Assembly (NCBI RefSeq): GCF_022919115.1 | Contig: NZ_CP095072.1 | Span: forward strand, 1,426,001-1,490,000 | Direction: 5' to 3' | DNA from: Gracilibacillus caseinilyticus | Lineage (GTDB): Bacteria; Bacillota; Bacilli; Bacillales; Amphibacillaceae | DNA length: 64,000 nt | Shown here: positions 1 through 64,000 of the stretch, in pieces | How positions within the stretch are numbered: the stretch's first letter is position 1 | Layout of the letters: every line of letters starts with the position of its first letter | Program-made: the position numbers and the translations under genes | Notes under the pieces: generated by a model | The model's database searches: none | Seen by the model: only the letters and a program-made list of their open reading frames with translations | What the model was told of the DNA's origin: nothing

Positions 1-234
1 TTAACCTGCCGGTGGTAATTGAGGAAAATGTTTGGATTGGTGCAGGTGCCTATCATACCTGGAGTGCGTATTGGGGCGAATACAGTAATCGGTGCTGGCA
101 GTGTAGTAACCAAGGATATTCCAGATAACGTAATCGCAATAGGAAGCCCTTGCAAGGTAATGCGGAAAATCAATGAGAATGACATGAAGTACTATTATAA
201 AGACATGAGAATTGAGGAAGAGGATTTATATTAA
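1..234 (+). pseudogene. Sugar O-acetyltransferase (hexapeptide-repeat family), 3' fragment with a frameshift
   Basis: C-terminal part of a maltose/galactoside-type O-acetyltransferase (acetyl-CoA donor, cytoplasmic, left-handed beta-helix). Hexapeptide repeats are visible as [13 protein letters not shown] and the family end [15 protein letters not shown]. The N-terminal half lies outside the window. Bases 3-50 read [16 protein letters not shown] in frame 3, while the family sequence continues as [11 protein letters not shown] in frame 1 from base 52, so there is one extra base at about 51. This is either a true frameshift or a sequence error; the number of other broken genes within the next 7 kb favours real decay. 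Confidence 0.75.
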
Positions 235-310
235 AATATTATTAATACAAACAGGTCTCAAAGGTCTTTGCATTATCTGTTTCAGTAAATGCCAAGGAGG
301 AACTATTCCC

Positions 311-564
311 TATGATAACAAGAGATTAGATTTTCCAACACGTCAAAGAAAACCAAAATTGGGACTAGAAGGCAATGATGAAATAGATATTCTGAATGTA
401 AAATGTCCCCCTGAAATCAGTGACGGTTTAAGAAATGGTAAAGATATTTTACCTGATATCATATGGATAAAGAAAATTGGGTTTCACTTGTTTTACATCG
501 TACCGATCCAGAGGGGGACATTTATCACTTGATTGAGCAAAGTTTTTATTTAACCAAGGAATGA
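311..564 (+). pseudogene. MmcQ/YjbR-like protein remnant
   Basis: Remnant of a YjbR/MmcQ-type small cytoplasmic protein of the CyaY-like DNA-binding fold. Frame 2 gives DILNVKCPPEISDGLR (about 392-440), matching the family's 'lnlKcdPe' segment. The tail continues in frame 1 as YHMDKENWVSLVLHR and ends LIEQSFYLTKE at 564, which matches the family 'gYHmnKrhW...Li..Sy.L'. The switch of frame falls near 450-460. The N-terminal third is missing. Family assignment rests on these two motif blocks; function of the family is poorly known. Confidence 0.6.
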
Positions 565-632
565 TAGAGAGTTGTTTTCACTACGATCCTTTTACCTGTG
601 CCAAAAACGGGCAGATTAAAACGGAGGAAGGG

Positions 633-1025
633 ATGACGTTGAAAGAAGCTATAAAGTATGTCTTTTTAACATTGAGTTTATTAGTCGGACTAATTTGTAG
701 CGTTCTAACATGTATGCATTTGTTTATAGCTGGCTCTGTTCAAAGTATTCCTGTTTCAACGAATGACTTACTCTATGTACATATTAATTCTTTATTAGCA
801 CTTCTTTTTACCATGATTGCAGTAAAAGGGTTTCATATTAAAATCATAAATATACTTATATCCATCCTTTATTTATTTCCTGTCATCTTTTATATAGGTG
901 TTTATATGAATAGCCTTAATCATTCATACAGTACTTCTAGTTGGAAGATCACAATCTTAATGGTGGTTATATACAATAGTTTAATTCCTTTTTTTTCGAT
1001 ACTGTTAATTCCGAAATCAAAATAG
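633..1025 (+). CDS. Hypothetical four-helix membrane protein
   Basis: 130-residue protein I do not recognise. It is mainly hydrophobic with four likely membrane helices (about residues 8-30, 45-65, 70-92, 105-126) and a short basic tail ending PKSK. The start at 633 is chosen because GGAGG lies five bases upstream (623-627); an in-frame start at 561 would add 24 residues without a good ribosome-binding site. It follows the YjbR-like remnant and has no recognisable partner. Intact, but in a decayed neighbourhood. Confidence 0.6.
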   Translation: MTLKEAIKYVFLTLSLLVGLICSVLTCMHLFIAGSVQSIPVSTNDLLYVHINSLLALLFTMIAVKGFHIKIINILISILYLFPVIFYIGVYMNSLNHSYSTSSWKITILMVVIYNSLIPFFSILLIPKSK

Positions 1026-1063
1026 CATAGGGGTAATAGCCAGAACTGATAAACATGAAAAAT

Positions 1064-1091
1064 AAAAACCACCCCTTCACTGGTGGTTTTT
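1064..1091. terminator. Intrinsic terminator between converging genes
   Basis: AAAAACCACC (1064-1073) pairs with GGTGGTTTTT (1082-1091) across an 8-base loop, with A and T tracts on the two sides so it can act in both directions. It lies just after the membrane protein gene and just after the 3' end of the minus-strand DHFR-like pseudogene. Confidence 0.85.
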
Positions 1092-1136
1092 ATTTGCAGG
1101 GCGTTCTTTACTGCTCTGGATCCTTCCGATACGTTA

Positions 1137-1627
1137 CTATGATGACAACGTGTATCCGTCAGTTACTGACTCGACTAGATTGGAGTGTAAAGTCGCACTA
1201 TTGCCAGGGAATAAGCGGTGTCCTTTACCAAGTACCAGTGGGTGAATCTGCAGTACGTACTCGCCGATTAAATTAGATTGCATCAATGATTATACCAACT
1301 TTCCACTCCCAAAAACCACTAACGTTTTATTATGACCCTTCTTGAGATTGGCGACGGTTTCAGTAGCTTCTCCCTTTAGTAGGAATTTTCCCAGGACAAT
1401 GGTTCATCCAGTGTATTAGAAGCAACAAATTTATCTACATTGTTAAGTGCTTTGGAGATAGAAGAATCCTTTGAAGGATTTGCCCACGCCTTTTTCAAAG
1501 CATTATAGGTGATGCGACCTACCAGGAGGGTCCACGAAGTGCTCATGTATTTACTTTGCACTTTCATCATAGCTGGACCGTTTCCGCTTTCTGCCCAACC
1601 ACCGTACTCGAAACAGACCCGGGTGTC
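1137..1627 (-). pseudogene. Dihydrofolate-reductase-like (RibD C-terminal domain) protein, broken
   Basis: Reading the minus strand gives a nearly whole protein of the YwjB-like DHFR/RibD-C family: EYGGWAESGNGPAMM, then LLVGRITYNALKKAW, KFVASNTLDEPLSWENS, a change of frame, GEATETVANLKKG, TLVVFGSGKLV, an in-frame TAA, SLMQSNLIGEYVLQIHPLVL and GKGHRLFPGNSA, ending TLSS. At least three lesions are visible: loss of the first ~20 residues (before 1627), a one-base shift near 1376-1385, and a nonsense codon where the family has Gln (CAA to TAA). Members are presumed NADPH-dependent reductases; this copy cannot make one. Confidence 0.7.
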
Positions 1628-1908
1628 TACTTATCCATAGCAGTTTATCGTAGAAGAAATAAAAAAACAGATTGTAGATGAGTTTTGTAACTCACTTTCC
1701 TTTTAAAAGAGCTTTTTATTCATATTCAATTATCGGGGCGCATTTTTTGGAACAATACAGTTTTGCATTCTTACCATTCTAACCCCGCAAAATCCTGACG
1801 ACAGCTCTACAAATTAAATTGACATATATGATAGAATAGATGCCACAATAGATTGACTTCATATGAGGGGTCGCACACTGTTGTCCGGTCGTTAGTCTCG
1901 TTGGGAGA
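1628..1908. other. Intergenic region upstream of the toxin-like gene
   Basis: No convincing gene. It contains A/T-rich sequence that could carry the promoter of the small hydrophobic ORF at 1934. From 1868 to 1908 there is a structured leader including GTCTC (1895-1899) pairing with GAGAC (1905-1909). Confidence 0.4.
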
Positions 1909-1925
1909 CTTCCCAGGATGGGAGG
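1909..1925 (+). promoter_or_regulatory. Hairpin hiding the ribosome-binding site of the toxin-like ORF
   Basis: CTTCCC (1909-1914) can pair with GGGAGG (1920-1925) over a five-base loop, and GGGAGG is the ribosome-binding site of the ATG at 1934. A competing stem, GTCTC/GAGAC (1895-1909), would free it. Sequestration of the ribosome-binding site in a metastable leader is typical of type I toxin mRNAs; here it is inferred from sequence only. Confidence 0.45.
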
Positions 1926-1933
1926 TGGGGCCT

Positions 1934-2065
1934 ATGGATATCGAAAACGTTTTGACAATAATGATTTCATTTTTGTCACTAATGATCTCTTTTGTTAATT
2001 TTGGATCCATTATAGTTGATGCCTCGATCCATCGCGTATCGTCAGTCTTTCACCAGAAATCATGA
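1934..2065 (+). CDS. Small hydrophobic toxin-like peptide (holin-like toxin family)
   Basis: 43-residue ORF beginning MDIENVLTIMISFLSLMI, a short N-terminus followed by one membrane helix with the LxLMIxF pattern of the Bacillaceae holin-like toxins (TxpA/BsrG-type, type I systems). Peptides of this family depolarise the membrane and are silenced by an antisense RNA. GGGAGG at 1920-1925 gives a good ribosome-binding site. Family members are usually ~30 residues; the polar tail DASIHRVSSVFHQKS may be read-through after loss of the original stop, since the usual 3' hairpin pair seen at 59571-59691 is not found here. Antitoxin RNA not identified. Confidence 0.45.
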   Translation: MDIENVLTIMISFLSLMISFVNFGSIIVDASIHRVSSVFHQKS

Positions 2066-2414
2066 AATCTAATCTCTTAGGAAAACGGAGTTCATTTCTT
2101 TCATCCACAATAGAATTTACTTTTTTATAAACACATGATATGATAAAATCACTAAATTAGATTTCAATGAAAGTAACTATAAATTAAAGAGGTGCTTTTT
2201 GTGAGTGCGGTAGGTTCTAAATAGGAAAAATATCTAACAGAATAAAGACGATAGCAGAAGGAAATTATATCCATAATATCCTTGTCTTTTGTTATGTTTT
2301 ATTCTAAGACCTATGAAGATACCTACAGAGCATTTAGAAAGCGCGTAATAGCAAGCAAATAGCTGTATTTTATGGCTTATTTTATTGTGCATATTACACG
2401 GATTTTGTGAATGT
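2066..2414. other. Region with no intact gene; probable decayed coding remnant
   Basis: Plus-strand fragments such as MSAVGSK (2201) and YSKTYEDTYRAFRKRVIASK (about 2300-2360) are interrupted by stops in all frames. A strong terminator follows at 2415, which suggests that a gene once ended here. I cannot name the family. Confidence 0.35.
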
Positions 2415-2444
2415 AAAAAACTGCGGTATCCCCGCAGTTTTTTT
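2415..2444 (+). terminator. Intrinsic terminator
   Basis: CTGCGG (2421-2426) and CCGCAG (2432-2437) form a stem followed by seven T (2438-2444); six A precede it. It insulates the MutS2-like gene from the decayed region upstream. Confidence 0.85.
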
Positions 2445-2546
2445 GTGTGTTTATGTAAGGAAAAAACGAAATAGTCGCATTGTCATTGAAATCTAATGAG
2501 TAGGTATCTTCTTTTATGAAAATATCATAATGAGGAGAATCCAAAA

Positions 2547-4451
2547 ATGAATGAGACAACGTACGAGAAAATTCAATATAATGAATTAAAACAACTAATA
2601 AAATCCTGTTGTGTAAGTGGATTAGGTAAACAATTACTAGATAAATTAAAACCAAGTACAAATCTGAAAGTAGTTCAAAATCGTTTGAATGAAACAACAG
2701 AGGCACGAACCATCTTAGATGCAGGGGGCCGTGTGCCATTTTTAGGAGTATCCAATATTGATAGTACGATACAAAATCTTGAAAAAGGTATCATGCTTGA
2801 TCCAAGTGAATTAACCACTGTAGCAGACTTTTTAAGAGGCTGCAGAAAAATTAAAAAGTTTATGATGGAGAAAGAATTTTTCGCACCGGTACTAGCATCA
2901 TATGCCAATTCGATGACCGAATTTCACCATTTGGAAGAGGAATTTAATTTTTCGATTAAGGGGAACAAAGTAGCTTCTGCTGCAAGTAAAGAATTAAGAA
3001 GAATCCGAAACAGCATTCAAGCGACCGAGGAAAAAATAAACGACCGTTTAAATAAATTCTTAAATAACGGTACAAATAAGAAATATATCCAGGAATTCTT
3101 TATTAGTAAGAAGGATGATCGTTTTACAATTCCTATTAAGGCTTCTTACAAAAATCAGGTTCCAGGTACCATAATCGAGGTTTCTTCTAAAGGCTCCACC
3201 GTGTTTATCGAACCAGCTGCAGTTACAAAATTAGGCGGGGAACTTGCCGGTCTGAAAGCGGAAGAGGCGATGGAAGAATACCAAATATTAGCTGCTTTAA
3301 CAGGAATGCTTTTAGAGAACATCTATGACATCAAGATAAATATGGAGCTTATTAGCCAATACGATATGGTATTTGCAAAAGCGAAATTCAGTAAACAAAT
3401 TGGCGGTGTTGAACCGAAGTTAAACGATTATGGCTATATTAAATTAGTGGATTGTAAGCACCCGCTTTTAACAGGGGAAGCTGTACCACTTGATTTTGAA
3501 ATAGGAAAAGATTATCGAAGCTTAATTATTACGGGACCTAATGCTGGCGGGAAAACCATTGTATTAAAAACAATCGGATTATTAACATTAGCAGCAATGT
3601 CAGGCTTCCACATTATCGCAAATAAGGAAACAGAAATCTCAGTGTTTGAGAACATCTTCGTGGATATCGGGGATAACCAAAGTATAGAAAATGCGCTTAG
3701 TACATTTTCATCACATATGAAAAATCTCTCAGAAGTTATGCGTTCATCCAATAATAATACCCTTTTACTATTTGATGAAATAGGAAGTGGTACAGAGCCG
3801 AATGAAGGATCAGCACTTGCCATTTCAATTTTAGAGGAATTTTATCACATGGGATGTATAACAGTAGCGACAACTCACTACGGCGAAATTAAACATTTTT
3901 CAGAAATGCACGATGACTTTATGAATGCAGCCATGCAATTTGACAGTGATACATTGGAACCAATGTATCAATTAGTGATAGGTGAATCAGGAGAAAGTAA
4001 CGCTCTCTGGATTTCTAGAAAAATGAATCTTCGAGAACATGTTCTACAACGAGCGAAGCAATATATGGAGCATAAAGAATACCAGTTGGAACGAGTCCAT
4101 GAGAGTAAATTACGGAAACCTAAGCTGAAAAAAGCGGAAAGTATTTCGTACCAGTATGAATATAAAAAAGGGGATCGTGTAAAGCTGCTAGACCGCGATG
4201 ACGTTGGGATTGTATATAAAGAAATGGATCCATTTTATAACGTTGTTGTGTTCTATAACGGAGAATTTGTGGAAATCAGTGTGAAGCGAATTTCCCTAGA
4301 GTTAACTGCGAAGGAATTATACCCAGAGGGTTATGATATCGAATCATTGTTTACAGATTTCAAAACTCGAAAAATGCAGCATGATTTAGAGCGTGGTTCA
4401 AAAAAAGCACTTCGAAAAATACAAAAAGAAAGGAAAAAGAATAGAAAATGA
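2547..4451 (+). CDS. MutS2-like ATPase lacking the Smr nuclease domain
   Basis: 634-residue MutS-family ATPase. N-terminal lever/clamp helices (about 1-300) resemble MutS2, Walker A is GPNAGGKT (330-337), Walker B is LLLFDEIGSG (Asp at 410) followed by the family's T-H switch in VATTHYGEIKHF. Full MutS2 is ~780-790 residues and ends in an Smr endonuclease domain; here the protein stops after a basic coiled-coil and a small KOW/SH3-like segment (YKKGDRVKLLDRDDVGIV), with a Lys/Arg-rich tail. MutS2 proteins act on branched DNA or collided ribosomes; without Smr this is likely an ATP-dependent clamp only. Start at 2547 with AGGAG upstream. Monocistronic, with terminators on both sides. Confidence 0.85.
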   Translation: MNETTYEKIQYNELKQLIKSCCVSGLGKQLLDKLKPSTNLKVVQNRLNETTEARTILDAGGRVPFLGVSNIDSTIQNLEKGIMLDPSELTTVADFLRGCRKIKKFMMEKEFFAPVLASYANSMTEFHHLEEEFNFSIKGNKVASAASKELRRIRNSIQATEEKINDRLNKFLNNGTNKKYIQEFFISKKDDRFTIPIKASYKNQVPGTIIEVSSKGSTVFIEPAAVTKLGGELAGLKAEEAMEEYQILAALTGMLLENIYDIKINMELISQYDMVFAKAKFSKQIGGVEPKLNDYGYIKLVDCKHPLLTGEAVPLDFEIGKDYRSLIITGPNAGGKTIVLKTIGLLTLAAMSGFHIIANKETEISVFENIFVDIGDNQSIENALSTFSSHMKNLSEVMRSSNNNTLLLFDEIGSGTEPNEGSALAISILEEFYHMGCITVATTHYGEIKHFSEMHDDFMNAAMQFDSDTLEPMYQLVIGESGESNALWISRKMNLREHVLQRAKQYMEHKEYQLERVHESKLRKPKLKKAESISYQYEYKKGDRVKLLDRDDVGIVYKEMDPFYNVVVFYNGEFVEISVKRISLELTAKELYPEGYDIESLFTDFKTRKMQHDLERGSKKALRKIQKERKKNRK

Positions 4452-4500
4452 AATAACAAGGTATCTATAAAATAGGAACAAAAATAAGTCGCACACCTAA

Positions 4501-4545
4501 AAGAATCCATTTTGAAGAAAGATTGATCAAAATGGGTTCTTTTTT
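4501..4545 (+). terminator. Intrinsic terminator after the MutS2-like gene
   Basis: AGAATCCATTTTGA (4501-4514) pairs with TCAAAATGGGTTCT (4526-4539) and is followed by a run of T (TTTTTTA). Confidence 0.85.
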
Positions 4546-4653
4546 AGTAGGTGTAAGTTAGCGTTGTTAGATACGTTTACAAACAAAGATTCGGAGTTAC
4601 TATGATCTAGTAGTATAATGTATGGTGAGGATCAGTTGTGCTGGGAGGATAAT

Positions 4654-5178
4654 ATGTACATAGAAACCGATCGACTTATTATTAAGAAGTTTGAAGAATG
4701 TGATGCAGATGAAGTATTCACAATTTACAACGACGAACATACATGCCAGTATTTGTTGCATGAACGGTGGACAAATGAGAATAAGCATGCTCATTTTCAG
4801 AAGAAATTAGCAAATCATACATTAACGCAAAACAATTCCATCAGTTTAGCAGTGTTGTATCGCTCCCAAGTAATCGGTGACCTTTCCGTATGGTATACAG
4901 GAATGAAAGACACGGTTGAAGTTGGCTATACGTTTTTAAGAACAATTGGTGGACAAGGTTTTGCAACAGAATCGGTGAAAGCTTTAATGTCCTATTTATT
5001 TCAGGAATACGGCGTACATCGTGTTCAGGCAACGTTAGATGCTAGAAACGAGGCATCTATTAAGTTATGCGAGAGAGTAGGTATGAGAAAGGAGGCACAT
5101 TTTATCCAGAATTTCTGGAATAAGGCGGAATGGACGGATAGTATTGTCTTTGGGATGTTAGCATCTGATTTACCCTAA
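4654..5178 (+). CDS. GNAT acetyltransferase, RimJ/RimL type
   Basis: 174-residue N-acetyltransferase of the Acetyltransf_3 class (acetyl-CoA to an amino group of protein or small molecule, cytoplasmic). Visible: TDRLIIKKFEECDADEVF at the N-terminus, the central VEVGYTFLRTIGGQGFATES (acetyl-CoA loop) and LCERVGMRKEAHF near the end, all standard for RimJ/L-like enzymes. GGGAGG (4643-4648) five bases before ATG 4654 fixes the start; the longer frame from 4618 is not supported. Substrate unknown. Single gene. Confidence 0.88.
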   Translation: MYIETDRLIIKKFEECDADEVFTIYNDEHTCQYLLHERWTNENKHAHFQKKLANHTLTQNNSISLAVLYRSQVIGDLSVWYTGMKDTVEVGYTFLRTIGGQGFATESVKALMSYLFQEYGVHRVQATLDARNEASIKLCERVGMRKEAHFIQNFWNKAEWTDSIVFGMLASDLP

Positions 5179-5210
5179 AAAATAAAATGCATGTCCTTGA
5201 TTAAACAAAA

Positions 5211-5327
5211 ATAGACCTCCCTATTTGCTCTACAAGTAACAAGGAGAGGTCTATCCCGCTTCGATAGCCGATCTCTCCGAAGGAACCGCTTATCCATAAC
5301 CCGTAGTGACCGCTGCGGGTTATTTTG
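5211..5327 (+). other. 3' part of a holin-like type I toxin cassette (two hairpins), toxin ORF missing
   Basis: ATAGACCTCC (5211-5220) pairs with GGAGAGGTCTAT (5243-5254), and ATAACCCG (5296-5303) pairs with CGGGTTAT (5316-5323), followed by TTTTG. The spacing of hairpin, about 40-base linker and terminator hairpin mirrors the cassette at 59571-59691. No hydrophobic ORF precedes it, so I read it as a remnant. It may also serve as terminator of the acetyltransferase gene. Confidence 0.4.
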
Positions 5328-5427
5328 AGATGTTTTTTACTGAATTATAAAAGTATACGTTGAGAACGAATCTTACTTGATGGTATCTAACGATTAGTGA
5401 ATTATTAGAAAAAACTAATCCATTTAA

Positions 5428-5456
5428 TTGAGAATTGTTATCAATTGTTGTATAAT
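5428..5456 (+). promoter_or_regulatory. Sigma-A promoter overlapped by a Fur box
   Basis: TTGAGA (5428-5433), 17 bases, TATAAT (5451-5456) is an excellent SigA promoter. Inside it, TGAGAATTGTTATCA (5429-5443) matches the Bacillus Fur 7-1-7 box TGATAATnATTATCA at 12 of 14 defined positions. Expected effect: repression with iron and induction of the reductase at 5497 in iron starvation. Confidence 0.8.
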
Positions 5457-5496
5457 AGCTATTAACAATACTATAAGTGAGTTAGGAGAAGATATC

Positions 5497-6213
5497 ATGC
5501 AAATATACTGGACGAAAATAAATAAGATTATTGATGAAACGCCTGAGGTTAAAACATATATGCTCGACTGTCCGAAAGACTTTACATGGGAAGAAGGCTC
5601 CCACACCCACTTCGCAATGGAAGGCTTTAATGCCGGAGATAAACCAAACCGCAGCCTGGTTCGCCACATGTCCATCTCCACTTTGCCACACGAAAACTCT
5701 ATCGGTATCACCACACGTATCAGAGAGCAGTGCTCGGAGTTTAAAACGATTTTACGAAATCTTGAGGTCGGCAGTGACGTTGCCCTATTCAAAACGCATT
5801 CGAATGTACCACTGAAAAGAGAAGACAAAAATGTGTACCTGCTGTCATCTGGTGTTGGCCTGGCAACATTCAGACCGCTTGTACTTGATTATTTCGAGCG
5901 TGCTGACAACGTCGATCAAATTCATTCTCTGAACATCGATTCATCAAAGGATTTCTTATTCACGGATGTTTTTGCGTCAGCACCTGACAAAAAGTTCACT
6001 TCACAGTTCGTCGATAACCGTAAAACTTACTATAAAGAAGTAGAAAAACTTGCTGCAGACAAGGATGGTCTCTTTTATGTTGTCGGTAGTGACGAATTTC
6101 TTGTTCAGAACATTGCAGTACTGCGTGAGCAAGATATTAAGCCGGAACAGGTTATGCTCGACAAGCATCCACATATGATGCCTGAGTTTTTATCCGTAGA
6201 TATCTCAGTTTAA
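5497..6213 (+). CDS. FAD/NAD(P)-binding ferredoxin-reductase-type oxidoreductase, iron-regulated
   Basis: 238-residue cytoplasmic flavoprotein of the ferredoxin-NADP reductase fold, without a fused ferredoxin. The FAD site is RHMSIS (RxxS-type, with His in place of the usual Tyr), and the nucleotide-binding half begins LLSSGVGLATFRP with a late VVGSDEFLVQNI segment. AGGAG at 5484-5488 fixes the start at 5497. The Fur box in its promoter suggests a role in iron metabolism, for example reductive release of iron from a siderophore or reduction of an iron-sulfur partner (inference). It stands alone; no siderophore transporter is next to it. Confidence 0.8.
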   Translation: MQIYWTKINKIIDETPEVKTYMLDCPKDFTWEEGSHTHFAMEGFNAGDKPNRSLVRHMSISTLPHENSIGITTRIREQCSEFKTILRNLEVGSDVALFKTHSNVPLKREDKNVYLLSSGVGLATFRPLVLDYFERADNVDQIHSLNIDSSKDFLFTDVFASAPDKKFTSQFVDNRKTYYKEVEKLAADKDGLFYVVGSDEFLVQNIAVLREQDIKPEQVMLDKHPHMMPEFLSVDISV

Positions 6214-6238
6214 GCGAGCAAAATAGTAGATAGATTCG

Positions 6239-6538
6239 ATGAACGGGCGTGCTTGGCATTATTGGTCAGGGCATATAGAGGGTAGGTTGTTCTGGGTGGA
6301 GATTTCTATCGGACAATATGTGATTGAACTGAAGTCGAATTGTCCGAATGAAGCACTCGACAAGGGCGATTGTGCTGGCAGGGTTTATTTTGAAGCGGGT
6401 GGGGTCAGCTATGAAGCAAAGGACTTGCTGAAGCTAAGCATCATCCTTATGCCGATTTATTTCATGGGTTTTTCTATTATACCTTTTGTGGCTGGACTGG
6501 TTTATCACTATAGGAAAAGAAGAATCGCTACCAGATAA
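6239..6538 (+). CDS. Hypothetical small membrane protein
   Basis: 99 residues: a polar N-terminal part (about 1-65) and one or two hydrophobic helices (LLKLSIILMPIYFMGFSIIP, FVAGLVYHYRKRR) with a basic cytoplasmic end. No ribosome-binding site is seen before ATG 6239, so the start may be wrong or the gene may be a remnant. The stop lies inside the following terminator. Family not recognised. Confidence 0.4.
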   Translation: MNGRAWHYWSGHIEGRLFWVEISIGQYVIELKSNCPNEALDKGDCAGRVYFEAGGVSYEAKDLLKLSIILMPIYFMGFSIIPFVAGLVYHYRKRRIATR

Positions 6539-6554
6539 AGGTAGCGATTCTTTT
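6521..6554. terminator. Bidirectional terminator
   Basis: AGAATCGCTACC (6521-6532) pairs perfectly with GGTAGCGATTCT (6540-6551), followed by TTTC. It serves the plus-strand ORF ending at 6538 and the small minus-strand ORF ending at 6560. Confidence 0.85.
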
Positions 6555-6559
6555 CTTTA

Positions 6560-6682
6560 TTATTCTCCACGGTCATCCGGTTTTATAATCACTTTTCTAA
6601 CAAACCAAACAGCTGCTGCTAAAAATACTAGTGTAGTGATGACGACAACCACCGTGAGCAGGGTACCTTCCAAGTTTATCAT
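6560..6682 (-). CDS. Putative 40-residue membrane peptide
   Basis: Minus-strand ORF of 40 residues, MINLEGTLLTVVVVITTL followed by VFLAAAVWFVRKVIIKPDD. It has a single membrane helix and a positive-inside tail. It ends just before a good terminator. No strong ribosome-binding site is visible, so the call is tentative; function unknown. Confidence 0.35.
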   Translation of the reverse strand: MINLEGTLLTVVVVITTLVFLAAAVWFVRKVIIKPDDRGE

Positions 6683-6690
6683 GGTAGACT

Positions 6691-7233
6691 AATTGTACCG
6701 TTGAATGGCACGTTCTATGATCTCCATCACATTTTGCAAAAAGCCTTTAATTGGACAGATTCGCATCTTCATGAGTTTCATCTTTATCAGCAAAAGGTAT
6801 CTTTTTTAGATGATTATTATTTACCGAAGGCAGATTACCTGCTTGTATCAAATGAGGAAGCTTTTGCTTATCAACAAGACGGACAATCTATGGAATATGT
6901 CGATCAAGTTGTGTTAGGAGAAGCCTTGGAACAATTTAAGAGCATCGCTTATACCTATGACTTAGGAGATGTATCGAAGTCGAAAAGCGGATTGAAGCGT
7001 TTGATTCACGTTATCCAGTCTGCTTGGAGGGTGAGGGAGCAACACCCCCAGAAGATGTAGGTGGAATGCCTGGCTATAGTGAATTTTTAGAAATTATCAC
7101 ATCAAATGATCATCCAGACAAGGAACGGATGTTAAGTTGGGCAAAATCTGCAGGGTATCGTCCTTTTGATAAGGAATGGGTGAATGAACAGCTTAGTAAA
7201 GCGGGTAGAACTCGACAGGCTTATCCATTATGA
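6691..7233 (+). pseudogene. Plasmid pRiA4b ORF-3-like protein, broken
   Basis: Remnant of a pRiA4b ORF-3-like protein (small alpha/beta protein of unknown function). Frame 2 gives LIVPLNGTFYDLHHILQKAF, matching the family start region, and runs to YTYDLGD (about 6970). The family sequence then resumes in frame 1 as IEVEKRIEAFDSRYPVCLEG and PPEDVGGMPGYSEF, and ends QLSKAGRTRQAYPL. Between YDLGD and IEVE the conserved 'DDWxH' is lost, so a small deletion plus frameshift sits at about 6971-6977. The extreme N-terminus is also missing. Confidence 0.75.
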
Positions 7234-7485
7234 TGAGAATGTTATGGACGCTTTAATGTAAAGAGAAATGACAGTCATTTAATAAATGAAAACCTCTTCT
7301 TTATCATTTAAAAATGGGATGAAGCGTTTGAAGCAATATTTTAATGATGGGTGCTTCAAACGCTCAATGATAGGAAAGTAAGGATTTACTGTTGCATTTA
7401 GTGGAAGGTTTTTGAGTGACCTTGCCACTAACAGTAGTGAGGTCTATTATCATGCAGAAAAGCGATGATATTTTAATTCATAAAA
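7234..7485. other. Intergenic region
   Basis: About 250 bases with no gene. GAAGCGTTTGAAGC (7322-7335) and GCTTCAAACGCTC (7351-7363) form a stem that may be a terminator for the converging genes. Confidence 0.35.
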
Positions 7486-8376
7486 TCAGAAAACATTCTG
7501 ACTAAGTGAAATAAATGTATTTAATAGAGGGGTAAGTTTTTTGTCTTTATGCCAAGAAAGAAAGTGGGAAATTTCATGTTCTTTTACTTGTGATAACGGT
7601 AGAATCGTTAATTCACCGTTTTCCACTTCTCTTTTCACAACTTCATAGGGTAGTAAAGCTATACCTAGATCAGACTTTACACAATTTTTTAATGTTTCAA
7701 TATTGGTGATTTCGAACGTAGAATTAAATTTAATTTGGGAGTTGTGAAGCATACCTTCTAATAACTTTCTGTAGGAGCATCCTTTTTCCGTTAAAATAAG
7801 TGTTTCTTCAATTAAGTCTTCCAGTTTAGGGTTTTCAATGTTCGTGGCTTTATTGGCGGGAGAAGCTACTAAAACTAAGTGCCCTTTGGATAATTTGGAA
7901 ACCTGCAAGTTATTTCTTTCTTCCATACCCTCTCCGAATATAAAAGCAAAATCCATTTCTCCTGATTGTAACTCAGACTGAATATCAGATAATTTATGAA
8001 CAGGTTTAATGATTACCTTCACATTTGGGAATAACAATTTTAATTCTTTTAGCACGTCAGGAATTTTATAAGTGCATTGACTTTCTGTTGCCCCTACAAT
8101 GATGGTACTAGTCATATCCTTATCGTAATTTATCTCTTCCATTGCCGATTGGTATTGGGTAATGATCGCATCCGAATATACTCTGAATCTTTCTCCGAAC
8201 GGGGTTAGCACTAATTTGTTTCCCAGCCGCTCAAACAAGTTAACGCCGAGCTCTGTTTCTAAGCTTTTGATATGAGACGTTACGCTTGATTGCGCATAAT
8301 TTAGAATTTCAGCACTCTTGGTGAAATTCAACGTTTCACTGGCAACCTGAAATGTCGATAATTGCTTCATATCCAT
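7486..8376 (-). CDS. LysR-family transcriptional regulator, probable regulator of the carrier-protein cluster
   Basis: 296 residues. An N-terminal winged HTH is visible (residues 1-60, with SSVTSHIKSLETELGVNLFE), followed by the LysR substrate-binding domain (TIIVGATESQCTYKIPDVLK and later SDLGIALLPYEVVK). LysR proteins are dimeric or tetrameric, bind a T-N11-A site and respond to a small ligand. It is divergent from lysW, with 135 bases between the starts, the usual arrangement for a regulator of the neighbouring operon plus autoregulation. The start is fixed by GGAGGG nine bases before the ATG. Ligand unknown; a pathway intermediate is plausible. Confidence 0.9.
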   Translation of the reverse strand: MDMKQLSTFQVASETLNFTKSAEILNYAQSSVTSHIKSLETELGVNLFERLGNKLVLTPFGERFRVYSDAIITQYQSAMEEINYDKDMTSTIIVGATESQCTYKIPDVLKELKLLFPNVKVIIKPVHKLSDIQSELQSGEMDFAFIFGEGMEERNNLQVSKLSKGHLVLVASPANKATNIENPKLEDLIEETLILTEKGCSYRKLLEGMLHNSQIKFNSTFEITNIETLKNCVKSDLGIALLPYEVVKREVENGELTILPLSQVKEHEISHFLSWHKDKKLTPLLNTFISLSQNVF

Positions 8377-8467
8377 CGATTTTTCCCTCCTATCATCATT
8401 TCCGATTCATACCATCGATTTTTTCATCTGGTGTACAGATACATATTACCATAAAATGTAGTTGCAC

Positions 8468-8480
8468 ACACAAAATGTGT
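8468..8480. promoter_or_regulatory. Inverted repeat in the lysR-lysW intergenic region
   Basis: ACACA-AAA-TGTGT (8468-8480) is a perfect dyad in the 135-base divergent region, 32 bases before the lysW start. It is a candidate operator for the LysR protein; no experiment or comparison supports it yet. Confidence 0.4.
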
Positions 8481-8511
8481 AAAAAATAATAAAAAATAGG
8501 AGGAATGTACG

Positions 8512-8685
8512 ATGAAGAATGCTAATTGTCTGGTATGTCAGTCTGCTATTGAGGTCGAAAATGAAGCTTTTGTGGGAGAAATTGTGGAATGCTCTGATTG
8601 TGGCGAAGAGCATGAAGTAGTGGAAGCAAACGGATTGTTAACACTTGAATTAGCACCTGAAATTGAAGAATCATGGGGCGAATAA
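8512..8685 (+). CDS. lysW: LysW-type amino-group carrier protein (AmCP)
   Basis: 57 residues. Zinc-ribbon cysteines C6xxC9 and C27xxC30 with His34, a very acidic surface, and a C-terminus EIEESWGE in which the terminal Glu is the residue whose side-chain carboxylate is ligated to the alpha-amino group of the substrate. Standard LysW ends EDWGE; here it is ESWGE. AGGAGG precedes ATG 8512. In Thermus and Sulfolobus the carrier protects the amino group during lysine or arginine synthesis, and in Streptomyces related carriers serve specialised metabolism. It is the first gene of the overlapping operon and is followed immediately by its ligase. Short enough to be missed by routine gene calling. 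Confidence 0.93.
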   Translation: MKNANCLVCQSAIEVENEAFVGEIVECSDCGEEHEVVEANGLLTLELAPEIEESWGE

Positions 8686-8689
8686 TGTC

Positions 8690-9565
8690 ATGGAAATCTT
8701 AATGTGTGTAACGAGGCTGAGAGAAGAAGAAAAAATGATCATCAGCGAATTAAACAGAAAAAATATAGAGGTCAAGGTCATCTTAGATTCTATGAGTCTG
8801 CCTTTGGATGATATATTCAACCAAAAGTATGACCTTGCTATTATCCGTTGTTTATCTCAAATAGAAGCAAAGAAAAGGGCCCATATTTTAGAGAAAGCGG
8901 GATTAAGAACAATGAACACTTCTGCTTCCATCAATGTATGCACAGATAAGATTCTGCAAGCATTATTATTTCAACAGCATGATATTCCTCAACCAAACTA
9001 TAAAGTTGCCTTTCAGCCTGGAGATTTAACAGATAGCCATATTCAATTCGGGGATACATTTTTAATTAAACCGGCAACGTCTTCATGGGGACGAGGTATT
9101 TGTCTGATCGAAAATCAACGTTGTCTAGATGCCTGGATAGCAGCGCGAGAATCATTAGATGTCAAAAATAAAGAGTTTCCTGTTATTGCGCAGGAATTCA
9201 TTAATAAAGGAAACTTTGATATCAGGGTAGTCATTATTGGCTCTTTCCCTGTCGTTGCTTTTAAGAGAGTATCTAATGAATCTTGGAAAACGAATACACA
9301 TTTAGGAGCATCCGTTGTACCTATAGCTATTGATAAAGAGATTCACGAATTAGTAAATAAAGTGATAGATGCAATGGATTCAGGCGTATATGGATTAGAT
9401 TTATTGTATGACTTTACACAAGAAAAATATTTAGTTTGTGAAATTAATCAAAATCCGGAATTTGCACAATCCTTCAAAGAGCATAAAGTCAACATCCCAT
9501 TTTTACTTGCTGGTTACGTAGAAGATGTCATTGGCCAAGATAGAAAGGAGAAAGTATATGGATAA
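8690..9565 (+). CDS. lysX: LysX-type ATP-grasp ligase (charges the carrier protein)
   Basis: 291-residue ATP-grasp ligase of the LysX/RimK group. It joins the alpha-amino group of an amino acid (glutamate or aminoadipate) to the C-terminal Glu of LysW using ATP. Visible: FLIKPATSSWGRGICLI (ATP-grasp lysine and small loop), VIAQEFINKGNFDIRVVIIG, and the metal-binding end YLVCEINQNPEFAQS. Length is normal for LysX (~280). ATG 8690 is four bases after the lysW stop, so translation is probably coupled; the frame opens earlier (8663) but that would overlap lysW. With no aminoadipate pathway nearby, glutamate is the likelier substrate (inference). Confidence 0.9.
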   Translation: MEILMCVTRLREEEKMIISELNRKNIEVKVILDSMSLPLDDIFNQKYDLAIIRCLSQIEAKKRAHILEKAGLRTMNTSASINVCTDKILQALLFQQHDIPQPNYKVAFQPGDLTDSHIQFGDTFLIKPATSSWGRGICLIENQRCLDAWIAARESLDVKNKEFPVIAQEFINKGNFDIRVVIIGSFPVVAFKRVSNESWKTNTHLGASVVPIAIDKEIHELVNKVIDAMDSGVYGLDLLYDFTQEKYLVCEINQNPEFAQSFKEHKVNIPFLLAGYVEDVIGQDRKEKVYG

Positions 9566-10199
9566 AAACATGCGATTTCAAATCTCTTTTGTTTTATCCA
9601 GAGTCTTAAACTCTGGGATTATCATGAGTATCGAAAAGAACGAAAAGGAGATCAAAGGTCTCGAAAATGCCATTGCTAAAATCACGAAATTACCTTATGT
9701 ATCCACCTTTAATAGTTATACAGGCGCCCTGCATGGAGCCTTGCAAGGTAACGATATTGGCCATGGAGACTTCGTTACATTATCCAATACGACAGACCAG
9801 GAAGAAAAATTTATTGATTGGCTTGGTATAACCAATCAATATGCGATGGAGCAGGACACCTTTGAGCGGTTTTCGGTAAATTGGGAAAATATTGGAAGCT
9901 TTGAAGAGGATCTTCAGCAACCATCCACTTTAGTATTGGACTTCACAGAATTAGGATTTGGGCCGTGTGCATTAATGGCAACGGAGGACAACAGAATGTG
10001 GGAGAAAGCGGAAAGATTAAAAATTTTTGGCGCCTTTGACCTAAGAACGATGTGGACACAAGAGGAGAGTCACCCGGATTTACAGCCTGGTATTCAGTTT
10101 AATTATCGAATCAGTCCGTTAGTCGCTGCCTGTGCGAAATTATCTTTATTAAAAAGAGGTGAGATGGTTGAGAACAGATTTTTTGCAAAAACCACTTGA
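9558..10199 (+). CDS. DegT/DnrJ/EryC1-like protein lacking the PLP lysine
   Basis: 213 residues that follow the DegT aminotransferase fold in outline: LENAIAKITKLPYVSTFNSY-TGALHGAL resembles the N-terminal cofactor-phosphate region, and FNYRISPLVAACAKLSLLK resembles 'NyRmsdlqAA'. The central part with the catalytic Lys is shortened, and GFGPCALMATEDNRMWEKAE stands where the Lys loop is expected, so it is probably not itself a transaminase. It may be a partner subunit of the normal DegT enzyme encoded next. GGAG seven bases before ATG 9558; overlaps lysX by 8 bases and the next gene by about 30. No close family known to me. Confidence 0.65.
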   Translation: MDKNMRFQISFVLSRVLNSGIIMSIEKNEKEIKGLENAIAKITKLPYVSTFNSYTGALHGALQGNDIGHGDFVTLSNTTDQEEKFIDWLGITNQYAMEQDTFERFSVNWENIGSFEEDLQQPSTLVLDFTELGFGPCALMATEDNRMWEKAERLKIFGAFDLRTMWTQEESHPDLQPGIQFNYRISPLVAACAKLSLLKRGEMVENRFFAKTT

Positions 10200-11487
10200 T
10201 TTCCCGTCTGAAGAAATGGTGTTCGAGAGTCTGGCTTATTTTGGAGGAGAACCCGTATTACCGTATGATAATCGGAAGACGAATTTTCCGTACATTACAA
10301 AAGAAGATGTTATGCAAATGCTAATTTCGATCCAACATGAGCCGAATAACGTGATTAATGAGTTTGCAGAAAAGTATAGAAAGTACGTTGGGGCAAATTA
10401 TGCCATTCCTACAGCAAGTGGAACTTCGAGCTTACATCTTGCTTTAGTTGGGGCGGGAGTGAAGCCGGGGGATGAAGTGATTATCCCTAATTTCACCTTC
10501 ATCGCGACAGCGCAGGCTGTGGTAGCAGCTAAAGCTATCCCAGTCTTTACAGACATTGATCCGGATTCTTATTGCATGGATGTTTCTCAAGTAGAGGCAC
10601 TCATAACTGATCAAACAAAGGCCATTATGCCCGTTCATGTTCATGGTCTGCCGGCAGATTTACCTGCCTTGCAACAAATCTGTGATAAATATGAATTGAA
10701 GCTTGTGGAAGATGCTTCCCATGCTCATTCCGCTTCGATTCACGAACAGATTTGTGGCTCCATAGGAGATGCAGCAGGGCAAAGCTTAATGGCTGATAAG
10801 AATTTTCCAGTAGGAGGAGAAGGTGGTATGGCCTTCTTTAAAAAAGAAGAAGACTATCATCGTGCCTTAGCATTTTTAGAGGATTCGGGGATTGATTATA
10901 GCATGTCTTGGATTGCTGCTGCTTTTGGAGTCAGTCAGTTGGAAAGACTGGCCTATTATGATGCAGTAAGAGCACGTAACGCAAAGTTGTTAAGTGATGC
11001 GTTAGAAAAGACGGAATTATTCAGCCCTCCCTATGTGCCGGATGGATTCAACCACAGCTATAATATGTATCGCATCAAGCTAAATCCTGCAAAGAAAGGC
11101 TTGGATGATCTGGAGGATTATAAAGTGAAAGAAGCGATACAACAACTGATCATGGAGGAAGGTGTTTTTGCAAGGGAGTGGCAAAATAGACCAATTCCGG
11201 GTCATCTTCCGTTTCAGAATAAGAAAGGATTTGGAAATCAGTATCCGTTCTGCCTAAGCGATACGGATCGAAAATACCAGATCGAGGACTATCCGAATAC
11301 GTTAGCTATGTTTCGGAACACTTTAACTATTTGTCGGGAGCTGCGATCTCCTATAGAGTATGAAAGAATTCAATCTTATGCACTAGCATTTCAAAAAATT
11401 GACCAAAATCCAGATAAGATTAGAAAAGTTGCTGAAGAACTCGATGCTATTCAACCTCCATATGAAAGGGATGCAAGATTAGGATGA
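10168..11487 (+). CDS. DegT/DnrJ/EryC1-family PLP aminotransferase
   Basis: About 439 residues. PLP-dependent sugar/keto-acid aminotransferase of the DegT class: YAIPTASGTSSLHLALVGAG (cofactor phosphate site), GDEVIIPNFTFIATAQAV, VEDASHAHSA (Asp pairing with the PLP nitrogen) and LMADKNFPVGGEGG, where the Lys is the expected Schiff-base residue. Members transfer an amino group, usually from Glu or Gln, to a ketone. In this cluster the expected ketone is the product of the transketolase on the carrier. TTG 10168 follows AGAGGTGA by four bases; GTG 10159 is an alternative start. Overlaps the reductase gene by ATGA (11484). Confidence 0.88.
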   Translation: MRTDFLQKPLDFPSEEMVFESLAYFGGEPVLPYDNRKTNFPYITKEDVMQMLISIQHEPNNVINEFAEKYRKYVGANYAIPTASGTSSLHLALVGAGVKPGDEVIIPNFTFIATAQAVVAAKAIPVFTDIDPDSYCMDVSQVEALITDQTKAIMPVHVHGLPADLPALQQICDKYELKLVEDASHAHSASIHEQICGSIGDAAGQSLMADKNFPVGGEGGMAFFKKEEDYHRALAFLEDSGIDYSMSWIAAAFGVSQLERLAYYDAVRARNAKLLSDALEKTELFSPPYVPDGFNHSYNMYRIKLNPAKKGLDDLEDYKVKEAIQQLIMEEGVFAREWQNRPIPGHLPFQNKKGFGNQYPFCLSDTDRKYQIEDYPNTLAMFRNTLTICRELRSPIEYERIQSYALAFQKIDQNPDKIRKVAEELDAIQPPYERDARLG

Positions 11488-12524
11488 AAACAAAAATCAA
11501 AGTTGCTATTTTAGGTGGCAGTGGATTTGTTGGCATGGAAATCTATCGAATATTAAAAAATCAACCTGAAGTATCCATCGAATTTGTATCTTCTGAATCA
11601 TTAGCCGAGCAATCGGTAGAGAAATATTATCGTGTTCTGAACAGCAAAAATCGGCAGTTGAAATTTAAGCCTGTTCATGAACTTCCGCACGGATTTGATG
11701 TCATATTTTCGTGTCTTCCAACCGGCGTCTTGCCTACTTATATTGATGACATCAAAGCGAAAGCTTTAATCGTTTTTAACGTAAGTGGAGATTTTAGACT
11801 GAAAGAACTTGATCAGCTTGAGAAATATTACCCCCAATCACTTAAATCAGACAGTTATTTAGCATCACAATACTTTATTCCCGAATTTCATCAAATAGAT
11901 CGAAATGCAAAAATAATAAACTTGCCAGGCTGCATGGCAGTAGCGAGTATCTATTCTCTCTACCCACTTGTGAAGCATCAATTAATTGAAAACAGAGTAG
12001 TCATTGATGCAAAAACAGGGTCTAGTGGAGGAGGAAAGAAATCTTCTGAAACGCATGCAGAGAGAGCTCACAATATACGTCCTCATAAGGTTCACGGTCA
12101 TAGGCATCAGCCTGAGATTATTCATGCCTTTCGAGATATGTGTGGAGCAGATCTGGAAGTGCAATTTTCTACATACAGCTTAGATTTACCTAGAGGTATC
12201 ATGGTGACCGCTTATTCGCAATTAAAAGAAAACATTTCGGAATTAGATGTCAAACGGTCATTTTACGGTGATTTTAAGCAATTGACTTTTATCGATTACT
12301 TAAAAGATAGTGGTGGACGATTTAATCCGATGATCAAATCCACTGCTGGCACGAACAGAGTGGAAGTGGCGGCCTACGTAGATGGAAAGAACTGTGTATC
12401 CATCTGTACGTTGGATAACATGATCAAAGGGGCTGCCGGACAGGCGATCCAAGCCTTTAATCAGTTTTTTGACTATCCAGAGTACCAATTTCTTCACTTT
12501 CAGAATGAAGGGATGTGGCCATGA
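11484..12524 (+). CDS. lysY: ArgC/LysY-type reductase (carrier-bound acyl phosphate to semialdehyde)
   Basis: 346 residues, N-acetyl-gamma-glutamyl-phosphate reductase family. Rossmann start KVAILGGSGFVGMEIYRILK, catalytic Cys in INLPGCMAVASIY, family segment DAKTGSSGGGKKSSE and the His of HGHRHQPEIIHAF. Enzymes of this type reduce the gamma-acyl phosphate of Glu (or delta of aminoadipate) with NADPH; in a LysW context the substrate stays on the carrier. It overlaps the previous gene by four bases (ATGA, 11484-11487) and the next one likewise (12521-12524). The terminal aldehyde would be the acceptor for the transketolase encoded downstream. Confidence 0.9.
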   Translation: MKTKIKVAILGGSGFVGMEIYRILKNQPEVSIEFVSSESLAEQSVEKYYRVLNSKNRQLKFKPVHELPHGFDVIFSCLPTGVLPTYIDDIKAKALIVFNVSGDFRLKELDQLEKYYPQSLKSDSYLASQYFIPEFHQIDRNAKIINLPGCMAVASIYSLYPLVKHQLIENRVVIDAKTGSSGGGKKSSETHAERAHNIRPHKVHGHRHQPEIIHAFRDMCGADLEVQFSTYSLDLPRGIMVTAYSQLKENISELDVKRSFYGDFKQLTFIDYLKDSGGRFNPMIKSTAGTNRVEVAAYVDGKNCVSICTLDNMIKGAAGQAIQAFNQFFDYPEYQFLHFQNEGMWP

Positions 12525-14401
12525 TTAGTCCGTTGTATGTAATAAAAGTAGGGAGCAGTACCGTTCTATCTCCAGACAACACGGTATACAAAGAAGTGAA
12601 AAGACTATCGGAGAAAGGTAATAAGATCTTGCTTGTTGCAGGAGGAGCCAAAGGGATCGAGGAGTACTATCAAACGATACAGAGAGAGGTCACATTTTTA
12701 GAGTTGAACAACGGAAACCAAGCGAGATACTGTACCACGGAAGAAATGAATCATATTCACGATGCTTATCAGCAAGTGATGATTCCTGCTCTGACAAATG
12801 GGTTACGGGATCAAGGGTTAAAAACGTTCGTGCAATGTGCAGGTGACCAAGGACTGGTCTTAGGGAAACAAGGCCCACCGCTTAAGGTTGTGAAAGAAGG
12901 CAAGAAAGGGATTGTGAGAGATTCCCTGTATGGCAACTACGATTCCTGTGACAAGTTGTTGATGGAGTCGCTGCTGGATCATTATGATGTCGTTTGTTTA
13001 ACGCCGCCGATACAGAATGCAGCCCATTCCCAGCAGTACCTGAATATCGATGCGGATATGCTGGCAGCCCATCTGGCTATAGCAATGAACGCTCATCATT
13101 TGCGTTTTGTTACAGGAACGAATGGATTGCTTCAGGACGTGGATGATCCTGATTCTACGGTCAAGGATATTTATTTGGACGATCCATTGGATTATGTACA
13201 AGGAAGAATGAAGCAAAAAGTTAGAGCTGCTCAGTCAGCTATACGTCTAGGTATCTGTGATGTAGCTATTATGGGACCGTCTATGTCACACGCTCAATCC
13301 TCATGGTTTTGGGGTATGGAGGACGCCGACAATAGCTATGATTTAATGAACAAAGTCGTACGAATTCCTTCCGTTTCTCATAACGAAGAGGAGCTCACCC
13401 AATATCTGTTGCATCACATTCAGATCCCTGGTGTAATCAACGCTGTAGATCGTGCGGGAAACATCGTCTTTGAAAAAGGGGATGGTGATCATACCCTGTT
13501 GTTATTAGGGCACGTAGATACGGTTCCGCATTTATGGAAGGTGCAAAGTGATGAGACAACCATCTCAGGGAGAGGGGTTGTCGACGCGAAAGGGTGTTTT
13601 GTGAATTTTGTGCAGATGCTGAAGGACGTACAGGTCCCAAATAACTGCAAATTAAAAGTAATTGGCGCTGTTGAAGAAGAGGTATCCTCCTCGGCTGGTG
13701 CCTATTATGTGAGGGATCATCACTCAGCAGACGCCGTTATTATTGGTGAACCGAGTGGGCAAAATAATCTGACGCTAGGCTATCATGGATTGCTTAAGTT
13801 AGGAATCACGATAAACAAGGGTCAAAAACACAGTGCTTCGAGAGATAATGTGAGCGTTGCTGATCAGTTTTTTATGATTAAAGAAGAGTTAGGAGACAGG
13901 ATGAAGGATATAGATCCTGATCATGTGGCCACTACCACAAGGATTAATCAATATAAAGAAGAGGACAGGGATGTTTTAAAAGCAATATTGAATTTCAGAA
14001 TATCTCCAGGTGTAAGGGAAGACTATGCCCGTCAATTGGACTTAAGCGTGTCGGAAGAGATTACGATTGATGTCCTAAGAGCAACACCAGGGTTTATCAA
14101 CAAAAGAAACTGCTCATTAGTAAAATCATTCGCAAAGAGTTTTGCGAACCAAAAGGTAAAGTGTAAATATTTAAAGAAGACAGGAACAAGCGATATGAAT
14201 ACACTGGCAACAACCTGGACAGATGTACCGATTATAGCGTATGGACCAGGAGATTCTAATCTTGATCATACCAATCAAGAGTTTCAAACCTATAGTGAAA
14301 TCGATCAATCCAGGATTATATTAAAAGATGCAATAGAGAACTGGTTTTCTAGAGTGACGGAGGTGGAGAAGCGTGCTTATCGACAAAGAGTTAGCCAATG
14401 A
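12521..14401 (+). CDS. Fusion of LysZ-type kinase and LysK-type M20 hydrolase
   Basis: 626 residues with two enzymes in one chain. Residues 1-265: amino-acid kinase (LysZ/ArgB type; IKVGSSTVL start, LLVAGGAKGIEEY, VTGTNGLLQDVDDP, MKQKVRAAQSAI), which phosphorylates the side-chain carboxylate of the carrier-bound amino acid. Residues ~275-620: M20 metallopeptidase (LysK/ArgE type) with all metal ligands in place: LLGHVDTVPH, GRGVVDAKG, GAVEEEVSSSAGAY, IIGEPSG and the late His in NLDHTNQE; it would release the finished product from the carrier. LysZ and LysK are separate proteins in the systems I know, so the fusion is unusual. ATG 12521 overlaps lysY by ATGA. Confidence 0.88.
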   Translation: MISPLYVIKVGSSTVLSPDNTVYKEVKRLSEKGNKILLVAGGAKGIEEYYQTIQREVTFLELNNGNQARYCTTEEMNHIHDAYQQVMIPALTNGLRDQGLKTFVQCAGDQGLVLGKQGPPLKVVKEGKKGIVRDSLYGNYDSCDKLLMESLLDHYDVVCLTPPIQNAAHSQQYLNIDADMLAAHLAIAMNAHHLRFVTGTNGLLQDVDDPDSTVKDIYLDDPLDYVQGRMKQKVRAAQSAIRLGICDVAIMGPSMSHAQSSWFWGMEDADNSYDLMNKVVRIPSVSHNEEELTQYLLHHIQIPGVINAVDRAGNIVFEKGDGDHTLLLLGHVDTVPHLWKVQSDETTISGRGVVDAKGCFVNFVQMLKDVQVPNNCKLKVIGAVEEEVSSSAGAYYVRDHHSADAVIIGEPSGQNNLTLGYHGLLKLGITINKGQKHSASRDNVSVADQFFMIKEELGDRMKDIDPDHVATTTRINQYKEEDRDVLKAILNFRISPGVREDYARQLDLSVSEEITIDVLRATPGFINKRNCSLVKSFAKSFANQKVKCKYLKKTGTSDMNTLATTWTDVPIIAYGPGDSNLDHTNQEFQTYSEIDQSRIILKDAIENWFSRVTEVEKRAYRQRVSQ

Positions 14402-15188
14402 TATGTCCAAGACAGTAGAAAGACAGGAGGCTCTATCGAAGAAGACTCGAGAAGCCATTATAGATATTGCAGCAACAGAGACGGGGTGCCACATAGGAGG
14501 AAGCCTATCGGTTACCGATCTGCTAATCGCATTATTTGAAAAGTATATGGATGATAGCCGCAATCAGGTAGTACTTAGCAAAGGGCATGCTGCTGCTGCA
14601 TTGTATTCCGTTCTTTATGTGTTAGGTATATTGGAAAAGAATCCAGCAGAGAGTTATGGAAGAAGTGATTCTTTATTGACGGGACATCCCAATCATAAAA
14701 TCAAGGGAATTCCGTACTCTACAGGGAGTCTTGGACACGGCATCCCCTATGCAGCGGGATGGGCATTGTCTCAGAAATTAAAAGGTTCTGCAGGTATTGG
14801 GGTAGCTGTTTGTGGAGATGGCGAACTCCAGGAAGGGCTTTGCTGGGAAACGTTTCAAGTTGTTCAGTCAAAGCAGATCGATAATTTTTTATGTGTAGTT
14901 GATTGTAATGGTGGCCAAAATGATGGATTTGTTCACCATATTTCCCCGATAGAAGACGTAAGAGGGCGGTTCGAATCATTTGGATTTCAAGCGATCGAAA
15001 TTAACGGCCATGACTTCAGGGAAATAAGAGAGGCTTTACTTGCGTTTGAGGCTTCCTCAAAGCCTTTTGCCATTATTGCCAATACGGTGAAAGGTAAAGG
15101 TGTGCCGGATATTGAGGGCAACCCGAAGGCTCATTATGCTAAAATCCCTCATCGATTAAAAAATAAGTGGAAAAGGAGTATGGTATGA
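14373..15188 (+). CDS. Transketolase, N-terminal (ThDP-binding) subunit
   Basis: 271 residues covering the first domain of transketolase: GCHIGGSLSVTDLLIALFEK, VVLSKGHAAAALYSVLYVLG, GSLGHGIPYAAGWALSQ and the ThDP/metal motif GDGELQEG. Transketolases move a two-carbon ketol unit; split enzymes are common in specialised pathways. The GTG at 14373 has GGAGGTG seven bases upstream and overlaps the previous gene by 29 bases; an in-frame ATG at 14403 is the alternative. In vazabitide-type AmCP clusters a transketolase extends the carrier-bound semialdehyde by two carbons, the role proposed here. A housekeeping pentose-phosphate role is unlikely inside this operon. Confidence 0.9.
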   Translation: MLIDKELANDMSKTVERQEALSKKTREAIIDIAATETGCHIGGSLSVTDLLIALFEKYMDDSRNQVVLSKGHAAAALYSVLYVLGILEKNPAESYGRSDSLLTGHPNHKIKGIPYSTGSLGHGIPYAAGWALSQKLKGSAGIGVAVCGDGELQEGLCWETFQVVQSKQIDNFLCVVDCNGGQNDGFVHHISPIEDVRGRFESFGFQAIEINGHDFREIREALLAFEASSKPFAIIANTVKGKGVPDIEGNPKAHYAKIPHRLKNKWKRSMV

Positions 15189-16114
15189 CGTTATCAGGTC
15201 GTGATACTTACCGAGATGAATTGACCAAAATAGCCGAAGACGATGATCGTATTTTATGTTTAGAAGCAGATTTGGGAGGAAAGAACCACCAATTTGAGTC
15301 TCAATTTCCGGATCGTTTTTTCAATATGGGTATTGCGGAAATGACAAGTATTGATATGGCTGCTGGATTGGCGGAAGCTGGGTTTATTCCTTTCTTCTCG
15401 ACTTTTGCCACGTTTGCTTCTCTCCGTTCAGCGGAAAGTATTAAGTTAGCAATGGGATATATGGAAAAGAACATTAAAATTATCGCGCCATACGGAGGTG
15501 TTTCTGGAGGCTGGTTTGGAACAACCCACCATTCATTAGAAGATATTGGGGTAGTGAGGACATTTCCTAACATTAAGATTGCTTGTCCGTATGGAGAAGA
15601 AGATACCAGACGGGTTATTCGGGAGGCTGTTTCTTCTCCTCATCCTTACTATGTTCGGTTGTCTCGAAATGAGTCATTTGTCAGCTTAGATAGAGACGAT
15701 GATCAAGCAACTATACCTCTCGTGAACCAGAAAGGAAACGGAAATCTTTGTTTACTATCTATTGGTGAGCAAGGAACAGAATTGTGTAAAAAAATACAGG
15801 AAGCATATCCTGAAATATCTCATGTTCATCTGTGTTATATCGATCAAGTAAGTTTAAGAAATAGTATTGCGCAGTTAGAAGAGCATGGAAATACGTTCTT
15901 AGTGGTCGAAGAACATCGGTTAGCGGGTGGGACTGCTTCTTTGCTAGCTGTCCTGATGCCGGATAATCGTGTCTATTCTTTTGACTGTGGAGAAGAATGG
16001 CCGGTATATGGTGGTTCTCATCAAGAAACACTTGCATATCTGGCATTTGACTATGAAGCATTGGAAGAAAAAGTGAAAAATCTATTAAGTGAAGGAGCTG
16101 AAGTGAATTGGTAG
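15185..16114 (+). CDS. Transketolase, C-terminal (Pyr) subunit
   Basis: 309 residues, second half of transketolase: RFFNMGIAEMTSIDMAAGLA contains the catalytic Glu that activates ThDP, followed by IIAPYGGVSGGWFGTTHHSL, the SSPHPYYVRLSRNE segment and a C-terminal domain (TFLVVEEHRLAGGTASLLA). GGAG six bases before ATG 15185 and a four-base ATGA overlap with the N-subunit gene argue for equal production and a heteromeric enzyme. Together the two chains equal one normal transketolase (~580 residues, slightly short). Confidence 0.9.
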   Translation: MTLSGRDTYRDELTKIAEDDDRILCLEADLGGKNHQFESQFPDRFFNMGIAEMTSIDMAAGLAEAGFIPFFSTFATFASLRSAESIKLAMGYMEKNIKIIAPYGGVSGGWFGTTHHSLEDIGVVRTFPNIKIACPYGEEDTRRVIREAVSSPHPYYVRLSRNESFVSLDRDDDQATIPLVNQKGNGNLCLLSIGEQGTELCKKIQEAYPEISHVHLCYIDQVSLRNSIAQLEEHGNTFLVVEEHRLAGGTASLLAVLMPDNRVYSFDCGEEWPVYGGSHQETLAYLAFDYEALEEKVKNLLSEGAEVNW

Positions 16115-17343
16115 ATCAAAAGGTGGTAGCTTTTGTAGAACCAAGCTTCTATGGCGTTGATTTTGTAGAACGCACACACAGAAAAGGATGCAAAGTAATC
16201 GCAATCGGTTCATCTCTAGACAATCCTAAAAAATACAACTATGAAACATTTTATGATGATTTTTTAGTTGCTGATATTCGAAATCCACAGTCCATTTATC
16301 AGGCAATCAAGCAATCACCTTATTATGGGAAATTAGATGCTTTGATTCCTGCGACAGACTATGCTTCTCACTATACAGCAGAAGTGGCTGAGTGGCTATC
16401 GTTACCGACGATTCCCTCCTTTGCTGCATACAATGCCAGAAATAAAGATTTAGCACGTAAAGCGTATAGAGATAATCATGTACCGAGCGCACAATATGCT
16501 AAAGTAGCAAACTATGAGGAAGCCTGTCAAGCTGCTTCCAAGATTGGCTATCCGGTTGTCGTCAAGCCAACAAATTGTGCGAGTAGTCAGGGAGTCTTTT
16601 TTATTAATAATGAAGAGAAATTGCGAACTGCTTTTCAAAAATTAAGAGAGTTCAAAAAAACGTATATGGGCTTTGATGTAAGTACGGACTATTTAGTAGA
16701 GGAATATTTAGAGGGACCTGAATTTAGTGTGGAGCTATTTCTGAAGGATAAAGAAGTGGTTTTTTCATCCGTCACAGAGAAAATCACTTCCGATTTACCT
16801 TATTTTGTGGAAATTTCACACACCGCTCCTACGTCCAGCCAGGAAGACAGAGTAGAAGAAATGATTAACGTGAGTGTTCAGGCCATGTTAGCAATAGGCA
16901 TCGATAATGGCCCTAGTCATGTGGAAATAAGGTTAACCAATACAGGTCCGAAAATTATAGAGGTGAATGGCAGGCCTGGTGGTGATAATATCGCCTCTCA
17001 ATTACTTTTTAACACATATGGCCTCGACATTTTTGAAGAAACGGTTAATTTTTATTTGAACTTACCAATTAAAGATACTTTCCCCGTCCAAAAGGCAACA
17101 TCGATTGCATTCCTCACCTCAAGACAAAATGGACAGATTTCGTCAATAGAGGGAATGGAGCATATAAAAAATGATGCATCCGTCATTAAGTATGACATTA
17201 GTGTCAATCCAGGGGATACAGTAAAAATTCCTGAAAGTTCAGATGATCGATTAGGCTATGTGATAACAACAGGGGAAAACGCGAAAGAGGCAAAAAGGAA
17301 AGCAATGGATTTAATCAATTCCATTCAATTAGTTTATCAGTAG
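16108..17343 (+). CDS. ATP-grasp carboxylate-amine ligase
   Basis: 411-residue ATP-grasp enzyme related to L-amino-acid ligases and carbamoyl-phosphate synthase-like ligases. Seen: PVVVKPTNCASSQGVFFI (ATP-binding loop), YLVEEYLEGPEFSVELFLKD, PSHVEIRLTNTGPKIIEVNG and RPGGDNIASQLL (metal-binding Asn and conserved RPGGD). It probably activates a carboxylate as acyl phosphate and couples it to an amine, for instance the released diamino acid with another amino acid. TTG start at 16108 overlaps the transketolase stop by seven bases; AAGGAG lies ten bases upstream. Last gene before the operon terminator. Substrates are not predictable from sequence. Confidence 0.85.
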   Translation: MVDQKVVAFVEPSFYGVDFVERTHRKGCKVIAIGSSLDNPKKYNYETFYDDFLVADIRNPQSIYQAIKQSPYYGKLDALIPATDYASHYTAEVAEWLSLPTIPSFAAYNARNKDLARKAYRDNHVPSAQYAKVANYEEACQAASKIGYPVVVKPTNCASSQGVFFINNEEKLRTAFQKLREFKKTYMGFDVSTDYLVEEYLEGPEFSVELFLKDKEVVFSSVTEKITSDLPYFVEISHTAPTSSQEDRVEEMINVSVQAMLAIGIDNGPSHVEIRLTNTGPKIIEVNGRPGGDNIASQLLFNTYGLDIFEETVNFYLNLPIKDTFPVQKATSIAFLTSRQNGQISSIEGMEHIKNDASVIKYDISVNPGDTVKIPESSDDRLGYVITTGENAKEAKRKAMDLINSIQLVYQ

Positions 17344-17349
17344 TTCTAC

Positions 17350-17385
17350 AAAACCCCAACATTCATAAGCGTTTGTGGGGTTTTT
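17350..17385 (+). terminator. Terminator of the carrier-protein operon
   Basis: AAAACCCC (17350-17357) pairs with GGGGTTTTT (17377-17385), with inner AAC/GTT pairing across the loop and a T tract on the plus strand, seven bases after the stop of the ATP-grasp gene. Confidence 0.85.
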
Positions 17386-17395
17386 CTATTTTACA

Positions 17396-17654
17396 CGTTA
17401 GGAAAGGATAAAATGTTAGCAAGGAAGAAGCTCGACGTAGTGAAAATTTAGAGTGTACAAAACTACGCCACCCGCTCAAAGACAAGGCGAATGCCGAGTT
17501 TTTCATCATATTTGCCATCGCTTTTTCCGATGGCAGCGATTTGGATTTTCCGTTTTATCGAACAAGATTACTGTGATAGTATTTTTTGTACGTTATATAA
17601 AATGTCAGCAAGAGAGAAGCTCGCCGTAGTAATAATGTAGAAGGTACGACAAAC
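17396..17654 (+). repeat. Two imperfect ~65-bp direct repeats flanking a remnant, upstream of the MFS gene
   Basis: Copy A (17396-17464) and copy B (17590-17654) share ATAAAATGT(T/C)AGCAAG, AGAAGCTCG(A/C)CGTAGT and an AC-AAAC end. Copy B lies just before the MFS start and may hold its promoter. Between them (about 17464-17560) the minus strand reads IKRKIQIAAIGKSDGKYDEK and GIRLVFERVA then a stop, an unrecognised coding remnant. The layout suggests an insertion that duplicated or trapped the regulatory region. Confidence 0.5.
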
Positions 17655-17673
17655 TAAATGAAGAGGTGATGAG

Positions 17674-18888
17674 ATGTCGGTGTTATTTAGAAAAAGCTTC
17701 TTATTCTTTTTTCTAGCAGATATCATATCTGGATTTGGGGTAGGGATGAGTACGATTGGAGCAAATTGGTATCTCCTGGACAAAACTGGTTCTACCGGGG
17801 CTGTAGGCTTGATGTTGGCCCTTAATGTGGTGTCTGGTTTCTTAGTTTCCCCATTAACAGGAATTCTGACCGATAAATTTAATAGAAAAGTGGTCATTCA
17901 ATTAACATTTATTCTAAGAGCAGTGTCCATTGGATTGCTCACAGCTGTCTTTCTGATCGATGGGTTTGCACTTGCGTATATTTATCTGTTTGCGATCATT
18001 AATGGAGTTGGATGGAGTATTTACATGTCTGCTTCGCGAAGTCTCATTCAAGAATTATTACCAGAAGAGGAATTGTCAAAGGGTAATTCGTTAATTGAGA
18101 TCAGCTTACAGGTTGGAATGTTCATGGCAGGGGCGGCTTCTGGCTTTATTTATAAGTTTGCCGGATTCGAAACCATCCTGCTCATTAATTCCTCGATGTT
18201 TGTGATAAGCAGTTTATTTATGATTTTTGTCAAGTATCAGTCTATCCAGTTAGAAGACAAAGGGGAAGGGTATGTTCAATCCTTTAAAAAGGGTATTCAT
18301 TATTTGGCTTCCCATCGATTAACATTCCTGATTGGGTTAGTAGCCATTGTGCCATTAGTAACGACGATGATTTTCAATGTGGTGCTGCCTGAATACGTAA
18401 GTAATACGCTGAAGGCTGATTCTGTTGTTTTTGGCTTTTCAGACATGGCGTACGGAATTGGTGGCTTGATGTCAGGGTTTATCGCGGCTCCACTTGCCAA
18501 AAAGATGACAGAAAATAAAGCTATTACGATCATTTTTAGCTTATCGGTCGTGACATTAATGGGCTTATCTATTAACGTATTCGTTATTTTCATATTCCTG
18601 GGCAGCTTCTTAATTGGTTTTTCCAATTCATCGATACGAATTATTATGAATACAATGCTTATGGAGATTGTTCCAAAACCTTTAATGGGCAGAGCGATGT
18701 CGGTATGGATGGGTATTGCCTTATTACTACAAACGGTCTTTGCTGGTGGACTTGGCCTGCTTATCGATGTTTTTTCTCCAAATATAGGTTTCATCTGTAT
18801 GGGAGGATTAATGCTTTGTGGTTTAGTATTACATGTTAGTGTATCAAGGAGTAAGAAGAAAGAAAAATATAGCTATGAGGTGGTTTAA
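17674..18888 (+). CDS. MFS exporter (MFS_3 / macrolide-enterobactin exporter type)
   Basis: 404 residues with about 12 membrane helices and the MFS motif GILTDKFNRKVV after helix 2. Proton-driven exporters of this subgroup move siderophores, antibiotics and other small products outward. GAGGTGATGAG precedes ATG 17674. The next gene starts at the stop codon (TAAATG), so the two are cotranscribed. Although separated from the ATP-grasp gene by a terminator, position and direction suggest that it exports the product of the cluster or gives self-protection (inference). Confidence 0.87.
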   Translation: MSVLFRKSFLFFFLADIISGFGVGMSTIGANWYLLDKTGSTGAVGLMLALNVVSGFLVSPLTGILTDKFNRKVVIQLTFILRAVSIGLLTAVFLIDGFALAYIYLFAIINGVGWSIYMSASRSLIQELLPEEELSKGNSLIEISLQVGMFMAGAASGFIYKFAGFETILLINSSMFVISSLFMIFVKYQSIQLEDKGEGYVQSFKKGIHYLASHRLTFLIGLVAIVPLVTTMIFNVVLPEYVSNTLKADSVVFGFSDMAYGIGGLMSGFIAAPLAKKMTENKAITIIFSLSVVTLMGLSINVFVIFIFLGSFLIGFSNSSIRIIMNTMLMEIVPKPLMGRAMSVWMGIALLLQTVFAGGLGLLIDVFSPNIGFICMGGLMLCGLVLHVSVSRSKKKEKYSYEVV

Positions 18889-19458
18889 ATGAAGCTTGGC
18901 GTCATCTATGGAAGTATGAGAGAGAACGGAAACACGGCACGTTTAACGGAAGAAGTCATTAAACATTTACCAGATGTCACGGAAGTGGATCTAAAAAACT
19001 ATGAGTTCAAAGATATTATTGACCAAAGACATGACGAAGGTGGATTTGACCGAGTCGATGATGAGTATGATCGTATCATTGATCAAATCATAGATTGTGA
19101 TGTTTTAATCTTTTCGACACCTATTTATTGGTATGGGATGACTAGTGTGATGAAGCGGTTTATTGATCGTTGGTCGCAAACGGTAAGAGATGATAAGTAT
19201 CCGGATTTTAAAGAAAAAATGGGGCGAAAACAGGCTTATATTATTGCGGTTGGGGGAGATAATCCCCGCGAGAAAGGTCTCCCACTCGTACAACAGTTTA
19301 CTTATATCTGTCAATTTATCGGATTGCAATATAAAGGATATGTATTAGGGAAAGCGGCGAAGCCTGATGATATCTTGCAAGATGAGGAAGCGATGGAAGA
19401 TGCTTGGAAGTTGGGAAAACTATTGCGAAAAAGAGATGAAGTGGGTAATTATTTATAA
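18889..19458 (+). CDS. NAD(P)H-dependent FMN reductase / flavodoxin-like oxidoreductase
   Basis: 189 residues with a flavodoxin-like fold. FMN-binding start GVIYGSMRENGNTARLTEEV and the STPIYWYGMTSVMKRFIDRW motif are typical of the iron-sulfur flavoprotein/FMN_red family; no ferredoxin-like cysteines. It uses NAD(P)H to reduce quinones, azo or nitro groups or free FMN. It starts directly at the MFS stop codon. It could be a tailoring enzyme of the carrier-protein pathway or unrelated; the tight coupling to the exporter supports the former only weakly. Confidence 0.87.
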   Translation: MKLGVIYGSMRENGNTARLTEEVIKHLPDVTEVDLKNYEFKDIIDQRHDEGGFDRVDDEYDRIIDQIIDCDVLIFSTPIYWYGMTSVMKRFIDRWSQTVRDDKYPDFKEKMGRKQAYIIAVGGDNPREKGLPLVQQFTYICQFIGLQYKGYVLGKAAKPDDILQDEEAMEDAWKLGKLLRKRDEVGNYL

Positions 19459-19469
19459 GTAAGATCGAA

Positions 19470-19502
19470 AACACAAACGGTTTAGCGTTTGTGTTTTTTT
19501 TC
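19470..19502 (+). terminator. Terminator after the MFS-reductase pair
   Basis: ACACAAAC (19471-19478) and GTTTGTGT (19487-19494) form a stem followed by eight or more T. Confidence 0.9.
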
Positions 19503-19572
19503 TATACTTTTTAATTAGGTTAGCCTTCCATTAATACTAAACTAAAAGATAATGAAACTAACAATAGATCTT

Positions 19573-20130
19573 TCATCTTTTTTTATTTTTTTGATAGTTG
19601 GAAATAATAAGATCCTGGTACACTTCGGTCTCTTCCAAACGAAGATTATCCGGATTCTTCTTTATAATAACCGCCTGGATGTCAGAAAGGTAAAGAAAAA
19701 AATAGTTTTCAACTTCCATTATTTTTTCGAATTGACTTCATTTATAGGCATCCTTTCTCATTTCAGTTACTCTTTCAATGCCATTTTCACCAATAGTTAT
19801 CGTTTGATCTCCTAATATTCCAACAGGTTTATTTTTTTATAGAGTTGCTTATACATCAAGCATCAACATAGTTAATCAAATCCATATATGTTCAAAATAG
19901 TGAAATATGAAGACTGTAATTGCTAGAATAACAAGTATTTCATAGGTAATGATTCTTTCTTGATTTATCAATACATGACGAAATGTCCAGACTAGCATCA
20001 AAAGAAAGAGAGTGCTAGATATGAGCCATTTACAAATGGATATCAGCCTTTTGTAAAATGTAGCAGTATATAATATATTTTTGTTTAATGCGAGAACATC
20101 CTGGATGGAAATATTAAATGTTGCAATCAA
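19573..20130 (-). pseudogene. YcxB-like membrane protein, broken
   Basis: The minus strand starts at TTG 20130 after AGGAGGA and reads IATFNISIQDVLALNKNIL, then two membrane helices (ICKWLISSTLFLLMLVW, ILVILAITVFIFHYFEHIW) and a stop at 19876. The family's soluble C-terminal domain follows in another frame: KPVGILGDQTITIGENGIER, a further stop, FEKIMEVENYFFLYLSDIQA and VIIKKNPDNL, ending QKNKKR at 19573. At least two lesions (near 19790-19880 and at about 19758) break the gene. YcxB-like proteins have two helices plus this domain and no known function. Confidence 0.65.
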
Positions 20131-20132
20131 AC

Positions 20133-20318
20133 TTATTTCCTCCTTTGCTTCTTCCTCTCCACATAAAAAACAACAGCACAAACCCCAATAAAGCCAATCC
20201 CTCCAATAACCAATGCTACGACATCCGGACTCGAGGGTGGAAAGCTAAGAACAAGGGTTAACATGTTTATCGTTACTAAAAATAATAAGATCCAATGAAT
20301 ATGGCGAATGATTCCCAA
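20133..20318 (-). CDS. Small two-helix membrane protein
   Basis: 61 residues: IHWILLFLVTINMLTLVL, a short PPSSPD turn, VVALVIGGIGFIGVCAVVFY and a basic tail ERKKQRRK. TTG start 20318 with GGGAGG nine bases upstream. Its stop lies inside the ribosome-binding site of the YcxB-like pseudogene, so both belonged to one transcript. No family recognised. Confidence 0.65.
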   Translation of the reverse strand: MGIIRHIHWILLFLVTINMLTLVLSFPPSSPDVVALVIGGIGFIGVCAVVFYVERKKQRRK

Positions 20319-20504
20319 GCGTAAGACCTCCCTTATTGTATGTCGTTATTTTTAGTAAATACATGAGAATTGTCAAGGTTCTATGAACATAGTAAAATGG
20401 TAAATCTGATCAAAGTAGAAATGACTGCCAAAATAACGTATGGTTATTATAGATGGTATAATCGGATCGCATCAAACAATATATTAGAAAGTAGGGATTA
20501 ACAA

Positions 20505-21668
20505 ATGGCAGAAGATTTAACGATTCGTAAACCGATCGAAAAGATGAGACAGCATGCTGATGAAATTCTTTCACCATCCATGTCATTAACAGAAATTCTA
20601 AATAAGTATCCCAAGAAGGATTTAGATAAAATAAGAGGCAGCTGGAAATTGACGGGCCTCAGCCAATTGAAAAAAGATGAATTAGTTGCTGTGTTAGCAG
20701 AAAAAATTCCAGAAATGCTCTGGCAGAAAGCTTATTCTTGGGATACGGACCTGATGAAGCGTTTGAAGAAAGTAATCACTTTTAAAGGAAAAAATGATAT
20801 GGCGGGCATGCCATTTTTTACAGAACATTATCTATGTACGCATGGGATTATTTTTCCTGAAGTAGTGAATGGGGAAGAAGTCCTTATCTTGCCGGAGCAA
20901 CTGGAGCAATTCATCGAAGCATTGCTTGTAGATCCTGAGGTTCGTGAGATTCATAAGAGAAATAAAGAATGGCGACAACTGACGTACGGCTTATTACATT
21001 TTTACGGTACATTAGATGCCGCACAGCTGTATAAATTGCTGGAAGGGTATACCAATACAGAAATTGACGCCTATGAGCTTATGTCGGTTCTTCCAGAAAT
21101 GAATGCCTTCCATGATGACTTCATTATTGATGAACATGGCTTGTCAGATATGCTGGTGAGGGATCCGGAGCGGGTGAAGGCAGAGCATAACAAGCGGCCG
21201 GATGTAGATTTTTATCCATTTTCCAAGGCAAAATTAATAGAGGCGAACAAACCATTCTATACGGAAACCAATCAAAGTTATCGCAAATTTGTCAGCTATA
21301 TCACCAACCATTATGATATAGATAAATTGGATGCAGCTGAAATTGTCGATGAGTGTGTCATCCACATTAATTATGGCAAGAGCCTGGGTGAAGTGATGGA
21401 GTTTTTATCTGAAGCTTTCGAATTCGAAGGCAGAGATTCCCTGCAAGCATTTACTGCTCAAGTTGTGCAGCTGATGAACAACACGAGACAATGGATATTG
21501 AAGGGCCATACGCCTATGGAACTCCGAGATAAAAATGACTCAACTATTATCCCCTTTTCACAGAAAAAAGCAAAGAATAACAAAACAGTCACGAAAACGA
21601 AAATAGGAAGAAATGATCCATGTCCATGCGGCAGTGGCAAAAAGTATAAGAAGTGCTGTGGACGGTAG
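20505..21668 (+). CDS. SEC-C zinc-ribbon protein with Rho-N-like N-terminus
   Basis: 387-residue soluble protein. Residues ~20-70 ([20 protein letters not shown]) resemble a small SAP/Rho-N helical domain; the middle is helical and unrecognised; the C-terminus [20 protein letters not shown] is a classical SEC-C metal-binding motif (CxC-x8-CC), which usually mediates binding to the SecA/ribosome apparatus or nucleic acids. AGTAGGGATT precedes ATG 20505. Single gene closed by a terminator. Specific function unknown. Confidence 0.82.
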
Positions 21669-21669
21669 A

Positions 21670-21706
21670 GATTCCGATCATCTTTTTGGATGATCGGGAT
21701 TTTTTA
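21670..21706 (+). terminator. Terminator after the SEC-C gene
   Basis: GATTCCGATCATC pairs with GATGATCGGGATT, followed by TTTT. Confidence 0.88.
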
Positions 21707-22069
21707 TATGGGATGACAGAATTTTAAAGTGTACCCAGTATAGGAAAAGCGATGGCACTCGCTAAAAGACGAGTTGAATTTCTAATGAGTAAAGAAAGGT
21801 TTAGAACTAAAGCAGCCAAAAGTGTAAAGCAGAGCAAGAAGATTTGTATGGTTTAGAAGAAAAGGAACTAAAAGTGATGGGATCGATGACACTGTGGAAA
21901 GTCTTTGTTATGTGATTTATTACAATTGTGAGCCCAACTCGACCCGGTTCAAGGCGCTGGTCACGCAGGCTATTGCTTTTGGGGAGAAATCTTCTTTTTA
22001 ATTTAAGAATTATTCAATGGAAAATTATGCTAAAATAAGTGTGTAAGGTGCGATAGGAGGTGGTGTAAT
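21707..22069 (+). other. Region with a decayed reading frame
   Basis: No intact gene. From 21882 to 22001 an open stretch without start reads DDTVESLCYVIYYNCEPNST then RFKALVTQAIAFGEKSSF and a stop; a different frame upstream reads EDLYGLEEKELKVMGSMTL (about 21837-21893). This looks like one gene with a frameshift and no start. Family not recognised. Confidence 0.3.
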
Positions 22070-22639
22070 TTGAGAAAAACACTTTTGATGATAATGATAT
22101 TGGCGTGTGGATTGTCGGGGTGTGGTCAGACATCAAGCACAGCTATCGACGATTACCTCAACACCGGAACCAGATTGGATGAACATGCCAAAGACATGAT
22201 GCCAGCGCTTGATGATTTACTTGAATATGAGGATGTTGAATATGTCTATACGCACAAAAGAATCCTGTTGTTTCAGGCTCACTCTGTTGCACTGATTGTT
22301 CAATATGATGAGGAGACATATGAGGGTGCAAAAGAAAAACTAGCAGATCATTATACCTTTTTAAACCATGAAATTTCGTCTGATCATTCTGAAGAAACGA
22401 TCATTCCTGATTATGAATTTGCAATAAATAGTTATACCTTTAAGGTAGCGAAAGGAAACGAGGAAAGCCACACGCATTATCCAAAGTCCTTCGGGATGAT
22501 CGCAACCTCTGATGAGAAACAGCGTATTGCCTATTTATATTTCTATGATTTTGACCTGGATTATATCGGAGATGAAGAGGGCAGTAATGCGATGGTGGAT
22601 TTTGTTAAGGATTATTTTGACTATGATTTTGAGGATTGA
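22070..22639 (+). CDS. Putative lipoprotein of unknown function
   Basis: 189 residues. N-terminal signal peptide MRKTLLMIMILACGLSGCGQ with lipobox LSGC, so the mature protein should be diacylated at Cys18 and sit on the outer face of the membrane. The rest is acidic, without a domain I can name. TTG start at 22070 with AGGAGGTGG upstream. The tandem repeat begins right after the stop. Confidence 0.75.
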   Translation: MRKTLLMIMILACGLSGCGQTSSTAIDDYLNTGTRLDEHAKDMMPALDDLLEYEDVEYVYTHKRILLFQAHSVALIVQYDEETYEGAKEKLADHYTFLNHEISSDHSEETIIPDYEFAINSYTFKVAKGNEESHTHYPKSFGMIATSDEKQRIAYLYFYDFDLDYIGDEEGSNAMVDFVKDYFDYDFED

Positions 22640-22640
22640 T

Positions 22641-22860
22641 TCTTATGGACAGTTTAATAGGGTTTTTTGAATTTTTGTTTATAAGAATGAGTCTTGTGAC
22701 CATTTCAAAAGGAAAACTGAGAAACTTGTCCATAAGATCCAATCTTACGACCATTTCAAAAGGGAAATCGGAAATCTTGTCCATAAGAATCAATCTTGTA
22801 ACCATTTTAAAAGAGAAACCAAAAATCCTGTCCATAAGATTCACCAACAGGACTACTATA
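22641..22860. repeat. 51-bp tandem repeat, about four degenerate units
   Basis: The block CCATTTCAAAAGG...TTGTCCATAAGAATCAATCTT recurs with a strict 51-base period (units marked by ACCATTT at 22699, 22750 and 22801). TTCTTATGGACA at the left end is the inverse complement of TGTCCATAAGAA within the units, so the array contains dyads. Because 51 is a multiple of three, long false ORFs open on both strands. A second array of the same family lies at 36748-36862. Confidence 0.75.
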
Positions 22861-22988
22861 AACAGAGTTCGCCTTCTCTTATCACTAAAAGGAGCTTTCC
22901 TTTTGAGTGGTGTTATTGTTTTGTGGAAATTCTATTCGGATTTTGCTAGAATCCAAACTAACAAGCTACCATACAGGGGGCCATTTAA

Positions 22989-23288
22989 ACCGCTAAAAAG
23001 AAAAATGCAGAGGTATGGAAAGAAGCGAAGAAAAAGTGCAGGCTAAATCAGGCGGATATTCAGATGGCGAAGGAATTGGGGTTGAATCCAAAGAGTCTTA
23101 TCCGAAATATTCCCGCTCCTAATGAATTGTGGAAAGCGCCTGTGAAAGAATGGATTAGTGAATGATATGGCAAAAAGTTTGGGAAGGTGTTGACTGTAAA
23201 GCCTCAGCACAATAAAGGATCGAACAAAAAACAGAATAAGGTAAAAGAACCTTTTCACACAGAGGATTGGGAGGACTTGCCGTTTTGA
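22989..23288 (+). pseudogene. Small basic protein with one nonsense codon, family unnamed
   Basis: One frame reads NAEVWKEAKKKCRLNQADIQ, MAKELGLNPKSLIRNI, PAPNELWKAPVKEWISE, then TGA, YGKKFGKVLTVKPQHNKGSN and EDWEDLPF. Apart from the single TGA (about 23162) the frame stays open for ~99 codons, and no start codon with a ribosome-binding site is present after the TAA at 22986. I recall similar short helix-rich proteins in Bacillaceae but no function. It abuts the next pseudogene. Confidence 0.6.
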
Positions 23289-23967
23289 AGGATGCTAACA
23301 GAAATAACCTATCAGTCGAAGAAATCAAAGTGATATTGCGAGCAGCAGACGAGTTGATTGGACAAGGAGGGGGAACGCTCCTTGCTAAGATTTTAAAAGG
23401 TTCGCGAGAGAAAAGGGTATTAGAATTAGAACTGGATAAGTGCCCGGTTTACGGCTATTTTAAATCTAAAAAATGGATGTGGTGAAGGAAAAAATCGATT
23501 GAATAATCGATCATAAATTCCTTGAGATCCAATATAATGGCAAGCTCCCTATGATTTTTTACACAGAACGGGGCTGGATCATTGAGCGTGATCAAAGGGT
23601 AGATGAATTCTTGAGTGAGTGGCAGGAATGGATCAAGCAGGGCACGCTAGATGTGGACATGACCTATTTAAAAGGTCGAAACAGGGAAATGCTTCTTTTG
23701 ATGCTGGAAAAAGTTCAGGAATCCGGCAATAAAGCGTACATCCCATACTTAAAATTATGGAAGCAGATTGATTATAAAAAGGTAAAAGCCGCGATTCAAG
23801 AAACGATCGAAGCATTGGAGAATCAGGATCCGATTGATGAGGAAGCGATCCAGGAAAGGAATAATGAGATCAATAAGTTTAATAAAAACATGACAAGGAA
23901 AAAGACGGACTGCAGATTCATTGTTTTTTCATCTCCTCGTTATTACCCTTCCACCATTTTCAAATAG
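23285..23967 (+). pseudogene. RQC-minor-type winged-helix DNA-binding protein, broken
   Basis: The first part (TTG 23285) reads LSVEEIKVILRAADELIGQG and LLAKILKGSREKRVLELELD up to CPVYGYFKSKK. The match then continues one frame over as VKEKID-stop-IIDHKFLEIQ and YNGKLPMIFYTERGWIIERD, and onward to ALENQDP. Lesions: a frameshift at about 23470 and a TGA where the family has Trp (IDWII), near 23500. Members resemble the RQC domain of RecQ helicases but lack the helicase. The last ~30 codons may be beyond the original stop. Confidence 0.65.
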
Positions 23968-24308
23968 ACCTTTTCCTCCCCATCAACAATGGCGATGTAC
24001 GCTGGTGAATCTGTTTCAAATATCTTCGTTCCAACCGGCAGTTTATTTGCTGTGCCATTTGTGAATTGGAACGCCTTATCGGTTTGTTTGGTGATTTCAC
24101 CGACCTGATTGCCTAATGTATACTCCAATTCCTGTACCCATTCAACATCTTGTGCATTGGAAAATACATAATCATGAAGTTGAAAAATATCAGCGTCGTC
24201 ATTCTGTAAAAATTCTCTTGAAGTGGGGTTGCCGGTACTGCTAATCGTGCACCCAACTATACATATAGAAAAAATTATGATAGGAAGAAGGTGTTTGGAG
24301 AATGTCAT
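23943..24308 (-). CDS. Putative lipoprotein
   Basis: 121 residues. Signal peptide with lipobox IVGC (HLLPIIIFSICIVGCTISST). The small acidic domain contains EFLQNDDADIFQLHDYVFSN and GTKIFETDSPAYIAIVDGEE, which resembles the YhfM-type lipoprotein style of Bacillus. Preceded by AGGAGG on the minus strand. Probably forms a group with the two genes upstream (24386 and 24863). Function unknown. Its 3' end overlaps the RQC-minor pseudogene tail by 25 bases. Confidence 0.75.
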   Translation of the reverse strand: MTFSKHLLPIIIFSICIVGCTISSTGNPTSREFLQNDDADIFQLHDYVFSNAQDVEWVQELEYTLGNQVGEITKQTDKAFQFTNGTANKLPVGTKIFETDSPAYIAIVDGEEKVYLKMVEG

Positions 24309-24385
24309 TTTGATACCTCCTTATAAAAGATGTTCTGTTCCCTCAAAATTGTCGTAAAAAACCGTTTTGTCTGTATATATGACAT

Positions 24386-24823
24386 CTACTTCCTTTCATT
24401 TCGCAGCTCAAACAATTCCTCAGCTTCGCCCCATTTGACGGTCACTTGTATTACTTCATCTTTACTCATTACAGAGCTGCCTGTTGAGCCTCCGCGTTTC
24501 GTAAATGTTACTTTGCTGGGTGGTTCATTGAATGTTCTTGTTGACTCCCCGCCGCTAGATGTTGTTTCATATGAGTAGCTCAGTCTCTCTAAGGGAGAGA
24601 GCTCTTCCAGTGTCCCTTTATATGTTAATATGAATTCATAGTCCATTTCATTCGAATACGATTCTACGCCGTCCTCTTCTCTTCGTTTTTCAGTTCCTTC
24701 ATAAACATACTCAGCTTCCCAATGCTCACTTTCCCCGGTGAAGGTATAATCATGGTGCGTCACTTCTGAACAAGCTACTACAATTACTACGGATAAACAT
24801 AATAGTGATAAAAATTTCTTCAC
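24386..24823 (-). CDS. Putative lipoprotein
   Basis: 145 residues. Signal MKKFLSLLCLSVVIVVACSE with lipobox VVAC. The mature part is mostly beta in character: HWEAEYVYEGTEKRREEDG, YEFILTYKGTLEELSPLE and VTVKWGEAEELFEL suggest an Ig-like or jelly-roll domain. No catalytic motif seen. GGGGGAAGG precedes the start. Neighbouring minus-strand genes also encode envelope proteins. Confidence 0.75.
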   Translation of the reverse strand: MKKFLSLLCLSVVIVVACSEVTHHDYTFTGESEHWEAEYVYEGTEKRREEDGVESYSNEMDYEFILTYKGTLEELSPLERLSYSYETTSSGGESTRTFNEPPSKVTFTKRGGSTGSSVMSKDEVIQVTVKWGEAEELFELRNERK

Positions 24824-24862
24824 ATCCCTTCCCCCTCTCAGCAGATGGCTCTCACACGGTCA

Positions 24863-25087
24863 TTAGTCATCGTCCTCTTCCTCCCCGTCCTTTTTCTCGT
24901 CATGAAAGTCGATGTCGGTTTGGCCAGTAATATGGTCATATGGTGTATAGCTATTATCCGGAAGCCTTTTTCCAGAAACCATTTTAAAAATCGTGATGCT
25001 GACAACTAAAATAACAAACACGATAACAATAAGTCCTATGGAAAACACCGTCCTTTCAGAAATGGTTCCGTTCACTTGCCATACCAT
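24863..25087 (-). CDS. DUF3951-type small membrane protein
   Basis: 74 residues. One membrane helix (SIGLIVIVFVILVVSITIFK) and a cytoplasmic tail with NSYTPYDHITGQTDIDFHDE, the conserved 'SYTPYDxITGQ' of the small DUF3951 proteins, ending in acidic EEEDDD. ATG 25087 or GTG 25078 could be the start; both overlap the end of the amidohydrolase pseudogene. Function unknown. Confidence 0.7.
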   Translation of the reverse strand: MVWQVNGTISERTVFSIGLIVIVFVILVVSITIFKMVSGKRLPDNSYTPYDHITGQTDIDFHDEKKDGEEEDDD

Positions 25088-25823
25088 TGTAAAGCACTGG
25101 TATAAAGAATTTTATCGGCTGTCTGTTCATCAAAGAGGCGCTGAATCCATGTAATATTAGAATAGGCAAAAAGGTCTCTTTGCTCTTGTCGATGGCAAAT
25201 CTGTCCCGAACATAAGAGCGTCAGGATTTGTTTGATATATTGCTTTCAAAGCATTTTCAACATCCAGTTAGACACGGCCAAAGCCTGTTGCTTTGACATG
25301 AACTCCTTTATCGATCAGTTGTAATAAATAATAAATAAGGCAATCCTTCCTCGGACAAGCCTAAATGGTCAATTGAAATGGCAGGTAACGTTTCAAGCGT
25401 CGGCATGATTTCGGGTAAGTCTTTGGCATCTATATACAGTTCACTGTGCCTGCCTGCTATGTCGTATACTCTTCTTGCCAAGTAATCGAGCTGGGTTAAA
25501 GTTGACGAACCGCCTCGTTTGATATTAAAACGTATGGCTTTTACCCCTTTGTTATGTAAGTGGATGATTTCCTCATCTGTCACTGTTGAAGGTAATTGCG
25601 TGACACCACAAAAAATGGATCCCAGCTGGTTCAATGCATGTACCAGATATTCCTGGTCAAATCCTTGGAAGGAACCAGATACAACTGCTTCACCTGATAC
25701 ATGCAAGGCAGCGGTTTCTTTCTGATAATCGTGCACTACATAGTTCGGTGGCAAATAGCCCTGGTTTTCCTTAAGTGGAAAGCAGTCATCAATAATATGA
25801 AAACGCCCATCAAAAATTCGCAT
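25072..25823 (-). pseudogene. Amidohydrolase (TIM-barrel, PDC-lactonase-like), broken
   Basis: The minus strand begins MRIFDGRFHIIDDCFPLKEN and keeps one frame through SIDHLGLSEEGLPYLL to 25308. The family continues in a second frame with LLQLIDKGVHVKATGFGRV-stop-LDVENALKAIYQTNPDALMF and GTDLPSTRAKR, then a third with RDLFAYSNITWIQRLFDEQT and ends ILYTSALQWYGK at 25072. So there are at least two frameshifts (about 25330 and 25165) and one TAA. Normal members are metal-dependent hydrolases of ~250 residues with HxH and terminal GTD; HxH is already degraded to FHIID here. Confidence 0.7.
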
Positions 25824-25960
25824 GGCGTTCTCCCCTATCGTTCATTTCAACATAAAATACCAATTGTTCGGCGTGATTAAATAAAACAACAAATATTTAT
25901 TGCAAAACGATAAATAACATGTTAAATTATAGTAGACAAAAACGATTAGAGGTGTTCTTA

Positions 25961-26443
25961 ATGAAACGAGGTTCAACCCTTTTTCTAAAATTAGCTGTGA
26001 TCCTGATGGGGGTTCCGGTTCTGGCTCTTTGTATATTTCTAGTCCCGAAAATTGGGGATTTCGCCGCGGAGCTGTATCCGGATTTTACTATCATAAAATA
26101 TTTAGTCTTGTTTGTTTTTTATGCGTCAGCTATTCCATTTTATTATGCGTTGTATCAGGCGTTTCGACTGTTGAGTTACATTGACAGAAATCAGGCTTTT
26201 TCCACGTTGTCGGTTATTTCGTTACAACATATCAAATGGAGTGCGATTACGATTAGTGGTTTGTTCGTAATCGGAATGCCGCTTTTTTTTCTGGTGGCAG
26301 AAAGAGATGACGCACCGGGAGTGATCTTGGTGGGCATGGCGCTTATATTTGCAGCGATGGTGGTAGCAATCTTTGCCGCTGTTCTCCAACGACTGCTGAA
26401 CGAGGCGATCCACATAAAATCTGAAAATGATTTAACGGTTTGA
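25961..26443 (+). CDS. DUF2975 membrane protein
   Basis: 160 residues, four membrane helices (about 8-28, 48-68, 93-118, 123-146), matching DUF2975 proteins, which are always paired with a small YozG-like HTH protein. GAGGTG precedes ATG 25961; the in-frame upstream opening at 25919 adds MLNYSRQKRLEVF with no ribosome-binding site. The HTH gene follows after 10 bases, so the two form one operon. Role unknown, perhaps membrane sensing for the regulator. Confidence 0.82.
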   Translation: MKRGSTLFLKLAVILMGVPVLALCIFLVPKIGDFAAELYPDFTIIKYLVLFVFYASAIPFYYALYQAFRLLSYIDRNQAFSTLSVISLQHIKWSAITISGLFVIGMPLFFLVAERDDAPGVILVGMALIFAAMVVAIFAAVLQRLLNEAIHIKSENDLTV

Positions 26444-26453
26444 GGTGACGATT

Positions 26454-26675
26454 ATGGCGATTATCGTAAATATAGATGTAATGCTGGCGAAAAGGAAGAT
26501 GAGTGTGACAGAGTTATCGGAACGTGTTGGGATAACGATGGCGAATCTTTCTATTTTGAAAAATGGTAAAGCGAAGGCGATACGAATCTCGACGTTAGAT
26601 GCGATTTGTAAGGCATTGGATTGCCAGCCTGGGGATATATTGGAATATACAAGTGACGAAGACGATGAAGTTTGA
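26454..26675 (+). CDS. YozG-like Xre/Cro regulator
   Basis: 73 residues, nearly all helix-turn-helix: MLAKRKMSVTELSERVGITM and LSILKNGKAKAIRISTLDAI with the family end CQPGDILEY. This is the usual partner of DUF2975. GAGGTGACG lies upstream. Likely a small dimeric repressor acting on its own operon. A terminator follows directly. Confidence 0.88.
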   Translation: MAIIVNIDVMLAKRKMSVTELSERVGITMANLSILKNGKAKAIRISTLDAICKALDCQPGDILEYTSDEDDEV

Positions 26676-26684
26676 TAGATCGTG

Positions 26685-26720
26685 CAGGGGAGCTGAAACA
26701 CTAATGTGTGCAGCTCCTTT
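26685..26720. terminator. Terminator between converging genes
   Basis: GGAGCTG (26689-26695) pairs with CAGCTCC (26711-26717), extended by an inner AACAC/GTGTG match and ending CTTT. It lies between the yozG-like gene and the 3' end of the minus-strand AhpD-like gene. Confidence 0.75.
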
Positions 26721-26729
26721 ACACATTGA

Positions 26730-28370
26730 CTATAGTAATGGAAAACGTAATATTTCAAGGTTTCTCTCGAGCTTATTCTCATTCATAAATTGTAAAATAA
26801 CCGGATCCTGTGGCCAACTGATAATAGCGGTGAAGCGTTGGTTGAGTGATGCAATGCCACAAACAACAAATAGTTCAATGCATGTATCAGCATCAAAATG
26901 GTCTGCAATTTGTTGTGAAAAACGACGTGGAGTAACTAATGGCATTTGTGCTGATACATAAGCTAATTGTAAAGCTGCCTGTTCTGCCAAGCTAAATAAT
27001 TGCGAGTTGCCGCCACGATGACTGGCAATAGCAAACGCATGCTGAATACGCTCTATCGTTCTATTCTTGTCACTGGATACAAAATGTGCCATATAGGCCT
27101 CTGCTTCTGCTAATTTCTGGTGTTCTTTTTCGATATGGGAGACATATGCCATCAAGTGTTTTAATTCACAGGTAAGATGACTATTAGGCTTATGTGTCAT
27201 TACCTCCGAATAGAAGGCGGCTTGTAAGGATCGTAAGTGCTCTGGAAAAGCGGCTATCCATGGGGGTAGCATACCAACATGTTGCTTGCAATAGGAGGAG
27301 TAATCTTTTACTTCTTTTATATATTTTTTCATCATCTGATCAATACTAGGTCCATTAGTTGGTAAGGGGTGATCCAGATTGGTTGGGTTCTGATTACTAT
27401 TCACCGCATGTCGACCGGATTCTAATTGTAATCGTTGTTCGGCTGCAACCGCCCAGCCACCTTCAATTTCTAAACCGACAAGGTCGTTAAATACATTGAG
27501 GAAGCCAAATGCAGCACTCACTAATGCTACAGCCATTATTTCTTCGTTAACGACGAAACGATTTTTTTCCGATGGAGCAAGGTGATGTAACCGTTCTAGA
27601 TAGTGTGGTGGTACTTGGTTCAATGTAGCCATGCTTGCGAGGTCAGCTATCGAAACCCAATATTCATCGAATGGATTGTTTTCCTCACGCTGACCGATTC
27701 GAGCGAGACGTAATTGTTCAATAGCAGTCATGGACATATCACCCATTGTTGCGACACTATGAACCTGACAGTAATTGCAGCCATGCGCATTAGAAGTGGC
27801 ATATCCTACGGCACACAACATTGCTGGACCTAAAATTTTCTTTGCAGATTGAATGGTGGGCATATTATGACAGTAGAAAAATCGCTTATATACCTCTGGC
27901 CAATGGTGTAAATAAACGAAGGTGTTCGGCCAGAATCCAAAGAAATCCTTGTAAAAGTGCAGGATTGGCCATTGTTCAGGATCCTTACTGCTCGTGCCAT
28001 CGCTTTTTGGTATATAATCGATGAAATGGGAATCTTCTGCACCAATCTCAAGACTTTCCGCGTGATATGCACCCATATTTATCCCCGGCTCCTCTGTAAG
28101 AAAGTGAATTATATCCCGAATACGCCGGGATTTCCAAAGCCTTTCTAAAATTTCTGTACCTCCAATTGGATAACTCCCAATAAATAATTGCGGTATCGTT
28201 GCCTTACCGCTCAGATAAACCACAGCATTTTCATGTAAGCTAGTCTCCGTATCCAATCGCTTAAAAAATAAGTTTCCAGTATCACGAAGGACTTCTTTCA
28301 TTTTCTCAGATTCCAATTCTCCCTCCTTCAAAAATACGGTGATGTTCGATTGATTTGGCATCTCCATCAT
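26730..28370 (-). CDS. Thioredoxin-fold / AhpD-like (carboxymuconolactone decarboxylase) fusion protein
   Basis: 546 residues. Residues 5-80 resemble a monothiol-glutaredoxin fold (ITVFLKEGELESEKMKEVL then KATIPQLFIGSYPIGG with a cis-Pro and GG end), but no CxxC is present at the usual place. Residues ~130-340 form an AhpD-like all-helical domain with HGCNYCQVHS (C198, C201, H204), the redox triad of alkylhydroperoxidase D. A second helical half (340-546) looks like a diverged repeat without the Cys pair. Probably a peroxide or thiol defence enzyme. Divergent from a TetR gene with two shared operators, so likely induced by that regulator's ligand. Confidence 0.75.
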   Translation of the reverse strand: MMEMPNQSNITVFLKEGELESEKMKEVLRDTGNLFFKRLDTETSLHENAVVYLSGKATIPQLFIGSYPIGGTEILERLWKSRRIRDIIHFLTEEPGINMGAYHAESLEIGAEDSHFIDYIPKSDGTSSKDPEQWPILHFYKDFFGFWPNTFVYLHHWPEVYKRFFYCHNMPTIQSAKKILGPAMLCAVGYATSNAHGCNYCQVHSVATMGDMSMTAIEQLRLARIGQREENNPFDEYWVSIADLASMATLNQVPPHYLERLHHLAPSEKNRFVVNEEIMAVALVSAAFGFLNVFNDLVGLEIEGGWAVAAEQRLQLESGRHAVNSNQNPTNLDHPLPTNGPSIDQMMKKYIKEVKDYSSYCKQHVGMLPPWIAAFPEHLRSLQAAFYSEVMTHKPNSHLTCELKHLMAYVSHIEKEHQKLAEAEAYMAHFVSSDKNRTIERIQHAFAIASHRGGNSQLFSLAEQAALQLAYVSAQMPLVTPRRFSQQIADHFDADTCIELFVVCGIASLNQRFTAIISWPQDPVILQFMNENKLERNLEILRFPLL

Positions 28371-28383
28371 CCTTTCTTGTTAT

Positions 28384-28407
28384 AAAACGGAATTTAAGTT
28401 CCGTTTT
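28384..28407. promoter_or_regulatory. Operator 1 of the TetR-type regulator
   Basis: AAAACGGAATTTAAGTTCCGTTTT (written as two 12-base halves AAAACGGAATTT and AAGTTCCGTTTT) is a near-perfect dyad 14 bases upstream of the AhpD-like start. The same core, GGAAT-N4-(A/G)TTCC, recurs at 28439. Confidence 0.75.
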
Positions 28408-28438
28408 AATTGTATAGTGATAATTTTTTTATGTCAAC

Positions 28439-28464
28439 AAAAATGGAATGTAGATTCCGTTTTT
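28439..28464. promoter_or_regulatory. Operator 2 of the TetR-type regulator with adjacent -10 box
   Basis: AAAAATGGAATGT and AGATTCCGTTTTT form a dyad like operator 1; it ends two bases before TATAAT (28467-28472), the -10 box for the tetR gene. Binding here should block tetR transcription (autorepression). Confidence 0.75.
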
Positions 28465-28509
28465 AGTATAATGAATGGGAAGGTCTAGTTATCGGAAGGT
28501 AGGTTATGT

Positions 28510-29103
28510 ATGGAAAAAGAAACTTTATCGGTCCCGTCCGGCAGAAAGGATGCCAATCGGAATGAGCGTAAAATTATGGAATCCGCTAAAGCTATATTTA
28601 AAGAAAAGGGGACCGAAGCAAAAATCGAAGAAATTGCGGAAAAAGCAGGAGTTGGTGTAGGTACTGTTTATCGAAGGTTTCTAAACAAAGAAAGGTTAGT
28701 TTGGGCTGTTGGGATAGAGATTATCGAAGAAATTCGTGAAAAACAGCAATTTGACCTAAACCTATCTATACCTGCCGATCAAAAAATGCGGTTGATTCTA
28801 GATGAGTTTTTGTTACTTCATCAAAAATATGGAAAGCTGCATGAAATGCTGGTTACATTGTCTCAGGAAACAAAGTTTGGTGATGAGATCAGTAATGTAT
28901 TAACAGATGTGTTGCAAGTGACGATTAAAGAAGGGCAAGAACAAGGTATTTTTCGGAAGGAACAACCGGAAATCTTAGAAATATTTATCCTGTACATAAT
29001 TAATCCGAACCTCATCAAAAGGCTTCGTTCTCAAATGGATGTAAAAGATATTCCGAAAACCATTGCCGATTTTGTACTAAAAGGATTGTCTTACAAAGCA
29101 TGA
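28510..29103 (+). CDS. TetR/AcrR-family repressor
   Basis: 197 residues. The N-terminal HTH is clear: RKIMESAKAIFKEKGTEAKI, EEIAEKAGVGVGTVYRRFLN, KERLVWAV. The C-terminal ligand domain is variable, about 130 residues. The start at 28510 follows GGAAGGTAGG. Two matching palindromes in the divergent region are the likely operators, so it should repress itself and the AhpD-like gene. Ligand unknown. Confidence 0.92.
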   Translation: MEKETLSVPSGRKDANRNERKIMESAKAIFKEKGTEAKIEEIAEKAGVGVGTVYRRFLNKERLVWAVGIEIIEEIREKQQFDLNLSIPADQKMRLILDEFLLLHQKYGKLHEMLVTLSQETKFGDEISNVLTDVLQVTIKEGQEQGIFRKEQPEILEIFILYIINPNLIKRLRSQMDVKDIPKTIADFVLKGLSYKA

Positions 29104-29162
29104 GAGGAATTGGATAAAGAGGCGTTCACAGAAGCAATTCACTGCCTCTGTGAACCTGATGA

Positions 29163-31598
29163 TCAAGCTAAATACTTGCCGGTAACAGACAATGGATTGT
29201 CTTTCAATTCACTTGGCGTTCCTTCGGCAATGATATGCCCACCTTTCACGCCACCTTCTGGCCCTAAGTCAATCACCCAATCACTCGCATGAATCATATA
29301 AATGTTATGTTCGACCATGATAATCGAATTACCTTTATCGATTAAACGGTTGAATAGCTCTAGCAAATAGTGAATGTCATAAGGATGGAGACCTGTAGAC
29401 GGTTCATCTAATAGAAATAGTGTCTTCTGTTTCGTCTTCTTCATTAACGATGTGGACAATTTTAAACGCTGGCCCTCGCCACCTGATAAGGTAGTCAGGG
29501 ACTGGCCAAGCTTTAAATAGCCTAAGCCGATATCGGTTAACAGCTGCAGGACTTTAAATATTTTAGCATTGTCATGAAAAATCGATAACGCTTCTTCGAC
29601 GGAACTCTCTAAACAATCATTGATATTGTAGTCGTTGTAGGTGATGTGGAGAATGTCTTCTTTGAATCGTTTTCCTCTGCAGGTTGAGCAGATCACTTCC
29701 AGGTCATTAAAAAATAACATGTTACTCATCACATAACCTAATCCCTCACACATTTCACAGCGCCCGCCATTCGTATTGAATGAAAAATGTTTAGACGTTA
29801 ATCCTTGTGCCTTGCTCGCTTCCAATTGGGCAAAGACATTTCGGATATCAGTGAACACGTTGGTGTAGGTAGCGACATTGGAGCGCTTCATCTTAGAGAT
29901 CGTATTTTGACTGATCGAGATGATTTCATCGAACTGTTCTAATCCTGACACATTGTCTGCTTGTTCTCCTAACACATCGAATATCAGTGAAGATTTACCT
30001 GATCCGGAGACACCGGTGACGCTGACGAGTGATTCGGTCGGAATCTGGACATGGACGGAAGCCAGGTTATGACGTGTGGCATTATCAATCTGGATCGCTG
30101 TTGGACCCGCTTTTCGTACGTCTTGTTTTGGCTTGCTTCTCGATGATAGGTATTCTCTGATCAGGGATTGCTCGTGGGTTTTCAAGTCATTGATCGTGCC
30201 CGTTCCAATCAGCTCACCACCGAACCGTCCTGCTTTCGGACCTATTTCGATTAAGTAATCTGCTTCTCTCATGACGTCTGTATTGTGTTCGATCACAATC
30301 ACGGTATTTCCTTTATCGCGGAGTTTTTTTAAAATATCGATGATACCTTCCGTGTCTTTGGCATGCAGGCTGGCTGTCGGTTCGTCGATAATATAAACGA
30401 CATCTGTTAAGTCGGAATCGAGAATCGCGGACAGCCGAATGCGCTGGCTTTCTCCACCTGACAGTGTATTTGTCCCGCGCTCTAAGGTGAGATATCCAAG
30501 TCCGAGGCGCTTAATCCGCAGCAATTTCGTTTCCATGTCACGAATGTAGACGTCCACGGTGGTGATTTCCTCATCGGTCAGGCTCGCTCTGCAATCATCG
30601 ACCCAGTGTAACAACTGATCTAAATCTAATCCGGAGATGTCCGTGATGGCACGATCCATCACTTTTACATGTTGTATCTCTTTCTTTTATTTGGTGCCAT
30701 GGCAGTCTGGACAGGTATCACTATAGAAAAAGATCTCCTCTTTCCCCATGTCGCCGTTTTTTTCTTGATATTTACGCCAGAGGCTGGTCATGACTCCTTG
30801 GAACTTTCCGTCCGATACGCGTTATGGTTCCTTAATGTCGGTCAGCTGTTGTACTTCTTCACTGCTTGTCCCATGGCATAGTAAAGCAAATTGCAAGTTA
30901 TTATAATCTTGAAGTGGTGTATCAGCTTCAAGTGGGACTTGGTAGTGTTGCATCGTGTTTTTAATATTTTCAAACTGATAGTCTAAATAACTGCCTGTCC
31001 AAAGCGTGACGGCACCTTTTTCTACCGATAATGCTTTATTAAATAACGTGTGTTGGTTAATCTGGACAACATCACCAATACCTTTACATGTCTCGCAGGC
31101 ACCTTCGATGGTGTTGTAGGAAAAGTGGCTTCGTGTGAATTTTTTGTATTTGTGATCACAGTAGGGGCAAATCTGGAAAACGGTAAAATCACCATCTATA
31201 ACTTCTGTTTCTTCGATGGCCTTGGCAGGATTGACGGCTTTCTCACAGTTTGGACAAGGGCGAAAGCCTAATTTTTCATAAATCATTCGTAAGCTGGTAT
31301 ACATCGCTGTCTTGGTCCCGACTGTCGAGCGAGGATTGGAGGACGTTTCCTGCTGCTGAATGCTGATAGCAGGAGACACGCCATTAATGCGGGCGACTTT
31401 AGGCTTTTCGATGCCTTGCATTCCCATCGCTTCTAAGTATTGCCGTTGTGATTCATTAAACAAAATATCGTGGGCGAGCGTTGACTTACCCGATCCAGAC
31501 ACACCTGTAATGACAGTGAATGCCCTTTTTGGAATCTGGACATTGACATCCTTCAGATTGTGCTCATTGGCATGCTCAATTGTGATCCATTCGGTCAT
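29163..31598 (-). pseudogene. UvrA-like ABC-type excinuclease paralogue, broken in two places
   Basis: Together the two open parts give ~810 residues of a UvrA2-type drug-resistance UvrA. First half (31598-30822): ANEHNLKDVNVQIPKRAF, Walker A GVSGSGKST, zinc finger cysteines CPNC and CPYC, ending where the frame is lost near 30825. The match goes on as RVSDGKFQGVMTSLWRKY and FFYSDTCPDCHGTK, then a TAA at 30687-30689, KKEIQHVKVMDRAIT and the second half: ERGTNTLSGGESQRIRLSAI, Walker A GVSGSGKSS, CEMCEGLGYV, LTTLSGGEGQRLKLS and LLDEPSTGLHPYD. One frameshift and one nonsense codon separate otherwise well-conserved halves, so the damage is recent. UvrA2 proteins bind DNA adducts or intercalating drugs. 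Confidence 0.85.
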
Positions 31599-31671
31599 CT
31601 CCTATCCCTCCTTCTTCTATTGGAAAGGATATTATACCACAAAACTTCATCAACGTTAGCATCGTTGCATG

Positions 31672-31711
31672 TTAAGAAAATCTTAAGAATGACATCACCC
31701 GGATATTAAGA
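31672..31711. promoter_or_regulatory. TTAAGA repeats upstream of the two-component genes
   Basis: TTAAGA-AAA-TCTTAA (31672-31686) is a perfect dyad and a further TTAAGA lies at 31706-31711, with a possible -10 TATGAT about ten bases later (31721). Likely response-regulator sites for autoregulation, judged from position only. Confidence 0.5.
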
Positions 31712-31790
31712 TTTACTTGCTATGATACCAATAGTACCGATGACAAAGAGGTGATATACTTGGAGAAAAAAACTGTAGGAGTGGACGTGA

Positions 31791-32477
31791 ATGAATATAT
31801 TGGTGTGCGATGATGACCAGGCGATTGTCGATGCAATCGGGATCTATTTGGAAAATGAGGGCTATCATATTTTTAAGGCGTACGATGGGACAGAAGCGAT
31901 CACGGTTGTAGAGGAGCAGGAGATCCATCTCATTATTATGGATATTATGATGCCGAAGATGGACGGGATTAAGGCAACGATGAAGATCAGGGAAGACAAT
32001 AATATTCCATTAATCATGCTCTCGGCCAAATCAGAGGATGCCGATAAGATTATCGGCCTTAATTTAGGAGCGGATGATTACATTACCAAGCCGTTTAATC
32101 CATTGGAATTAATCGCGCGGGTGAAATCTCAGCTCCGGAGATACACTGCATTAGGTGGCATGGAGACAAGAAGTGGTGTCTATCAGTCTGGCGGTATGGC
32201 AGTTGATGACGAAAGTAAAACCGTGACCGTTGATGGTGATGAGGTGCATCTGACTCCGGTACAATACAAGATTCTATTGCTGTTGACCACGAACGCGGGC
32301 AAAGTCTTCTCGATTGAAGATATTTATGAAAAAGTTTGGAACGAAACAGCTTACAGTCCGGAAAATACCGTGTCTGTACATATCAGAAAAATAAGAGAAA
32401 AGATCGAGATCAATCCGAAAGAACCAAAATATTTGAAAGTGGTGTGGGGTATTGGATACAAAGTGGAAAAAATTTAA
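31791..32477 (+). CDS. OmpR-family response regulator
   Basis: 228 residues. Receiver domain (1-120) with acidic pocket CDDD, phospho-acceptor Asp51 in LIIMDIMMPKMDG and Lys in ITKPFNP; C-terminal winged-helix effector with VHLTPVQYKILLLL and NTVSVHIRKIREKIE. VanR/YrkP-like in style. ATG 31791 has GGAGTGG upstream. The sensor kinase gene overlaps its 3' end by 26 bases. Probable target: the wall-protein and sortase genes just downstream, and itself. Confidence 0.93.
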   Translation: MNILVCDDDQAIVDAIGIYLENEGYHIFKAYDGTEAITVVEEQEIHLIIMDIMMPKMDGIKATMKIREDNNIPLIMLSAKSEDADKIIGLNLGADDYITKPFNPLELIARVKSQLRRYTALGGMETRSGVYQSGGMAVDDESKTVTVDGDEVHLTPVQYKILLLLTTNAGKVFSIEDIYEKVWNETAYSPENTVSVHIRKIREKIEINPKEPKYLKVVWGIGYKVEKI

Positions 32478-34512
32478 AAGGTCCTGGATAACGAAGGGTA
32501 TCGTGTTTGTGCTGATGGTTGCCTGTTTTACAGGGGGCATCAAAGCACTTATTGATATAGTAGAATCAACGAATGGTGAAATGGAAGATGTGTTTGTAGA
32601 GGATTACTTTCAGAGTCAATCCTATATCGAGGAAAGTGATATGCTGATTAATAATCTGACGAGACTTTTAGGAGAGTATAAGAGCGAGGAGCATATCTTA
32701 GATGGTGGTACGATTAGTGCCGAAGCTATGCAAATAAGGAAAGAGGATTTACTTTATGAGCATTATGCTGAGTTCCACGACCCTTCAATAGATGAAGCAG
32801 ACTATATGGAACAGTTTGAGCAGGAATACGCGGAAGAGATTGCACAAGCGAGGGAAGAGATGATTCAGGATGATCTGCGGGAGTACCATTCGATTGTGCA
32901 AAGGATAGAGCAAACAGGTCCGCCTTTATTCTATGCAACGGATGGGGAGAATGTCTTTACCAACACAACGATTACAGAAAAAAGAGCGTTTGAAAAGCAC
33001 CCGGCCTTTATGATTTTTGAAGGATATGATCAATCTGTTTTTCCCCAATCAACCAAGGAAAATGAGTCGTTTCACTGGATTACCAATTACCTGTCGAGCT
33101 TAGACCCGCAGGAAATGACGATTTATTTAGCCTTTACAGAGCAATCTCTAAATGAACTGGAGTCCGATTGGCAGGAACAAAAGGAGCTGGTTAAGGACGC
33201 TGTCTATCTATTAGCCGTATTTCTGATTGGTTTTCTCCTCACGTTCGGCTACCTTGCTTCGGTAATAGGCAAAAAATCAGAAGACGAAGCCATCCATTTT
33301 CACGGACTTGATAAGCTGTACAATGATATCAATGTTGGATTATGTTTCCTGCTTATCATGCTTTGGTTTTTCCTGATGGGCATTGTGTACAAAAGCATTG
33401 ACACCATGCTAATTCCGGTTACCGCCCCGATCGCAGCGGTTGGATTGCTATTAATATTGTCACTCGTTAAGCATGTGAAGAATAAGTCACTTTTCACCCA
33501 TATGCTGTTGTACCGTGTGTTCTACCACATTGCAAAGTTTATCGGTGCTGTCTATCTCAGCGGCGGGGTTGGGATCAAGACCGTCCTGATTGTGGTCGGC
33601 TATCCATTATTAGTTGCGGTTACCTTTTTTATGTTCCCGGTGACTATAGCTGTTGCCGCATGGTTTGCATTCAAAAAGGTGAAAGCATTTCGTTCGATTC
33701 AAGAGGGTGTAGAAATTGTAAAGGAAGGAAAGCTTCATCATCGGATTGACGTGGATGGCAAAGGTGAATTCGCTCGTATCGCCTCCAATATTAACGGAAT
33801 TACAGATGGCTTGAGCAAGGCGGTCGACAGTGAGCTGAAGAGTGAGCGAATGAAGACGGAACTGATCACCAATGTCTCTCATGATATTCGCACGCCGTTA
33901 ACCTCGATTATTACGTATGTCGACCTTTTGAAAAGGGAAGAGGATCCTGTTAAAAAACAAGAATATATCGAAGTGCTGGATCAGAAAGCAAAAAGGTTAC
34001 AGCTGTTAACCGATGATCTCTTCGATGCGGCGAAAGCCTCCAGTGGCAATATTCCGGTTGAGTTGCAGCAGATTGATGTTGTCTCACTGATCAGCCAAGG
34101 GCTTGGCGAAGTGAATGATAAGATTGAAGCGGCCGAATTAGATTTGAAATTCCGTCATCCTGAAGACAAGGTATATGTGACGGCAGATGGTAAGCTGTTT
34201 TGGCGATCGATCGAAAATGTATTGTCGAACATATTTAAATATTCACTGCGAGGTACGAGAGTGTATATTGATATTGAGGACGTGGGCGATCAAGTCTGTC
34301 TGTCGTTTAAAAATATTGCGTCCTATGAATTAAATATACCAGCAGCTGAATTGCTGACACGTTTTAAACGAGCAGATGAATCGCGAACGAGCCAGGGCAG
34401 CGGATTAGGTCTGTCGATTGCCAAGAACCTGATTGAGACACAGAACGGAAGATTCGAGATCCAGATTGATGGTGATTTATTTAAAGCGATGATTTATTTG
34501 CCGAAAAAATAA
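32452..34512 (+). CDS. Membrane sensor histidine kinase with extra helices
   Basis: 686 residues. A first membrane helix at ~12-32, an extracytoplasmic, very acidic region of ~200 residues, then five or so helices (about 245-420), a HAMP-like linker, HisKA with His477 in NVSHDIRTPLTSIITYVDLL, and HATPase with NVLSNIFKYS and GSGLGLSIAKNLI. Ordinary VanS-type kinases have two helices, so the multi-helix middle is unusual. TTG start at 32452 overlaps the regulator gene and ends at a terminator. The acidic sensor domain may bind a cation or basic peptide (inference). Confidence 0.9.
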   Translation: MDTKWKKFKRSWITKGIVFVLMVACFTGGIKALIDIVESTNGEMEDVFVEDYFQSQSYIEESDMLINNLTRLLGEYKSEEHILDGGTISAEAMQIRKEDLLYEHYAEFHDPSIDEADYMEQFEQEYAEEIAQAREEMIQDDLREYHSIVQRIEQTGPPLFYATDGENVFTNTTITEKRAFEKHPAFMIFEGYDQSVFPQSTKENESFHWITNYLSSLDPQEMTIYLAFTEQSLNELESDWQEQKELVKDAVYLLAVFLIGFLLTFGYLASVIGKKSEDEAIHFHGLDKLYNDINVGLCFLLIMLWFFLMGIVYKSIDTMLIPVTAPIAAVGLLLILSLVKHVKNKSLFTHMLLYRVFYHIAKFIGAVYLSGGVGIKTVLIVVGYPLLVAVTFFMFPVTIAVAAWFAFKKVKAFRSIQEGVEIVKEGKLHHRIDVDGKGEFARIASNINGITDGLSKAVDSELKSERMKTELITNVSHDIRTPLTSIITYVDLLKREEDPVKKQEYIEVLDQKAKRLQLLTDDLFDAAKASSGNIPVELQQIDVVSLISQGLGEVNDKIEAAELDLKFRHPEDKVYVTADGKLFWRSIENVLSNIFKYSLRGTRVYIDIEDVGDQVCLSFKNIASYELNIPAAELLTRFKRADESRTSQGSGLGLSIAKNLIETQNGRFEIQIDGDLFKAMIYLPKK

Positions 34513-34533
34513 TAGCTACTAAATGCTTGCTAT

Positions 34534-34567
34534 GACCGGTTTCTGACAAGGAGACCGGCTTTTTTTT
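34534..34567 (+). terminator. Terminator after the two-component operon
   Basis: ACCGGTTTC pairs with GAGACCGGC with one mismatch and is followed by TTTTTTTT. Confidence 0.85.
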
Positions 34568-34652
34568 GAACTTTTTTTCGTGAAAGTGATCCAACTATAC
34601 ATTCCTTGCGTAAGCCTAGTAGATTAACTAAAAAAGGGAGAGTGGATTTTAA

Positions 34653-36017
34653 ATGAATTGGAAAAAAGCATTACTAGTCGTACCAATGAGTGCAGCTTTA
34701 GTCATACCGGCAACAGAAGAGTATGTCAGCGCAGCGAGTGAAGATTCCATGCCAACGGTTAGCACAGCGGGAGCAGACTTACGAGCAACGTTATCTACTT
34801 CATTATCCGAGCATGCGAACTTAGCTATTATTACAATGCGCAAAGGAATCGAAGGCGCAGAGGATTTTGAAGCAGCAAAAGCACAGCTTTCCGAAAACAC
34901 GGATGATTTATCTGCAGCGATTGCGTCTGTATATGGCGATGAAGCAGGACAAGCATTTAAAGATATGTGGAGCGCACATATTGGCTATTTCGTAGATTAT
35001 GTGATGGGAACAGCAGAAGAAGATGAAGGGAAAAAGCAAGCAGCATTAGATGAATTAAAACAATATCGTCAGGAATTTTCCTCCTTTTTAGATGATGCAA
35101 CGGAAGGACGTGTCGAAGCAGGCGCATTAGCAGAAGGTCTTCAACAGCACGTCAATCAATTAATCGGCGCATTTGATGCCTATGTAGCAGGAAATTATGA
35201 CGAAGCATTTAACCTGCATGCAGAAGCAAGTAACCATATGTTTATGCCGGCAAAAGGCTTATCAAGTGCGATCACCAGCCAGTTCCCGGACAAATTTAAC
35301 AACACGCTGGCGGTGACTCCAGCATCTGATTTACGTCAGACATTAAATAATATTTTATCCAACCATGTTGTATTTGCGGTAACAGCAATGCAGAATGGTA
35401 TTGAAGGCGAAGAGTCTGCAGAGATTTTCGAAGCGAACGCAGCGCAGTTATCAAAGAATACCGATAAGTTAGCGAAGACGATTGAATCGGTATATGGTGC
35501 AGAAGCTGGTGAGCAGTTCAAATCCATGTGGAGTGACCATGTCAGCTATTTCGTCGATTATGTGAAAGCAACTGCTAATGAAGACGAAGAAGCAAAACAA
35601 GCAGCATTAGATGAGCTGGCGCAATACCGTGAAGATTTCTCCACATTTATGGAAACAGCAACAGATGGCAACATTTCTGCCGATGCCGTAGCAGCAGAAT
35701 TACAGGAGCACGTTAACCAGTTAATCGGTTCGTTCGATGCCTATGCGGCAGGTAATTATGAAGAAGCATATGATTCTTTCCATGAAGGCTATGTCTATGC
35801 CAATGATATATCCAAAGCGTTATCTGGTGCTATCGTGAAGCAGTATCCAGACAAATTCGAATCATCTATGCCAAGCGATATGCCGAAGACAGGCATGGGT
35901 GGAACAGATAAAGATGTCATGAACTATCTTGCTTATATGATCGCGTCAGTATTCGTGATCATGGCGGCAGGAGGATATACAATGTATCGTAGAAGAAGTG
36001 CAACACAGTCTAAATAA
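34653..36017 (+). CDS. Cell-wall-anchored protein with two tandem helical domains and MPKTG sorting signal
   Basis: 454 residues. Signal peptide (1-~29, ending VSAA), two homologous ~170-residue all-helical repeats (about 42-205 and 225-390), then PSDMPKTGMGG (MPKTG at 410-414), a membrane helix and RRRSATQSK. Each repeat holds LRxTL...EH, MW(S)xHxxYFVDY, LQ(E)HVNQLIG(A/S)FDAY and GNYxEA, so His residues recur in step, possibly binding a metal. Related tandem proteins in other Firmicutes are sometimes mislabelled copper amine oxidase; no such domain is seen. It sits between its likely regulator (two-component system) and a sortase gene. AGGGAGAG precedes the start. Confidence 0.82.
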   Translation: MNWKKALLVVPMSAALVIPATEEYVSAASEDSMPTVSTAGADLRATLSTSLSEHANLAIITMRKGIEGAEDFEAAKAQLSENTDDLSAAIASVYGDEAGQAFKDMWSAHIGYFVDYVMGTAEEDEGKKQAALDELKQYRQEFSSFLDDATEGRVEAGALAEGLQQHVNQLIGAFDAYVAGNYDEAFNLHAEASNHMFMPAKGLSSAITSQFPDKFNNTLAVTPASDLRQTLNNILSNHVVFAVTAMQNGIEGEESAEIFEANAAQLSKNTDKLAKTIESVYGAEAGEQFKSMWSDHVSYFVDYVKATANEDEEAKQAALDELAQYREDFSTFMETATDGNISADAVAAELQEHVNQLIGSFDAYAAGNYEEAYDSFHEGYVYANDISKALSGAIVKQYPDKFESSMPSDMPKTGMGGTDKDVMNYLAYMIASVFVIMAAGGYTMYRRRSATQSK

Positions 36018-36092
36018 CAGCTGAGTGTAGGAAAAGAGGGGGCGTGGTCCTTCTCTTTTCTACTTTTAATGTATTGACGAGGTGAAGTGAAC

Positions 36093-36746
36093 ATGAAATG
36101 CCTGAAAATATTGCTGGCTGTATTCGTTGCTGGTCTGATCACTGGCTGCAGTCAATCGGAACAGAATAGGACTGGTTCTGGTTCAGCACAGCCATTAGAG
36201 ACGGAGACGAAGGAAGAGCATAGTGCCGTGGAAACGACACAGTGGGAAGATATTTATGCAAGCGGTGAAGCAGCGAGTGCTTCGTCCGATAATGAGGATA
36301 GAAGCATTATTCCTGCAGCGATTTCGATACCTGCTATCGATGTTTCAGCAGCTATCGAGCATGTCGGTAAACTGTCGAACGGCCAAATGGGAGTGCCGGA
36401 ACAGGATGAGAATGTTGGCTGGTACGAATTCGGTGCGAAGCCAGGGGAGCAAGGCAGTGCGGTAATGGCCGGCCATGTCGATAACAAAACAGGCCCTGCC
36501 GTTTTTTATCACTTGGAAGATATGAAGGAAGGCGACAAGATTCATATCACCAATGTGGAAGGTGAGCAGTTAACCTTCGAAGTCTATCAAACAAAGAGCT
36601 ACCCAAAAGACGAAGCACCTATCAGTGAAGTATTCGGATACACAGCCGCCAGAACACTGAAGCTGATAACCTGTACCGGTGAGTTTCTCGATAATGTGGG
36701 GACACATGAGAATCGGCTGGTGGTATCGGCACAGCTTGTGGAATGA
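36093..36746 (+). CDS. Sortase (class D/F-like) with an N-terminal lipobox
   Basis: 217 residues. Transpeptidase domain with His in VMAGHVDNK, catalytic Cys194 in LKLITCTGEF and Arg in THENRLVVS. Sortases cleave LPxTG-like signals and join the protein to peptidoglycan. The N-terminus MKCLKILLAVFVAGLITGCS ends in a lipobox (ITGC), so this enzyme appears to be lipid-anchored rather than held by a plain membrane helix; a long Ser/Glu-rich linker follows. GAGGTGAA precedes ATG 36093. Its neighbour with MPKTG is the obvious substrate; the LPDTA proteins at 52-59 kb may use another sortase outside the window. Confidence 0.88.
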   Translation: MKCLKILLAVFVAGLITGCSQSEQNRTGSGSAQPLETETKEEHSAVETTQWEDIYASGEAASASSDNEDRSIIPAAISIPAIDVSAAIEHVGKLSNGQMGVPEQDENVGWYEFGAKPGEQGSAVMAGHVDNKTGPAVFYHLEDMKEGDKIHITNVEGEQLTFEVYQTKSYPKDEAPISEVFGYTAARTLKLITCTGEFLDNVGTHENRLVVSAQLVE

Positions 36747-36747
36747 T

Positions 36748-36862
36748 GATTCTTATGGACAGAAAAATGTGAAAACGAGAAAAGTTGTCCATAAGAACAG
36801 ATCTCGTGGACAGAAAAACGTGAAATCAGGAAAAAGTGTCCATAAGACGGAATCTTACATCC
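36748..36862. repeat. 51-bp repeat, two units (same family as 22641-22860)
   Basis: TTCTTATGGACAG at 36750 opens the array and TCCATAAGA recurs at 36788 and 36839, exactly 51 bases apart. TTCTTATGGACA and TGTCCATAAGAA are inverse complements, giving dyads. It lies directly after the sortase stop. Confidence 0.75.
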
Positions 36863-36973
36863 AGCAAAAGGATTATTAGCCAACTGACAGGATCGACGAA
36901 ATCCTCTGCATAATATGCTATCATGAATACAGCACTATTTTTCAAGAGTCCAAGAATGAAGGAGTGACTTGAC

Positions 36974-37432
36974 ATGGTAACACTGCAACCAATGACCGCA
37001 GCCGATTTTCAACGATTTCTCCAAACAGCTATTACGAATTATGCAGCGGAAAAGGTAAGAGCTGGTAACTGGACAGAGGAAGACTCGCTTCAACATGCCG
37101 CGGAAGATTTTGATAACCTTTTGCCAGACAGGGAACAAACAAAAGATCATTATTTATATACGATTGTGAACGAGCCCGGTGATCAGGTCGGCATCATTTG
37201 GCTAGCAAGACAAACAGCAGATAAAGGGTTCATCTATGATATTTTGATAGAGGACGCATACCGGGGCAAAGGCTATGGAAAAGCGGCTATGCAGCAAATC
37301 GAAAAAGAAGCAAAGCAATTAGGCATGCAAAAGATTGGTCTTCATGTATTCGGCCATAATAAAGTAGCGGTCCATTTGTATGATTCCTTACACTATCAAG
37401 CTACTAATATTGTGATGGAGAAAGAATTATAA
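36974..37432 (+). CDS. GNAT N-acetyltransferase
   Basis: 152 residues, Acetyltransf_1 type. Acetyl-CoA site in FIYDILIEDAYRGKGYGKAA (RGKGYG), followed by MQQIEKEAKQLGMQKIGLHV and NKVAVHLYDSLHY. AAGGAGTGA precedes ATG 36974. Substrate unknown. Followed after 20 bases by the CHY-zinc-finger gene and probably cotranscribed. Confidence 0.88.
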   Translation: MVTLQPMTAADFQRFLQTAITNYAAEKVRAGNWTEEDSLQHAAEDFDNLLPDREQTKDHYLYTIVNEPGDQVGIIWLARQTADKGFIYDILIEDAYRGKGYGKAAMQQIEKEAKQLGMQKIGLHVFGHNKVAVHLYDSLHYQATNIVMEKEL

Positions 37433-37452
37433 TCAAAAAGAAGGTGTCAGGC

Positions 37453-37782
37453 TTGAAGATACATGGTGTTAATGTCCATGGGGCAGTAATAGATCAGGAG
37501 AGCCGCTGCAAGCATTACAGTTTGCCGGAGGATATTGTTGCGATTAAATTTAAATGCTGCAACGAGTACTATCCTTGCTATAAGTGCCATGAAGAAGCAG
37601 CGGATCATCCGGCGGAAGTGTGGCCTAAAGAGGAGTTCAACCATCAAGCGATTCTATGTGGAAAATGCGGAACAGCATTAACGATCTCCGCATATATGCA
37701 GTGTGACTCTACATGCCCGAATTGCGGCAGTTCTTTCAATCCGGGCTGTCGACTTCATTCCCATCTCTATTTTTCCACATAA
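37453..37782 (+). CDS. CHY-type zinc-finger protein
   Basis: 109 residues of CHY zinc-finger type: CKHYSLPEDIVAIKFKCCNE, YYPCYKCHEEAADH, ILCGKCGTALTISAY and CPNCGSSFNPGC supply the Cys/His ligands for about three zinc ions. Bacterial single-domain versions are of unknown role. TTG 37453 after GAAGGTG fits the family start KIHGVNVHG; GTG 37444 is an alternative. Stop is four bases before the A-rich side of the bioY terminator. Confidence 0.85.
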   Translation: MKIHGVNVHGAVIDQESRCKHYSLPEDIVAIKFKCCNEYYPCYKCHEEAADHPAEVWPKEEFNHQAILCGKCGTALTISAYMQCDSTCPNCGSSFNPGCRLHSHLYFST

Positions 37783-37814
37783 AAAAAGAGACGGATCTAT
37801 CGGAAGATCCGTCC
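37781..37814 (-). terminator. Terminator of bioY
   Basis: On the minus strand GACGGATCT and AGATCCGTC (37790-37813) form a stem followed by CTCTTTTTTT; on the plus strand there is no T tract, so it serves bioY. Confidence 0.85.
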
Positions 37815-37820
37815 CAGTGC

Positions 37821-38399
37821 CTAGGACGCCTCGCTCTTGGCGATTACTGGTGTGTTTCGGTTGATGCTTTTATAGAGTCGTGGTGCTAAGGTTGCGGCGA
37901 AGACTGCGAGAATAATGTCTTTTGGCAGAGGGGCTGCCATCCATAGCCATGCAATCTTGTAACTGATGGCCTCAGTGGAAGCTAAAAATTGATAGGCAAA
38001 ATACATCCAGTTCGTGCCAAAGCCGTAATTAATGCACAAGCCGACCAATGCGGCAATGACAAATCTCGCTTTGGTAGCCTTTCGTTCTACTATTTTTCCG
38101 GCTACGTACGCTACGATAATATAAGATAATATAAATCCGAAGGTCGGGCTGACGATGGCGGACCATCCGCCTGAGAAATGTGAGAAGACGGGTGCTCCGG
38201 CAAGTCCTACCAGCGCATAGACAATCATCGAAATAGCCCCTAACCGACTGCCCAGTAACAATCCTGCTAATATACAGAAGAAGGTAGTCAATGTAATAGG
38301 CACGCCGCCAATGACAATGAAGGACGTAATATTGGCACCAATCGCCATTAAGGAAGCAAACATCCCCGCCAGTGTGATATCAACTGCTCTTAATTTCAT
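37821..38399 (-). CDS. bioY: BioY biotin transporter, substrate-binding (S) component
   Basis: 192 residues, six membrane helices; conserved BioY features GGVPITLTTFFCILAGLLLG, LVGLAGAPVFSHFSGG and GFILSYIIVAYVAG. BioY is the S component of an ECF transporter that takes up biotin, working with a shared EcfAAT module encoded elsewhere. Upstream lies a BirA-type operator (38457-38489), so expression should fall when biotin is plentiful. Ribosome-binding site GGAGGAGAG on the minus strand. Single gene. Confidence 0.92.
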   Translation of the reverse strand: MKLRAVDITLAGMFASLMAIGANITSFIVIGGVPITLTTFFCILAGLLLGSRLGAISMIVYALVGLAGAPVFSHFSGGWSAIVSPTFGFILSYIIVAYVAGKIVERKATKARFVIAALVGLCINYGFGTNWMYFAYQFLASTEAISYKIAWLWMAAPLPKDIILAVFAATLAPRLYKSINRNTPVIAKSEAS

Positions 38400-38456
38400 C
38401 TTTTTTTCTCTCCTCCATGCTAACTGTTTTTTCTAGCATACCGGAAAGGGTCATTT

Positions 38457-38489
38457 ATTGTCAACCAGTATATAAAAAAGGTTAACAAT
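38457..38489. promoter_or_regulatory. BirA operator upstream of bioY
   Basis: ATTGTCAACC (38457-38466), 13 bases, GGTTAACAAT (38480-38489): a dyad with one mismatch, of the form of the Bacillus BirA site. It lies 58 bases before the bioY start. Confidence 0.82.
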
Positions 38490-38735
38490 TATGGGGGGAA
38501 TAAAATGGAAATGCTTTGATACCAATGATTTATCTGTAATGCTAGAGCACAGCTTAAGGAACACGCTCAGATAATTTTCAGGCAAAATGGAACACTTTCA
38601 GAACATGAATGACGGAGTCTATTACGCTATACTATAAATGTAATCGTTTTCATATAATCCACCATTAAATTGAAAGGAGGTTAAGGGGATACCGCTATCG
38701 AAAACCATATCTAATAAAGAAGGGAGAAATATCAC
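38490..38735 (+). promoter_or_regulatory. Promoter region of the pectate lyase gene
   Basis: Contains TATACT (38628-38633) as likely -10 and a perfect cre site just downstream at 38639. A GAAAGGAGGTTAAGGGG stretch (38671-38687) is too far from the start at 38736 to be its ribosome-binding site; AAGAAGGGAGAAAT (38718-38731) is the better one. The GAAAGGAGG may have served a lost leader peptide. Confidence 0.5.
38639..38652 (+). promoter_or_regulatory. cre site (CcpA)
   Basis: TGTAATCGTTTTCA matches the cre consensus TGWAANCGNTNWCA at every defined position. Lying just after the -10 box it should mediate glucose repression of the pectate lyase gene by CcpA. Confidence 0.8.
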
Positions 38736-40232
38736 TTGAAAAAAATTAGTTTGACTTTGATCGGGGTTATGTTCGCAGTTATCTTTATGACAGGCACTGT
38801 TTATGCAAATGAAGAGAATCATACCTATTTTATTTCTCCAACTGGTAGTGACAGCAATCCCGGAACGAAGGGAGAACCGTTTAAAAGTTTGGAGAAAGCT
38901 CAATCTCAGGCATCTAACGGTGACACGGTATATATTCGCGAGGGAGTTTATGATGAGTTTGAAATAAATGAATCGGATAATCCGCTTGAAGATGTTTTTC
39001 ATTATGTGAATGATATCTATAAGAGTGGGATTACGTACGAAGCATATCCTGGGGATGAAAGGCCTGTTTTTGATTTCAGTGACATGCCGACCGATCAGCG
39101 TGTCATTGGCTTTTATGTTGGGGAGGATGTAACGGACATTAATTTTGAAGGTTTCGATGTAACCGGAATAAAAGTAGGGGAACAAAAGCAAGCCGCAGCC
39201 TTTAGAATGATGGGGGAAGCAAACTTTTGGAATATGTCGGTTCATGACAATGAAGCAATCGGTTTTTACTATGCAGGCGGGAATGCCTCAGGGATTGTTT
39301 ACAATTCCGATGCCTATAACAACATAGGCCCTACTTCCAGGTCAGCTGGTAATATAGACGGTTTTGGCGCTCACGGAAAAGAAGTATTGTTCATTAATAA
39401 TCGTGCATGGAATAATAGTGACGACGGCTTTGACAGTATCAGTTCAGAAGGGAATGTGATTTTTCACGGGAACTGGTCCTTTCAACATTTAGGAAATCAG
39501 GACGGTAGAGGCGACAAAAATGGCTTTAAGGTTGGCGGCTATAGTTATAATACAACTGGTCTGCCGGACCCCTTGCCCGTTCATACCGTTCAATATAATT
39601 TAGCTGCCAATAATGGCGGGAATAACTTTTATGCCAATCACCAGCCAGGTCAGTCCGCTTATTGGTATCATAACACGGCTTATCACCCTGGTTATGGATC
39701 TAACTTTAACATGCTGGAGCGCGTCAGTCCAAGCAGTGAGGAGGATATAGCTGGTTACAGAGAAGTGCTACACGGTAACATTGCTTACGAAGGTGTATTA
39801 ACATCGAACAATAATACGCCGCCAGAAAATGAAACGAATAACTCCTGGACGATTGATGGAGGTCTGCCGCTCACATCTGAGGATTTTTACAGCTTGGATA
39901 TGTCTGAGCTAACGGCACCTAGAAAAGCAGATGGAAGCTTGCCAGAAGTCAGCTTCATGGAACCTGTGCAAACCAGTCCGCTTTATGAACACAATTTAGG
40001 ATACCTCGCTTATCAAAAAGATCCGCTATTAGCTCTGCAAAGATTAGTGACGGTATTTATTGAGAATGGTATGATTGATAATCTCGGCATTTCGAATAGC
40101 CTGCAAAAGAAATTAGCGTACGATCATGTCCCTTCTTTTAGCAATCAAGTACAGGCGCAATCAGGCAAGCATATCGACGATGGAGTCGCCCGTGTTCTAC
40201 AGCATGAAGCGGAGGATTTGTTAAACGAATAA
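38736..40232 (+). CDS. Secreted PL9 pectate lyase with C-terminal FIMAH-type domain
   Basis: 498 residues. Signal peptide to about residue 25 (VYANEEN). Right-handed beta-helix of polysaccharide lyase family 9: YFISPTGSDSNPGTKGEPFK start, Ca-binding NNSDDGFDSIS (D229, D230, D233) and catalytic Lys265 in GDKNGFKVGG. It cleaves polygalacturonate by calcium-dependent beta-elimination outside the cell. The last ~65 residues (LQRLVTVFIENGMIDN, then SGKHIDDGVARVLQHEAEDL) look like the FIMAH domain found on many secreted Bacillus proteins. Start TTG 38736 (ligated to a KKISLTLIG signal). cre-controlled and single. Confidence 0.9.
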   Translation: MKKISLTLIGVMFAVIFMTGTVYANEENHTYFISPTGSDSNPGTKGEPFKSLEKAQSQASNGDTVYIREGVYDEFEINESDNPLEDVFHYVNDIYKSGITYEAYPGDERPVFDFSDMPTDQRVIGFYVGEDVTDINFEGFDVTGIKVGEQKQAAAFRMMGEANFWNMSVHDNEAIGFYYAGGNASGIVYNSDAYNNIGPTSRSAGNIDGFGAHGKEVLFINNRAWNNSDDGFDSISSEGNVIFHGNWSFQHLGNQDGRGDKNGFKVGGYSYNTTGLPDPLPVHTVQYNLAANNGGNNFYANHQPGQSAYWYHNTAYHPGYGSNFNMLERVSPSSEEDIAGYREVLHGNIAYEGVLTSNNNTPPENETNNSWTIDGGLPLTSEDFYSLDMSELTAPRKADGSLPEVSFMEPVQTSPLYEHNLGYLAYQKDPLLALQRLVTVFIENGMIDNLGISNSLQKKLAYDHVPSFSNQVQAQSGKHIDDGVARVLQHEAEDLLNE

Positions 40233-40238
40233 AAAAAG

Positions 40239-40274
40239 GAGAAGCACCTGCAAATACTAATGCAGGTGCTTCTC
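40239..40274. terminator. Strong hairpin terminator
   Basis: GAGAAGCACCTGCA (40239-40252) pairs perfectly with TGCAGGTGCTTCTC (40261-40274). A run of A on the left makes it a T-tract terminator on the minus strand; on the plus strand TATT follows. Probably works both ways. Confidence 0.82.
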
Positions 40275-40398
40275 TATTATCTTATACTCAGAGAAAGTAT
40301 TAAAGCCAGCGTATAAAAATTTCCGCTTAAGGTTGAGGATATAATAGTTTAGGTTAATATAATGCGAATTATGTCAATATTTTTGTGCTAGGACACCT

Positions 40399-40488
40399 AT
40401 GGTGCAGCTCGACGAAGTTGCTGCCATTATAAGGGACGAAAAGCAAGCATATCTTGATCTGCTGTCTGTGCAGGATTTACTTGGATAA
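40399..40488 (+). other. Short open frame, probable remnant
   Basis: 29 codons, MVQLDEVAAIIRDEKQAYLD then LLSVQDLLG. No ribosome-binding site and no recognised family. It lies in the 240-base gap before the large minus-strand gene and may be the tail of a lost gene. Confidence 0.2.
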
Positions 40489-40514
40489 TGAATAGGAAGT
40501 GGAATTGATGTGCA

Positions 40515-43500
40515 TCAATTCCACTCTCTAAACCGGACAATCATCCCTTTCACTTTCTTCTCCAGTCTGCCTTCATCGTCTCGTTGTTTTTTCCATTCAT
40601 TATAGCTGGCGATCGCAATCAACAGGATTCCAGCCATCAACAGGTAAGCCCACCACGGCATATTGCCCCAGTATGGTTTGGTCTGATAGATGACATTGAA
40701 CAGTAACGTTCCAAGACCGATAAAGAAGTACGATTTTATCTGAAGATACATACCTGCGAGCAGGGAAGCAAGCGACAGAATCCCGATGATAAGCGCATCC
40801 CAGACGGTATGGCTAACAATCGCATCCTGCACAAGGTATATTGTAATAAAGGCAAGAATGACAGTCTGGACATGTATCATGATGTACGTATACTGTTGCC
40901 ATATTTTCCTCGTTAACAGAATCGACAGAACAAACACAGGCAGCATCACTATTTCCGCATGGAACAGATCAGGGATATAGTTCATATATTCCTGGAAAAT
41001 CAGGTAGTAGGCAGGCAGCATGCATAGTGCTCCAGCTGTCATGACCACCTTTTGCATCATTGGCTGGCTGATGCGTTTCACCTGAAGGAACAGCCATCCG
41101 GCAATCAGTATGTATGGCAGAATCCGAACCCATACACTATCGATGGATTCCGCATAGGTAAAGGTAAAACCTGCATACAGTACGGCAAAAAGCGAATACC
41201 AATCAATCAGAAGGTTGTGGTTGTCGTCATCAAATAATTTCTGGAATGAAACTTTCCCAGCTATCGTTAAAGAAGCAAAACAACTGCTATAAATCAGCAG
41301 CATGGCGACATCGCCAGTCAGGTACTGTTGGCTCCGCCACATTAGAAGTAATAGCATCAACGGTACAATCAGCGCTAATGTCCAGTTGCGTCGGTGCAGT
41401 AAATACAGATTTAATACGACAAATCCGATCACGATCCCTACCTCGCTAAGCGTTGGCAGTGTTTCGAATGTTGTGACGATGAGTAAGCTAAGATTGCCAA
41501 AAGGAATCAGGTACCATTCCATCCTTCGCTTCCAATCCGTCTGGAAAAACAAGCTGATTAGCACAAGCAATACGCTCGATACAACAAAGCAAAACGAAAT
41601 GGAAATCGTTCGTATCCAGTCATAGAACAGGACATGAAAGATAACCAGGAACGAAATCATCGTCATCGCCGCATAGAGGAACAGCTTGAGCTGCCATTCT
41701 GTTCGTTTGATCCATATGCTGTACAGATAAATTGCCAATGGGATCAGGAACAGACTAGGATGTATCGTGCGATTTATTATTTGGTTCGCTATAACCCCGA
41801 TAACTGCATAGACAAGCATAATGTGTGCCGTCCAGAAAAAGTAAAGCTTTAACGCTCTGACGTATTTACCGGCAACCCAATCCACAGCCAGCAAGAGCAA
41901 TGGCCCAAACAGCATATACACGGTTATCGCGTCCAAGCTAGTAATAGCGAAAGTGCTCGTTAACGACATGTAAAAGGCAAACGTCATCACAGAGACAACC
42001 GCCCACAAATAATCAATTCGCACGTAGCGTACCAGCCAGACGGAGCTGGCGATACCGACAAGTAATATAGCTGGACGGACAAATTGTGTATCTGTCGCTG
42101 TACTTGCTATCAGTATCAATACCGCCAATAAATAACCTGCCTGCCCCATATAAAAGAGAGCCTGTGCCAGTATTTTTTGCCGAGCCTTTTGCCACAGCAG
42201 GCTGATCATCAGCAGGACGACACCGGAAATGGCAAAGTGAAACGGAAGATGGAAGTGCTCCACATAAGCAGGCAGAGCCGATATCAATTTCGGGTACAGA
42301 ATCAGACAGGCAAACAGCCAGCAGAATGCATGAGTCCATGGTGGTATGCTTTGTGTTGTCTGCTGTTTATCCAGTATTGAAACATAACTGGCTAGCCCTC
42401 CTGCGATAAGCGCCATCAAGGACACTTCGATATAATTCTCTAATGTTATTCCATGCATTACAGCCAGTAGCATCACGAAGATAGAGAGATATTTTGTACT
42501 CGTTTTTATCGTGAACAGAGGCTTCTTTTTACCAGGAATGGCGATGAAGATATAGGATAAGACAGCGAACAGGAACATAAAGGATTGTATGCTTATCGGT
42601 ATGTACGGTTCGAAGACTACTTCCCAAAGCTGCATCCCACTGATAAAGAGAAATACCGGTGCCAGCCAGCGAAACACCTGTCTGTTCGTTATTTCGGCAA
42701 GATACAGATAGGTGCCGGTAATGATGAGATAGGCCAGCAGTAATACCCATGAATCCTGTTCCTGCCTGATCACCACCCCTTGAAAGCTGATAAACAGAAA
42801 GGCACAAAACGATACGAACCCACTAGTATAGTGGAATATCTTCGCTAATATGGCGTCCTGTTTTACAAGTGTTGCAAAGCCGAGATAGCTGGTCCCTATT
42901 AACGCGTAGAGGAATAGATCGATGTTCTCAAGCCAGGTCTGCTCTGTCAACTGATAGACACCGTAAGCAAATAAAGCAGAGAACACGAGCTGATAGGCTT
43001 TAGTGTTATAAACGTAGACCATCGCCATATACAATGCAGCGGTCAGCAAGACATTAAAGCTGTAAAAAAGCGCGGAATCAAATACAGCTAACATCAGTAA
43101 CGTCGATACAATCAGGTTTAACTGCGCATATGCTGGTAATTCTTTAATGAAAAGTGGCAGTTTCGGCTGTTGGCGTAATCGGTGATAGCCGAACAACAGC
43201 GCTGCATTAAACAGCATGATCAGTAAATAAAACACGTCCGCTGATACGCTGGTGGCTGCGATCGTAAAGCCGACAAAGAAAGACAAGAATAAGTAAAAGA
43301 TCCAGACAAATAATCGGGAGTTATTTTGGACGGCATTGCGGAAATAGAGTGGCAATGGCAATAAGGTACAAAGCATTCCCAATACGAATTTTCCTTCTCC
43401 ATATAAGCTTAAATAGGAGCCAAACAGCTCAAAATAACCTATCGCAATAATCGCGATCGGCAACAGCAAACTGCCCAACGTCAAAAATGCAAAGGCTGTT

Positions 43501-43928
43501 TTGCTAATTTTCAAGATCGAGGACGAAATTCCGCTTAAGGTAAAGAAGAATCCGGAAACACCAAGGAGTGTCAGTACTTTTAACGCCGCTCCCATTTGCT
43601 CCCACGTACTGGTGGCGACGACTAACCCACTGATAAGTAAGAAGGAGACACCCAGGATAAGGAGCCAGGTAATGTTCCGTTCCCTGATTTGTTCCGGGCT
43701 TTTAGGTATGGGTTGTTTGGGTTCTTTCTTCGGTGCATGTGTTCGGGCAGGCTCTGCTGCAGGAGTTGCATTCGTGGTGGGAACCGGTTCTGCTTCGTGC
43801 TGGGTATAATCTTTGTATGCCTTCATAATATACATGAAATCATGCTCGTTAATATAGCCAGCCTGCAGCAAGTTAACCATTTCCTGGCCAACAATCTTCT
43901 CTTTTTCTGATTTAGGCTGCTTACTCAC
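40515..43928 (-). CDS. Very large polytopic membrane protein, function unknown
   Basis: 1137 residues. Residues 1-85 are cytoplasmic: a SHOCT-like helix pair (GQEMVNLLQAGYINEHDFMY) and a Pro/Lys linker. The rest consists of roughly 30 hydrophobic helices (first at ~88-108 ITWLLILGVSFLLISGLVV) with short loops and ends in basic KKQRDDEGRLEKKVKGMI. The first helical part resembles DUF2157-type proteins, but the length is about three times larger. No transport or enzyme motif seen. GGGGTGAGC precedes the GTG start at 43928. Single gene. Confidence 0.75.
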   Translation of the reverse strand: MSKQPKSEKEKIVGQEMVNLLQAGYINEHDFMYIMKAYKDYTQHEAEPVPTTNATPAAEPARTHAPKKEPKQPIPKSPEQIRERNITWLLILGVSFLLISGLVVATSTWEQMGAALKVLTLLGVSGFFFTLSGISSSILKISKTAFAFLTLGSLLLPIAIIAIGYFELFGSYLSLYGEGKFVLGMLCTLLPLPLYFRNAVQNNSRLFVWIFYLFLSFFVGFTIAATSVSADVFYLLIMLFNAALLFGYHRLRQQPKLPLFIKELPAYAQLNLIVSTLLMLAVFDSALFYSFNVLLTAALYMAMVYVYNTKAYQLVFSALFAYGVYQLTEQTWLENIDLFLYALIGTSYLGFATLVKQDAILAKIFHYTSGFVSFCAFLFISFQGVVIRQEQDSWVLLLAYLIITGTYLYLAEITNRQVFRWLAPVFLFISGMQLWEVVFEPYIPISIQSFMFLFAVLSYIFIAIPGKKKPLFTIKTSTKYLSIFVMLLAVMHGITLENYIEVSLMALIAGGLASYVSILDKQQTTQSIPPWTHAFCWLFACLILYPKLISALPAYVEHFHLPFHFAISGVVLLMISLLWQKARQKILAQALFYMGQAGYLLAVLILIASTATDTQFVRPAILLVGIASSVWLVRYVRIDYLWAVVSVMTFAFYMSLTSTFAITSLDAITVYMLFGPLLLLAVDWVAGKYVRALKLYFFWTAHIMLVYAVIGVIANQIINRTIHPSLFLIPLAIYLYSIWIKRTEWQLKLFLYAAMTMISFLVIFHVLFYDWIRTISISFCFVVSSVLLVLISLFFQTDWKRRMEWYLIPFGNLSLLIVTTFETLPTLSEVGIVIGFVVLNLYLLHRRNWTLALIVPLMLLLLMWRSQQYLTGDVAMLLIYSSCFASLTIAGKVSFQKLFDDDNHNLLIDWYSLFAVLYAGFTFTYAESIDSVWVRILPYILIAGWLFLQVKRISQPMMQKVVMTAGALCMLPAYYLIFQEYMNYIPDLFHAEIVMLPVFVLSILLTRKIWQQYTYIMIHVQTVILAFITIYLVQDAIVSHTVWDALIIGILSLASLLAGMYLQIKSYFFIGLGTLLFNVIYQTKPYWGNMPWWAYLLMAGILLIAIASYNEWKKQRDDEGRLEKKVKGMIVRFREWN

Positions 43929-44040
43929 TTGCTCACCCCATTTTAATTATCATCGTTTTGCTATGAGTATTGTATGAAAAAATTAACAGTTTTCAGTACT
44001 GTTATTGTATCATGTATTTATTTGTTATAATATAAACAAA

Positions 44041-44181
44041 ATGGATAATTTTCACTTTTTGTGGTGGTGTCTATTCGCTTGTTTAGTGTTACGTATGAGG
44101 ACAGTTATTTTATCACCGGATCCGCTTTGGTTTTGGGTGATTGGCGTTGTGGTGGGGTGGAGATTATGGAGAAGGAAATAG
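44041..44181 (+). CDS. Trp-rich small membrane peptide
   Basis: 46 residues, MDNFHFLWWCLFACLVLRMR and LWFWVIGVVVGWRLWRRK: two short helices and a basic end. TATAAT lies only 12 bases upstream of the ATG and no ribosome-binding site is visible, so a transcript would be nearly leaderless. Tentative. Confidence 0.35.
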   Translation: MDNFHFLWWCLFACLVLRMRTVILSPDPLWFWVIGVVVGWRLWRRK

Positions 44182-44190
44182 CGGCAAGGG

Positions 44191-44313
44191 GTGAGGGTAG
44201 TTCAATTAATCAACAATAAGCTTGTTACGAAGGTTAAGAAAGGCTTAGCCATCTTATTCATGGCAAGCATCGTTGCAAGCGTTTTCTATTATCGCGGCGC
44301 TAACCGTCCGTAA
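44191..44313 (+). CDS. Putative 40-residue single-helix peptide
   Basis: GTG 44191 opens MRVVQLINNKLVTKVKKGLA followed by ILFMASIVASVFYYRGANRP and a stop. This reads like a signal anchor. It may be the detached N-terminus of the membrane protein whose C-terminal part starts at 44442, with 130 bases of hairpin-bearing DNA inserted between. Confidence 0.3.
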   Translation: MRVVQLINNKLVTKVKKGLAILFMASIVASVFYYRGANRP

Positions 44314-44397
44314 TATCCCGCTAAAAGATTCGAGAAATAAATAAGATGCTTAAGTGGGGGATAAACGGACGATAACTTCCTGATAAGTTTCGCTAGC

Positions 44398-44426
44398 AAT
44401 CAGTGGGGGTCAAACCCCCACTGATT
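44398..44426. repeat. Perfect 13-bp stem-loop, possible mobile-element end
   Basis: AATCAGTGGGGGT and ACCCCCACTGATT with a CAA loop. No T tract follows, so a terminator is unlikely. The flanking motifs (GATAACTTCCTGATAAGTTT before, GAAGTCTCACTTTAT after) look to me like those at transposon or MITE ends in Bacillaceae, but I cannot name the element. Confidence 0.4.
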
Positions 44427-44441
44427 GAAGTCTCACTTTAT

Positions 44442-44732
44442 ATGGTATTCGAATTTTCTTTTTTACCAAAAGGTTATTCTATTGTGGAAGTACAAAACGA
44501 TAGCATGACACTGCAATCATACAATATCGCAGGAATTGAGAAGGATATCGCAACCGTAAGTTTCTCGAAAGAAGATACGTGGAAGATTGCTGCTATTGAA
44601 CACGAAATAAAAAGACAAAAAGAATTTTTATGGATATTGTATTTTGCAGTTACCGTGTCTATCTTTTTATTCGTGTATAAAGTTCGTAACAACATGAAAG
44701 TATGGAAAGCAATCTTATTTCTTCTTTTTTGA
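44442..44732 (+). CDS. Hypothetical membrane protein fragment
   Basis: 96 residues from ATG 44442: FEFSFLPKGYSIVEVQNDSM, a charged middle and one helix (FLWILYFAVTVSIFLFVYKV). No ribosome-binding site. It looks like the C-terminal part of a longer protein, with the hairpin element at 44398 just upstream of the cut. Confidence 0.4.
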   Translation: MVFEFSFLPKGYSIVEVQNDSMTLQSYNIAGIEKDIATVSFSKEDTWKIAAIEHEIKRQKEFLWILYFAVTVSIFLFVYKVRNNMKVWKAILFLLF

Positions 44733-44836
44733 TACCGCTCTCTATTATAAGTAACTCGTTAGATTGGATACAGGACTTAATGAGTTGATTTTGGCTCAAT
44801 AGAGGGGCTGGTAAATATAATAGAAGGAGTGGGTTT

Positions 44837-45337
44837 TTGTTTAAGCATAATGTAATCGAGTTCATTTTTAACGATAATAAATTTAGAGTGGAGAAGTTTT
44901 TTCTTCTGCTAGTTTTAGGATGGGCAGTCATCTATTCCTATACGGTCTTTCAGGTTTCATTATGGGTGTCTGTTTTAATACTGATAATTATAACGTCTGT
45001 AATCAAAATAACGTGGTATAACAGGAAAGAGAATATAAAATTAAGGGTAATAGATTGGATAGGAATCATATTATGTTTTATTGTTTTAACCGCTTCGGTT
45101 TTTCTTTATCTGGAAGAAAATAAATTGGAACATGCTATTAATAATGTAATGGAAGAAAAAGCAGGTAACGAATCGTTTACAATTGAATTTATTGACGAAA
45201 TGAAGAGCGAAGAAAACTACTATGTTGTTGGCTACACGGTAGAAGGCGATGACACTAAGTATATGGAATGGTATTATTGGCGGAATGGGGAGTTAATACA
45301 TAACCTCACTAGGAAAATTGGGGATGGAAATGAATGA
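44837..45337 (+). CDS. Hypothetical membrane protein
   Basis: 166 residues: three membrane helices (about 22-40, 42-58, 74-91) and an exposed C-terminal domain with SFTIEFIDEMKSEENYYVVG and YMEWYYWRNGELIHN. TTG start at 44837 after AGAAGGAG. Family unknown. Followed by the repeat region and the Xre regulator gene. Confidence 0.6.
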   Translation: MFKHNVIEFIFNDNKFRVEKFFLLLVLGWAVIYSYTVFQVSLWVSVLILIIITSVIKITWYNRKENIKLRVIDWIGIILCFIVLTASVFLYLEENKLEHAINNVMEEKAGNESFTIEFIDEMKSEENYYVVGYTVEGDDTKYMEWYYWRNGELIHNLTRKIGDGNE

Positions 45338-45402
45338 AAATTATTATGTTTGCGTGAAACTATACAATGAGCAAAAGAATTCAATATACCAAACCAACCA
45401 AT

Positions 45403-45493
45403 GTGTAAAAAGTATTTGACAACCAGGTTGGTTTTTATTATTATATCAGGTGTAAAAGGTTTTTGACATACTGGGTGTAAGGGGTTGATTACA
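45403..45493 (+). repeat. Three 19-bp direct repeats in the promoter region of the Xre gene
   Basis: GTGTAAAAAGTATTTGACA (45403), GTGTAAAAGGTTTTTGACA (45450) and GTGTAAGGGGTTGATTACA (45475). Each holds a TTGACA-like -35 box. They are likely operator or promoter copies read by the small Xre protein. Confidence 0.6.
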
Positions 45494-45494
45494 T

Positions 45495-45692
45495 ATTAAA
45501 AATAATATTAAACAATTAAGAGAAGGGCGAGGAATTTCCCAAGGGAAATTGGCTGAAATGTGTAGTGTAAGCAGACAAACCATTAATGCTATTGAAAATA
45601 ATAAATATGATCCAAGTCTAGAATTAGCATTTGGGATCGCTGAAGCTTTGGAAACTAATGTGGACTTATTGTTCAAATATCAAAAAAAATAA
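45495..45692 (+). CDS. Small Xre-family regulator with no canonical start codon
   Basis: 65 residues, all HTH: IKNNIKQLREGRGISQGKLA, EMCSVSRQTINAIENNKYDP and SLELAFGIAEALETNVDLLF. The frame begins after a TGA and has no ATG, GTG or TTG before the conserved start; the position of the usual Met is CAT and the next codon is ATT (45495), ten bases after AAGGGG. Either ATT initiates or the start has been lost. The partner membrane protein follows after 18 bases, the usual pairing of such regulators. Confidence 0.65.
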   Translation: MKNNIKQLREGRGISQGKLAEMCSVSRQTINAIENNKYDPSLELAFGIAEALETNVDLLFKYQKK

Positions 45693-45710
45693 AGAAAAGA
45701 GGATAATGAT

Positions 45711-46034
45711 ATGAATATTATTTTAGTTATCATTGCTGGGTTAATAGTATTCGCGGCAATAACTTCAACAAAAAGGTTGTCGGGTGATGATTCATCAAAG
45801 GAAGATGAACGCCAAAAGAAAATTCTTAAAGATGCAGCACTTACAAGCTGGCAAGTAATAATGTTATATGCTTTTATTCGTCTCTTGAACCTGTTGCCAT
45901 TTGTAAATGAATTGGTAGACCCGTCGAAAATTCAACATATAGCTTTCTTTTCGAATGGTGGGGACATTCTTTTCATAGCCATTATAGGTTATTTTATGGG
46001 TGGAGTGACTTCCTATTTTCGCTATTCTTATTGA
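45711..46034 (+). CDS. Small membrane protein paired with the Xre regulator (DUF2178-like)
   Basis: 107 residues: helix 2-18, a cytoplasmic SGDDSSKEDERQKKILKDAA segment and two further helices (LTSWQVIMLYAFIRLLNLLP, ILFIAIIGYFMGGVTSYF). Resembles the membrane proteins that follow small Xre genes. AGAGGATAATG precedes ATG 45711. Confidence 0.65.
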   Translation: MNIILVIIAGLIVFAAITSTKRLSGDDSSKEDERQKKILKDAALTSWQVIMLYAFIRLLNLLPFVNELVDPSKIQHIAFFSNGGDILFIAIIGYFMGGVTSYFRYSY

Positions 46035-46228
46035 TAATACTGTTTCAATAATGGATGAGAAAGTTAAAAAGTTAGTCAAAAGTGAACGAAAGAAGGCACT
46101 ACTCGGCTATAGTGAATATTGTAGGCGTCCACCAATAGAATCAACGGATAGGTATCATCTATTGAGGTTAAACCGAAAAAAGTTACTTTAAAGGCTCAAT
46201 CCTTGTTGAAGTTATATGGAGGAAATAG

Positions 46229-46453
46229 ATGAAGAAGCGAGAGGGGATATGTACAGTGAATTACAGAATAAAGATGCTCTCCATTGAAAGTATCGAAGAA
46301 TGTACTACAGTATATACCGATGTTTTTAACGCTGAACCTTGGAATGAGGGTTGGGAACATAGGGATGATAAAGGACGATTAACTGATATTTTTAGTAATC
46401 GAAAATTTTCAGGTATTGGTATACACGATGACGATCAAAAATTGATTGGATGA
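46229..46453 (+). pseudogene. GNAT acetyltransferase, N-terminal fragment
   Basis: RIKMLSIESIEECTTVYTDV followed by FNAEPWNEGWEHRDDKGR and IGIHDDDQKLIG, then TGA. The 'vFnaePWNe.W' block is the N-terminus of a GNAT subgroup; the acetyl-CoA site that should follow is gone. Next DNA belongs to another protein family, so a deletion joins them. Confidence 0.6.
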
Positions 46454-46455
46454 TT

Positions 46456-46707
46456 ATTCGGTAAAGGTATTTTTAAAAAAAGGGACCAACTTTGTATTTC
46501 GAATATAGTTTTGTTGGGGCTCTTTTTAAGAATGATAAATTTATCCGGAATATTTTTTGGATAGGACCGAGCGGAAATGATTTTACTGTAGAATGGGAAG
46601 GTGCAAGGACTATAAAAATTAACCATTTAACTTCATCAAATCCATCTGTTACATTAAATATTCATCATGATGTATATGATTTTAGAGGTATTCCTTTCTT
46701 CAACTAA
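46456..46707 (+). pseudogene. DUF5412-like protein, C-terminal fragment
   Basis: YSVKVFLKKGTNFVF (frame 2) continues after a frameshift near 46500 as EYSFVGALFKNDKFIRNIFW, IGPSGNDFTVEWEGARTIKI and HHDVYDFR. This matches the strand pattern of DUF5412 lipoproteins. The N-terminus with the lipobox is missing. Confidence 0.5.
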
Positions 46708-46723
46708 AGTTTACAACACAAAA

Positions 46724-46752
46724 ACGCCTGGATGCTAACTATCCAAGCGCTT
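46724..46752 (-). terminator. Terminator of the TRAP operon
   Basis: CGCCTGGAT and ATCCAAGCG (one mismatch) with a 7-base loop; on the minus strand the stem is followed by GTTTTTGT. It lies 37 bases after the dctM stop. Confidence 0.7.
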
Positions 46753-46788
46753 CTGTTTGCTATTTTATGGAAACTGTGCCCATTTCAC

Positions 46789-48093
46789 CTAAAGCCCCAA
46801 CAAATTAGGCAAGAACAAACTAATCTCCGGAATATACGTCACCACCATCAACAGCACAAATATCGCGATATAAAAAGGTGCTAACGGCTTGATAAGATTT
46901 TCGACCTTTTCTTTCCCGACCATCGAACCGACGAATAAGCCAGTTCCTACGGGTGGAGTGATCGTACCAACGCACAGGTTCAAGATGAAGAAAATACCGA
47001 AATGGACCGGATCGACACCGATGTTTTCTGCGATTGGTAAAAATATTGGTGTAAAAATCAAGATCGCCGGCGCCACATCCATGAACATACCAACAATTAA
47101 TAAGAAAATGTTGATCAGTAACAGAATTACCAATGGATTCGCTGATAAGCTGAGAATGAAGTCACTTAACGCGCCAGGAATTCCTGTGAAAGCCATGGCA
47201 AAAGACATCATCGAGGATGCCGCGATTAATAACATGACGACACCGGACATTTCGACGGATTTGATTAATACCTGTGGCAATTGTTTGAGACTTAGCGAGC
47301 GATAGTAAACCAATGCTAAAAACAAGGAATACACCACACAAACAGCGGATGCCTCAATTGCTGTGAACACGCCTGTTAAGATCCCGCCGATAATGATGAA
47401 AATTAATAGAATACTAGGGATCGCGTCAAAAATAACTTTCTTCTTATTGATCTTCGCTAGTTCTGCTTTATCCACTATCGGATAATTTCTTTTTTTAGCG
47501 GTGATAAAGGCAACGGCCATAATCGTAACCGCCCACAACAAACCGATGATGTAGCCACCCATGAATAAGGCAGCAATCGACGTTCCCCCACTGATTAAGG
47601 AAAAGATGATGAACCCTGTACTCGGTGGGATCACCATACCGGATGGGGCAGAGGCGATGTTAACCGCTGCGGCAAATCTCCGGTCATAGCCTTCTTTTTC
47701 CTGCAAAGGTACCATCACACCACCGATAGCAGTGGATGCCGCGATGGCTGAACTGGAGATCGAGCCGAATAGGGCGTTACCGACAACGTTTGTATGAGAT
47801 AAGGAACCGGGTACTCTCCCGACCATTAATTTGGCAAAGTCGACTAATTTCTGGGCAATCCCGCCATTGTTCATAATCACACCTGAAAGAATGAAGAATG
47901 GTACGGCGATTAATGAGAAACTGTCCAGACTTGCGACCATTTTTTGTCCTGTTGTAAAAACAGCGACATCTAACGGCAACATTAAAAGTACTGTCGCCAG
48001 GGAAGCAATCGCGATACAGATTACGATGGGAATCCCAACTGCGAGTAATATAGCAAAAACAAGGACTAACAGAATACTAGCTTCTGCAACCAT
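46789..48093 (-). CDS. dctM: TRAP transporter large permease, DctM
   Basis: 434 residues, about 12 membrane helices. DctM features: ILLAVGIPIVICIAIASLAT, GVIMNNGGIAQKLVDFAKLM, SGMVIPPSTGFIIFSLISGG and NLCVGTITPPVGTGLFVG. Sodium-driven uptake of small organic acids together with DctQ and the binding protein DctP. Last gene of dctPQM. The product length is normal. Substrate is not fixed by sequence; a uronate would fit the pectin/xylan enzymes nearby (inference). Confidence 0.94.
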   Translation of the reverse strand: MVAEASILLVLVFAILLAVGIPIVICIAIASLATVLLMLPLDVAVFTTGQKMVASLDSFSLIAVPFFILSGVIMNNGGIAQKLVDFAKLMVGRVPGSLSHTNVVGNALFGSISSSAIAASTAIGGVMVPLQEKEGYDRRFAAAVNIASAPSGMVIPPSTGFIIFSLISGGTSIAALFMGGYIIGLLWAVTIMAVAFITAKKRNYPIVDKAELAKINKKKVIFDAIPSILLIFIIIGGILTGVFTAIEASAVCVVYSLFLALVYYRSLSLKQLPQVLIKSVEMSGVVMLLIAASSMMSFAMAFTGIPGALSDFILSLSANPLVILLLINIFLLIVGMFMDVAPAILIFTPIFLPIAENIGVDPVHFGIFFILNLCVGTITPPVGTGLFVGSMVGKEKVENLIKPLAPFYIAIFVLLMVVTYIPEISLFLPNLLGL

Positions 48094-48112
48094 AGTGAAG
48101 TCACCTTCTTTG

Positions 48113-48601
48113 TTAAGAGTTTTCTTGCGGTTGTGTTGAATTACTGGTATCGAATAAATTGATCACCGAATAGCAAAGGATAATTACTCCTGATACTGGA
48201 AGTGCTAAATAGACATACCCCATTGGCAAATGTAAGGATGGAGATATTTGCGCCATTGTTAAGGATACGGCTTTTGTACCACCTGTTACCATGATGATCG
48301 CTAATAAGATAAAGCTGATTTGGACAATGATTTCCAGCCAACGCTTTTTCGTTTCACTTTTTACGCGGTCATGAAGAAACGTAATCGCGATATGGCCTTT
48401 TTTGCCGACCACATAGGCACCGGCTAATAAGGAAAACCAAATCAGGCTGAATCGGAGAAACTCATCTGTAACAGAACTTGGATTATTCAGGATATAGCGG
48501 CTGATTACTTGCCAACTAGTCACTGCTACCATCACCATCAGCAGTGTAGTAGTGATGATCTCGATCGTGCGGTTAAGGTATTTTCGAAAAGCTTGATTCA
48601 T
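48113..48601 (-). CDS. dctQ: TRAP transporter small permease, DctQ
   Basis: 162 residues with four helices and the DctQ signature VISRYILNNPSSVTDEFLRF and GAYVVGKKGHIAITFLHDR. ATG 48601 follows GAGGGAG on the minus strand; a longer frame from 48634 would run into dctP. Nineteen bases separate it from dctM. Confidence 0.92.
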   Translation of the reverse strand: MNQAFRKYLNRTIEIITTTLLMVMVAVTSWQVISRYILNNPSSVTDEFLRFSLIWFSLLAGAYVVGKKGHIAITFLHDRVKSETKKRWLEIIVQISFILLAIIMVTGGTKAVSLTMAQISPSLHLPMGYVYLALPVSGVIILCYSVINLFDTSNSTQPQENS

Positions 48602-48605
48602 ATAC

Positions 48606-49619
48606 TTACGCTCCCTCTTCGCTGTTACTTTCATTTCGAATTGCTTGGTAAAGGTCGCCTAGCTCTTCATCATTTTTAAATTGATCGTGAATGGGCTGAA
48701 CCGCTTTCAAAAACGGTGCTTTATCGACGTCGTTGAATTCGACATTATATTTTTCTTTGGCTTCTTCTTTCTCAGCCTGAACGGCCTCTTCGAACACTTG
48801 TTTTTCATATTCGGTGGATTCTTTTGCGGCTTCATGAACCGCTTGCTGTTGGGAGGCTGTCAGTTGATTTAATGAGTCATCATTCATGACGACAATGTCC
48901 GGTACGCGAGTATGTTCGTCATAAGAATAGTACTTGGCCACTTCACCATGCCCGGCCGTTACAAGGACGAACTCATTGTTCTCGGCACCATCAATAATCC
49001 CTTGCTGTAAAGAGGTATATACTTCACCGCTTCCGAGTGGCACAGCTGTTCCACCCATTAGTTCAATCATTTGGATAGCGGTTTCACTTTGCATGACACG
49101 AATTTTTTTGCCCTTAATATCTTCAGGCGATTGCACAGGACCGTCCATCATATAGAAACTTCGTTGCCCGGAATTATAATAGGTTAGTCCTACAAATCCT
49201 AAGTCCTTGGTAGATTGATAGACTGGTTGCATAATGTCTTCACTTTCCATGACACGAGTAAAATGATCAATATTATCGAATAGATACGGAATACCAAATA
49301 CAGAATACTGATCAGAAAAACTTTCAAGTGCGGAACCGCTTACCTTTGTAATGTCGATCGCACCAGTTTGCGTTAATTCGATTAATTCACGCTCGCCGCC
49401 CAGCTGGCCATCAGGGAAGTATTTGACCGTTACTTCTCCGTTTGTTTTTTCTTCGACTAACTCGCCGAACTTAGCCATTGCATCCTTTACTGGCTGTGCG
49501 TTGCTGGCATAGGCAAATCGTAAGACAACATGCTCCTTCGCTTGTGTCTGCTGATTGCATCCGGTTACAATTATAAGAATACTCAGACTCGTAAGTAACC
49601 AAAAGATTGTACGCTTCAT
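48606..49619 (-). CDS. dctP: TRAP transporter solute-binding lipoprotein, DctP
   Basis: 337 residues. Lipoprotein signal ending VTGC, then a DctP-type binding domain: LRFAYASNAQPVKDAMAKFG, QLGGERELIELTQTGAIDIT, GKKIRVMQSETAIQMIELMG (Arg for the carboxylate) and YTSLQQGIIDGAENN. Tethered to the outer membrane face, it captures a carboxylated solute and hands it to DctQM. GGAGG seven bases before ATG 49619. First gene of the operon. Confidence 0.94.
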   Translation of the reverse strand: MKRTIFWLLTSLSILIIVTGCNQQTQAKEHVVLRFAYASNAQPVKDAMAKFGELVEEKTNGEVTVKYFPDGQLGGERELIELTQTGAIDITKVSGSALESFSDQYSVFGIPYLFDNIDHFTRVMESEDIMQPVYQSTKDLGFVGLTYYNSGQRSFYMMDGPVQSPEDIKGKKIRVMQSETAIQMIELMGGTAVPLGSGEVYTSLQQGIIDGAENNEFVLVTAGHGEVAKYYSYDEHTRVPDIVVMNDDSLNQLTASQQQAVHEAAKESTEYEKQVFEEAVQAEKEEAKEKYNVEFNDVDKAPFLKAVQPIHDQFKNDEELGDLYQAIRNESNSEEGA

Positions 49620-49639
49620 GATAGTCCCTCCAAGCATTA

Positions 49640-49988
49640 TAGACCTTATTTGACAAATTAAGTGCTTACATTATCATTTAGTTAGCATTATACAAAGGAA
49701 CAAAAGTAAAGTCAAAAATATATAGTAATATTTTGTTGAAGTGTGTGGGTTTGTTTCTGTTTTTGTTCAAGAAATTGTCACATTTAAGGTAAGCCTGCGG
49801 TTATTTCGTTTTCATTTAACTAATAAACATCTAGTAAGTTGTATTTTGCGCATTTTTAGCATATAATAACAGCAATAATTAGTATGTTAAATGTAGAAAG
49901 CCACAAGGAAGCACATATCTATAATGCTGTAAAGATGGGCAGAGGTAAAGGATATTTTTCCTTTGCCTCTTTATTTTTGGAGGAGGTT
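49640..49988. other. Intergenic region with dctP promoter and a terminator-like hairpin
   Basis: No gene. On the minus strand TATAAT lies about 20 bases before dctP. AGAGGTAAAGGA (49941-49952) pairs with TCCTTTGCCTCT (49959-49970), followed by TTATTTTT. It could be an intrinsic terminator or a leader-controlled one for the remnant at 49989. Confidence 0.45.
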
Positions 49989-50168
49989 ATGGAAATGAAC
50001 CATTCCTATTAATTTGACCAATTCAAACCAGAACCAGAGCGAATGGAATCTAAAATTAAAAGATTCTTACCATTATGATTGAATGTTAGTAATTATGTTG
50101 ACGAAATTATTGTAGATACGATTCAATACTTCTACAATAACTTACAGCCATCACTAATTGCAATATAA
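49989..50168 (+). pseudogene. Small protein remnant with two in-frame stops
   Basis: After AGGAGG the frame reads MEMNHSY-stop-FDQFKPEPERMESKIKRFLP-L-stop-LNVSNYVDEIIVDTIQYFYN and NLQPSLIAI. The two stops (TAA, TGA) are single-base changes from Gln and Trp codons. Good start site but dead frame. Family not recognised. Confidence 0.45.
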
Positions 50169-50212
50169 GCTTAAATAATTCCTTGCTCGATCTGCTGCCT
50201 CGTTAGTTCTTT

Positions 50213-50467
50213 TTATGGCATAGAAGTTACTGCTATCTCTATTAAACCTGTAACAACAAGCAAAAATACCATAAAGGAACTTGAATACAATAAAAGCTTC
50301 CTTGTTGTGTTTTTGTCTTTTATTTGTTTATAAGCAATAAAGCCTAACACAATCGAAATTAACCATATAATCATACCCAACATCGAAAATAATTTAGGTG
50401 AATTTGCTAACCACAATATGCTAACAGACAAATGAAAAAGCATCAAAACGCAAGCTAACCGTTTCAT
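50213..50467 (-). CDS. Small three-helix membrane protein
   Basis: 84 residues: VLMLFHLSVSILWLAN, LFSMLGMIIWLISIVLGFIA and LLLYSSSFMVFLLVVTGLI helices. GAGGGAGAG precedes the ATG at 50467. Function unknown; the gene upstream on the same strand (50613) is of similar nature. Confidence 0.7.
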   Translation of the reverse strand: MKRLACVLMLFHLSVSILWLANSPKLFSMLGMIIWLISIVLGFIAYKQIKDKNTTRKLLLYSSSFMVFLLVVTGLIEIAVTSMP

Positions 50468-50612
50468 ACCATCTCTCCCTCTGTAATTAAATAAAGCCTA
50501 ATCCTATCTACGTTGTTTTTGAGTTAGCTTACTCCGTAGCTCAAAAAGAGCAAGAGCAGCCCAGTAGTCAGAGTATAGAGTAATCCATACCCTAACTGAA
50601 TTAAAAGAGTAT

Positions 50613-50981
50613 TTACATTTTTGATATTCCGTTAATGAAAATGCTAAATAATAAACTGATTGTTGTGAAGCCGGCAAGTAAAAAGGCAAACTTTTTGTTG
50701 TTCTTATATTCATATCTAACTGTGACCAATCCTGCTACACATAACACTAACCATACAGGCATAAAAATGGCATCTGCAATATTCGATTGAAATAAAGCGT
50801 AACCGCTGTTCAAGAAAAATGCCCAATGCAAAACCAACAAACCTAATATTACATAAGAAATTTTTCGAGGTGATTTTCCTTTCCCGTTTTTTCTAACAGA
50901 TATATTTGGTGTAACGATTGAAGTTATTCCAATAAAGCCTATTACCAGTAAGAGTATTATGGATAATCCTATGATAATCAC
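50613..50981 (-). CDS. Small four-helix membrane protein
   Basis: 122 residues: IIIGLSIILLLVIGFIGITS, ISYVILGLLVLHWAFFLNSG, AIFMPVWLVLCVAGLVTVRY and FAFLLAGFTTISLLFSIFIN. The start is GTG 50981 close to AAAGGGA. No family recognised. Confidence 0.65.
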   Translation of the reverse strand: MIIIGLSIILLLVIGFIGITSIVTPNISVRKNGKGKSPRKISYVILGLLVLHWAFFLNSGYALFQSNIADAIFMPVWLVLCVAGLVTVRYEYKNNKKFAFLLAGFTTISLLFSIFINGISKM

Positions 50982-51281
50982 TCCCTTTCACGCTATTCTA
51001 GATGTTGTCCATGAAAATGCACTTCAGTAAGTTATATTGTAATACAAAATTTATTGATTAACAATAAATGTTTATCAATAGGGAATATATAATTATTGTT
51101 TATCCGTTTTGATTAAAAGGATTAATAAGTATCCCTAATTAGAAAGGGATACCTGAATTATTTGATCTGTAAAAATTTAAGTGTAGCTTAGCATTGTAAC
51201 TACTACTATGAACATTGTGAGGTGTGTTTTGTTTAAGTAGTTGTCACATTTTGACCGGATCTGCAGTTTGGTAGCTCTCCC
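50982..51281. other. Intergenic region
   Basis: A/T-rich, no gene. A stretch at 51217-51260 (GAGGTGTGTTTTGTTTAAG, then AGTTGTCACATTTT) resembles 49738-49788 (GTGTGGGTTTG..., AATTGTCACATTT), a weak short repeat of unknown meaning. Confidence 0.3.
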
Positions 51282-51752
51282 TTAACTAAAAGAACAATCT
51301 TGGAAGTTGTTAGTTACAAAGTGCATTTCAAGTTCTTCAGGTAATGCTTCTATAAAAAATACAGTTATGAATAAGATCAAAATACTCCCCATTAGGGAAT
51401 ACAAATCTGTATGAATTTCTATTTCAACCCACCCAAGCATTAAACAAATAAATAAACCAATAGATGCAGGTATTGTCCAGAGAGAAAAGCCAAGAAAAAA
51501 TGAAAAGATATTTGTTTTAAAAGTAGATTGCCCAAGTTGGGTCCATGAGGTTTTGTCAGTTTTTAGTACCACTTGTATGAGAGTAACGGTTAAAACAGTT
51601 GTGATTAGAGCAATGATGAAGTGACTTAGAGAATTATATTCTTGCCCCATAAACATGTCACTAAGGTAGGCTATGGAATTCCAAATGATGATACCTAATA
51701 CCAACACTGTAAAAATTTTTATTACTATGTCTTTCATTTTGTGATTTTTCAT
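51282..51752 (-). pseudogene. CPBP-family intramembrane protease, truncated
   Basis: 156 residues with four helices, reaching FFIEALPEELEMHF where a CPBP protease has its first active-site motif EExxxR; Arg and the later FxxxH and HxxxN motifs are absent because the frame ends 12 residues later. Normal members have ~220-300 residues. Start ATG 51752. Probably a non-functional remnant. Confidence 0.5.
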
Positions 51753-52004
51753 CCTGTCACTCCGATCTCACCCTTTAGTTTAGAATTTCCTATGATATTT
51801 TACTTCCATACTTCTTTCAAAACCCTGCTACGTTAGTTCAAAAACAATCCTTCACAACATCTATAAATAGTAACATAACATGACGGTCCGTTTTTGGTTT
51901 ATAAAAATTAGATGTTCCAAAACATTTACTAAGTTAAAAAAACTGTTTATATATGTTATTTGATCTGTGAGTTCGTATGATAATTATTAAATTGGATACA
52001 AAAC

Positions 52005-52040
52005 AAAAAGAGAAACCAAATCATTTGAGATTTGGTTTCT
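52005..52040 (-). terminator. Terminator of the PAP2 surface protein gene
   Basis: AGAAACCAAATC and GATTTGGTTTCT form a perfect 12-bp stem; on the minus strand CTTTTTG follows. Confidence 0.85.
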
Positions 52041-52077
52041 AATTAGTGATATATATATATTTCTATACATAAAACGA

Positions 52078-52760
52078 CTATGCTTTTTTTCTTCTCATAA
52101 AGAGGAAAAACACGCCACCTAAGAAAAGTAATACCCCAGCCAACAAATACTGATAGGTCGAAGTAGCAGTGTCAGGCAATGCTTGTCCGTCGTCCGTAAC
52201 AGGCTGTTGTTCCTTTTCGTCCTGTTCAAAAACGGTATAGGTGCTGAAGTGGTCGGTTTGTGCTGTCACGTTTCCATCTTGCCATTCTCCGCCGATTGCT
52301 TCCCATTCTTCGAGTGTTGGATTCCAAAAGAACAGTTGCACCTGACCTTTATTATTTACTTTGTCACTATCCACAGAAAAAGTCAGTGTCACTTTTTCTT
52401 CGAAGGTGTCTATTTGTTTGTCTCCTTGTTTGATTTCAAAGTCATAGACCACACTTAATGCTTGATCAACATCAGCTAAACGATCTAACTGGATTGTTGC
52501 GGCGTCTGATCCGTTGGTGAAATTGGCGGCAGCTAGCTGCAAGCTGACATTCTTTAACTGGGTGATGATCGTTATATGATGTTCCTTGAGCCATTTTATT
52601 TGCTCAGAAGTAAATGCCAGGTTGACAGACTCATTATGATCACGTAAATCGATCAACAATTCACCATGATCAGCCAGTTGATCGAGCGAGTCTGTTTCAA
52701 TCGCTGTCTCGCCATTGATAACGTCAGGCGTTACGGTAACACGGGTTTGTTTCTCGGGTT
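52078..52760 (-). repeat. Copy 1 of a ~690-bp direct repeat (C-terminal surface module)
   Basis: Encodes the last ~228 residues of the PAP2 protein. Nearly the same DNA occurs at 55275-55960 in the xylanase gene; residue blocks such as [35 protein letters not shown] and [17 protein letters not shown] are identical. Confidence 0.85.
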
Positions 52761-55029
52761 TTTCTGGATCTTTTGGGTCCTCAGGCTCTTCAGGATCGAC
52801 AGGATCTTTTGGAACTTCCGGATCTGGTGAAACTGGATCAGAAGTATCGTTTGTGTTGATATGTGCAACGACACTATTATTGTTGTAAGTGATAGTTACC
52901 TCGTAATCATCTGCAGTCACATTATCGAATTTACCTTTCACCTTGTCAGCAGTCATTAAAGTGATATTTGCAGCCTTGTCCATTTCATAATTAGAAAGAT
53001 CCAAATCCAGATTCCCACCATCAAGGTATAACTGTCCGTCTACATTTATTTGCGGTTTGTCATTATCTATTGCGATATCCAGGTTTCCAGCTTCCATTGT
53101 TAAGTTGCCATTTAAATTCAGTGGTTCATCTACATTAACTAAGATTGCACCATTTTCTACATAAAGATCGCCTTCACCAAAAGCAGTCGCAGAAGTAGCT
53201 TCTAACGTTCCTCCTTGTAGCAATGTGCCTCCTGAATAACTATTATTTCCTGTCAATGTAAGTGTCCCTGTCCCTTGCTTGGTAAGCATACCACTGCCAG
53301 TAATATCATTTCTCCACCAATCATGAGCATTAAATCTTCCTTTTGAAGCATCCATATTGACTGTTACATTGCTTAAAAACGCACCATATCCATCAGATGC
53401 TGTTACCAAATCAAGTCTTCCCCAACCATTTGACTCGTCTATTACTGGATAGCCTGAATCAATTTCTGTGGTATATAATACTTCTCTACGTTGTTTATCT
53501 GTCAAATAAGGCTGACGAGTTTCCAATAAAACTTCTGCCCCTTTAGGTACTACAGGGTCTAGACCTTTTGTTCCTGTTTGAGGTAATCCGTAAGTAAGTT
53601 TTTCCCGGTAGAAGGCTTTATTTGCTTCATGATCTTCCCACTTTTCTTCATCGTACGCACTTTCAAACGTATAATCCTCGGTTACGGTATGTGCAAATTC
53701 GTATAAGCTCATTTCCTTTGATTCAGCTAATTCACCGAATACTTCCCCAGCATTTTGATAAGCCTTATCCAATACCTCTTGGTTTTCTGAAAGATTGTAT
53801 GCATAGGCAGTCATTGCTGTAGATTGTATTCTTGCTCCGATAACATCAAGTGGAGAGTGCATGCCGGTCACTATTCTATTTTCTCCCATTTGGGCTGCTC
53901 TTGTTAGAAATTCAGCATATCTTTCTGGTGTTGCGTATGCAAATCCGAATGTTGACAAATAAGAGGCACTTGTATGCCCACTTGGAAATGCTCCGTCTTT
54001 ACCTCTCCCGTCTTCTGCTTTTCTTTTTACATATTCTAATGCAGGAATTACTTCTACATCCGTTTCATATTGCTGGTAATGTCTTTCTCCTGTTTCTTTT
54101 TTACCACCTGAAGGTAATGCTTCTACTGTACTTTCACCACTGCCGATGGTATCCCAAACAGGTAAGCCGTTCTCATCAACAACTTCCTTCACTTCGCCAT
54201 TTGAATTCATTCTATATGGTCTTGGAGAAGAGAAAAAGTACTTAGAAGGATTTGACGAAGAAGGATTCCTAAATCTGATTAAATGAACTAAATCCATCGC
54301 ATCTGACAGTTCAGATTCCTCCCATTGTCCCATTCCTTGTGCCTGATCCTCAACAGTCGTTTCCTCGAGTACGATATTCATATCCTCTGCTGACCTGACA
54401 ACACTTGTGATCGGATTTACGATATCTGCGTAGGTATTCGCTAAAGGCCCATAGGCTTCCATCATACTGTATATCTTATCCCTTTGATCATCGTAATAGG
54501 CCGCTAACGCCTCTTCATCTGTTCTGTTTTGAGTAACGTTCTCTACATATTTTATATTAGCTGTCCAAGTCTTCGGGTCTCTGATTTCCTCGTTCGCATA
54601 TGTATTCTTATCTGCTACGACCTTTGTCTCATCATTTTTATATCCATCAAAATAAACGGTAGGTCCGTCCCCGTAATTAGCAACCTTACCATTAGCACCT
54701 GGTATAGTTAACGCTGTTCCGTTTCTCCAATCTGGTTGATTCATAGACCATATTTGATCAAAACCATCTAAAATTTGTATAAAAGGATTAGTCGCAGCTA
54801 CATTCTTTAAGATAAAATCATTAGCATTTCCGCCATTATCCACTGCTGGTAAAGGTTTCTCAACTTCAGGAGCATCTGTATAGAGTTCTTCAGTAGTCCC
54901 TTGTGGCTTGGAAGGTTTTGAATGCTCCGTGTCAGAATATGGACTAGCGGCCTGAACAGGAAGCTCAGAAGGTGCCATAATTAGCGTGGAAAGTATTACT
55001 AGTATTGATATTTTTTTTATGAATTTCAT
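52078..55029 (-). CDS. Wall-anchored PAP2-type acid phosphatase with autotransporter-associated strand repeat
   Basis: 983 residues. Signal peptide 1-28. PAP2 phosphatase/haloperoxidase site: K263 and R270-P271 in KYFFSSPRPY, SGHT at 350-353 in GAFPSGHTSASYL, R385, H391 and D395 in RIVTGMHSPLDV; a class A acid phosphatase pattern. Residues ~585-625 (MLTKQGTGTLTLTGNNSYSG, GTLLQGGTLEAT) are an autotransporter-associated beta-strand repeat, normally seen in Gram-negative passenger proteins. Then a Pro/Glu/Asp spacer, the repeated module and LPDTA-helix-RRKKA for wall sorting. The phosphatase may release phosphate from organic esters at the surface. Start ATG 55029; terminator after. Confidence 0.88.
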   Translation of the reverse strand: MKFIKKISILVILSTLIMAPSELPVQAASPYSDTEHSKPSKPQGTTEELYTDAPEVEKPLPAVDNGGNANDFILKNVAATNPFIQILDGFDQIWSMNQPDWRNGTALTIPGANGKVANYGDGPTVYFDGYKNDETKVVADKNTYANEEIRDPKTWTANIKYVENVTQNRTDEEALAAYYDDQRDKIYSMMEAYGPLANTYADIVNPITSVVRSAEDMNIVLEETTVEDQAQGMGQWEESELSDAMDLVHLIRFRNPSSSNPSKYFFSSPRPYRMNSNGEVKEVVDENGLPVWDTIGSGESTVEALPSGGKKETGERHYQQYETDVEVIPALEYVKRKAEDGRGKDGAFPSGHTSASYLSTFGFAYATPERYAEFLTRAAQMGENRIVTGMHSPLDVIGARIQSTAMTAYAYNLSENQEVLDKAYQNAGEVFGELAESKEMSLYEFAHTVTEDYTFESAYDEEKWEDHEANKAFYREKLTYGLPQTGTKGLDPVVPKGAEVLLETRQPYLTDKQRREVLYTTEIDSGYPVIDESNGWGRLDLVTASDGYGAFLSNVTVNMDASKGRFNAHDWWRNDITGSGMLTKQGTGTLTLTGNNSYSGGTLLQGGTLEATSATAFGEGDLYVENGAILVNVDEPLNLNGNLTMEAGNLDIAIDNDKPQINVDGQLYLDGGNLDLDLSNYEMDKAANITLMTADKVKGKFDNVTADDYEVTITYNNNSVVAHINTNDTSDPVSPDPEVPKDPVDPEEPEDPKDPEKPEKQTRVTVTPDVINGETAIETDSLDQLADHGELLIDLRDHNESVNLAFTSEQIKWLKEHHITIITQLKNVSLQLAAANFTNGSDAATIQLDRLADVDQALSVVYDFEIKQGDKQIDTFEEKVTLTFSVDSDKVNNKGQVQLFFWNPTLEEWEAIGGEWQDGNVTAQTDHFSTYTVFEQDEKEQQPVTDDGQALPDTATSTYQYLLAGVLLFLGGVFFLFMRRKKA

Positions 55030-55205
55030 ACCTTTTTCATTTCTCCTTTTCTGCTGCAGATTTTTAAATCAATTAACCACACAAATTTCACTCTAAGGAC
55101 TGTATGTTAAATGAATGTAGGGAAACTGTTAAAATTGTGTGAATTTTATGTAGAAAAGTAGAGAGTTATCACGAAATTTGTAGTTCTCTTTAGCGATCCC
55201 AGTAT

Positions 55206-55243
55206 AAAAAAGCAAACCAAATCACAAATGACTTGGTTTGCTA
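55206..55243 (-). terminator. Terminator of the xylanase gene
   Basis: AGCAAACCAA and TTGGTTTGCT form the stem; the minus strand continues with TTTTTTATA. It resembles the terminator after the PAP2 gene in sequence (AAACCAAATC core). Confidence 0.82.
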
Positions 55244-55274
55244 AATATTTTCATATATTTATCTTTACAAACGA

Positions 55275-55960
55275 TTAAGCTTTTCTTCTTCTCATAAAGA
55301 GGAAAAACACACCACCTAAGAAAAATAGTACCCCAGCCAACAAATACTGATAGGTCGAAGTAGCAGTGTCAGGCAATGTTTGTCCGTCGTCCGTAACAGG
55401 CTGTTGTTCTTTCGCTTCCTGTTCAAAAACGGTATAGGTGCTGAAATGACCGGTTTGTGCTGTCACATTTCCATCTTGCCATTCTCCGCCGATTGCTTCC
55501 CATTCTTCGGTCTCTGGGTTCCAATGGAACAGTTGCAGCTGATCCTTATTATTTATTTTGTCACTATCCACAGAAAAACTCAGTGTCACTTTTTCTTCGA
55601 ATGTGTCTATTTGTTTGTCGCTTTGCTTGATTTTAAAGTCATAGACCACACTCAATGCTTGATCAACATCAGCTAATCGATCTAACTGGATTGTTGCGGC
55701 GTCTGATCCGTTCGTGAAATTGGCGGCTGCTAGCTGCAAGCTGACATTTTTTAACTGGATGATGAGTGTGATGTGATGTTCCTTCAGCCATTTTATTTGT
55801 TCAGAAGTAAATGCCAGGCTGATAGAATCATTATGCTCACCTAAATCGATCAGCAATTCACCTTGATCAGCCAGTGGATCGAGCGAGTCTGTTTCAATCG
55901 CTGCCTCGCCATTGGTAACGTCAGGCGTTACGGTAACACGGGTTTGTTTCTCGGGTTTTT
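55275..55960 (-). repeat. Copy 2 of the ~690-bp direct repeat
   Basis: Encodes the C-terminal ~228 residues of the xylanase protein, almost identical to copy 1 at 52078-52760, including the [20 protein letters not shown] spacer. Confidence 0.85.
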
Positions 55961-58900
55961 CTGGATCTTTTGGGTCTTCAGGGTCTTCCGGATCTGGCTC
56001 AGAAGTATCGATCAGCGTAAGCTCGCCGAAGACAGAGGTATCCTGAAAGCCAGCGCCTGTTGTGTCGTTCCATGTGGCAGCGCTTTGGCGTGCGCCATCT
56101 GCTCCATCATTGATTTGGACATCGAAACCGATCTTTTGCTTGTTGGCAGGTGAAATATGGCGCAACGGTATCTTCATTTCTACCATGTATCCATTATCTG
56201 ATACATGTGTAGCAGATTCGAAGCCTTCTGCTATACTTGTTGGATTGAAAGAAGTTTCATTATCAAAATTGACCCGATATTGACCGTCATCTTTTTCATA
56301 GAAAGCTGTTTTGCCATTGTTCTCATCGATAAAAACTTCAACCGAATCCTGTTCCCACGGATTTTCACTTGATTTGTCGGGCTGAGCATCACTGACCTGG
56401 ACAAGGACGTATAAATGATCCTGATCCCATAATGTTTTCGCAACACCGTTTGCTCCTTGCCACGCCATCTGAAAGCGATCGACAGGAAGTTCTGCTGCGC
56501 TGTCCCAGATGTCATCAAGCGTTCCGTCAACGACTGGTGTGCCAAATGTTGCTTCGCCTTGCCTTGCGTCTTTTTCTACTGGATCATAATTTTCGATGAA
56601 CGTTTCCGGATCAGCGATCGCATAATAGGCTGGTTTGGCCTGCAGATTTTCGTCAAATAATAATGGACTTTGCTCAGCGCGCCAGCTCGTACTATCATTT
56701 AATCCCCAAAAAGTTACCCGGGAAATACTATCGGCATGTTCTTTGTAGAGCTGGAATAATTGCGCATAAAGATATGCTTGTTCATTTGCTTCTTGTTCTG
56801 TCTGTTCGTTATTGCTTCCTCCTGTAACATCAAGCTCGGTTACGCCTACTTCTACACCAAGTGAGATAAATTTCTCCATGGAACGACGAACATTTTCAGG
56901 ATTGGTATTTAAGTTATAGTGTGCTTGCATTCCGATACCGTCAATGAGCAACTCACCATTGTTCTCTGCGGCATAGTTTGCATTAAGTTCTTTGGCCATT
57001 TGATAAATAGCTTCTGCTTTGTTTTGGTTATCATCATTATAGTCATTGTAGTATAGCTTGATATTCCAGTCGTTTTTATCGATGACTTCTTTTGCTGCTC
57101 GAAAGGCCTGTTCAATATAGTCTGGTCCAATTGCTTTATACCAGCCTGATTGGCGTAAGGAAGCCTTCCAGTCAGATGGATTCGGCGGGTTGTCATTCAT
57201 CGCCTCATTGACGACATCCCATGAGATGACATTGGTACCGAAGTGCTCTACAGAGGTTTTGACGTGATTTCTTAAATTTGTCAGTGCTTTTTCACGTGAT
57301 AGTGGATCGCCATTTTCATCGGTGTGCAAGGATTCAAGGGATTGCTGGTGCCAGACCAGCACGTGTCCATGGATGTTAAAGCCTTGCTCCTGCGCTTTTT
57401 GAACGAGTGCATCTTCTGCTGAGAAATCGAATTCTTCTTGATCGTTATATGCAGCACCAGGCTTCATCGCATTTTCTGCAGTGACAAGGTTATGATGGTG
57501 CTTGAGAAGCTCTAATCTGGTACCTTCGAATTCAGTGGCAGATACCGCATTACCGATTAGAAAATCATCTTGGTATATCTCTTTGATCGGTGTTAACCTT
57601 TTTTCTATCTCGACTTCATCAGATTCCGTTGGCTCGAATGAAATATCGTCGACATAGAAGGAAGCAGTTGCGTTATTGGAGCTTTCGATATAGATCGTTA
57701 TGGATCCGTCACCAAGACTGTTGTAGCGATACGTTCCTTCCAGCTGTACCCAGCCATCTGCTTTACTGACGGTTTTGCTTTGTATGCTGTTGTAGCTGGC
57801 ATTGTCCCCTTCGCCTACCTGCGTGGAAAGCTGCAGTTCTGAACTGTCAGGAGATATCAGTTTTACCCAGGCAGATATTGTGTATTCTTTTCCTTGCTCG
57901 ACATACTCGGCAACTGGCAAAAAAGGGCCGTGCCATGTTTCGGTTCTGTCCTCGACTTTTAACGCAAAAACACCGTTATCCGTATGGTTGGCTTCATCTG
58001 TTACGGTCAATGTTTCTGTTCCGGATCGACCCTCGAATCCACCGAATGTTTCGTCTTCAAATGTGATCGGTGCCAAACCTTGAGCAGATGGTTGTTCCGG
58101 ATCCGCTTCCTCCGAGGTGATAAGCACATCTCCAATATAAAAAGGAACAGTTGCACCTGCATCGTTAGATTGAATACGCAGAGCAGAATCCTTGGACGTA
58201 TTAACCGTATATTGACCTGTTAAGTGGAAAGGTTCTCCTGCGACTAAGTCATCCCCGACTGTCCAGTCATAGCTGTCGATGTTCTGCAGATAAGCTTGAG
58301 CACCTTCTGGAACGGTGACGTCAGTATCTATATATCCTTTTACCGTAATGGTATACGTTTTGCCATTTTCCATATTTAAATTATCAAAGGGTAAATCAAC
58401 ACCATCCCAATTGTTGGTCCGATCGCTGATAAGAATGGATTTTCCATCCTCGTTCCCGTCATATACCAGCTCGGATTTCGATGCTAACGTGGCATTGCCC
58501 GCTTGGACGGCAGCACCTTTTCCATCAGCGAATGTTTCGTGAAAAACAGCCGTTGTCTCTTGGTCTGTTTGTTCTTCTGGTGCAGGCCCGCCAATCCAAT
58601 CCGCAATGTCTGCTACGCTAGTATCTGTTTTGATATAATACCGTCCCATTGCAAAATTTCCTCCATTCGGTTGTCCGGCTTTGAAGGCATACTTAATGCC
58701 GTTTTCCTGATTGGCTTGTTCGGCGTGTTCGTTATAAGCGCCATAAGGATATGCCATCAAAACAGGATCTTGATTCGTGATGGCTTTCAGATAGGTGTTC
58801 GCTGCTGCGATTTCCTCATTTGCTTGTTCAAGTGTAATGTTGTTGGTCCATACACCTTCTTCGGTATGCCTCTTCGAATGGTTCTGAATACTTATACTCG

Positions 58901-59339
58901 GTTCATCGACAAGACTTTTTAATTGCGCTTCGGACATGCTGTAATCGCCATTAATCCAGTCACTTACAACAAAAAGAACAGCCTGCATGTCGTATTTTTT
59001 CAATATAGGCAGCACATTGGTGATAAAATCTGGGGTCGCATCGTCGAATGTCAGTAAAATCGATTTTTCTGGTGGAGCTTCTGTGCCATCCTGTATCTTC
59101 ACATATTGTTCAGCAGATAAGGTTTGGTAGTCGTGATCGTGAAGGTATTGCATCGTTTGTTCAAATTTTTCAATACTTGTATCGGTCCATTCATTGGACG
59201 GATTCTCGATGATTCTGTGATAAAGTAACACGGGGATGTCTGCACTTGCTGCTTGAGCGGTAAGGGTGAAGCCTGATGATGGGAAAACTAGCATAATGAT
59301 TAAGAATAGCGAAATCGATCTCTTTGCATTTCTACCCAT
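55275..59339 (-). CDS. Wall-anchored multidomain xylan esterase-xylanase (CE4 - CBM22 - GH10 - CBM9)
   Basis: 1354 residues. Signal peptide 1-31. CE4 deacetylase (~35-250): [20 protein letters not shown] (Asp pair), QNHSKRH (metal His). Two CBM4/9/22-like modules (~265-415 and ~420-575). GH10 xylanase (~585-925): [10 protein letters not shown], acid/base Glu712 in WDVVNEAM, nucleophile Glu835 in [12 protein letters not shown]9 (~935-1120): [12 protein letters not shown] and [15 protein letters not shown]. Then spacer, repeated module, LPDTA and RRRKA. It should deacetylate and cleave xylan while held on the cell wall. The start ATG 59339 follows GGAGG; a cre-like site lies upstream at 59367. 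Confidence 0.92.
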
Positions 59340-59366
59340 AGATTCGGTCCTCCATTTTTGATTTTA

Positions 59367-59379
59367 TGAAGCGCTTACA
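59367..59379 (-). promoter_or_regulatory. cre-like operator upstream of the xylanase gene
   Basis: TGTAAGCGCTTCA on the minus strand is one base shorter than a palindromic cre (TGTAAGCGCTTACA). The AGCGCTT core is intact. Likely CcpA or another LacI-family site, 28 bases before the start. Confidence 0.55.
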
Positions 59380-59475
59380 AGTTCGTGGTGATATGTTCGT
59401 TGTTATTGTAACGGTTTAGAGGAGGGACGTTAACCCTGAAACTATAGGAGAAACTTAGAAAAGTAAAGGGATTAA

Positions 59476-59700
59476 ATAGAAGACGGTTCATTCCAAGCAC
59501 TCACGCTCATGATTTCCTTTTCCACGATGATCATAGCGCTGATTGCAGTCGTTGTCGCTATTTTTAACACAAAAAATAGCCCCCCTGTTCTGAGCAAATG
59601 GGTAAGGGCTATTTTTTCATTAGATATCGCCAACCCCCTATCAAGAGAGTGGGCATCTGGCGACCACAGTTCCAACTGTGGTCGTTTTTTTATTATATGA
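59476..59700 (+). pseudogene. Holin-like type I toxin cassette, start codon lost
   Basis: One frame reads EDGSFQALTLMISFSTMIIA followed by LIAVVVAIFNTKNS: the conserved FxALxLMIxF helix of the holin-like toxins. No ATG/GTG/TTG precedes this (ATA at 59476); the first ATG is internal (59509). The frame runs on through hairpin 1 (AAAAAATAGCCC 59571-59582 / GGGCTATTTTTT 59606-59617) and hairpin 2 (CGACCACAGT / ACTGTGGTCG 59661-59684, then T8), the usual two-hairpin 3' layout of these cassettes. A minus-strand antitoxin RNA would overlap the 3' part; its promoter was not identified. Confidence 0.5.
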
Positions 59701-60013
59701 GTTTCTATTTATATAATACCACATTTTTAAGAAAGATAAACAGGGGAAACTCATTATATGGAAGACATAATCTTTTTTTATGAGTTAAGAAGCAAGCACA
59801 TGAACCATTTCAAAATTACCACTAAGCAGCTAGTTAACATAATCCGTATTATAGGTAGCTATCGTGAGAACGATCTGGTTTATCCCTTAATGAATTGTTA
59901 TGTGCTTTTTGTTATTTATGTTGTATTTTATTACGTATTAATAGATATACGTTGTGTTTATTGTTACAATATAGGATATATTTTGTTAGTTGTATAAGGG
60001 GGATATTGTCACG

Positions 60014-61945
60014 GTGGATACGAAATACTTAGATTTGCTTGCAGAAAAATATGATTGCGAAGAAAAAGTGGTTACGGAAATCGTTAATTTAGAAGCTATT
60101 TTAAATCTTCCGAAAGGGACGGAGCACTTTGTCAGTGACTTACATGGTGAGTATCACGCCTTTCAGCATGTGCTGCGTAATGGATCTGGGAAGGTAAAAG
60201 AGAAGATTACCGATATTTTCAAAGATAGATTAACAGATCAGGAGATTGATGACTTTGCCACACTGGTCTACTATCCCGAAGAAAAAATTAAATTAATGAA
60301 AAACAAATTCTCCAGCAAAAACGAGCTGCACGAGTGGTATCAGGAAACAATTTGTAACATGATTACACTGATTCCATATGCCTCATCGAAATATACGCGT
60401 TCTAAGCTGCGTAAAGCTTTACCTGAGCAATTCGTCTATGTTATTGAAGAATTGCTGTACAAATCAGATAAGTATTCCAACAAGAAATCCTACTATGAAA
60501 TGATACTGCAACAAATAATTACACTCGGCCAATCGGAGAAATTGATTACAGGCCTCGCCTATACGATCCAACGCCTTATCGTTGATCACCTTCACGTCGT
60601 TGGTGATATATATGATCGTGGACCTGATCCTGATAAAATTATGGATACCTTGATCAACTATCATTCCCTCGATATCCAGTGGGGGAATCATGATGTGCTC
60701 TGGCTAGGGGCTTTTGCGGGTTCTAAGGTGTGCCTGGCTAATATTATCCGAATTTGTGCACGTTATGATAATCTCGATATTATTGAAGATGTATATGGGA
60801 TCAACCTTCGTCCATTGTTGACGTTGGCAGAGAAATATTACGATGATAATGCTCCTTTCCGGCCGAAAGAGCACAAGGACAAACTGCTGTCAGATCATGA
60901 ATCGTTACAAATTACCAAGATCCATCAGGCAATTGCGATGATTCAGTTCAAGCTGGAAAGTCCGATTATTAAGCGTCGTGATTTTTTCAATATGTCCGAA
61001 CGCTTAGTGTTAGAAAAGGTAGATTATGAGAATAACGAAATAACGATTTATGGTAATACGTATTCGCTCAAAAATACTTGCTTTGCTACGATTGATCCAG
61101 CTGACCCGGCCAGGTTACTGGAAGAGGAAGAAGAAGTGATGAATAAGCTGTTATTGTCGGTACAGCACTCGGAAAAGCTGGCACGACATATGAAATTTTT
61201 AATGAAAAAAGGGAATCTCTACTTACGGTATAATGGTAACTTATTGATTCACGGCTGTATTCCGCTCAACGAGGATGGTGAGATGGAGCAGATGGTGATC
61301 GAAGGCGAAACATATAAAGGAAGAGCATTACTCGATCAGTTTGAACACTATTTACAATATTCTTTTTCTCATCGGGATCGGACGGATGATCTGGCAACCG
61401 ATATGGTCTGGTATTTGTGGACTGGGGAGTATTCCTCATTATTTGGAAAACGGGCGATGACGACATTTGAACGATATTTTATCGATGATAAAGCATCTCA
61501 TAAGGAAAAGAAAAATCCGTATTATTACTTAAGAGAAGACGAAGCGGTCTGTCGTAAATTGCTGGAGGAGTTTGAGCTTGATCCGGATCAGGGCCATATT
61601 ATTAATGGCCATACGCCGGTAAAGGAAATTGAAGGGGAGAATCCGATCAAGGCAAATAGCAAAATGATCGTCATTGATGGTGGTTTCTCGAAAGCCTATC
61701 AATCTACTACAGGTATCGCGGGTTACACCTTATTATATAATTCCTTCGGTATGCAGCTCGTTGCCCATCAGCATTTTAACTCGAAGGAGCAAGTGATCAA
61801 CAACGGCGCTGACGTTCTTTCTGTCAGACGAGTAGTGGATAAAGAATTGGAACGGAAGAAAGTAAGGGAAACGAACGTTGGGAAGGAACTGTTAGAAGAG
61901 ATTGAGATGTTGAAGCGGTTGATGGAATATCGGTATATGGATTGA
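60014..61945 (+). CDS. fbp: Fructose-1,6-bisphosphatase, class III
   Basis: 643 residues, normal for Firmicutes class III FBPase. N-terminus [20 protein letters not shown] is almost the family consensus; metallophosphatase motifs [25 protein letters not shown] and [10 protein letters not shown] are present, with [11 protein letters not shown] and [11 protein letters not shown] late. It hydrolyses fructose-1,6-bisphosphate to fructose-6-phosphate in gluconeogenesis, using Mn. GTG 60014 is chosen because homologues start near [13 protein letters not shown] 59990 is an alternative. AAGGGGG at 59996-60002. Single gene. Confidence 0.95.
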
Positions 61946-62275
61946 TAGGAAATGGCGGTTCTTAGAGGATGCTCTTCGTTTTCTTTACACGATAGGAAAA
62001 AATATTAGCAATATAGAAAAGCCCAAGTTAGTGGAAATTTAGAACATACTTCATATAAGAAAAACTGCGACACATGCTAAAAAAACATGGAAAATATGTG
62101 ATTGTCATTCGAAAAATAATCAAAAAAGTGTTCAACTACTCTTTTGCAAGTTGGCAGCGGTGGAGTGGTCTGAAAAATGGTTGAAGGATGAGCACATTCA
62201 GAGGAAGAGGAGCCGTAATGAACGAAAGAGCATCTCATTCGATCAACATGCTACTCCAATAAGCGCATAATGAGT
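61946..62275. other. Intergenic region without a clear gene
   Basis: About 330 bases. A plus-strand stretch (62074-62180) reads MLKKHGKYVIVIRKIIKKVF and NYSFASWQRWSGLKNG but has no ribosome-binding site and no recognised family; other frames are closed. Confidence 0.35.
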
Positions 62276-62330
62276 AAAAAGCAGCACGTAACACAAGTTT
62301 TTTAACCTGTGTGTTATGAGCTGCTTTTTT
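62276..62330. terminator. Long bidirectional terminator
   Basis: AAAAAGCAGC (62276-62285) pairs with GCTGCTTTTT (62320-62329), extended by TAACACA/TGTGTTA in the inner stem. It separates fbp from the minus-strand oxidoreductase. Confidence 0.8.
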
Positions 62331-62340
62331 TTTACAATTT

Positions 62341-63387
62341 TCATTCATAATAACCATAATCGGCTAAGTTCAAGGTAGTTTCTTCTCCGGATAAAAAGGC
62401 AGCTACTTCACGTCCAATGACAGGACCCGCAGTTAAGCCTGTTGAACCTAATCCATTAACGACGAAGATATTGTCATCGTTATATCCGATAAACGGCAAG
62501 GAATCTCTCGTGAACGGTCGTAATCCTACCGAGACTTTGTGATCGTCTATGTTTACGTCTGGAAAATAGCGTTCTGCTTCATGATGTAAATAGGCTTTGT
62601 TTTCCGCAGAAGGCGCAACGGAGAATTCCTCTGTTTTCTCATGTGTTGTGCCGATCGCAAAGCTGTTGCCGGCACCTGTTCCAACAATATACATCGGACC
62701 AAGTCCCATAACAACCGGTGTACCCATTGCATCTGCATCTTCATCCAGTTGAAAATGTAATAATTCCGCTCGTTGATGCCGGATTGTTGGCTGATCGTGA
62801 AATTCACCAGCCCATGCCCCCGCTGTATAAATGACGGTACCCTGGCACTCTCTAGGATCGACGTCTTCCACCAGCCAATTCCCCCCGTGTGCCAACACAC
62901 CTTTTTTCAATGAAGTAAGCAAGCTTTCGCCATCAATTTGACCGCCACCTTCTACAAATACGGCTGGGTAATAGTCGGTCAAATAAGGATGCAAAGCTTT
63001 TACATCTTTCTTCGCCATTTTCGTGACACTTCCCATTTCAGGTGATGCCTCCTGTTTTGCCGATATCCGTTCGTATGCCAGCTGCTGAATCCGATCATCT
63101 TTAAATAGACAGATGGCACCGTTTTGTTTGTAACCTGTAGGCTGATTCGTTGTCTGTTCCAAATCTTTAATAAAGGCTGGGTAATAACGAGCACCTTCCT
63201 GGACGAGACGGTACCATTTTTTATTACGGCGCTGGCTGGTCCAGGGACAGATGATGCCAGCGGATGCAAATGTTGCCTGACCTTGATCAAACCGGTCATA
63301 GACGGTGACATGTTGTCCTTTTTTGGCAAGATGATAGGCGATAGACGCACCTGCTATCCCACCGCCAACTATAGTAAATTCCTTCAT
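62341..63387 (-). CDS. FAD-dependent D-amino-acid-oxidase-type oxidoreductase
   Basis: 348 residues of the DAO family. FAD-binding start FTIVGGGIAGASIAYHLAKK, then QGQATFASAGIICPW, GGQIDGESLLTSLKKGV and the end FIGYNDDNIFVVNGLGSTGL. Enzymes of this family (glycine oxidase ThiO, D-amino acid dehydrogenase DadA, sarcosine oxidase) oxidise the C-N bond of amino acids. No thi genes are nearby, so a thiamine role is not supported. GGAGCGGAG precedes the start. Single gene. Confidence 0.88.
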   Translation of the reverse strand: MKEFTIVGGGIAGASIAYHLAKKGQHVTVYDRFDQGQATFASAGIICPWTSQRRNKKWYRLVQEGARYYPAFIKDLEQTTNQPTGYKQNGAICLFKDDRIQQLAYERISAKQEASPEMGSVTKMAKKDVKALHPYLTDYYPAVFVEGGGQIDGESLLTSLKKGVLAHGGNWLVEDVDPRECQGTVIYTAGAWAGEFHDQPTIRHQRAELLHFQLDEDADAMGTPVVMGLGPMYIVGTGAGNSFAIGTTHEKTEEFSVAPSAENKAYLHHEAERYFPDVNIDDHKVSVGLRPFTRDSLPFIGYNDDNIFVVNGLGSTGLTAGPVIGREVAAFLSGEETTLNLADYGYYE

Positions 63388-63576
63388 CTTCTCCGCTCCT
63401 TCAATTGCTTATCAATTCTCATATTGTAACATATGAAAAGGGGTGCTGTAGTCCCTCTTGTATTACCTATAATTCCCATCAAGTTAGCAATTATGGAGGA
63501 TTCTATTTTTTTACAGATATGGTAAGGTATAAGTAAGTAAATGAAGCGAGGAGGTGCCCGTTTTTTTCACTTAAAA

Positions 63577-63590
63577 TGTAAACGCATTCA
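63577..63590 (+). promoter_or_regulatory. cre site upstream of the rhamnogalacturonan lyase gene
   Basis: TGTAAACGCATTCA fits TGWAANCGNTNWCA with one mismatch (A for T at position 10). It lies 39 bases before the start codon; likely CcpA control. Confidence 0.65.
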
Positions 63591-63628
63591 TTCGTTGTCT
63601 AAGCCTAAAAATGATAGGAGGAGAAAGG

Positions 63629-64000
63629 ATGAAAAAAAGCTTTAAACGTAACGCGCTCTTTGTGATTTTTGCTGCAACAATCATCTTGGTATGCATGGTG
63701 TTTCCGGCTGAAAGAGGACAAGCTGCTACTGTTTATGTGACGGATAATGGTTCTACATTGGTGATTAATACGGGGGCTGGTCTGGAATATACAGTTGATA
63801 AAGATAATGGGGATATTACCTCAAGTAAAATGAATGGCACGGAGCTTACCGGTTCCACCAAGAATTCACATATTGCTTCCGGGCTGGGATCGGGTGCAGA
63901 TGTGACTTGGAACAAATCGCCGTCAGGTTCTACCGTTCTCATTACTGTTAGTACCGATACACTGACGCATTACTATTCATCAAGGGGCGGCCAAAATATT
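63629..64000 (+). CDS. Secreted PL4-type rhamnogalacturonan lyase, N-terminal part
   Basis: First 124 residues of a longer protein cut by the window end. Signal peptide MKKSFKRNALFVIFAATIIL..., cleavage near GQAA. The mature start, VYVTDNGSTLVINTGAGLEY, then TVDKDNGDITSSKMNGTELT and STDTLTHYYSSRGGQNI, matches the N-terminal domain of rhamnogalacturonan endolyases of family PL4. It would cut the rhamnogalacturonan I backbone of pectin outside the cell. GGAGGAGAAAGG precedes ATG 63629 and a cre site lies upstream. Assignment is provisional because only the first domain is visible. Confidence 0.75.
   Translation, partial: MKKSFKRNALFVIFAATIILVCMVFPAERGQAATVYVTDNGSTLVINTGAGLEYTVDKDNGDITSSKMNGTELTGSTKNSHIASGLGSGADVTWNKSPSGSTVLITVSTDTLTHYYSSRGGQNI

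Follow-up and report, generated by a model that had tools for sequence, protein, structure and literature searches.

Gene content and limits of the locus

The 64,000-nucleotide stretch of Gracilibacillus caseinilyticus DNA analysed here (the window) carries one tight operon with, in order, lysW, lysX, a DegT-like gene, a DegT gene, argC/lysY, a kinase-hydrolase fusion, a split transketolase and an ATP-grasp ligase. MFS and FMN reductase genes follow, and a lysR gene lies divergently upstream. A sequence-only reading had placed a gene set from lysW to the FMN reductase at 8512-19458; the window ORFs and family searches confirmed each named gene as an intact frame at its position, with family matches in support. 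The genes do lie within that extent, but the unit is wider and includes lysR. A block common to loci with other flanks, which we regard as the whole transferable unit, runs from lysR to the FMN reductase at about 7443-19568. This block or its remains were found in a G. orientalis remnant and in Litchfieldia, Pseudalkalibacillus and G140 loci, and the fetched flanks of these loci resembled the window in one 71-base stretch only (in L041). The flanks of the G015 locus resemble the window flanks too. Since the shared block spans these positions in loci with different flanks, lysR belongs to the unit, and the LysR, MFS and FMN reductase genes are part of the same unit as the operon core. Composition gave no sign of foreign origin (39.5% GC in the cluster, 40.0% in the window).

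The LysR-family regulator (7486-8376, minus strand; PF00126/PF03466) is 69-94% identical in L010, L041, G015 and G140. Between lysR and lysW lies a putative divergent promoter region (8377-8511), where alignment revealed conserved blocks in five clusters. A riboswitch or other known RNA control was also considered, and no Rfam match reached the gathering score between 4000 and 24000.

Carrier protein and modifying enzymes

The first gene (8512-8685, plus strand, like all genes described below) encodes a LysW-type amino-group carrier protein ending in ESWGE, which aligns to the LysW chains of 3vpb, 5k2m and 3wwl. It scored 53.7 bits against PF21344 (cut-off 27), and 58.8 and 43.4 bits against two NCBIfam LysW models, below their cut-offs of 75 and 53.2. 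The terminal WGE, with its C-terminal Glu, is kept in 10/10 clusters compared. The adjoining LysX/ArgX-type carrier-amino acid ligase (8690-9565) matched the RimK family model TIGR00768 at 178.2 bits (cut-off 143.4) and TIGR02144 at 200.8 bits, under the cut-off of 275.6; its best solved match was 3vpb_A. Its motif, NQNPEF, is of the Pro form (NxNPEF), which all ten clusters compared share and which was also found in 3vpb and in two NRPS-linked Streptomyces amino-group carrier protein (AmCP) clusters. The Met form occurred in a Deinococcus LysX adjoining homocitrate synthase, in an annotated Thermomicrobium LysX, and in 3vpd and 5k2m. At the level of sequence, the Pro-form motif supports glutamate as the amino acid that would be loaded on the carrier.

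The LysY/ArgC-type semialdehyde dehydrogenase (11484-12524) matched TIGR01850 at 261 bits, above cut-off. The next gene (12515-14401) fuses a LysZ-type kinase to a LysK-type M20 hydrolase and is a single frame in every one of the ten clusters. PF00696 (76.8 bits), PF01546 (59.7 bits) and TIGR01902 (294 bits) were all over cut-off, and the [LysW]-specific NCBIfam kinase and hydrolase models scored below theirs. LysX-, LysZ-, LysY- and LysK-type enzymes are thus clustered with the carrier, as in AmCP pathways. A transketolase N-terminal, ThDP-binding subunit (14403-15188; PF00456, 101 bits) has as its best solved match 6yak, the N component of a split-chain transketolase; the C-terminal, pyrimidine-binding subunit (15185-16114; PF02779, 97 bits) follows. 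A split transketolase together with a DegT aminotransferase, the AmCP-pathway combination for the 2,6-diamino-5,7-dihydroxyheptanoate (DADH) unit, is therefore present.

The ATP-grasp enzyme (16108-17343) was assigned to the L-amino-acid ligase (LAL) type: PF13535 and the LAL C-terminal domain PF18603 (LAL_C2) were above cut-off, and the best solved match was 3vot, the L-amino acid ligase BL00235. The last two genes encode a predicted MFS exporter (17674-18888; PF07690, PF05977) and an NADPH-dependent FMN reductase or flavodoxin-fold protein (18889-19458; PF03358, PF02525).

A predicted two-subunit DegT aminotransferase

Two DegT-family proteins are encoded side by side, and the pair matches both chains of PDB 8Y96. 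The small DegT-like protein (9558-10199; PF01041 30.4 bits, above 19.8) is predicted to be a subunit of a heterooligomeric aminotransferase, and the large one (about 10168-11487; PF01041 230 bits) its DegT/sugar-aminotransferase-like catalytic subunit. The latter probably starts at the TTG at 10168, because the resulting 439 aa agree in length with most close homologues. Its solved matches were 8y96_A (E 1.5e-184) and then Fic25, 8gyh_B (E 5e-65), and the Lys of MADKNFP, the presumed PLP lysine, is invariant in 5/5. In the small subunit, residues 124-145 of alignment A1 hold no shared Lys (Lys in at most 2/45 rows per column), although the PLP-lysine site is not fixed by superposition; as a profile comparison of the small with the large subunit aligned just 58 columns, its presumed lack of the PLP lysine is judged from alignment A1 alone. 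The two subunits co-vary (29 pairs, r 0.955, 0/2000 permutations as high), to which shared operon descent contributes, and this co-variation fits a complex of the two. Most likely, we infer, the small subunit contributes to the active site, by completing or shaping it, and/or provides a docking point for the carrier. A structure of the large subunit predicted from one sequence (pLDDT 34) was set aside.

Related clusters and their distribution

The eight-gene core occurs in identical order in 10/10 clusters compared. Nine of them, all from Bacillota, additionally carry the LAL-type ligase and the MFS exporter, and eight of these nine the FMN reductase, none being seen near G659. The cluster is absent from most same-genus genomes searched, being intact in one of 16 others, and is plasmid-borne in Pseudalkalibacillus, Staphylococcus epidermidis and Streptomyces camelliae. 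Many Paenibacillus encode the two-subunit aminotransferase, as do Kroppenstedtia, Priestia and staphylococci; Lactiplantibacillus plantarum encodes the large subunit, and further hosts were Gracilibacillus, Halobacillus, Pseudalkalibacillus, Kosakonia and Streptomyces. Small-subunit and ligase homologues share a contig in 29 of 52 cases. A phylum search gave 11/398 matches at E 0.001, nine of which, at 26.2 bits or less, resembled ordinary DegT proteins. The small subunit had no match among 50,697 phage records, and no near copies of the cluster at DNA level were found on plasmids. The distribution is patchy, and the set, some twelve genes in all, looks transferable.

The S. camelliae plasmid cluster (NZ_CP115301, L043) has the whole core in the same order at 35-61% identity, but in the 34.6 kb seen it showed no ligase, MFS, LysR or FMN reductase match, a permease and an SDR gene lying next to it instead. 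In the heterooligomeric aminotransferase of Serratia sp. ATCC 39006/Prodigiosinella confusarubida (8Y96, 8Y97, 8Y98), an enterobacterial system compared by sequence and entry titles (8y96, 8y98), both subunits are shared with the window and a ligase homologue is apparently on the same contig. The large and small DegT proteins of the window are 62% and 50% identical to P0298 and P0078, which equal printed stretches of 8Y96 chains A and C (102 and 196 residues). The Streptomyces pathways to ficellomycin (Fic25, PDB 8GYH-J, one entry solved with an N2-acetyl-DADH adduct) and vazabitide A share the logic of carrier, ligase, kinase, reductase, split transketolase and DegT leading to DADH. Two NRPS-linked Streptomyces plasmid loci (L075, L076) stood in for the ficellomycin and vazabitide clusters in our comparison; these loci differ from the window in having one DegT, separate kinase and hydrolase genes, and NRPS genes. 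Their DegT proteins are 32-33% identical to the window DegT, on a long separate branch. The ATP-grasp family of small-peptide formation also links the window ligase, with its LAL_C2 domain, to BL00235 and BacD (bacilysin), although the sequence relation is weak (105 and 59-60 bits).

The sequence-only reading knew of no described example in Bacilli. We likewise found no description in open-licence full texts, but the cluster itself is not unique there, having several hosts; a description behind a subscription is possible, given that the structure of the Serratia enzyme came out in December 2024. For strain SCS-8, apparently Pseudalkalibacillus nanhaiensis, a passage in PMC12272613 gives a region with 4% similarity to vazabitide A, a figure too low to tell whether it is the same cluster.

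No NRPS genes were found by family search from lysR to the FMN reductase or among ten neighbouring window frames, nor among the annotated neighbours of the L041-L043 clusters, a check that left out the flanks of G515, G659, G015, G140 and L010. In-cluster NRPS genes using the DADH unit, as expected of an AmCP pathway, were thus not found in the loci examined. Beside the Paenibacillus cluster G757, frames of 1805 and 254 aa matched RHS repeats and held no NRPS domain. An NRPS may act in trans; a 2402-aa frame elsewhere in the genome has two adenylation-type matches.

Proposed pathway and alternatives

We consider it probable, by analogy, that the locus is a stand-alone AmCP operon which converts carrier-bound glutamate into an unusual amino acid of seven carbons, of the DADH type, and exports it as a dipeptide. 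The order and chemistry proposed rest on the functions of homologues. LysX would attach glutamate through its alpha-amino group to the C-terminal Glu of LysW, after which the side-chain carboxylate would be phosphorylated by the kinase half of LysZK and reduced to the semialdehyde by LysY. The split transketolase would add a two-carbon ketol unit. Amination of the resulting ketone by the two-subunit DegT would yield DADH, or a stereoisomer of it, still bound to the carrier, from which the M20 half of LysZK would free it. Before or after this release, the ligase would join it to another amino acid, and the MFS protein would export the product, with LysR controlling the unit. The FMN reductase has no place in this scheme.

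The sequence-only reading had proposed the same succession from glutamate loading to M20 release and ATP-grasp ligation, and the Pro-form LysX, the DegT pair matching both 8Y96 chains, Fic25 as the next solved relative and the LAL-type ligase all lend it support. Passages in PMC9570651 and PMC9303977 offer azinomycin and vazabitide as precedents for DADH formation by kinase, reductase, transketolase and aminotransferase, the former drawing azinomycin synthesis as starting from N-acetylglutamate and showing the carrier route as the other option. Against the scheme, LysX, LysW and both LysZK halves fall under the NCBIfam cut-offs of LysW-pathway models. The DegT substrate could differ, given the 32-33% identity and the distance on the tree to the two NRPS-linked AmCP enzymes, and the ligation step is not universal, since the S. 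camelliae cluster has neither ligase nor MFS gene.

The ligase might instead act on the carrier-bound amino acid. A peptide would then be built on LysW and released by M20, and the pathway would end in a modified oligopeptide and not in a simple dipeptide made from free DADH. In the window the ligase frame begins inside that of transketolase C (16108 against 16114), so both are made together. However, LAL-type enzymes, including the solved ones, are known to act on free amino acids, and attachment to the carrier blocks the alpha-amino group; we think this variant unlikely. Another candidate product is a small metallophore, an amino acid or dipeptide that is made on the carrier, binds metal, leaves the cell through the MFS protein and gives up its metal with the help of the FMN reductase. 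This would use both genes adjoining the operon, but the lysR-to-FMN-reductase unit common to the close clusters contains no ABC importer or metal regulator, and we hold this to be improbable too. Several hosts belong to salt-tolerant genera (Gracilibacillus, Halobacillus, Pseudalkalibacillus), as would suit a compatible solute or osmolyte of such Bacillaceae rather than a bioactive metabolite; yet the genes also occur in Paenibacillus, Kroppenstedtia, S. epidermidis, Kosakonia and Streptomyces (the large subunit in L. plantarum), most same-genus genomes lack them and the operon carries an exporter, which leaves this reading little chance.

That the genes serve lysine or arginine synthesis on LysW, directly or as a backup, is very improbable, as the sequence-only reading had held for lysine: the carrier, ligase, kinase, reductase and hydrolase families are shared with Thermus, Deinococcus and Sulfolobus and argC is over its equivalog cut-off, but argB (257 bits) and lysA (496 bits), both above cut-off, lie elsewhere in the genome, the homocitrate synthase match there is below the family cut-off (these three being the parts of the two pathways searched for), the window has no homocitrate branch and instead a Pro-form LysX, transketolase, DegT pair and ligase, presence is sporadic, and a Deinococcus lysine cluster has homocitrate synthase and neither transketolase nor DegT in the 6.8 kb seen.

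Discussion

Read as a stand-alone AmCP operon, the cluster looks like a compact version of a pathway known chiefly from Streptomyces. As speculation, and rather doubtfully, its product could be a bacilysin-like dipeptide of a DADH stereoisomer that is exported, taken up by the peptide permeases of rivals and cleaved, the DADH mimicking diaminopimelate or lysine and blocking cell-wall or lysine synthesis; the unit would then be a self-contained, transferable antimetabolite factory across Bacillota, including a staphylococcal plasmid, passed to Enterobacterales. Lacking an NRPS or PKS core, the cluster may escape cluster-finding programs. Some nine purified proteins should suffice to rebuild the pathway in the tube and find the product, a small molecule predicted for hosts such as Paenibacillus, skin staphylococci and perhaps Lactiplantibacillus. 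Carrier-protein secondary metabolism would reach well past Streptomyces, in a compact form that has a dipeptide ligase and no NRPS genes, joins kinase and hydrolase in one protein, uses an aminotransferase of two subunits, and occurs in distant bacteria and on plasmids.

Gene content of the cluster and its setting

The window lies at 1,426,001–1,490,000 in a single-contig genome of 4,509,959 bases. Across 8512–17343, nine frames, overlapping or spaced by 1–4 bases, followed one another in the order lysW, lysX, a DegT-like gene (213 aa), a DegT aminotransferase gene, argC/lysY, a lysZ-lysK fusion, transketolase N, transketolase C, and an ATP-grasp gene, the product of which bears a C-terminal domain of the L-amino-acid-ligase type. 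Genes for an MFS exporter and an FMN reductase come after the ATP-grasp gene, and the LysR gene is divergent. The LysW cluster that the sequence-only reading had placed at 8512–19458 was thus borne out, with all listed frames and families present. Just outside the cluster, at 6701–7233, a plasmid pRiA4b ORF-3-like gene (PF07929) is broken into two overlapping frames. Further on, at 29163–31598 of the minus strand, a UvrA-like ABC protein is split over two frames (258 and 499 aa) and is probably the product of an interrupted gene.

Searches of the rest of the genome gave above-cut-off matches for argB (at 1,681,796, 257 bits) and lysA (495.6 bits). For homocitrate synthase, two genome matches were obtained, of 287 and 97 bits, both below the cut-off of 413.6; these may be isopropylmalate- or citramalate-type synthases. 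Taken together, the argB, lysA, and homocitrate synthase searches argue that the cluster does not serve primary lysine or arginine metabolism.

Conservation among ten clusters

Ten clusters were compared: that of the window, L010 (Litchfieldia), three on plasmids (L041, Pseudalkalibacillus; L042, S. epidermidis; L043, S. camelliae), and those of genomes G015, G140, G515, G757, and G659. The core order lysW, lysX, small DegT, DegT, lysY, fused lysZK, tktN, tktC was kept in all ten. An in-frame stop breaks lysX of L010 (Litchfieldia alkalitelluris, 6173–7048) into frames of 95 and 178 aa, and none was found in the other cluster genes translated there. The ligase and MFS genes were present in all nine Bacillota clusters (9/10 overall); S. 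camelliae L043 carries a permease and an SDR where the others have ligase and MFS. An FMN reductase gene accompanied eight of the ten. A LysR close to that of the window was found in five clusters, its own counted; those of S. epidermidis L042 and G757 were more distant, and no LysR match was found near G515 or G659 or in L043. LysW ended in WGE in every cluster, within ESWGE in five (window, L010, L041, G015, and G140), ETWGE in G659, and EDWGE in the remainder. The S. epidermidis cluster (NZ_CP043848.1; L042 12233–24692), on a 54-kb plasmid of a blood isolate, is a complete set including ligase and exporter; here the genes for the FMN reductase and the MFS protein precede lysW. When contigs were paired by length, at least 29 of the 52 small-DegT clusters listed from contigs no shorter than 100 kb also appeared among the best 120 ligase matches; those without a counterpart among these 120 include the Chromobacterium, S. 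aureus, and all Streptomyces clusters.

Distribution

Of 150 related genomes, 3 (own counted) encode the LysZ-LysK fusion at full length, and beyond a remnant in G016 the remaining matches in this set did not exceed 58 bits. Sixteen other genomes of the genus comprised one with an intact fusion, one with the remnant, and 14 with matches below 30 bits or none. Counting the window's own genome each time, the small DegT-like subunit turned up in 3 of 397 genomes at order level, in 4 of 398 at class level and, as a strong match, in 2 of 398 at phylum level. A large protein collection yielded 305 matches to it out of 384 candidates. The 120 matches listed include proteins from Paenibacillus, Kroppenstedtia, Salinithrix, Priestia, Halobacillus, Salipaludibacillus, Vagococcus, Prodigiosinella, Kosakonia, Chromobacterium, and Streptomyces; the matches listed also include a protein cluster named Staphylococcus aureus (129 members), and the nearest named relative among them was from G. 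salinarum (94%). Three of 72,556 plasmid records carried the subunit (Pseudalkalibacillus hwajinpoensis, S. epidermidis, and Streptomyces camelliae), and none of 50,697 phage records did. For the large DegT subunit, a 62% identical protein of Lactiplantibacillus plantarum (P0312) was present on 71 contigs.

Limits and loss of the block

Locus L009 of G. orientalis, one and the same match as L014 of G016, retains only counterparts of 7443–7605, 13429–14292, and 18512–19568, in surroundings that differ from those of the window. At L009 9843–11921, the 3' end of lysR is fused to an internal lysZK piece, followed by an MFS gene that is broken and an FMN reductase gene that seems intact, an arrangement that reads as a decayed copy of the unit. 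At the Litchfieldia and Pseudalkalibacillus loci, the match to the window extends over about 7485–19440, with one extra 71-base stretch in the latter, and the G140 locus matches over 7488–19404. At G015 both flanks match as well as the unit itself, which was therefore inherited in place there. The remnant and the block limits in these loci therefore indicate that the lysR-to-FMN-reductase block is what moves or is lost as a unit.

Amino acid loaded by LysX and proposed pathway

LysX carries the motif N-x-N-P-E-F in all ten clusters. The same site reads NDVPEF in 3vpb (presumably Sulfolobus ArgX, loading glutamate), NHTMEF in 3vpd (which we take to be Thermus LysX, loading aminoadipate), and NPNMEF in 5k2m (assumed to be a dual-function Thermococcus enzyme). 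NHTMEF also occurs in a Deinococcus LysX adjoining homocitrate synthase, NATMEF in an annotated Thermomicrobium LysX, and NHTPEF in the LysX of two NRPS-linked Streptomyces clusters. Thus, in this small comparison of three solved and four fetched proteins, the proline form of the ten clusters fits loading of glutamate; the methionine form would be compatible with glutamate too, if 5k2m is a dual enzyme.

LysW would carry glutamate, which would be phosphorylated and then reduced; C2 transfer and transamination would give a DADH-type amino acid, to be released from the carrier, ligated, and exported. Because kinase and hydrolase are fused, one protein would carry out both the first modification on the carrier and the release. 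Each step is proposed because of the families of the homologous enzymes and the azinomycin and vazabitide precedents (PMC9570651, PMC9303977). The FMN reductase has no place in these steps.

Relation to known systems

AmCP pathways of this kind are already known in Streptomyces. Unlike the window's cluster, two Streptomyces plasmid clusters (L075 14884–25671 and L076 7986–16572) contain NRPS genes, and an unnamed protein of 93 to 118 aa lies between lysX and DegT, the place that the small DegT-like subunit occupies in the window. Outside the window, a 2402-aa frame of the same genome (G000:C1 106179–110870) has two matches to one family, presumably of adenylation type, and is a predicted NRPS-like gene. 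The solvers of 8Y96, the heterooligomeric aminotransferase from Serratia sp. ATCC 39006 (Prodigiosinella) whose two chains are matched by the DegT pair, probably knew the enterobacterial version. No description of such a cluster in Bacilli was found among the open-licence full texts that the searches listed. As far as our searches show, what is new is the stand-alone form, which has a ligase but no NRPS genes, the presence inside such a cluster of the heterooligomeric aminotransferase, the kinase-hydrolase fusion, and the spread over Bacillota together with carriage on plasmids.
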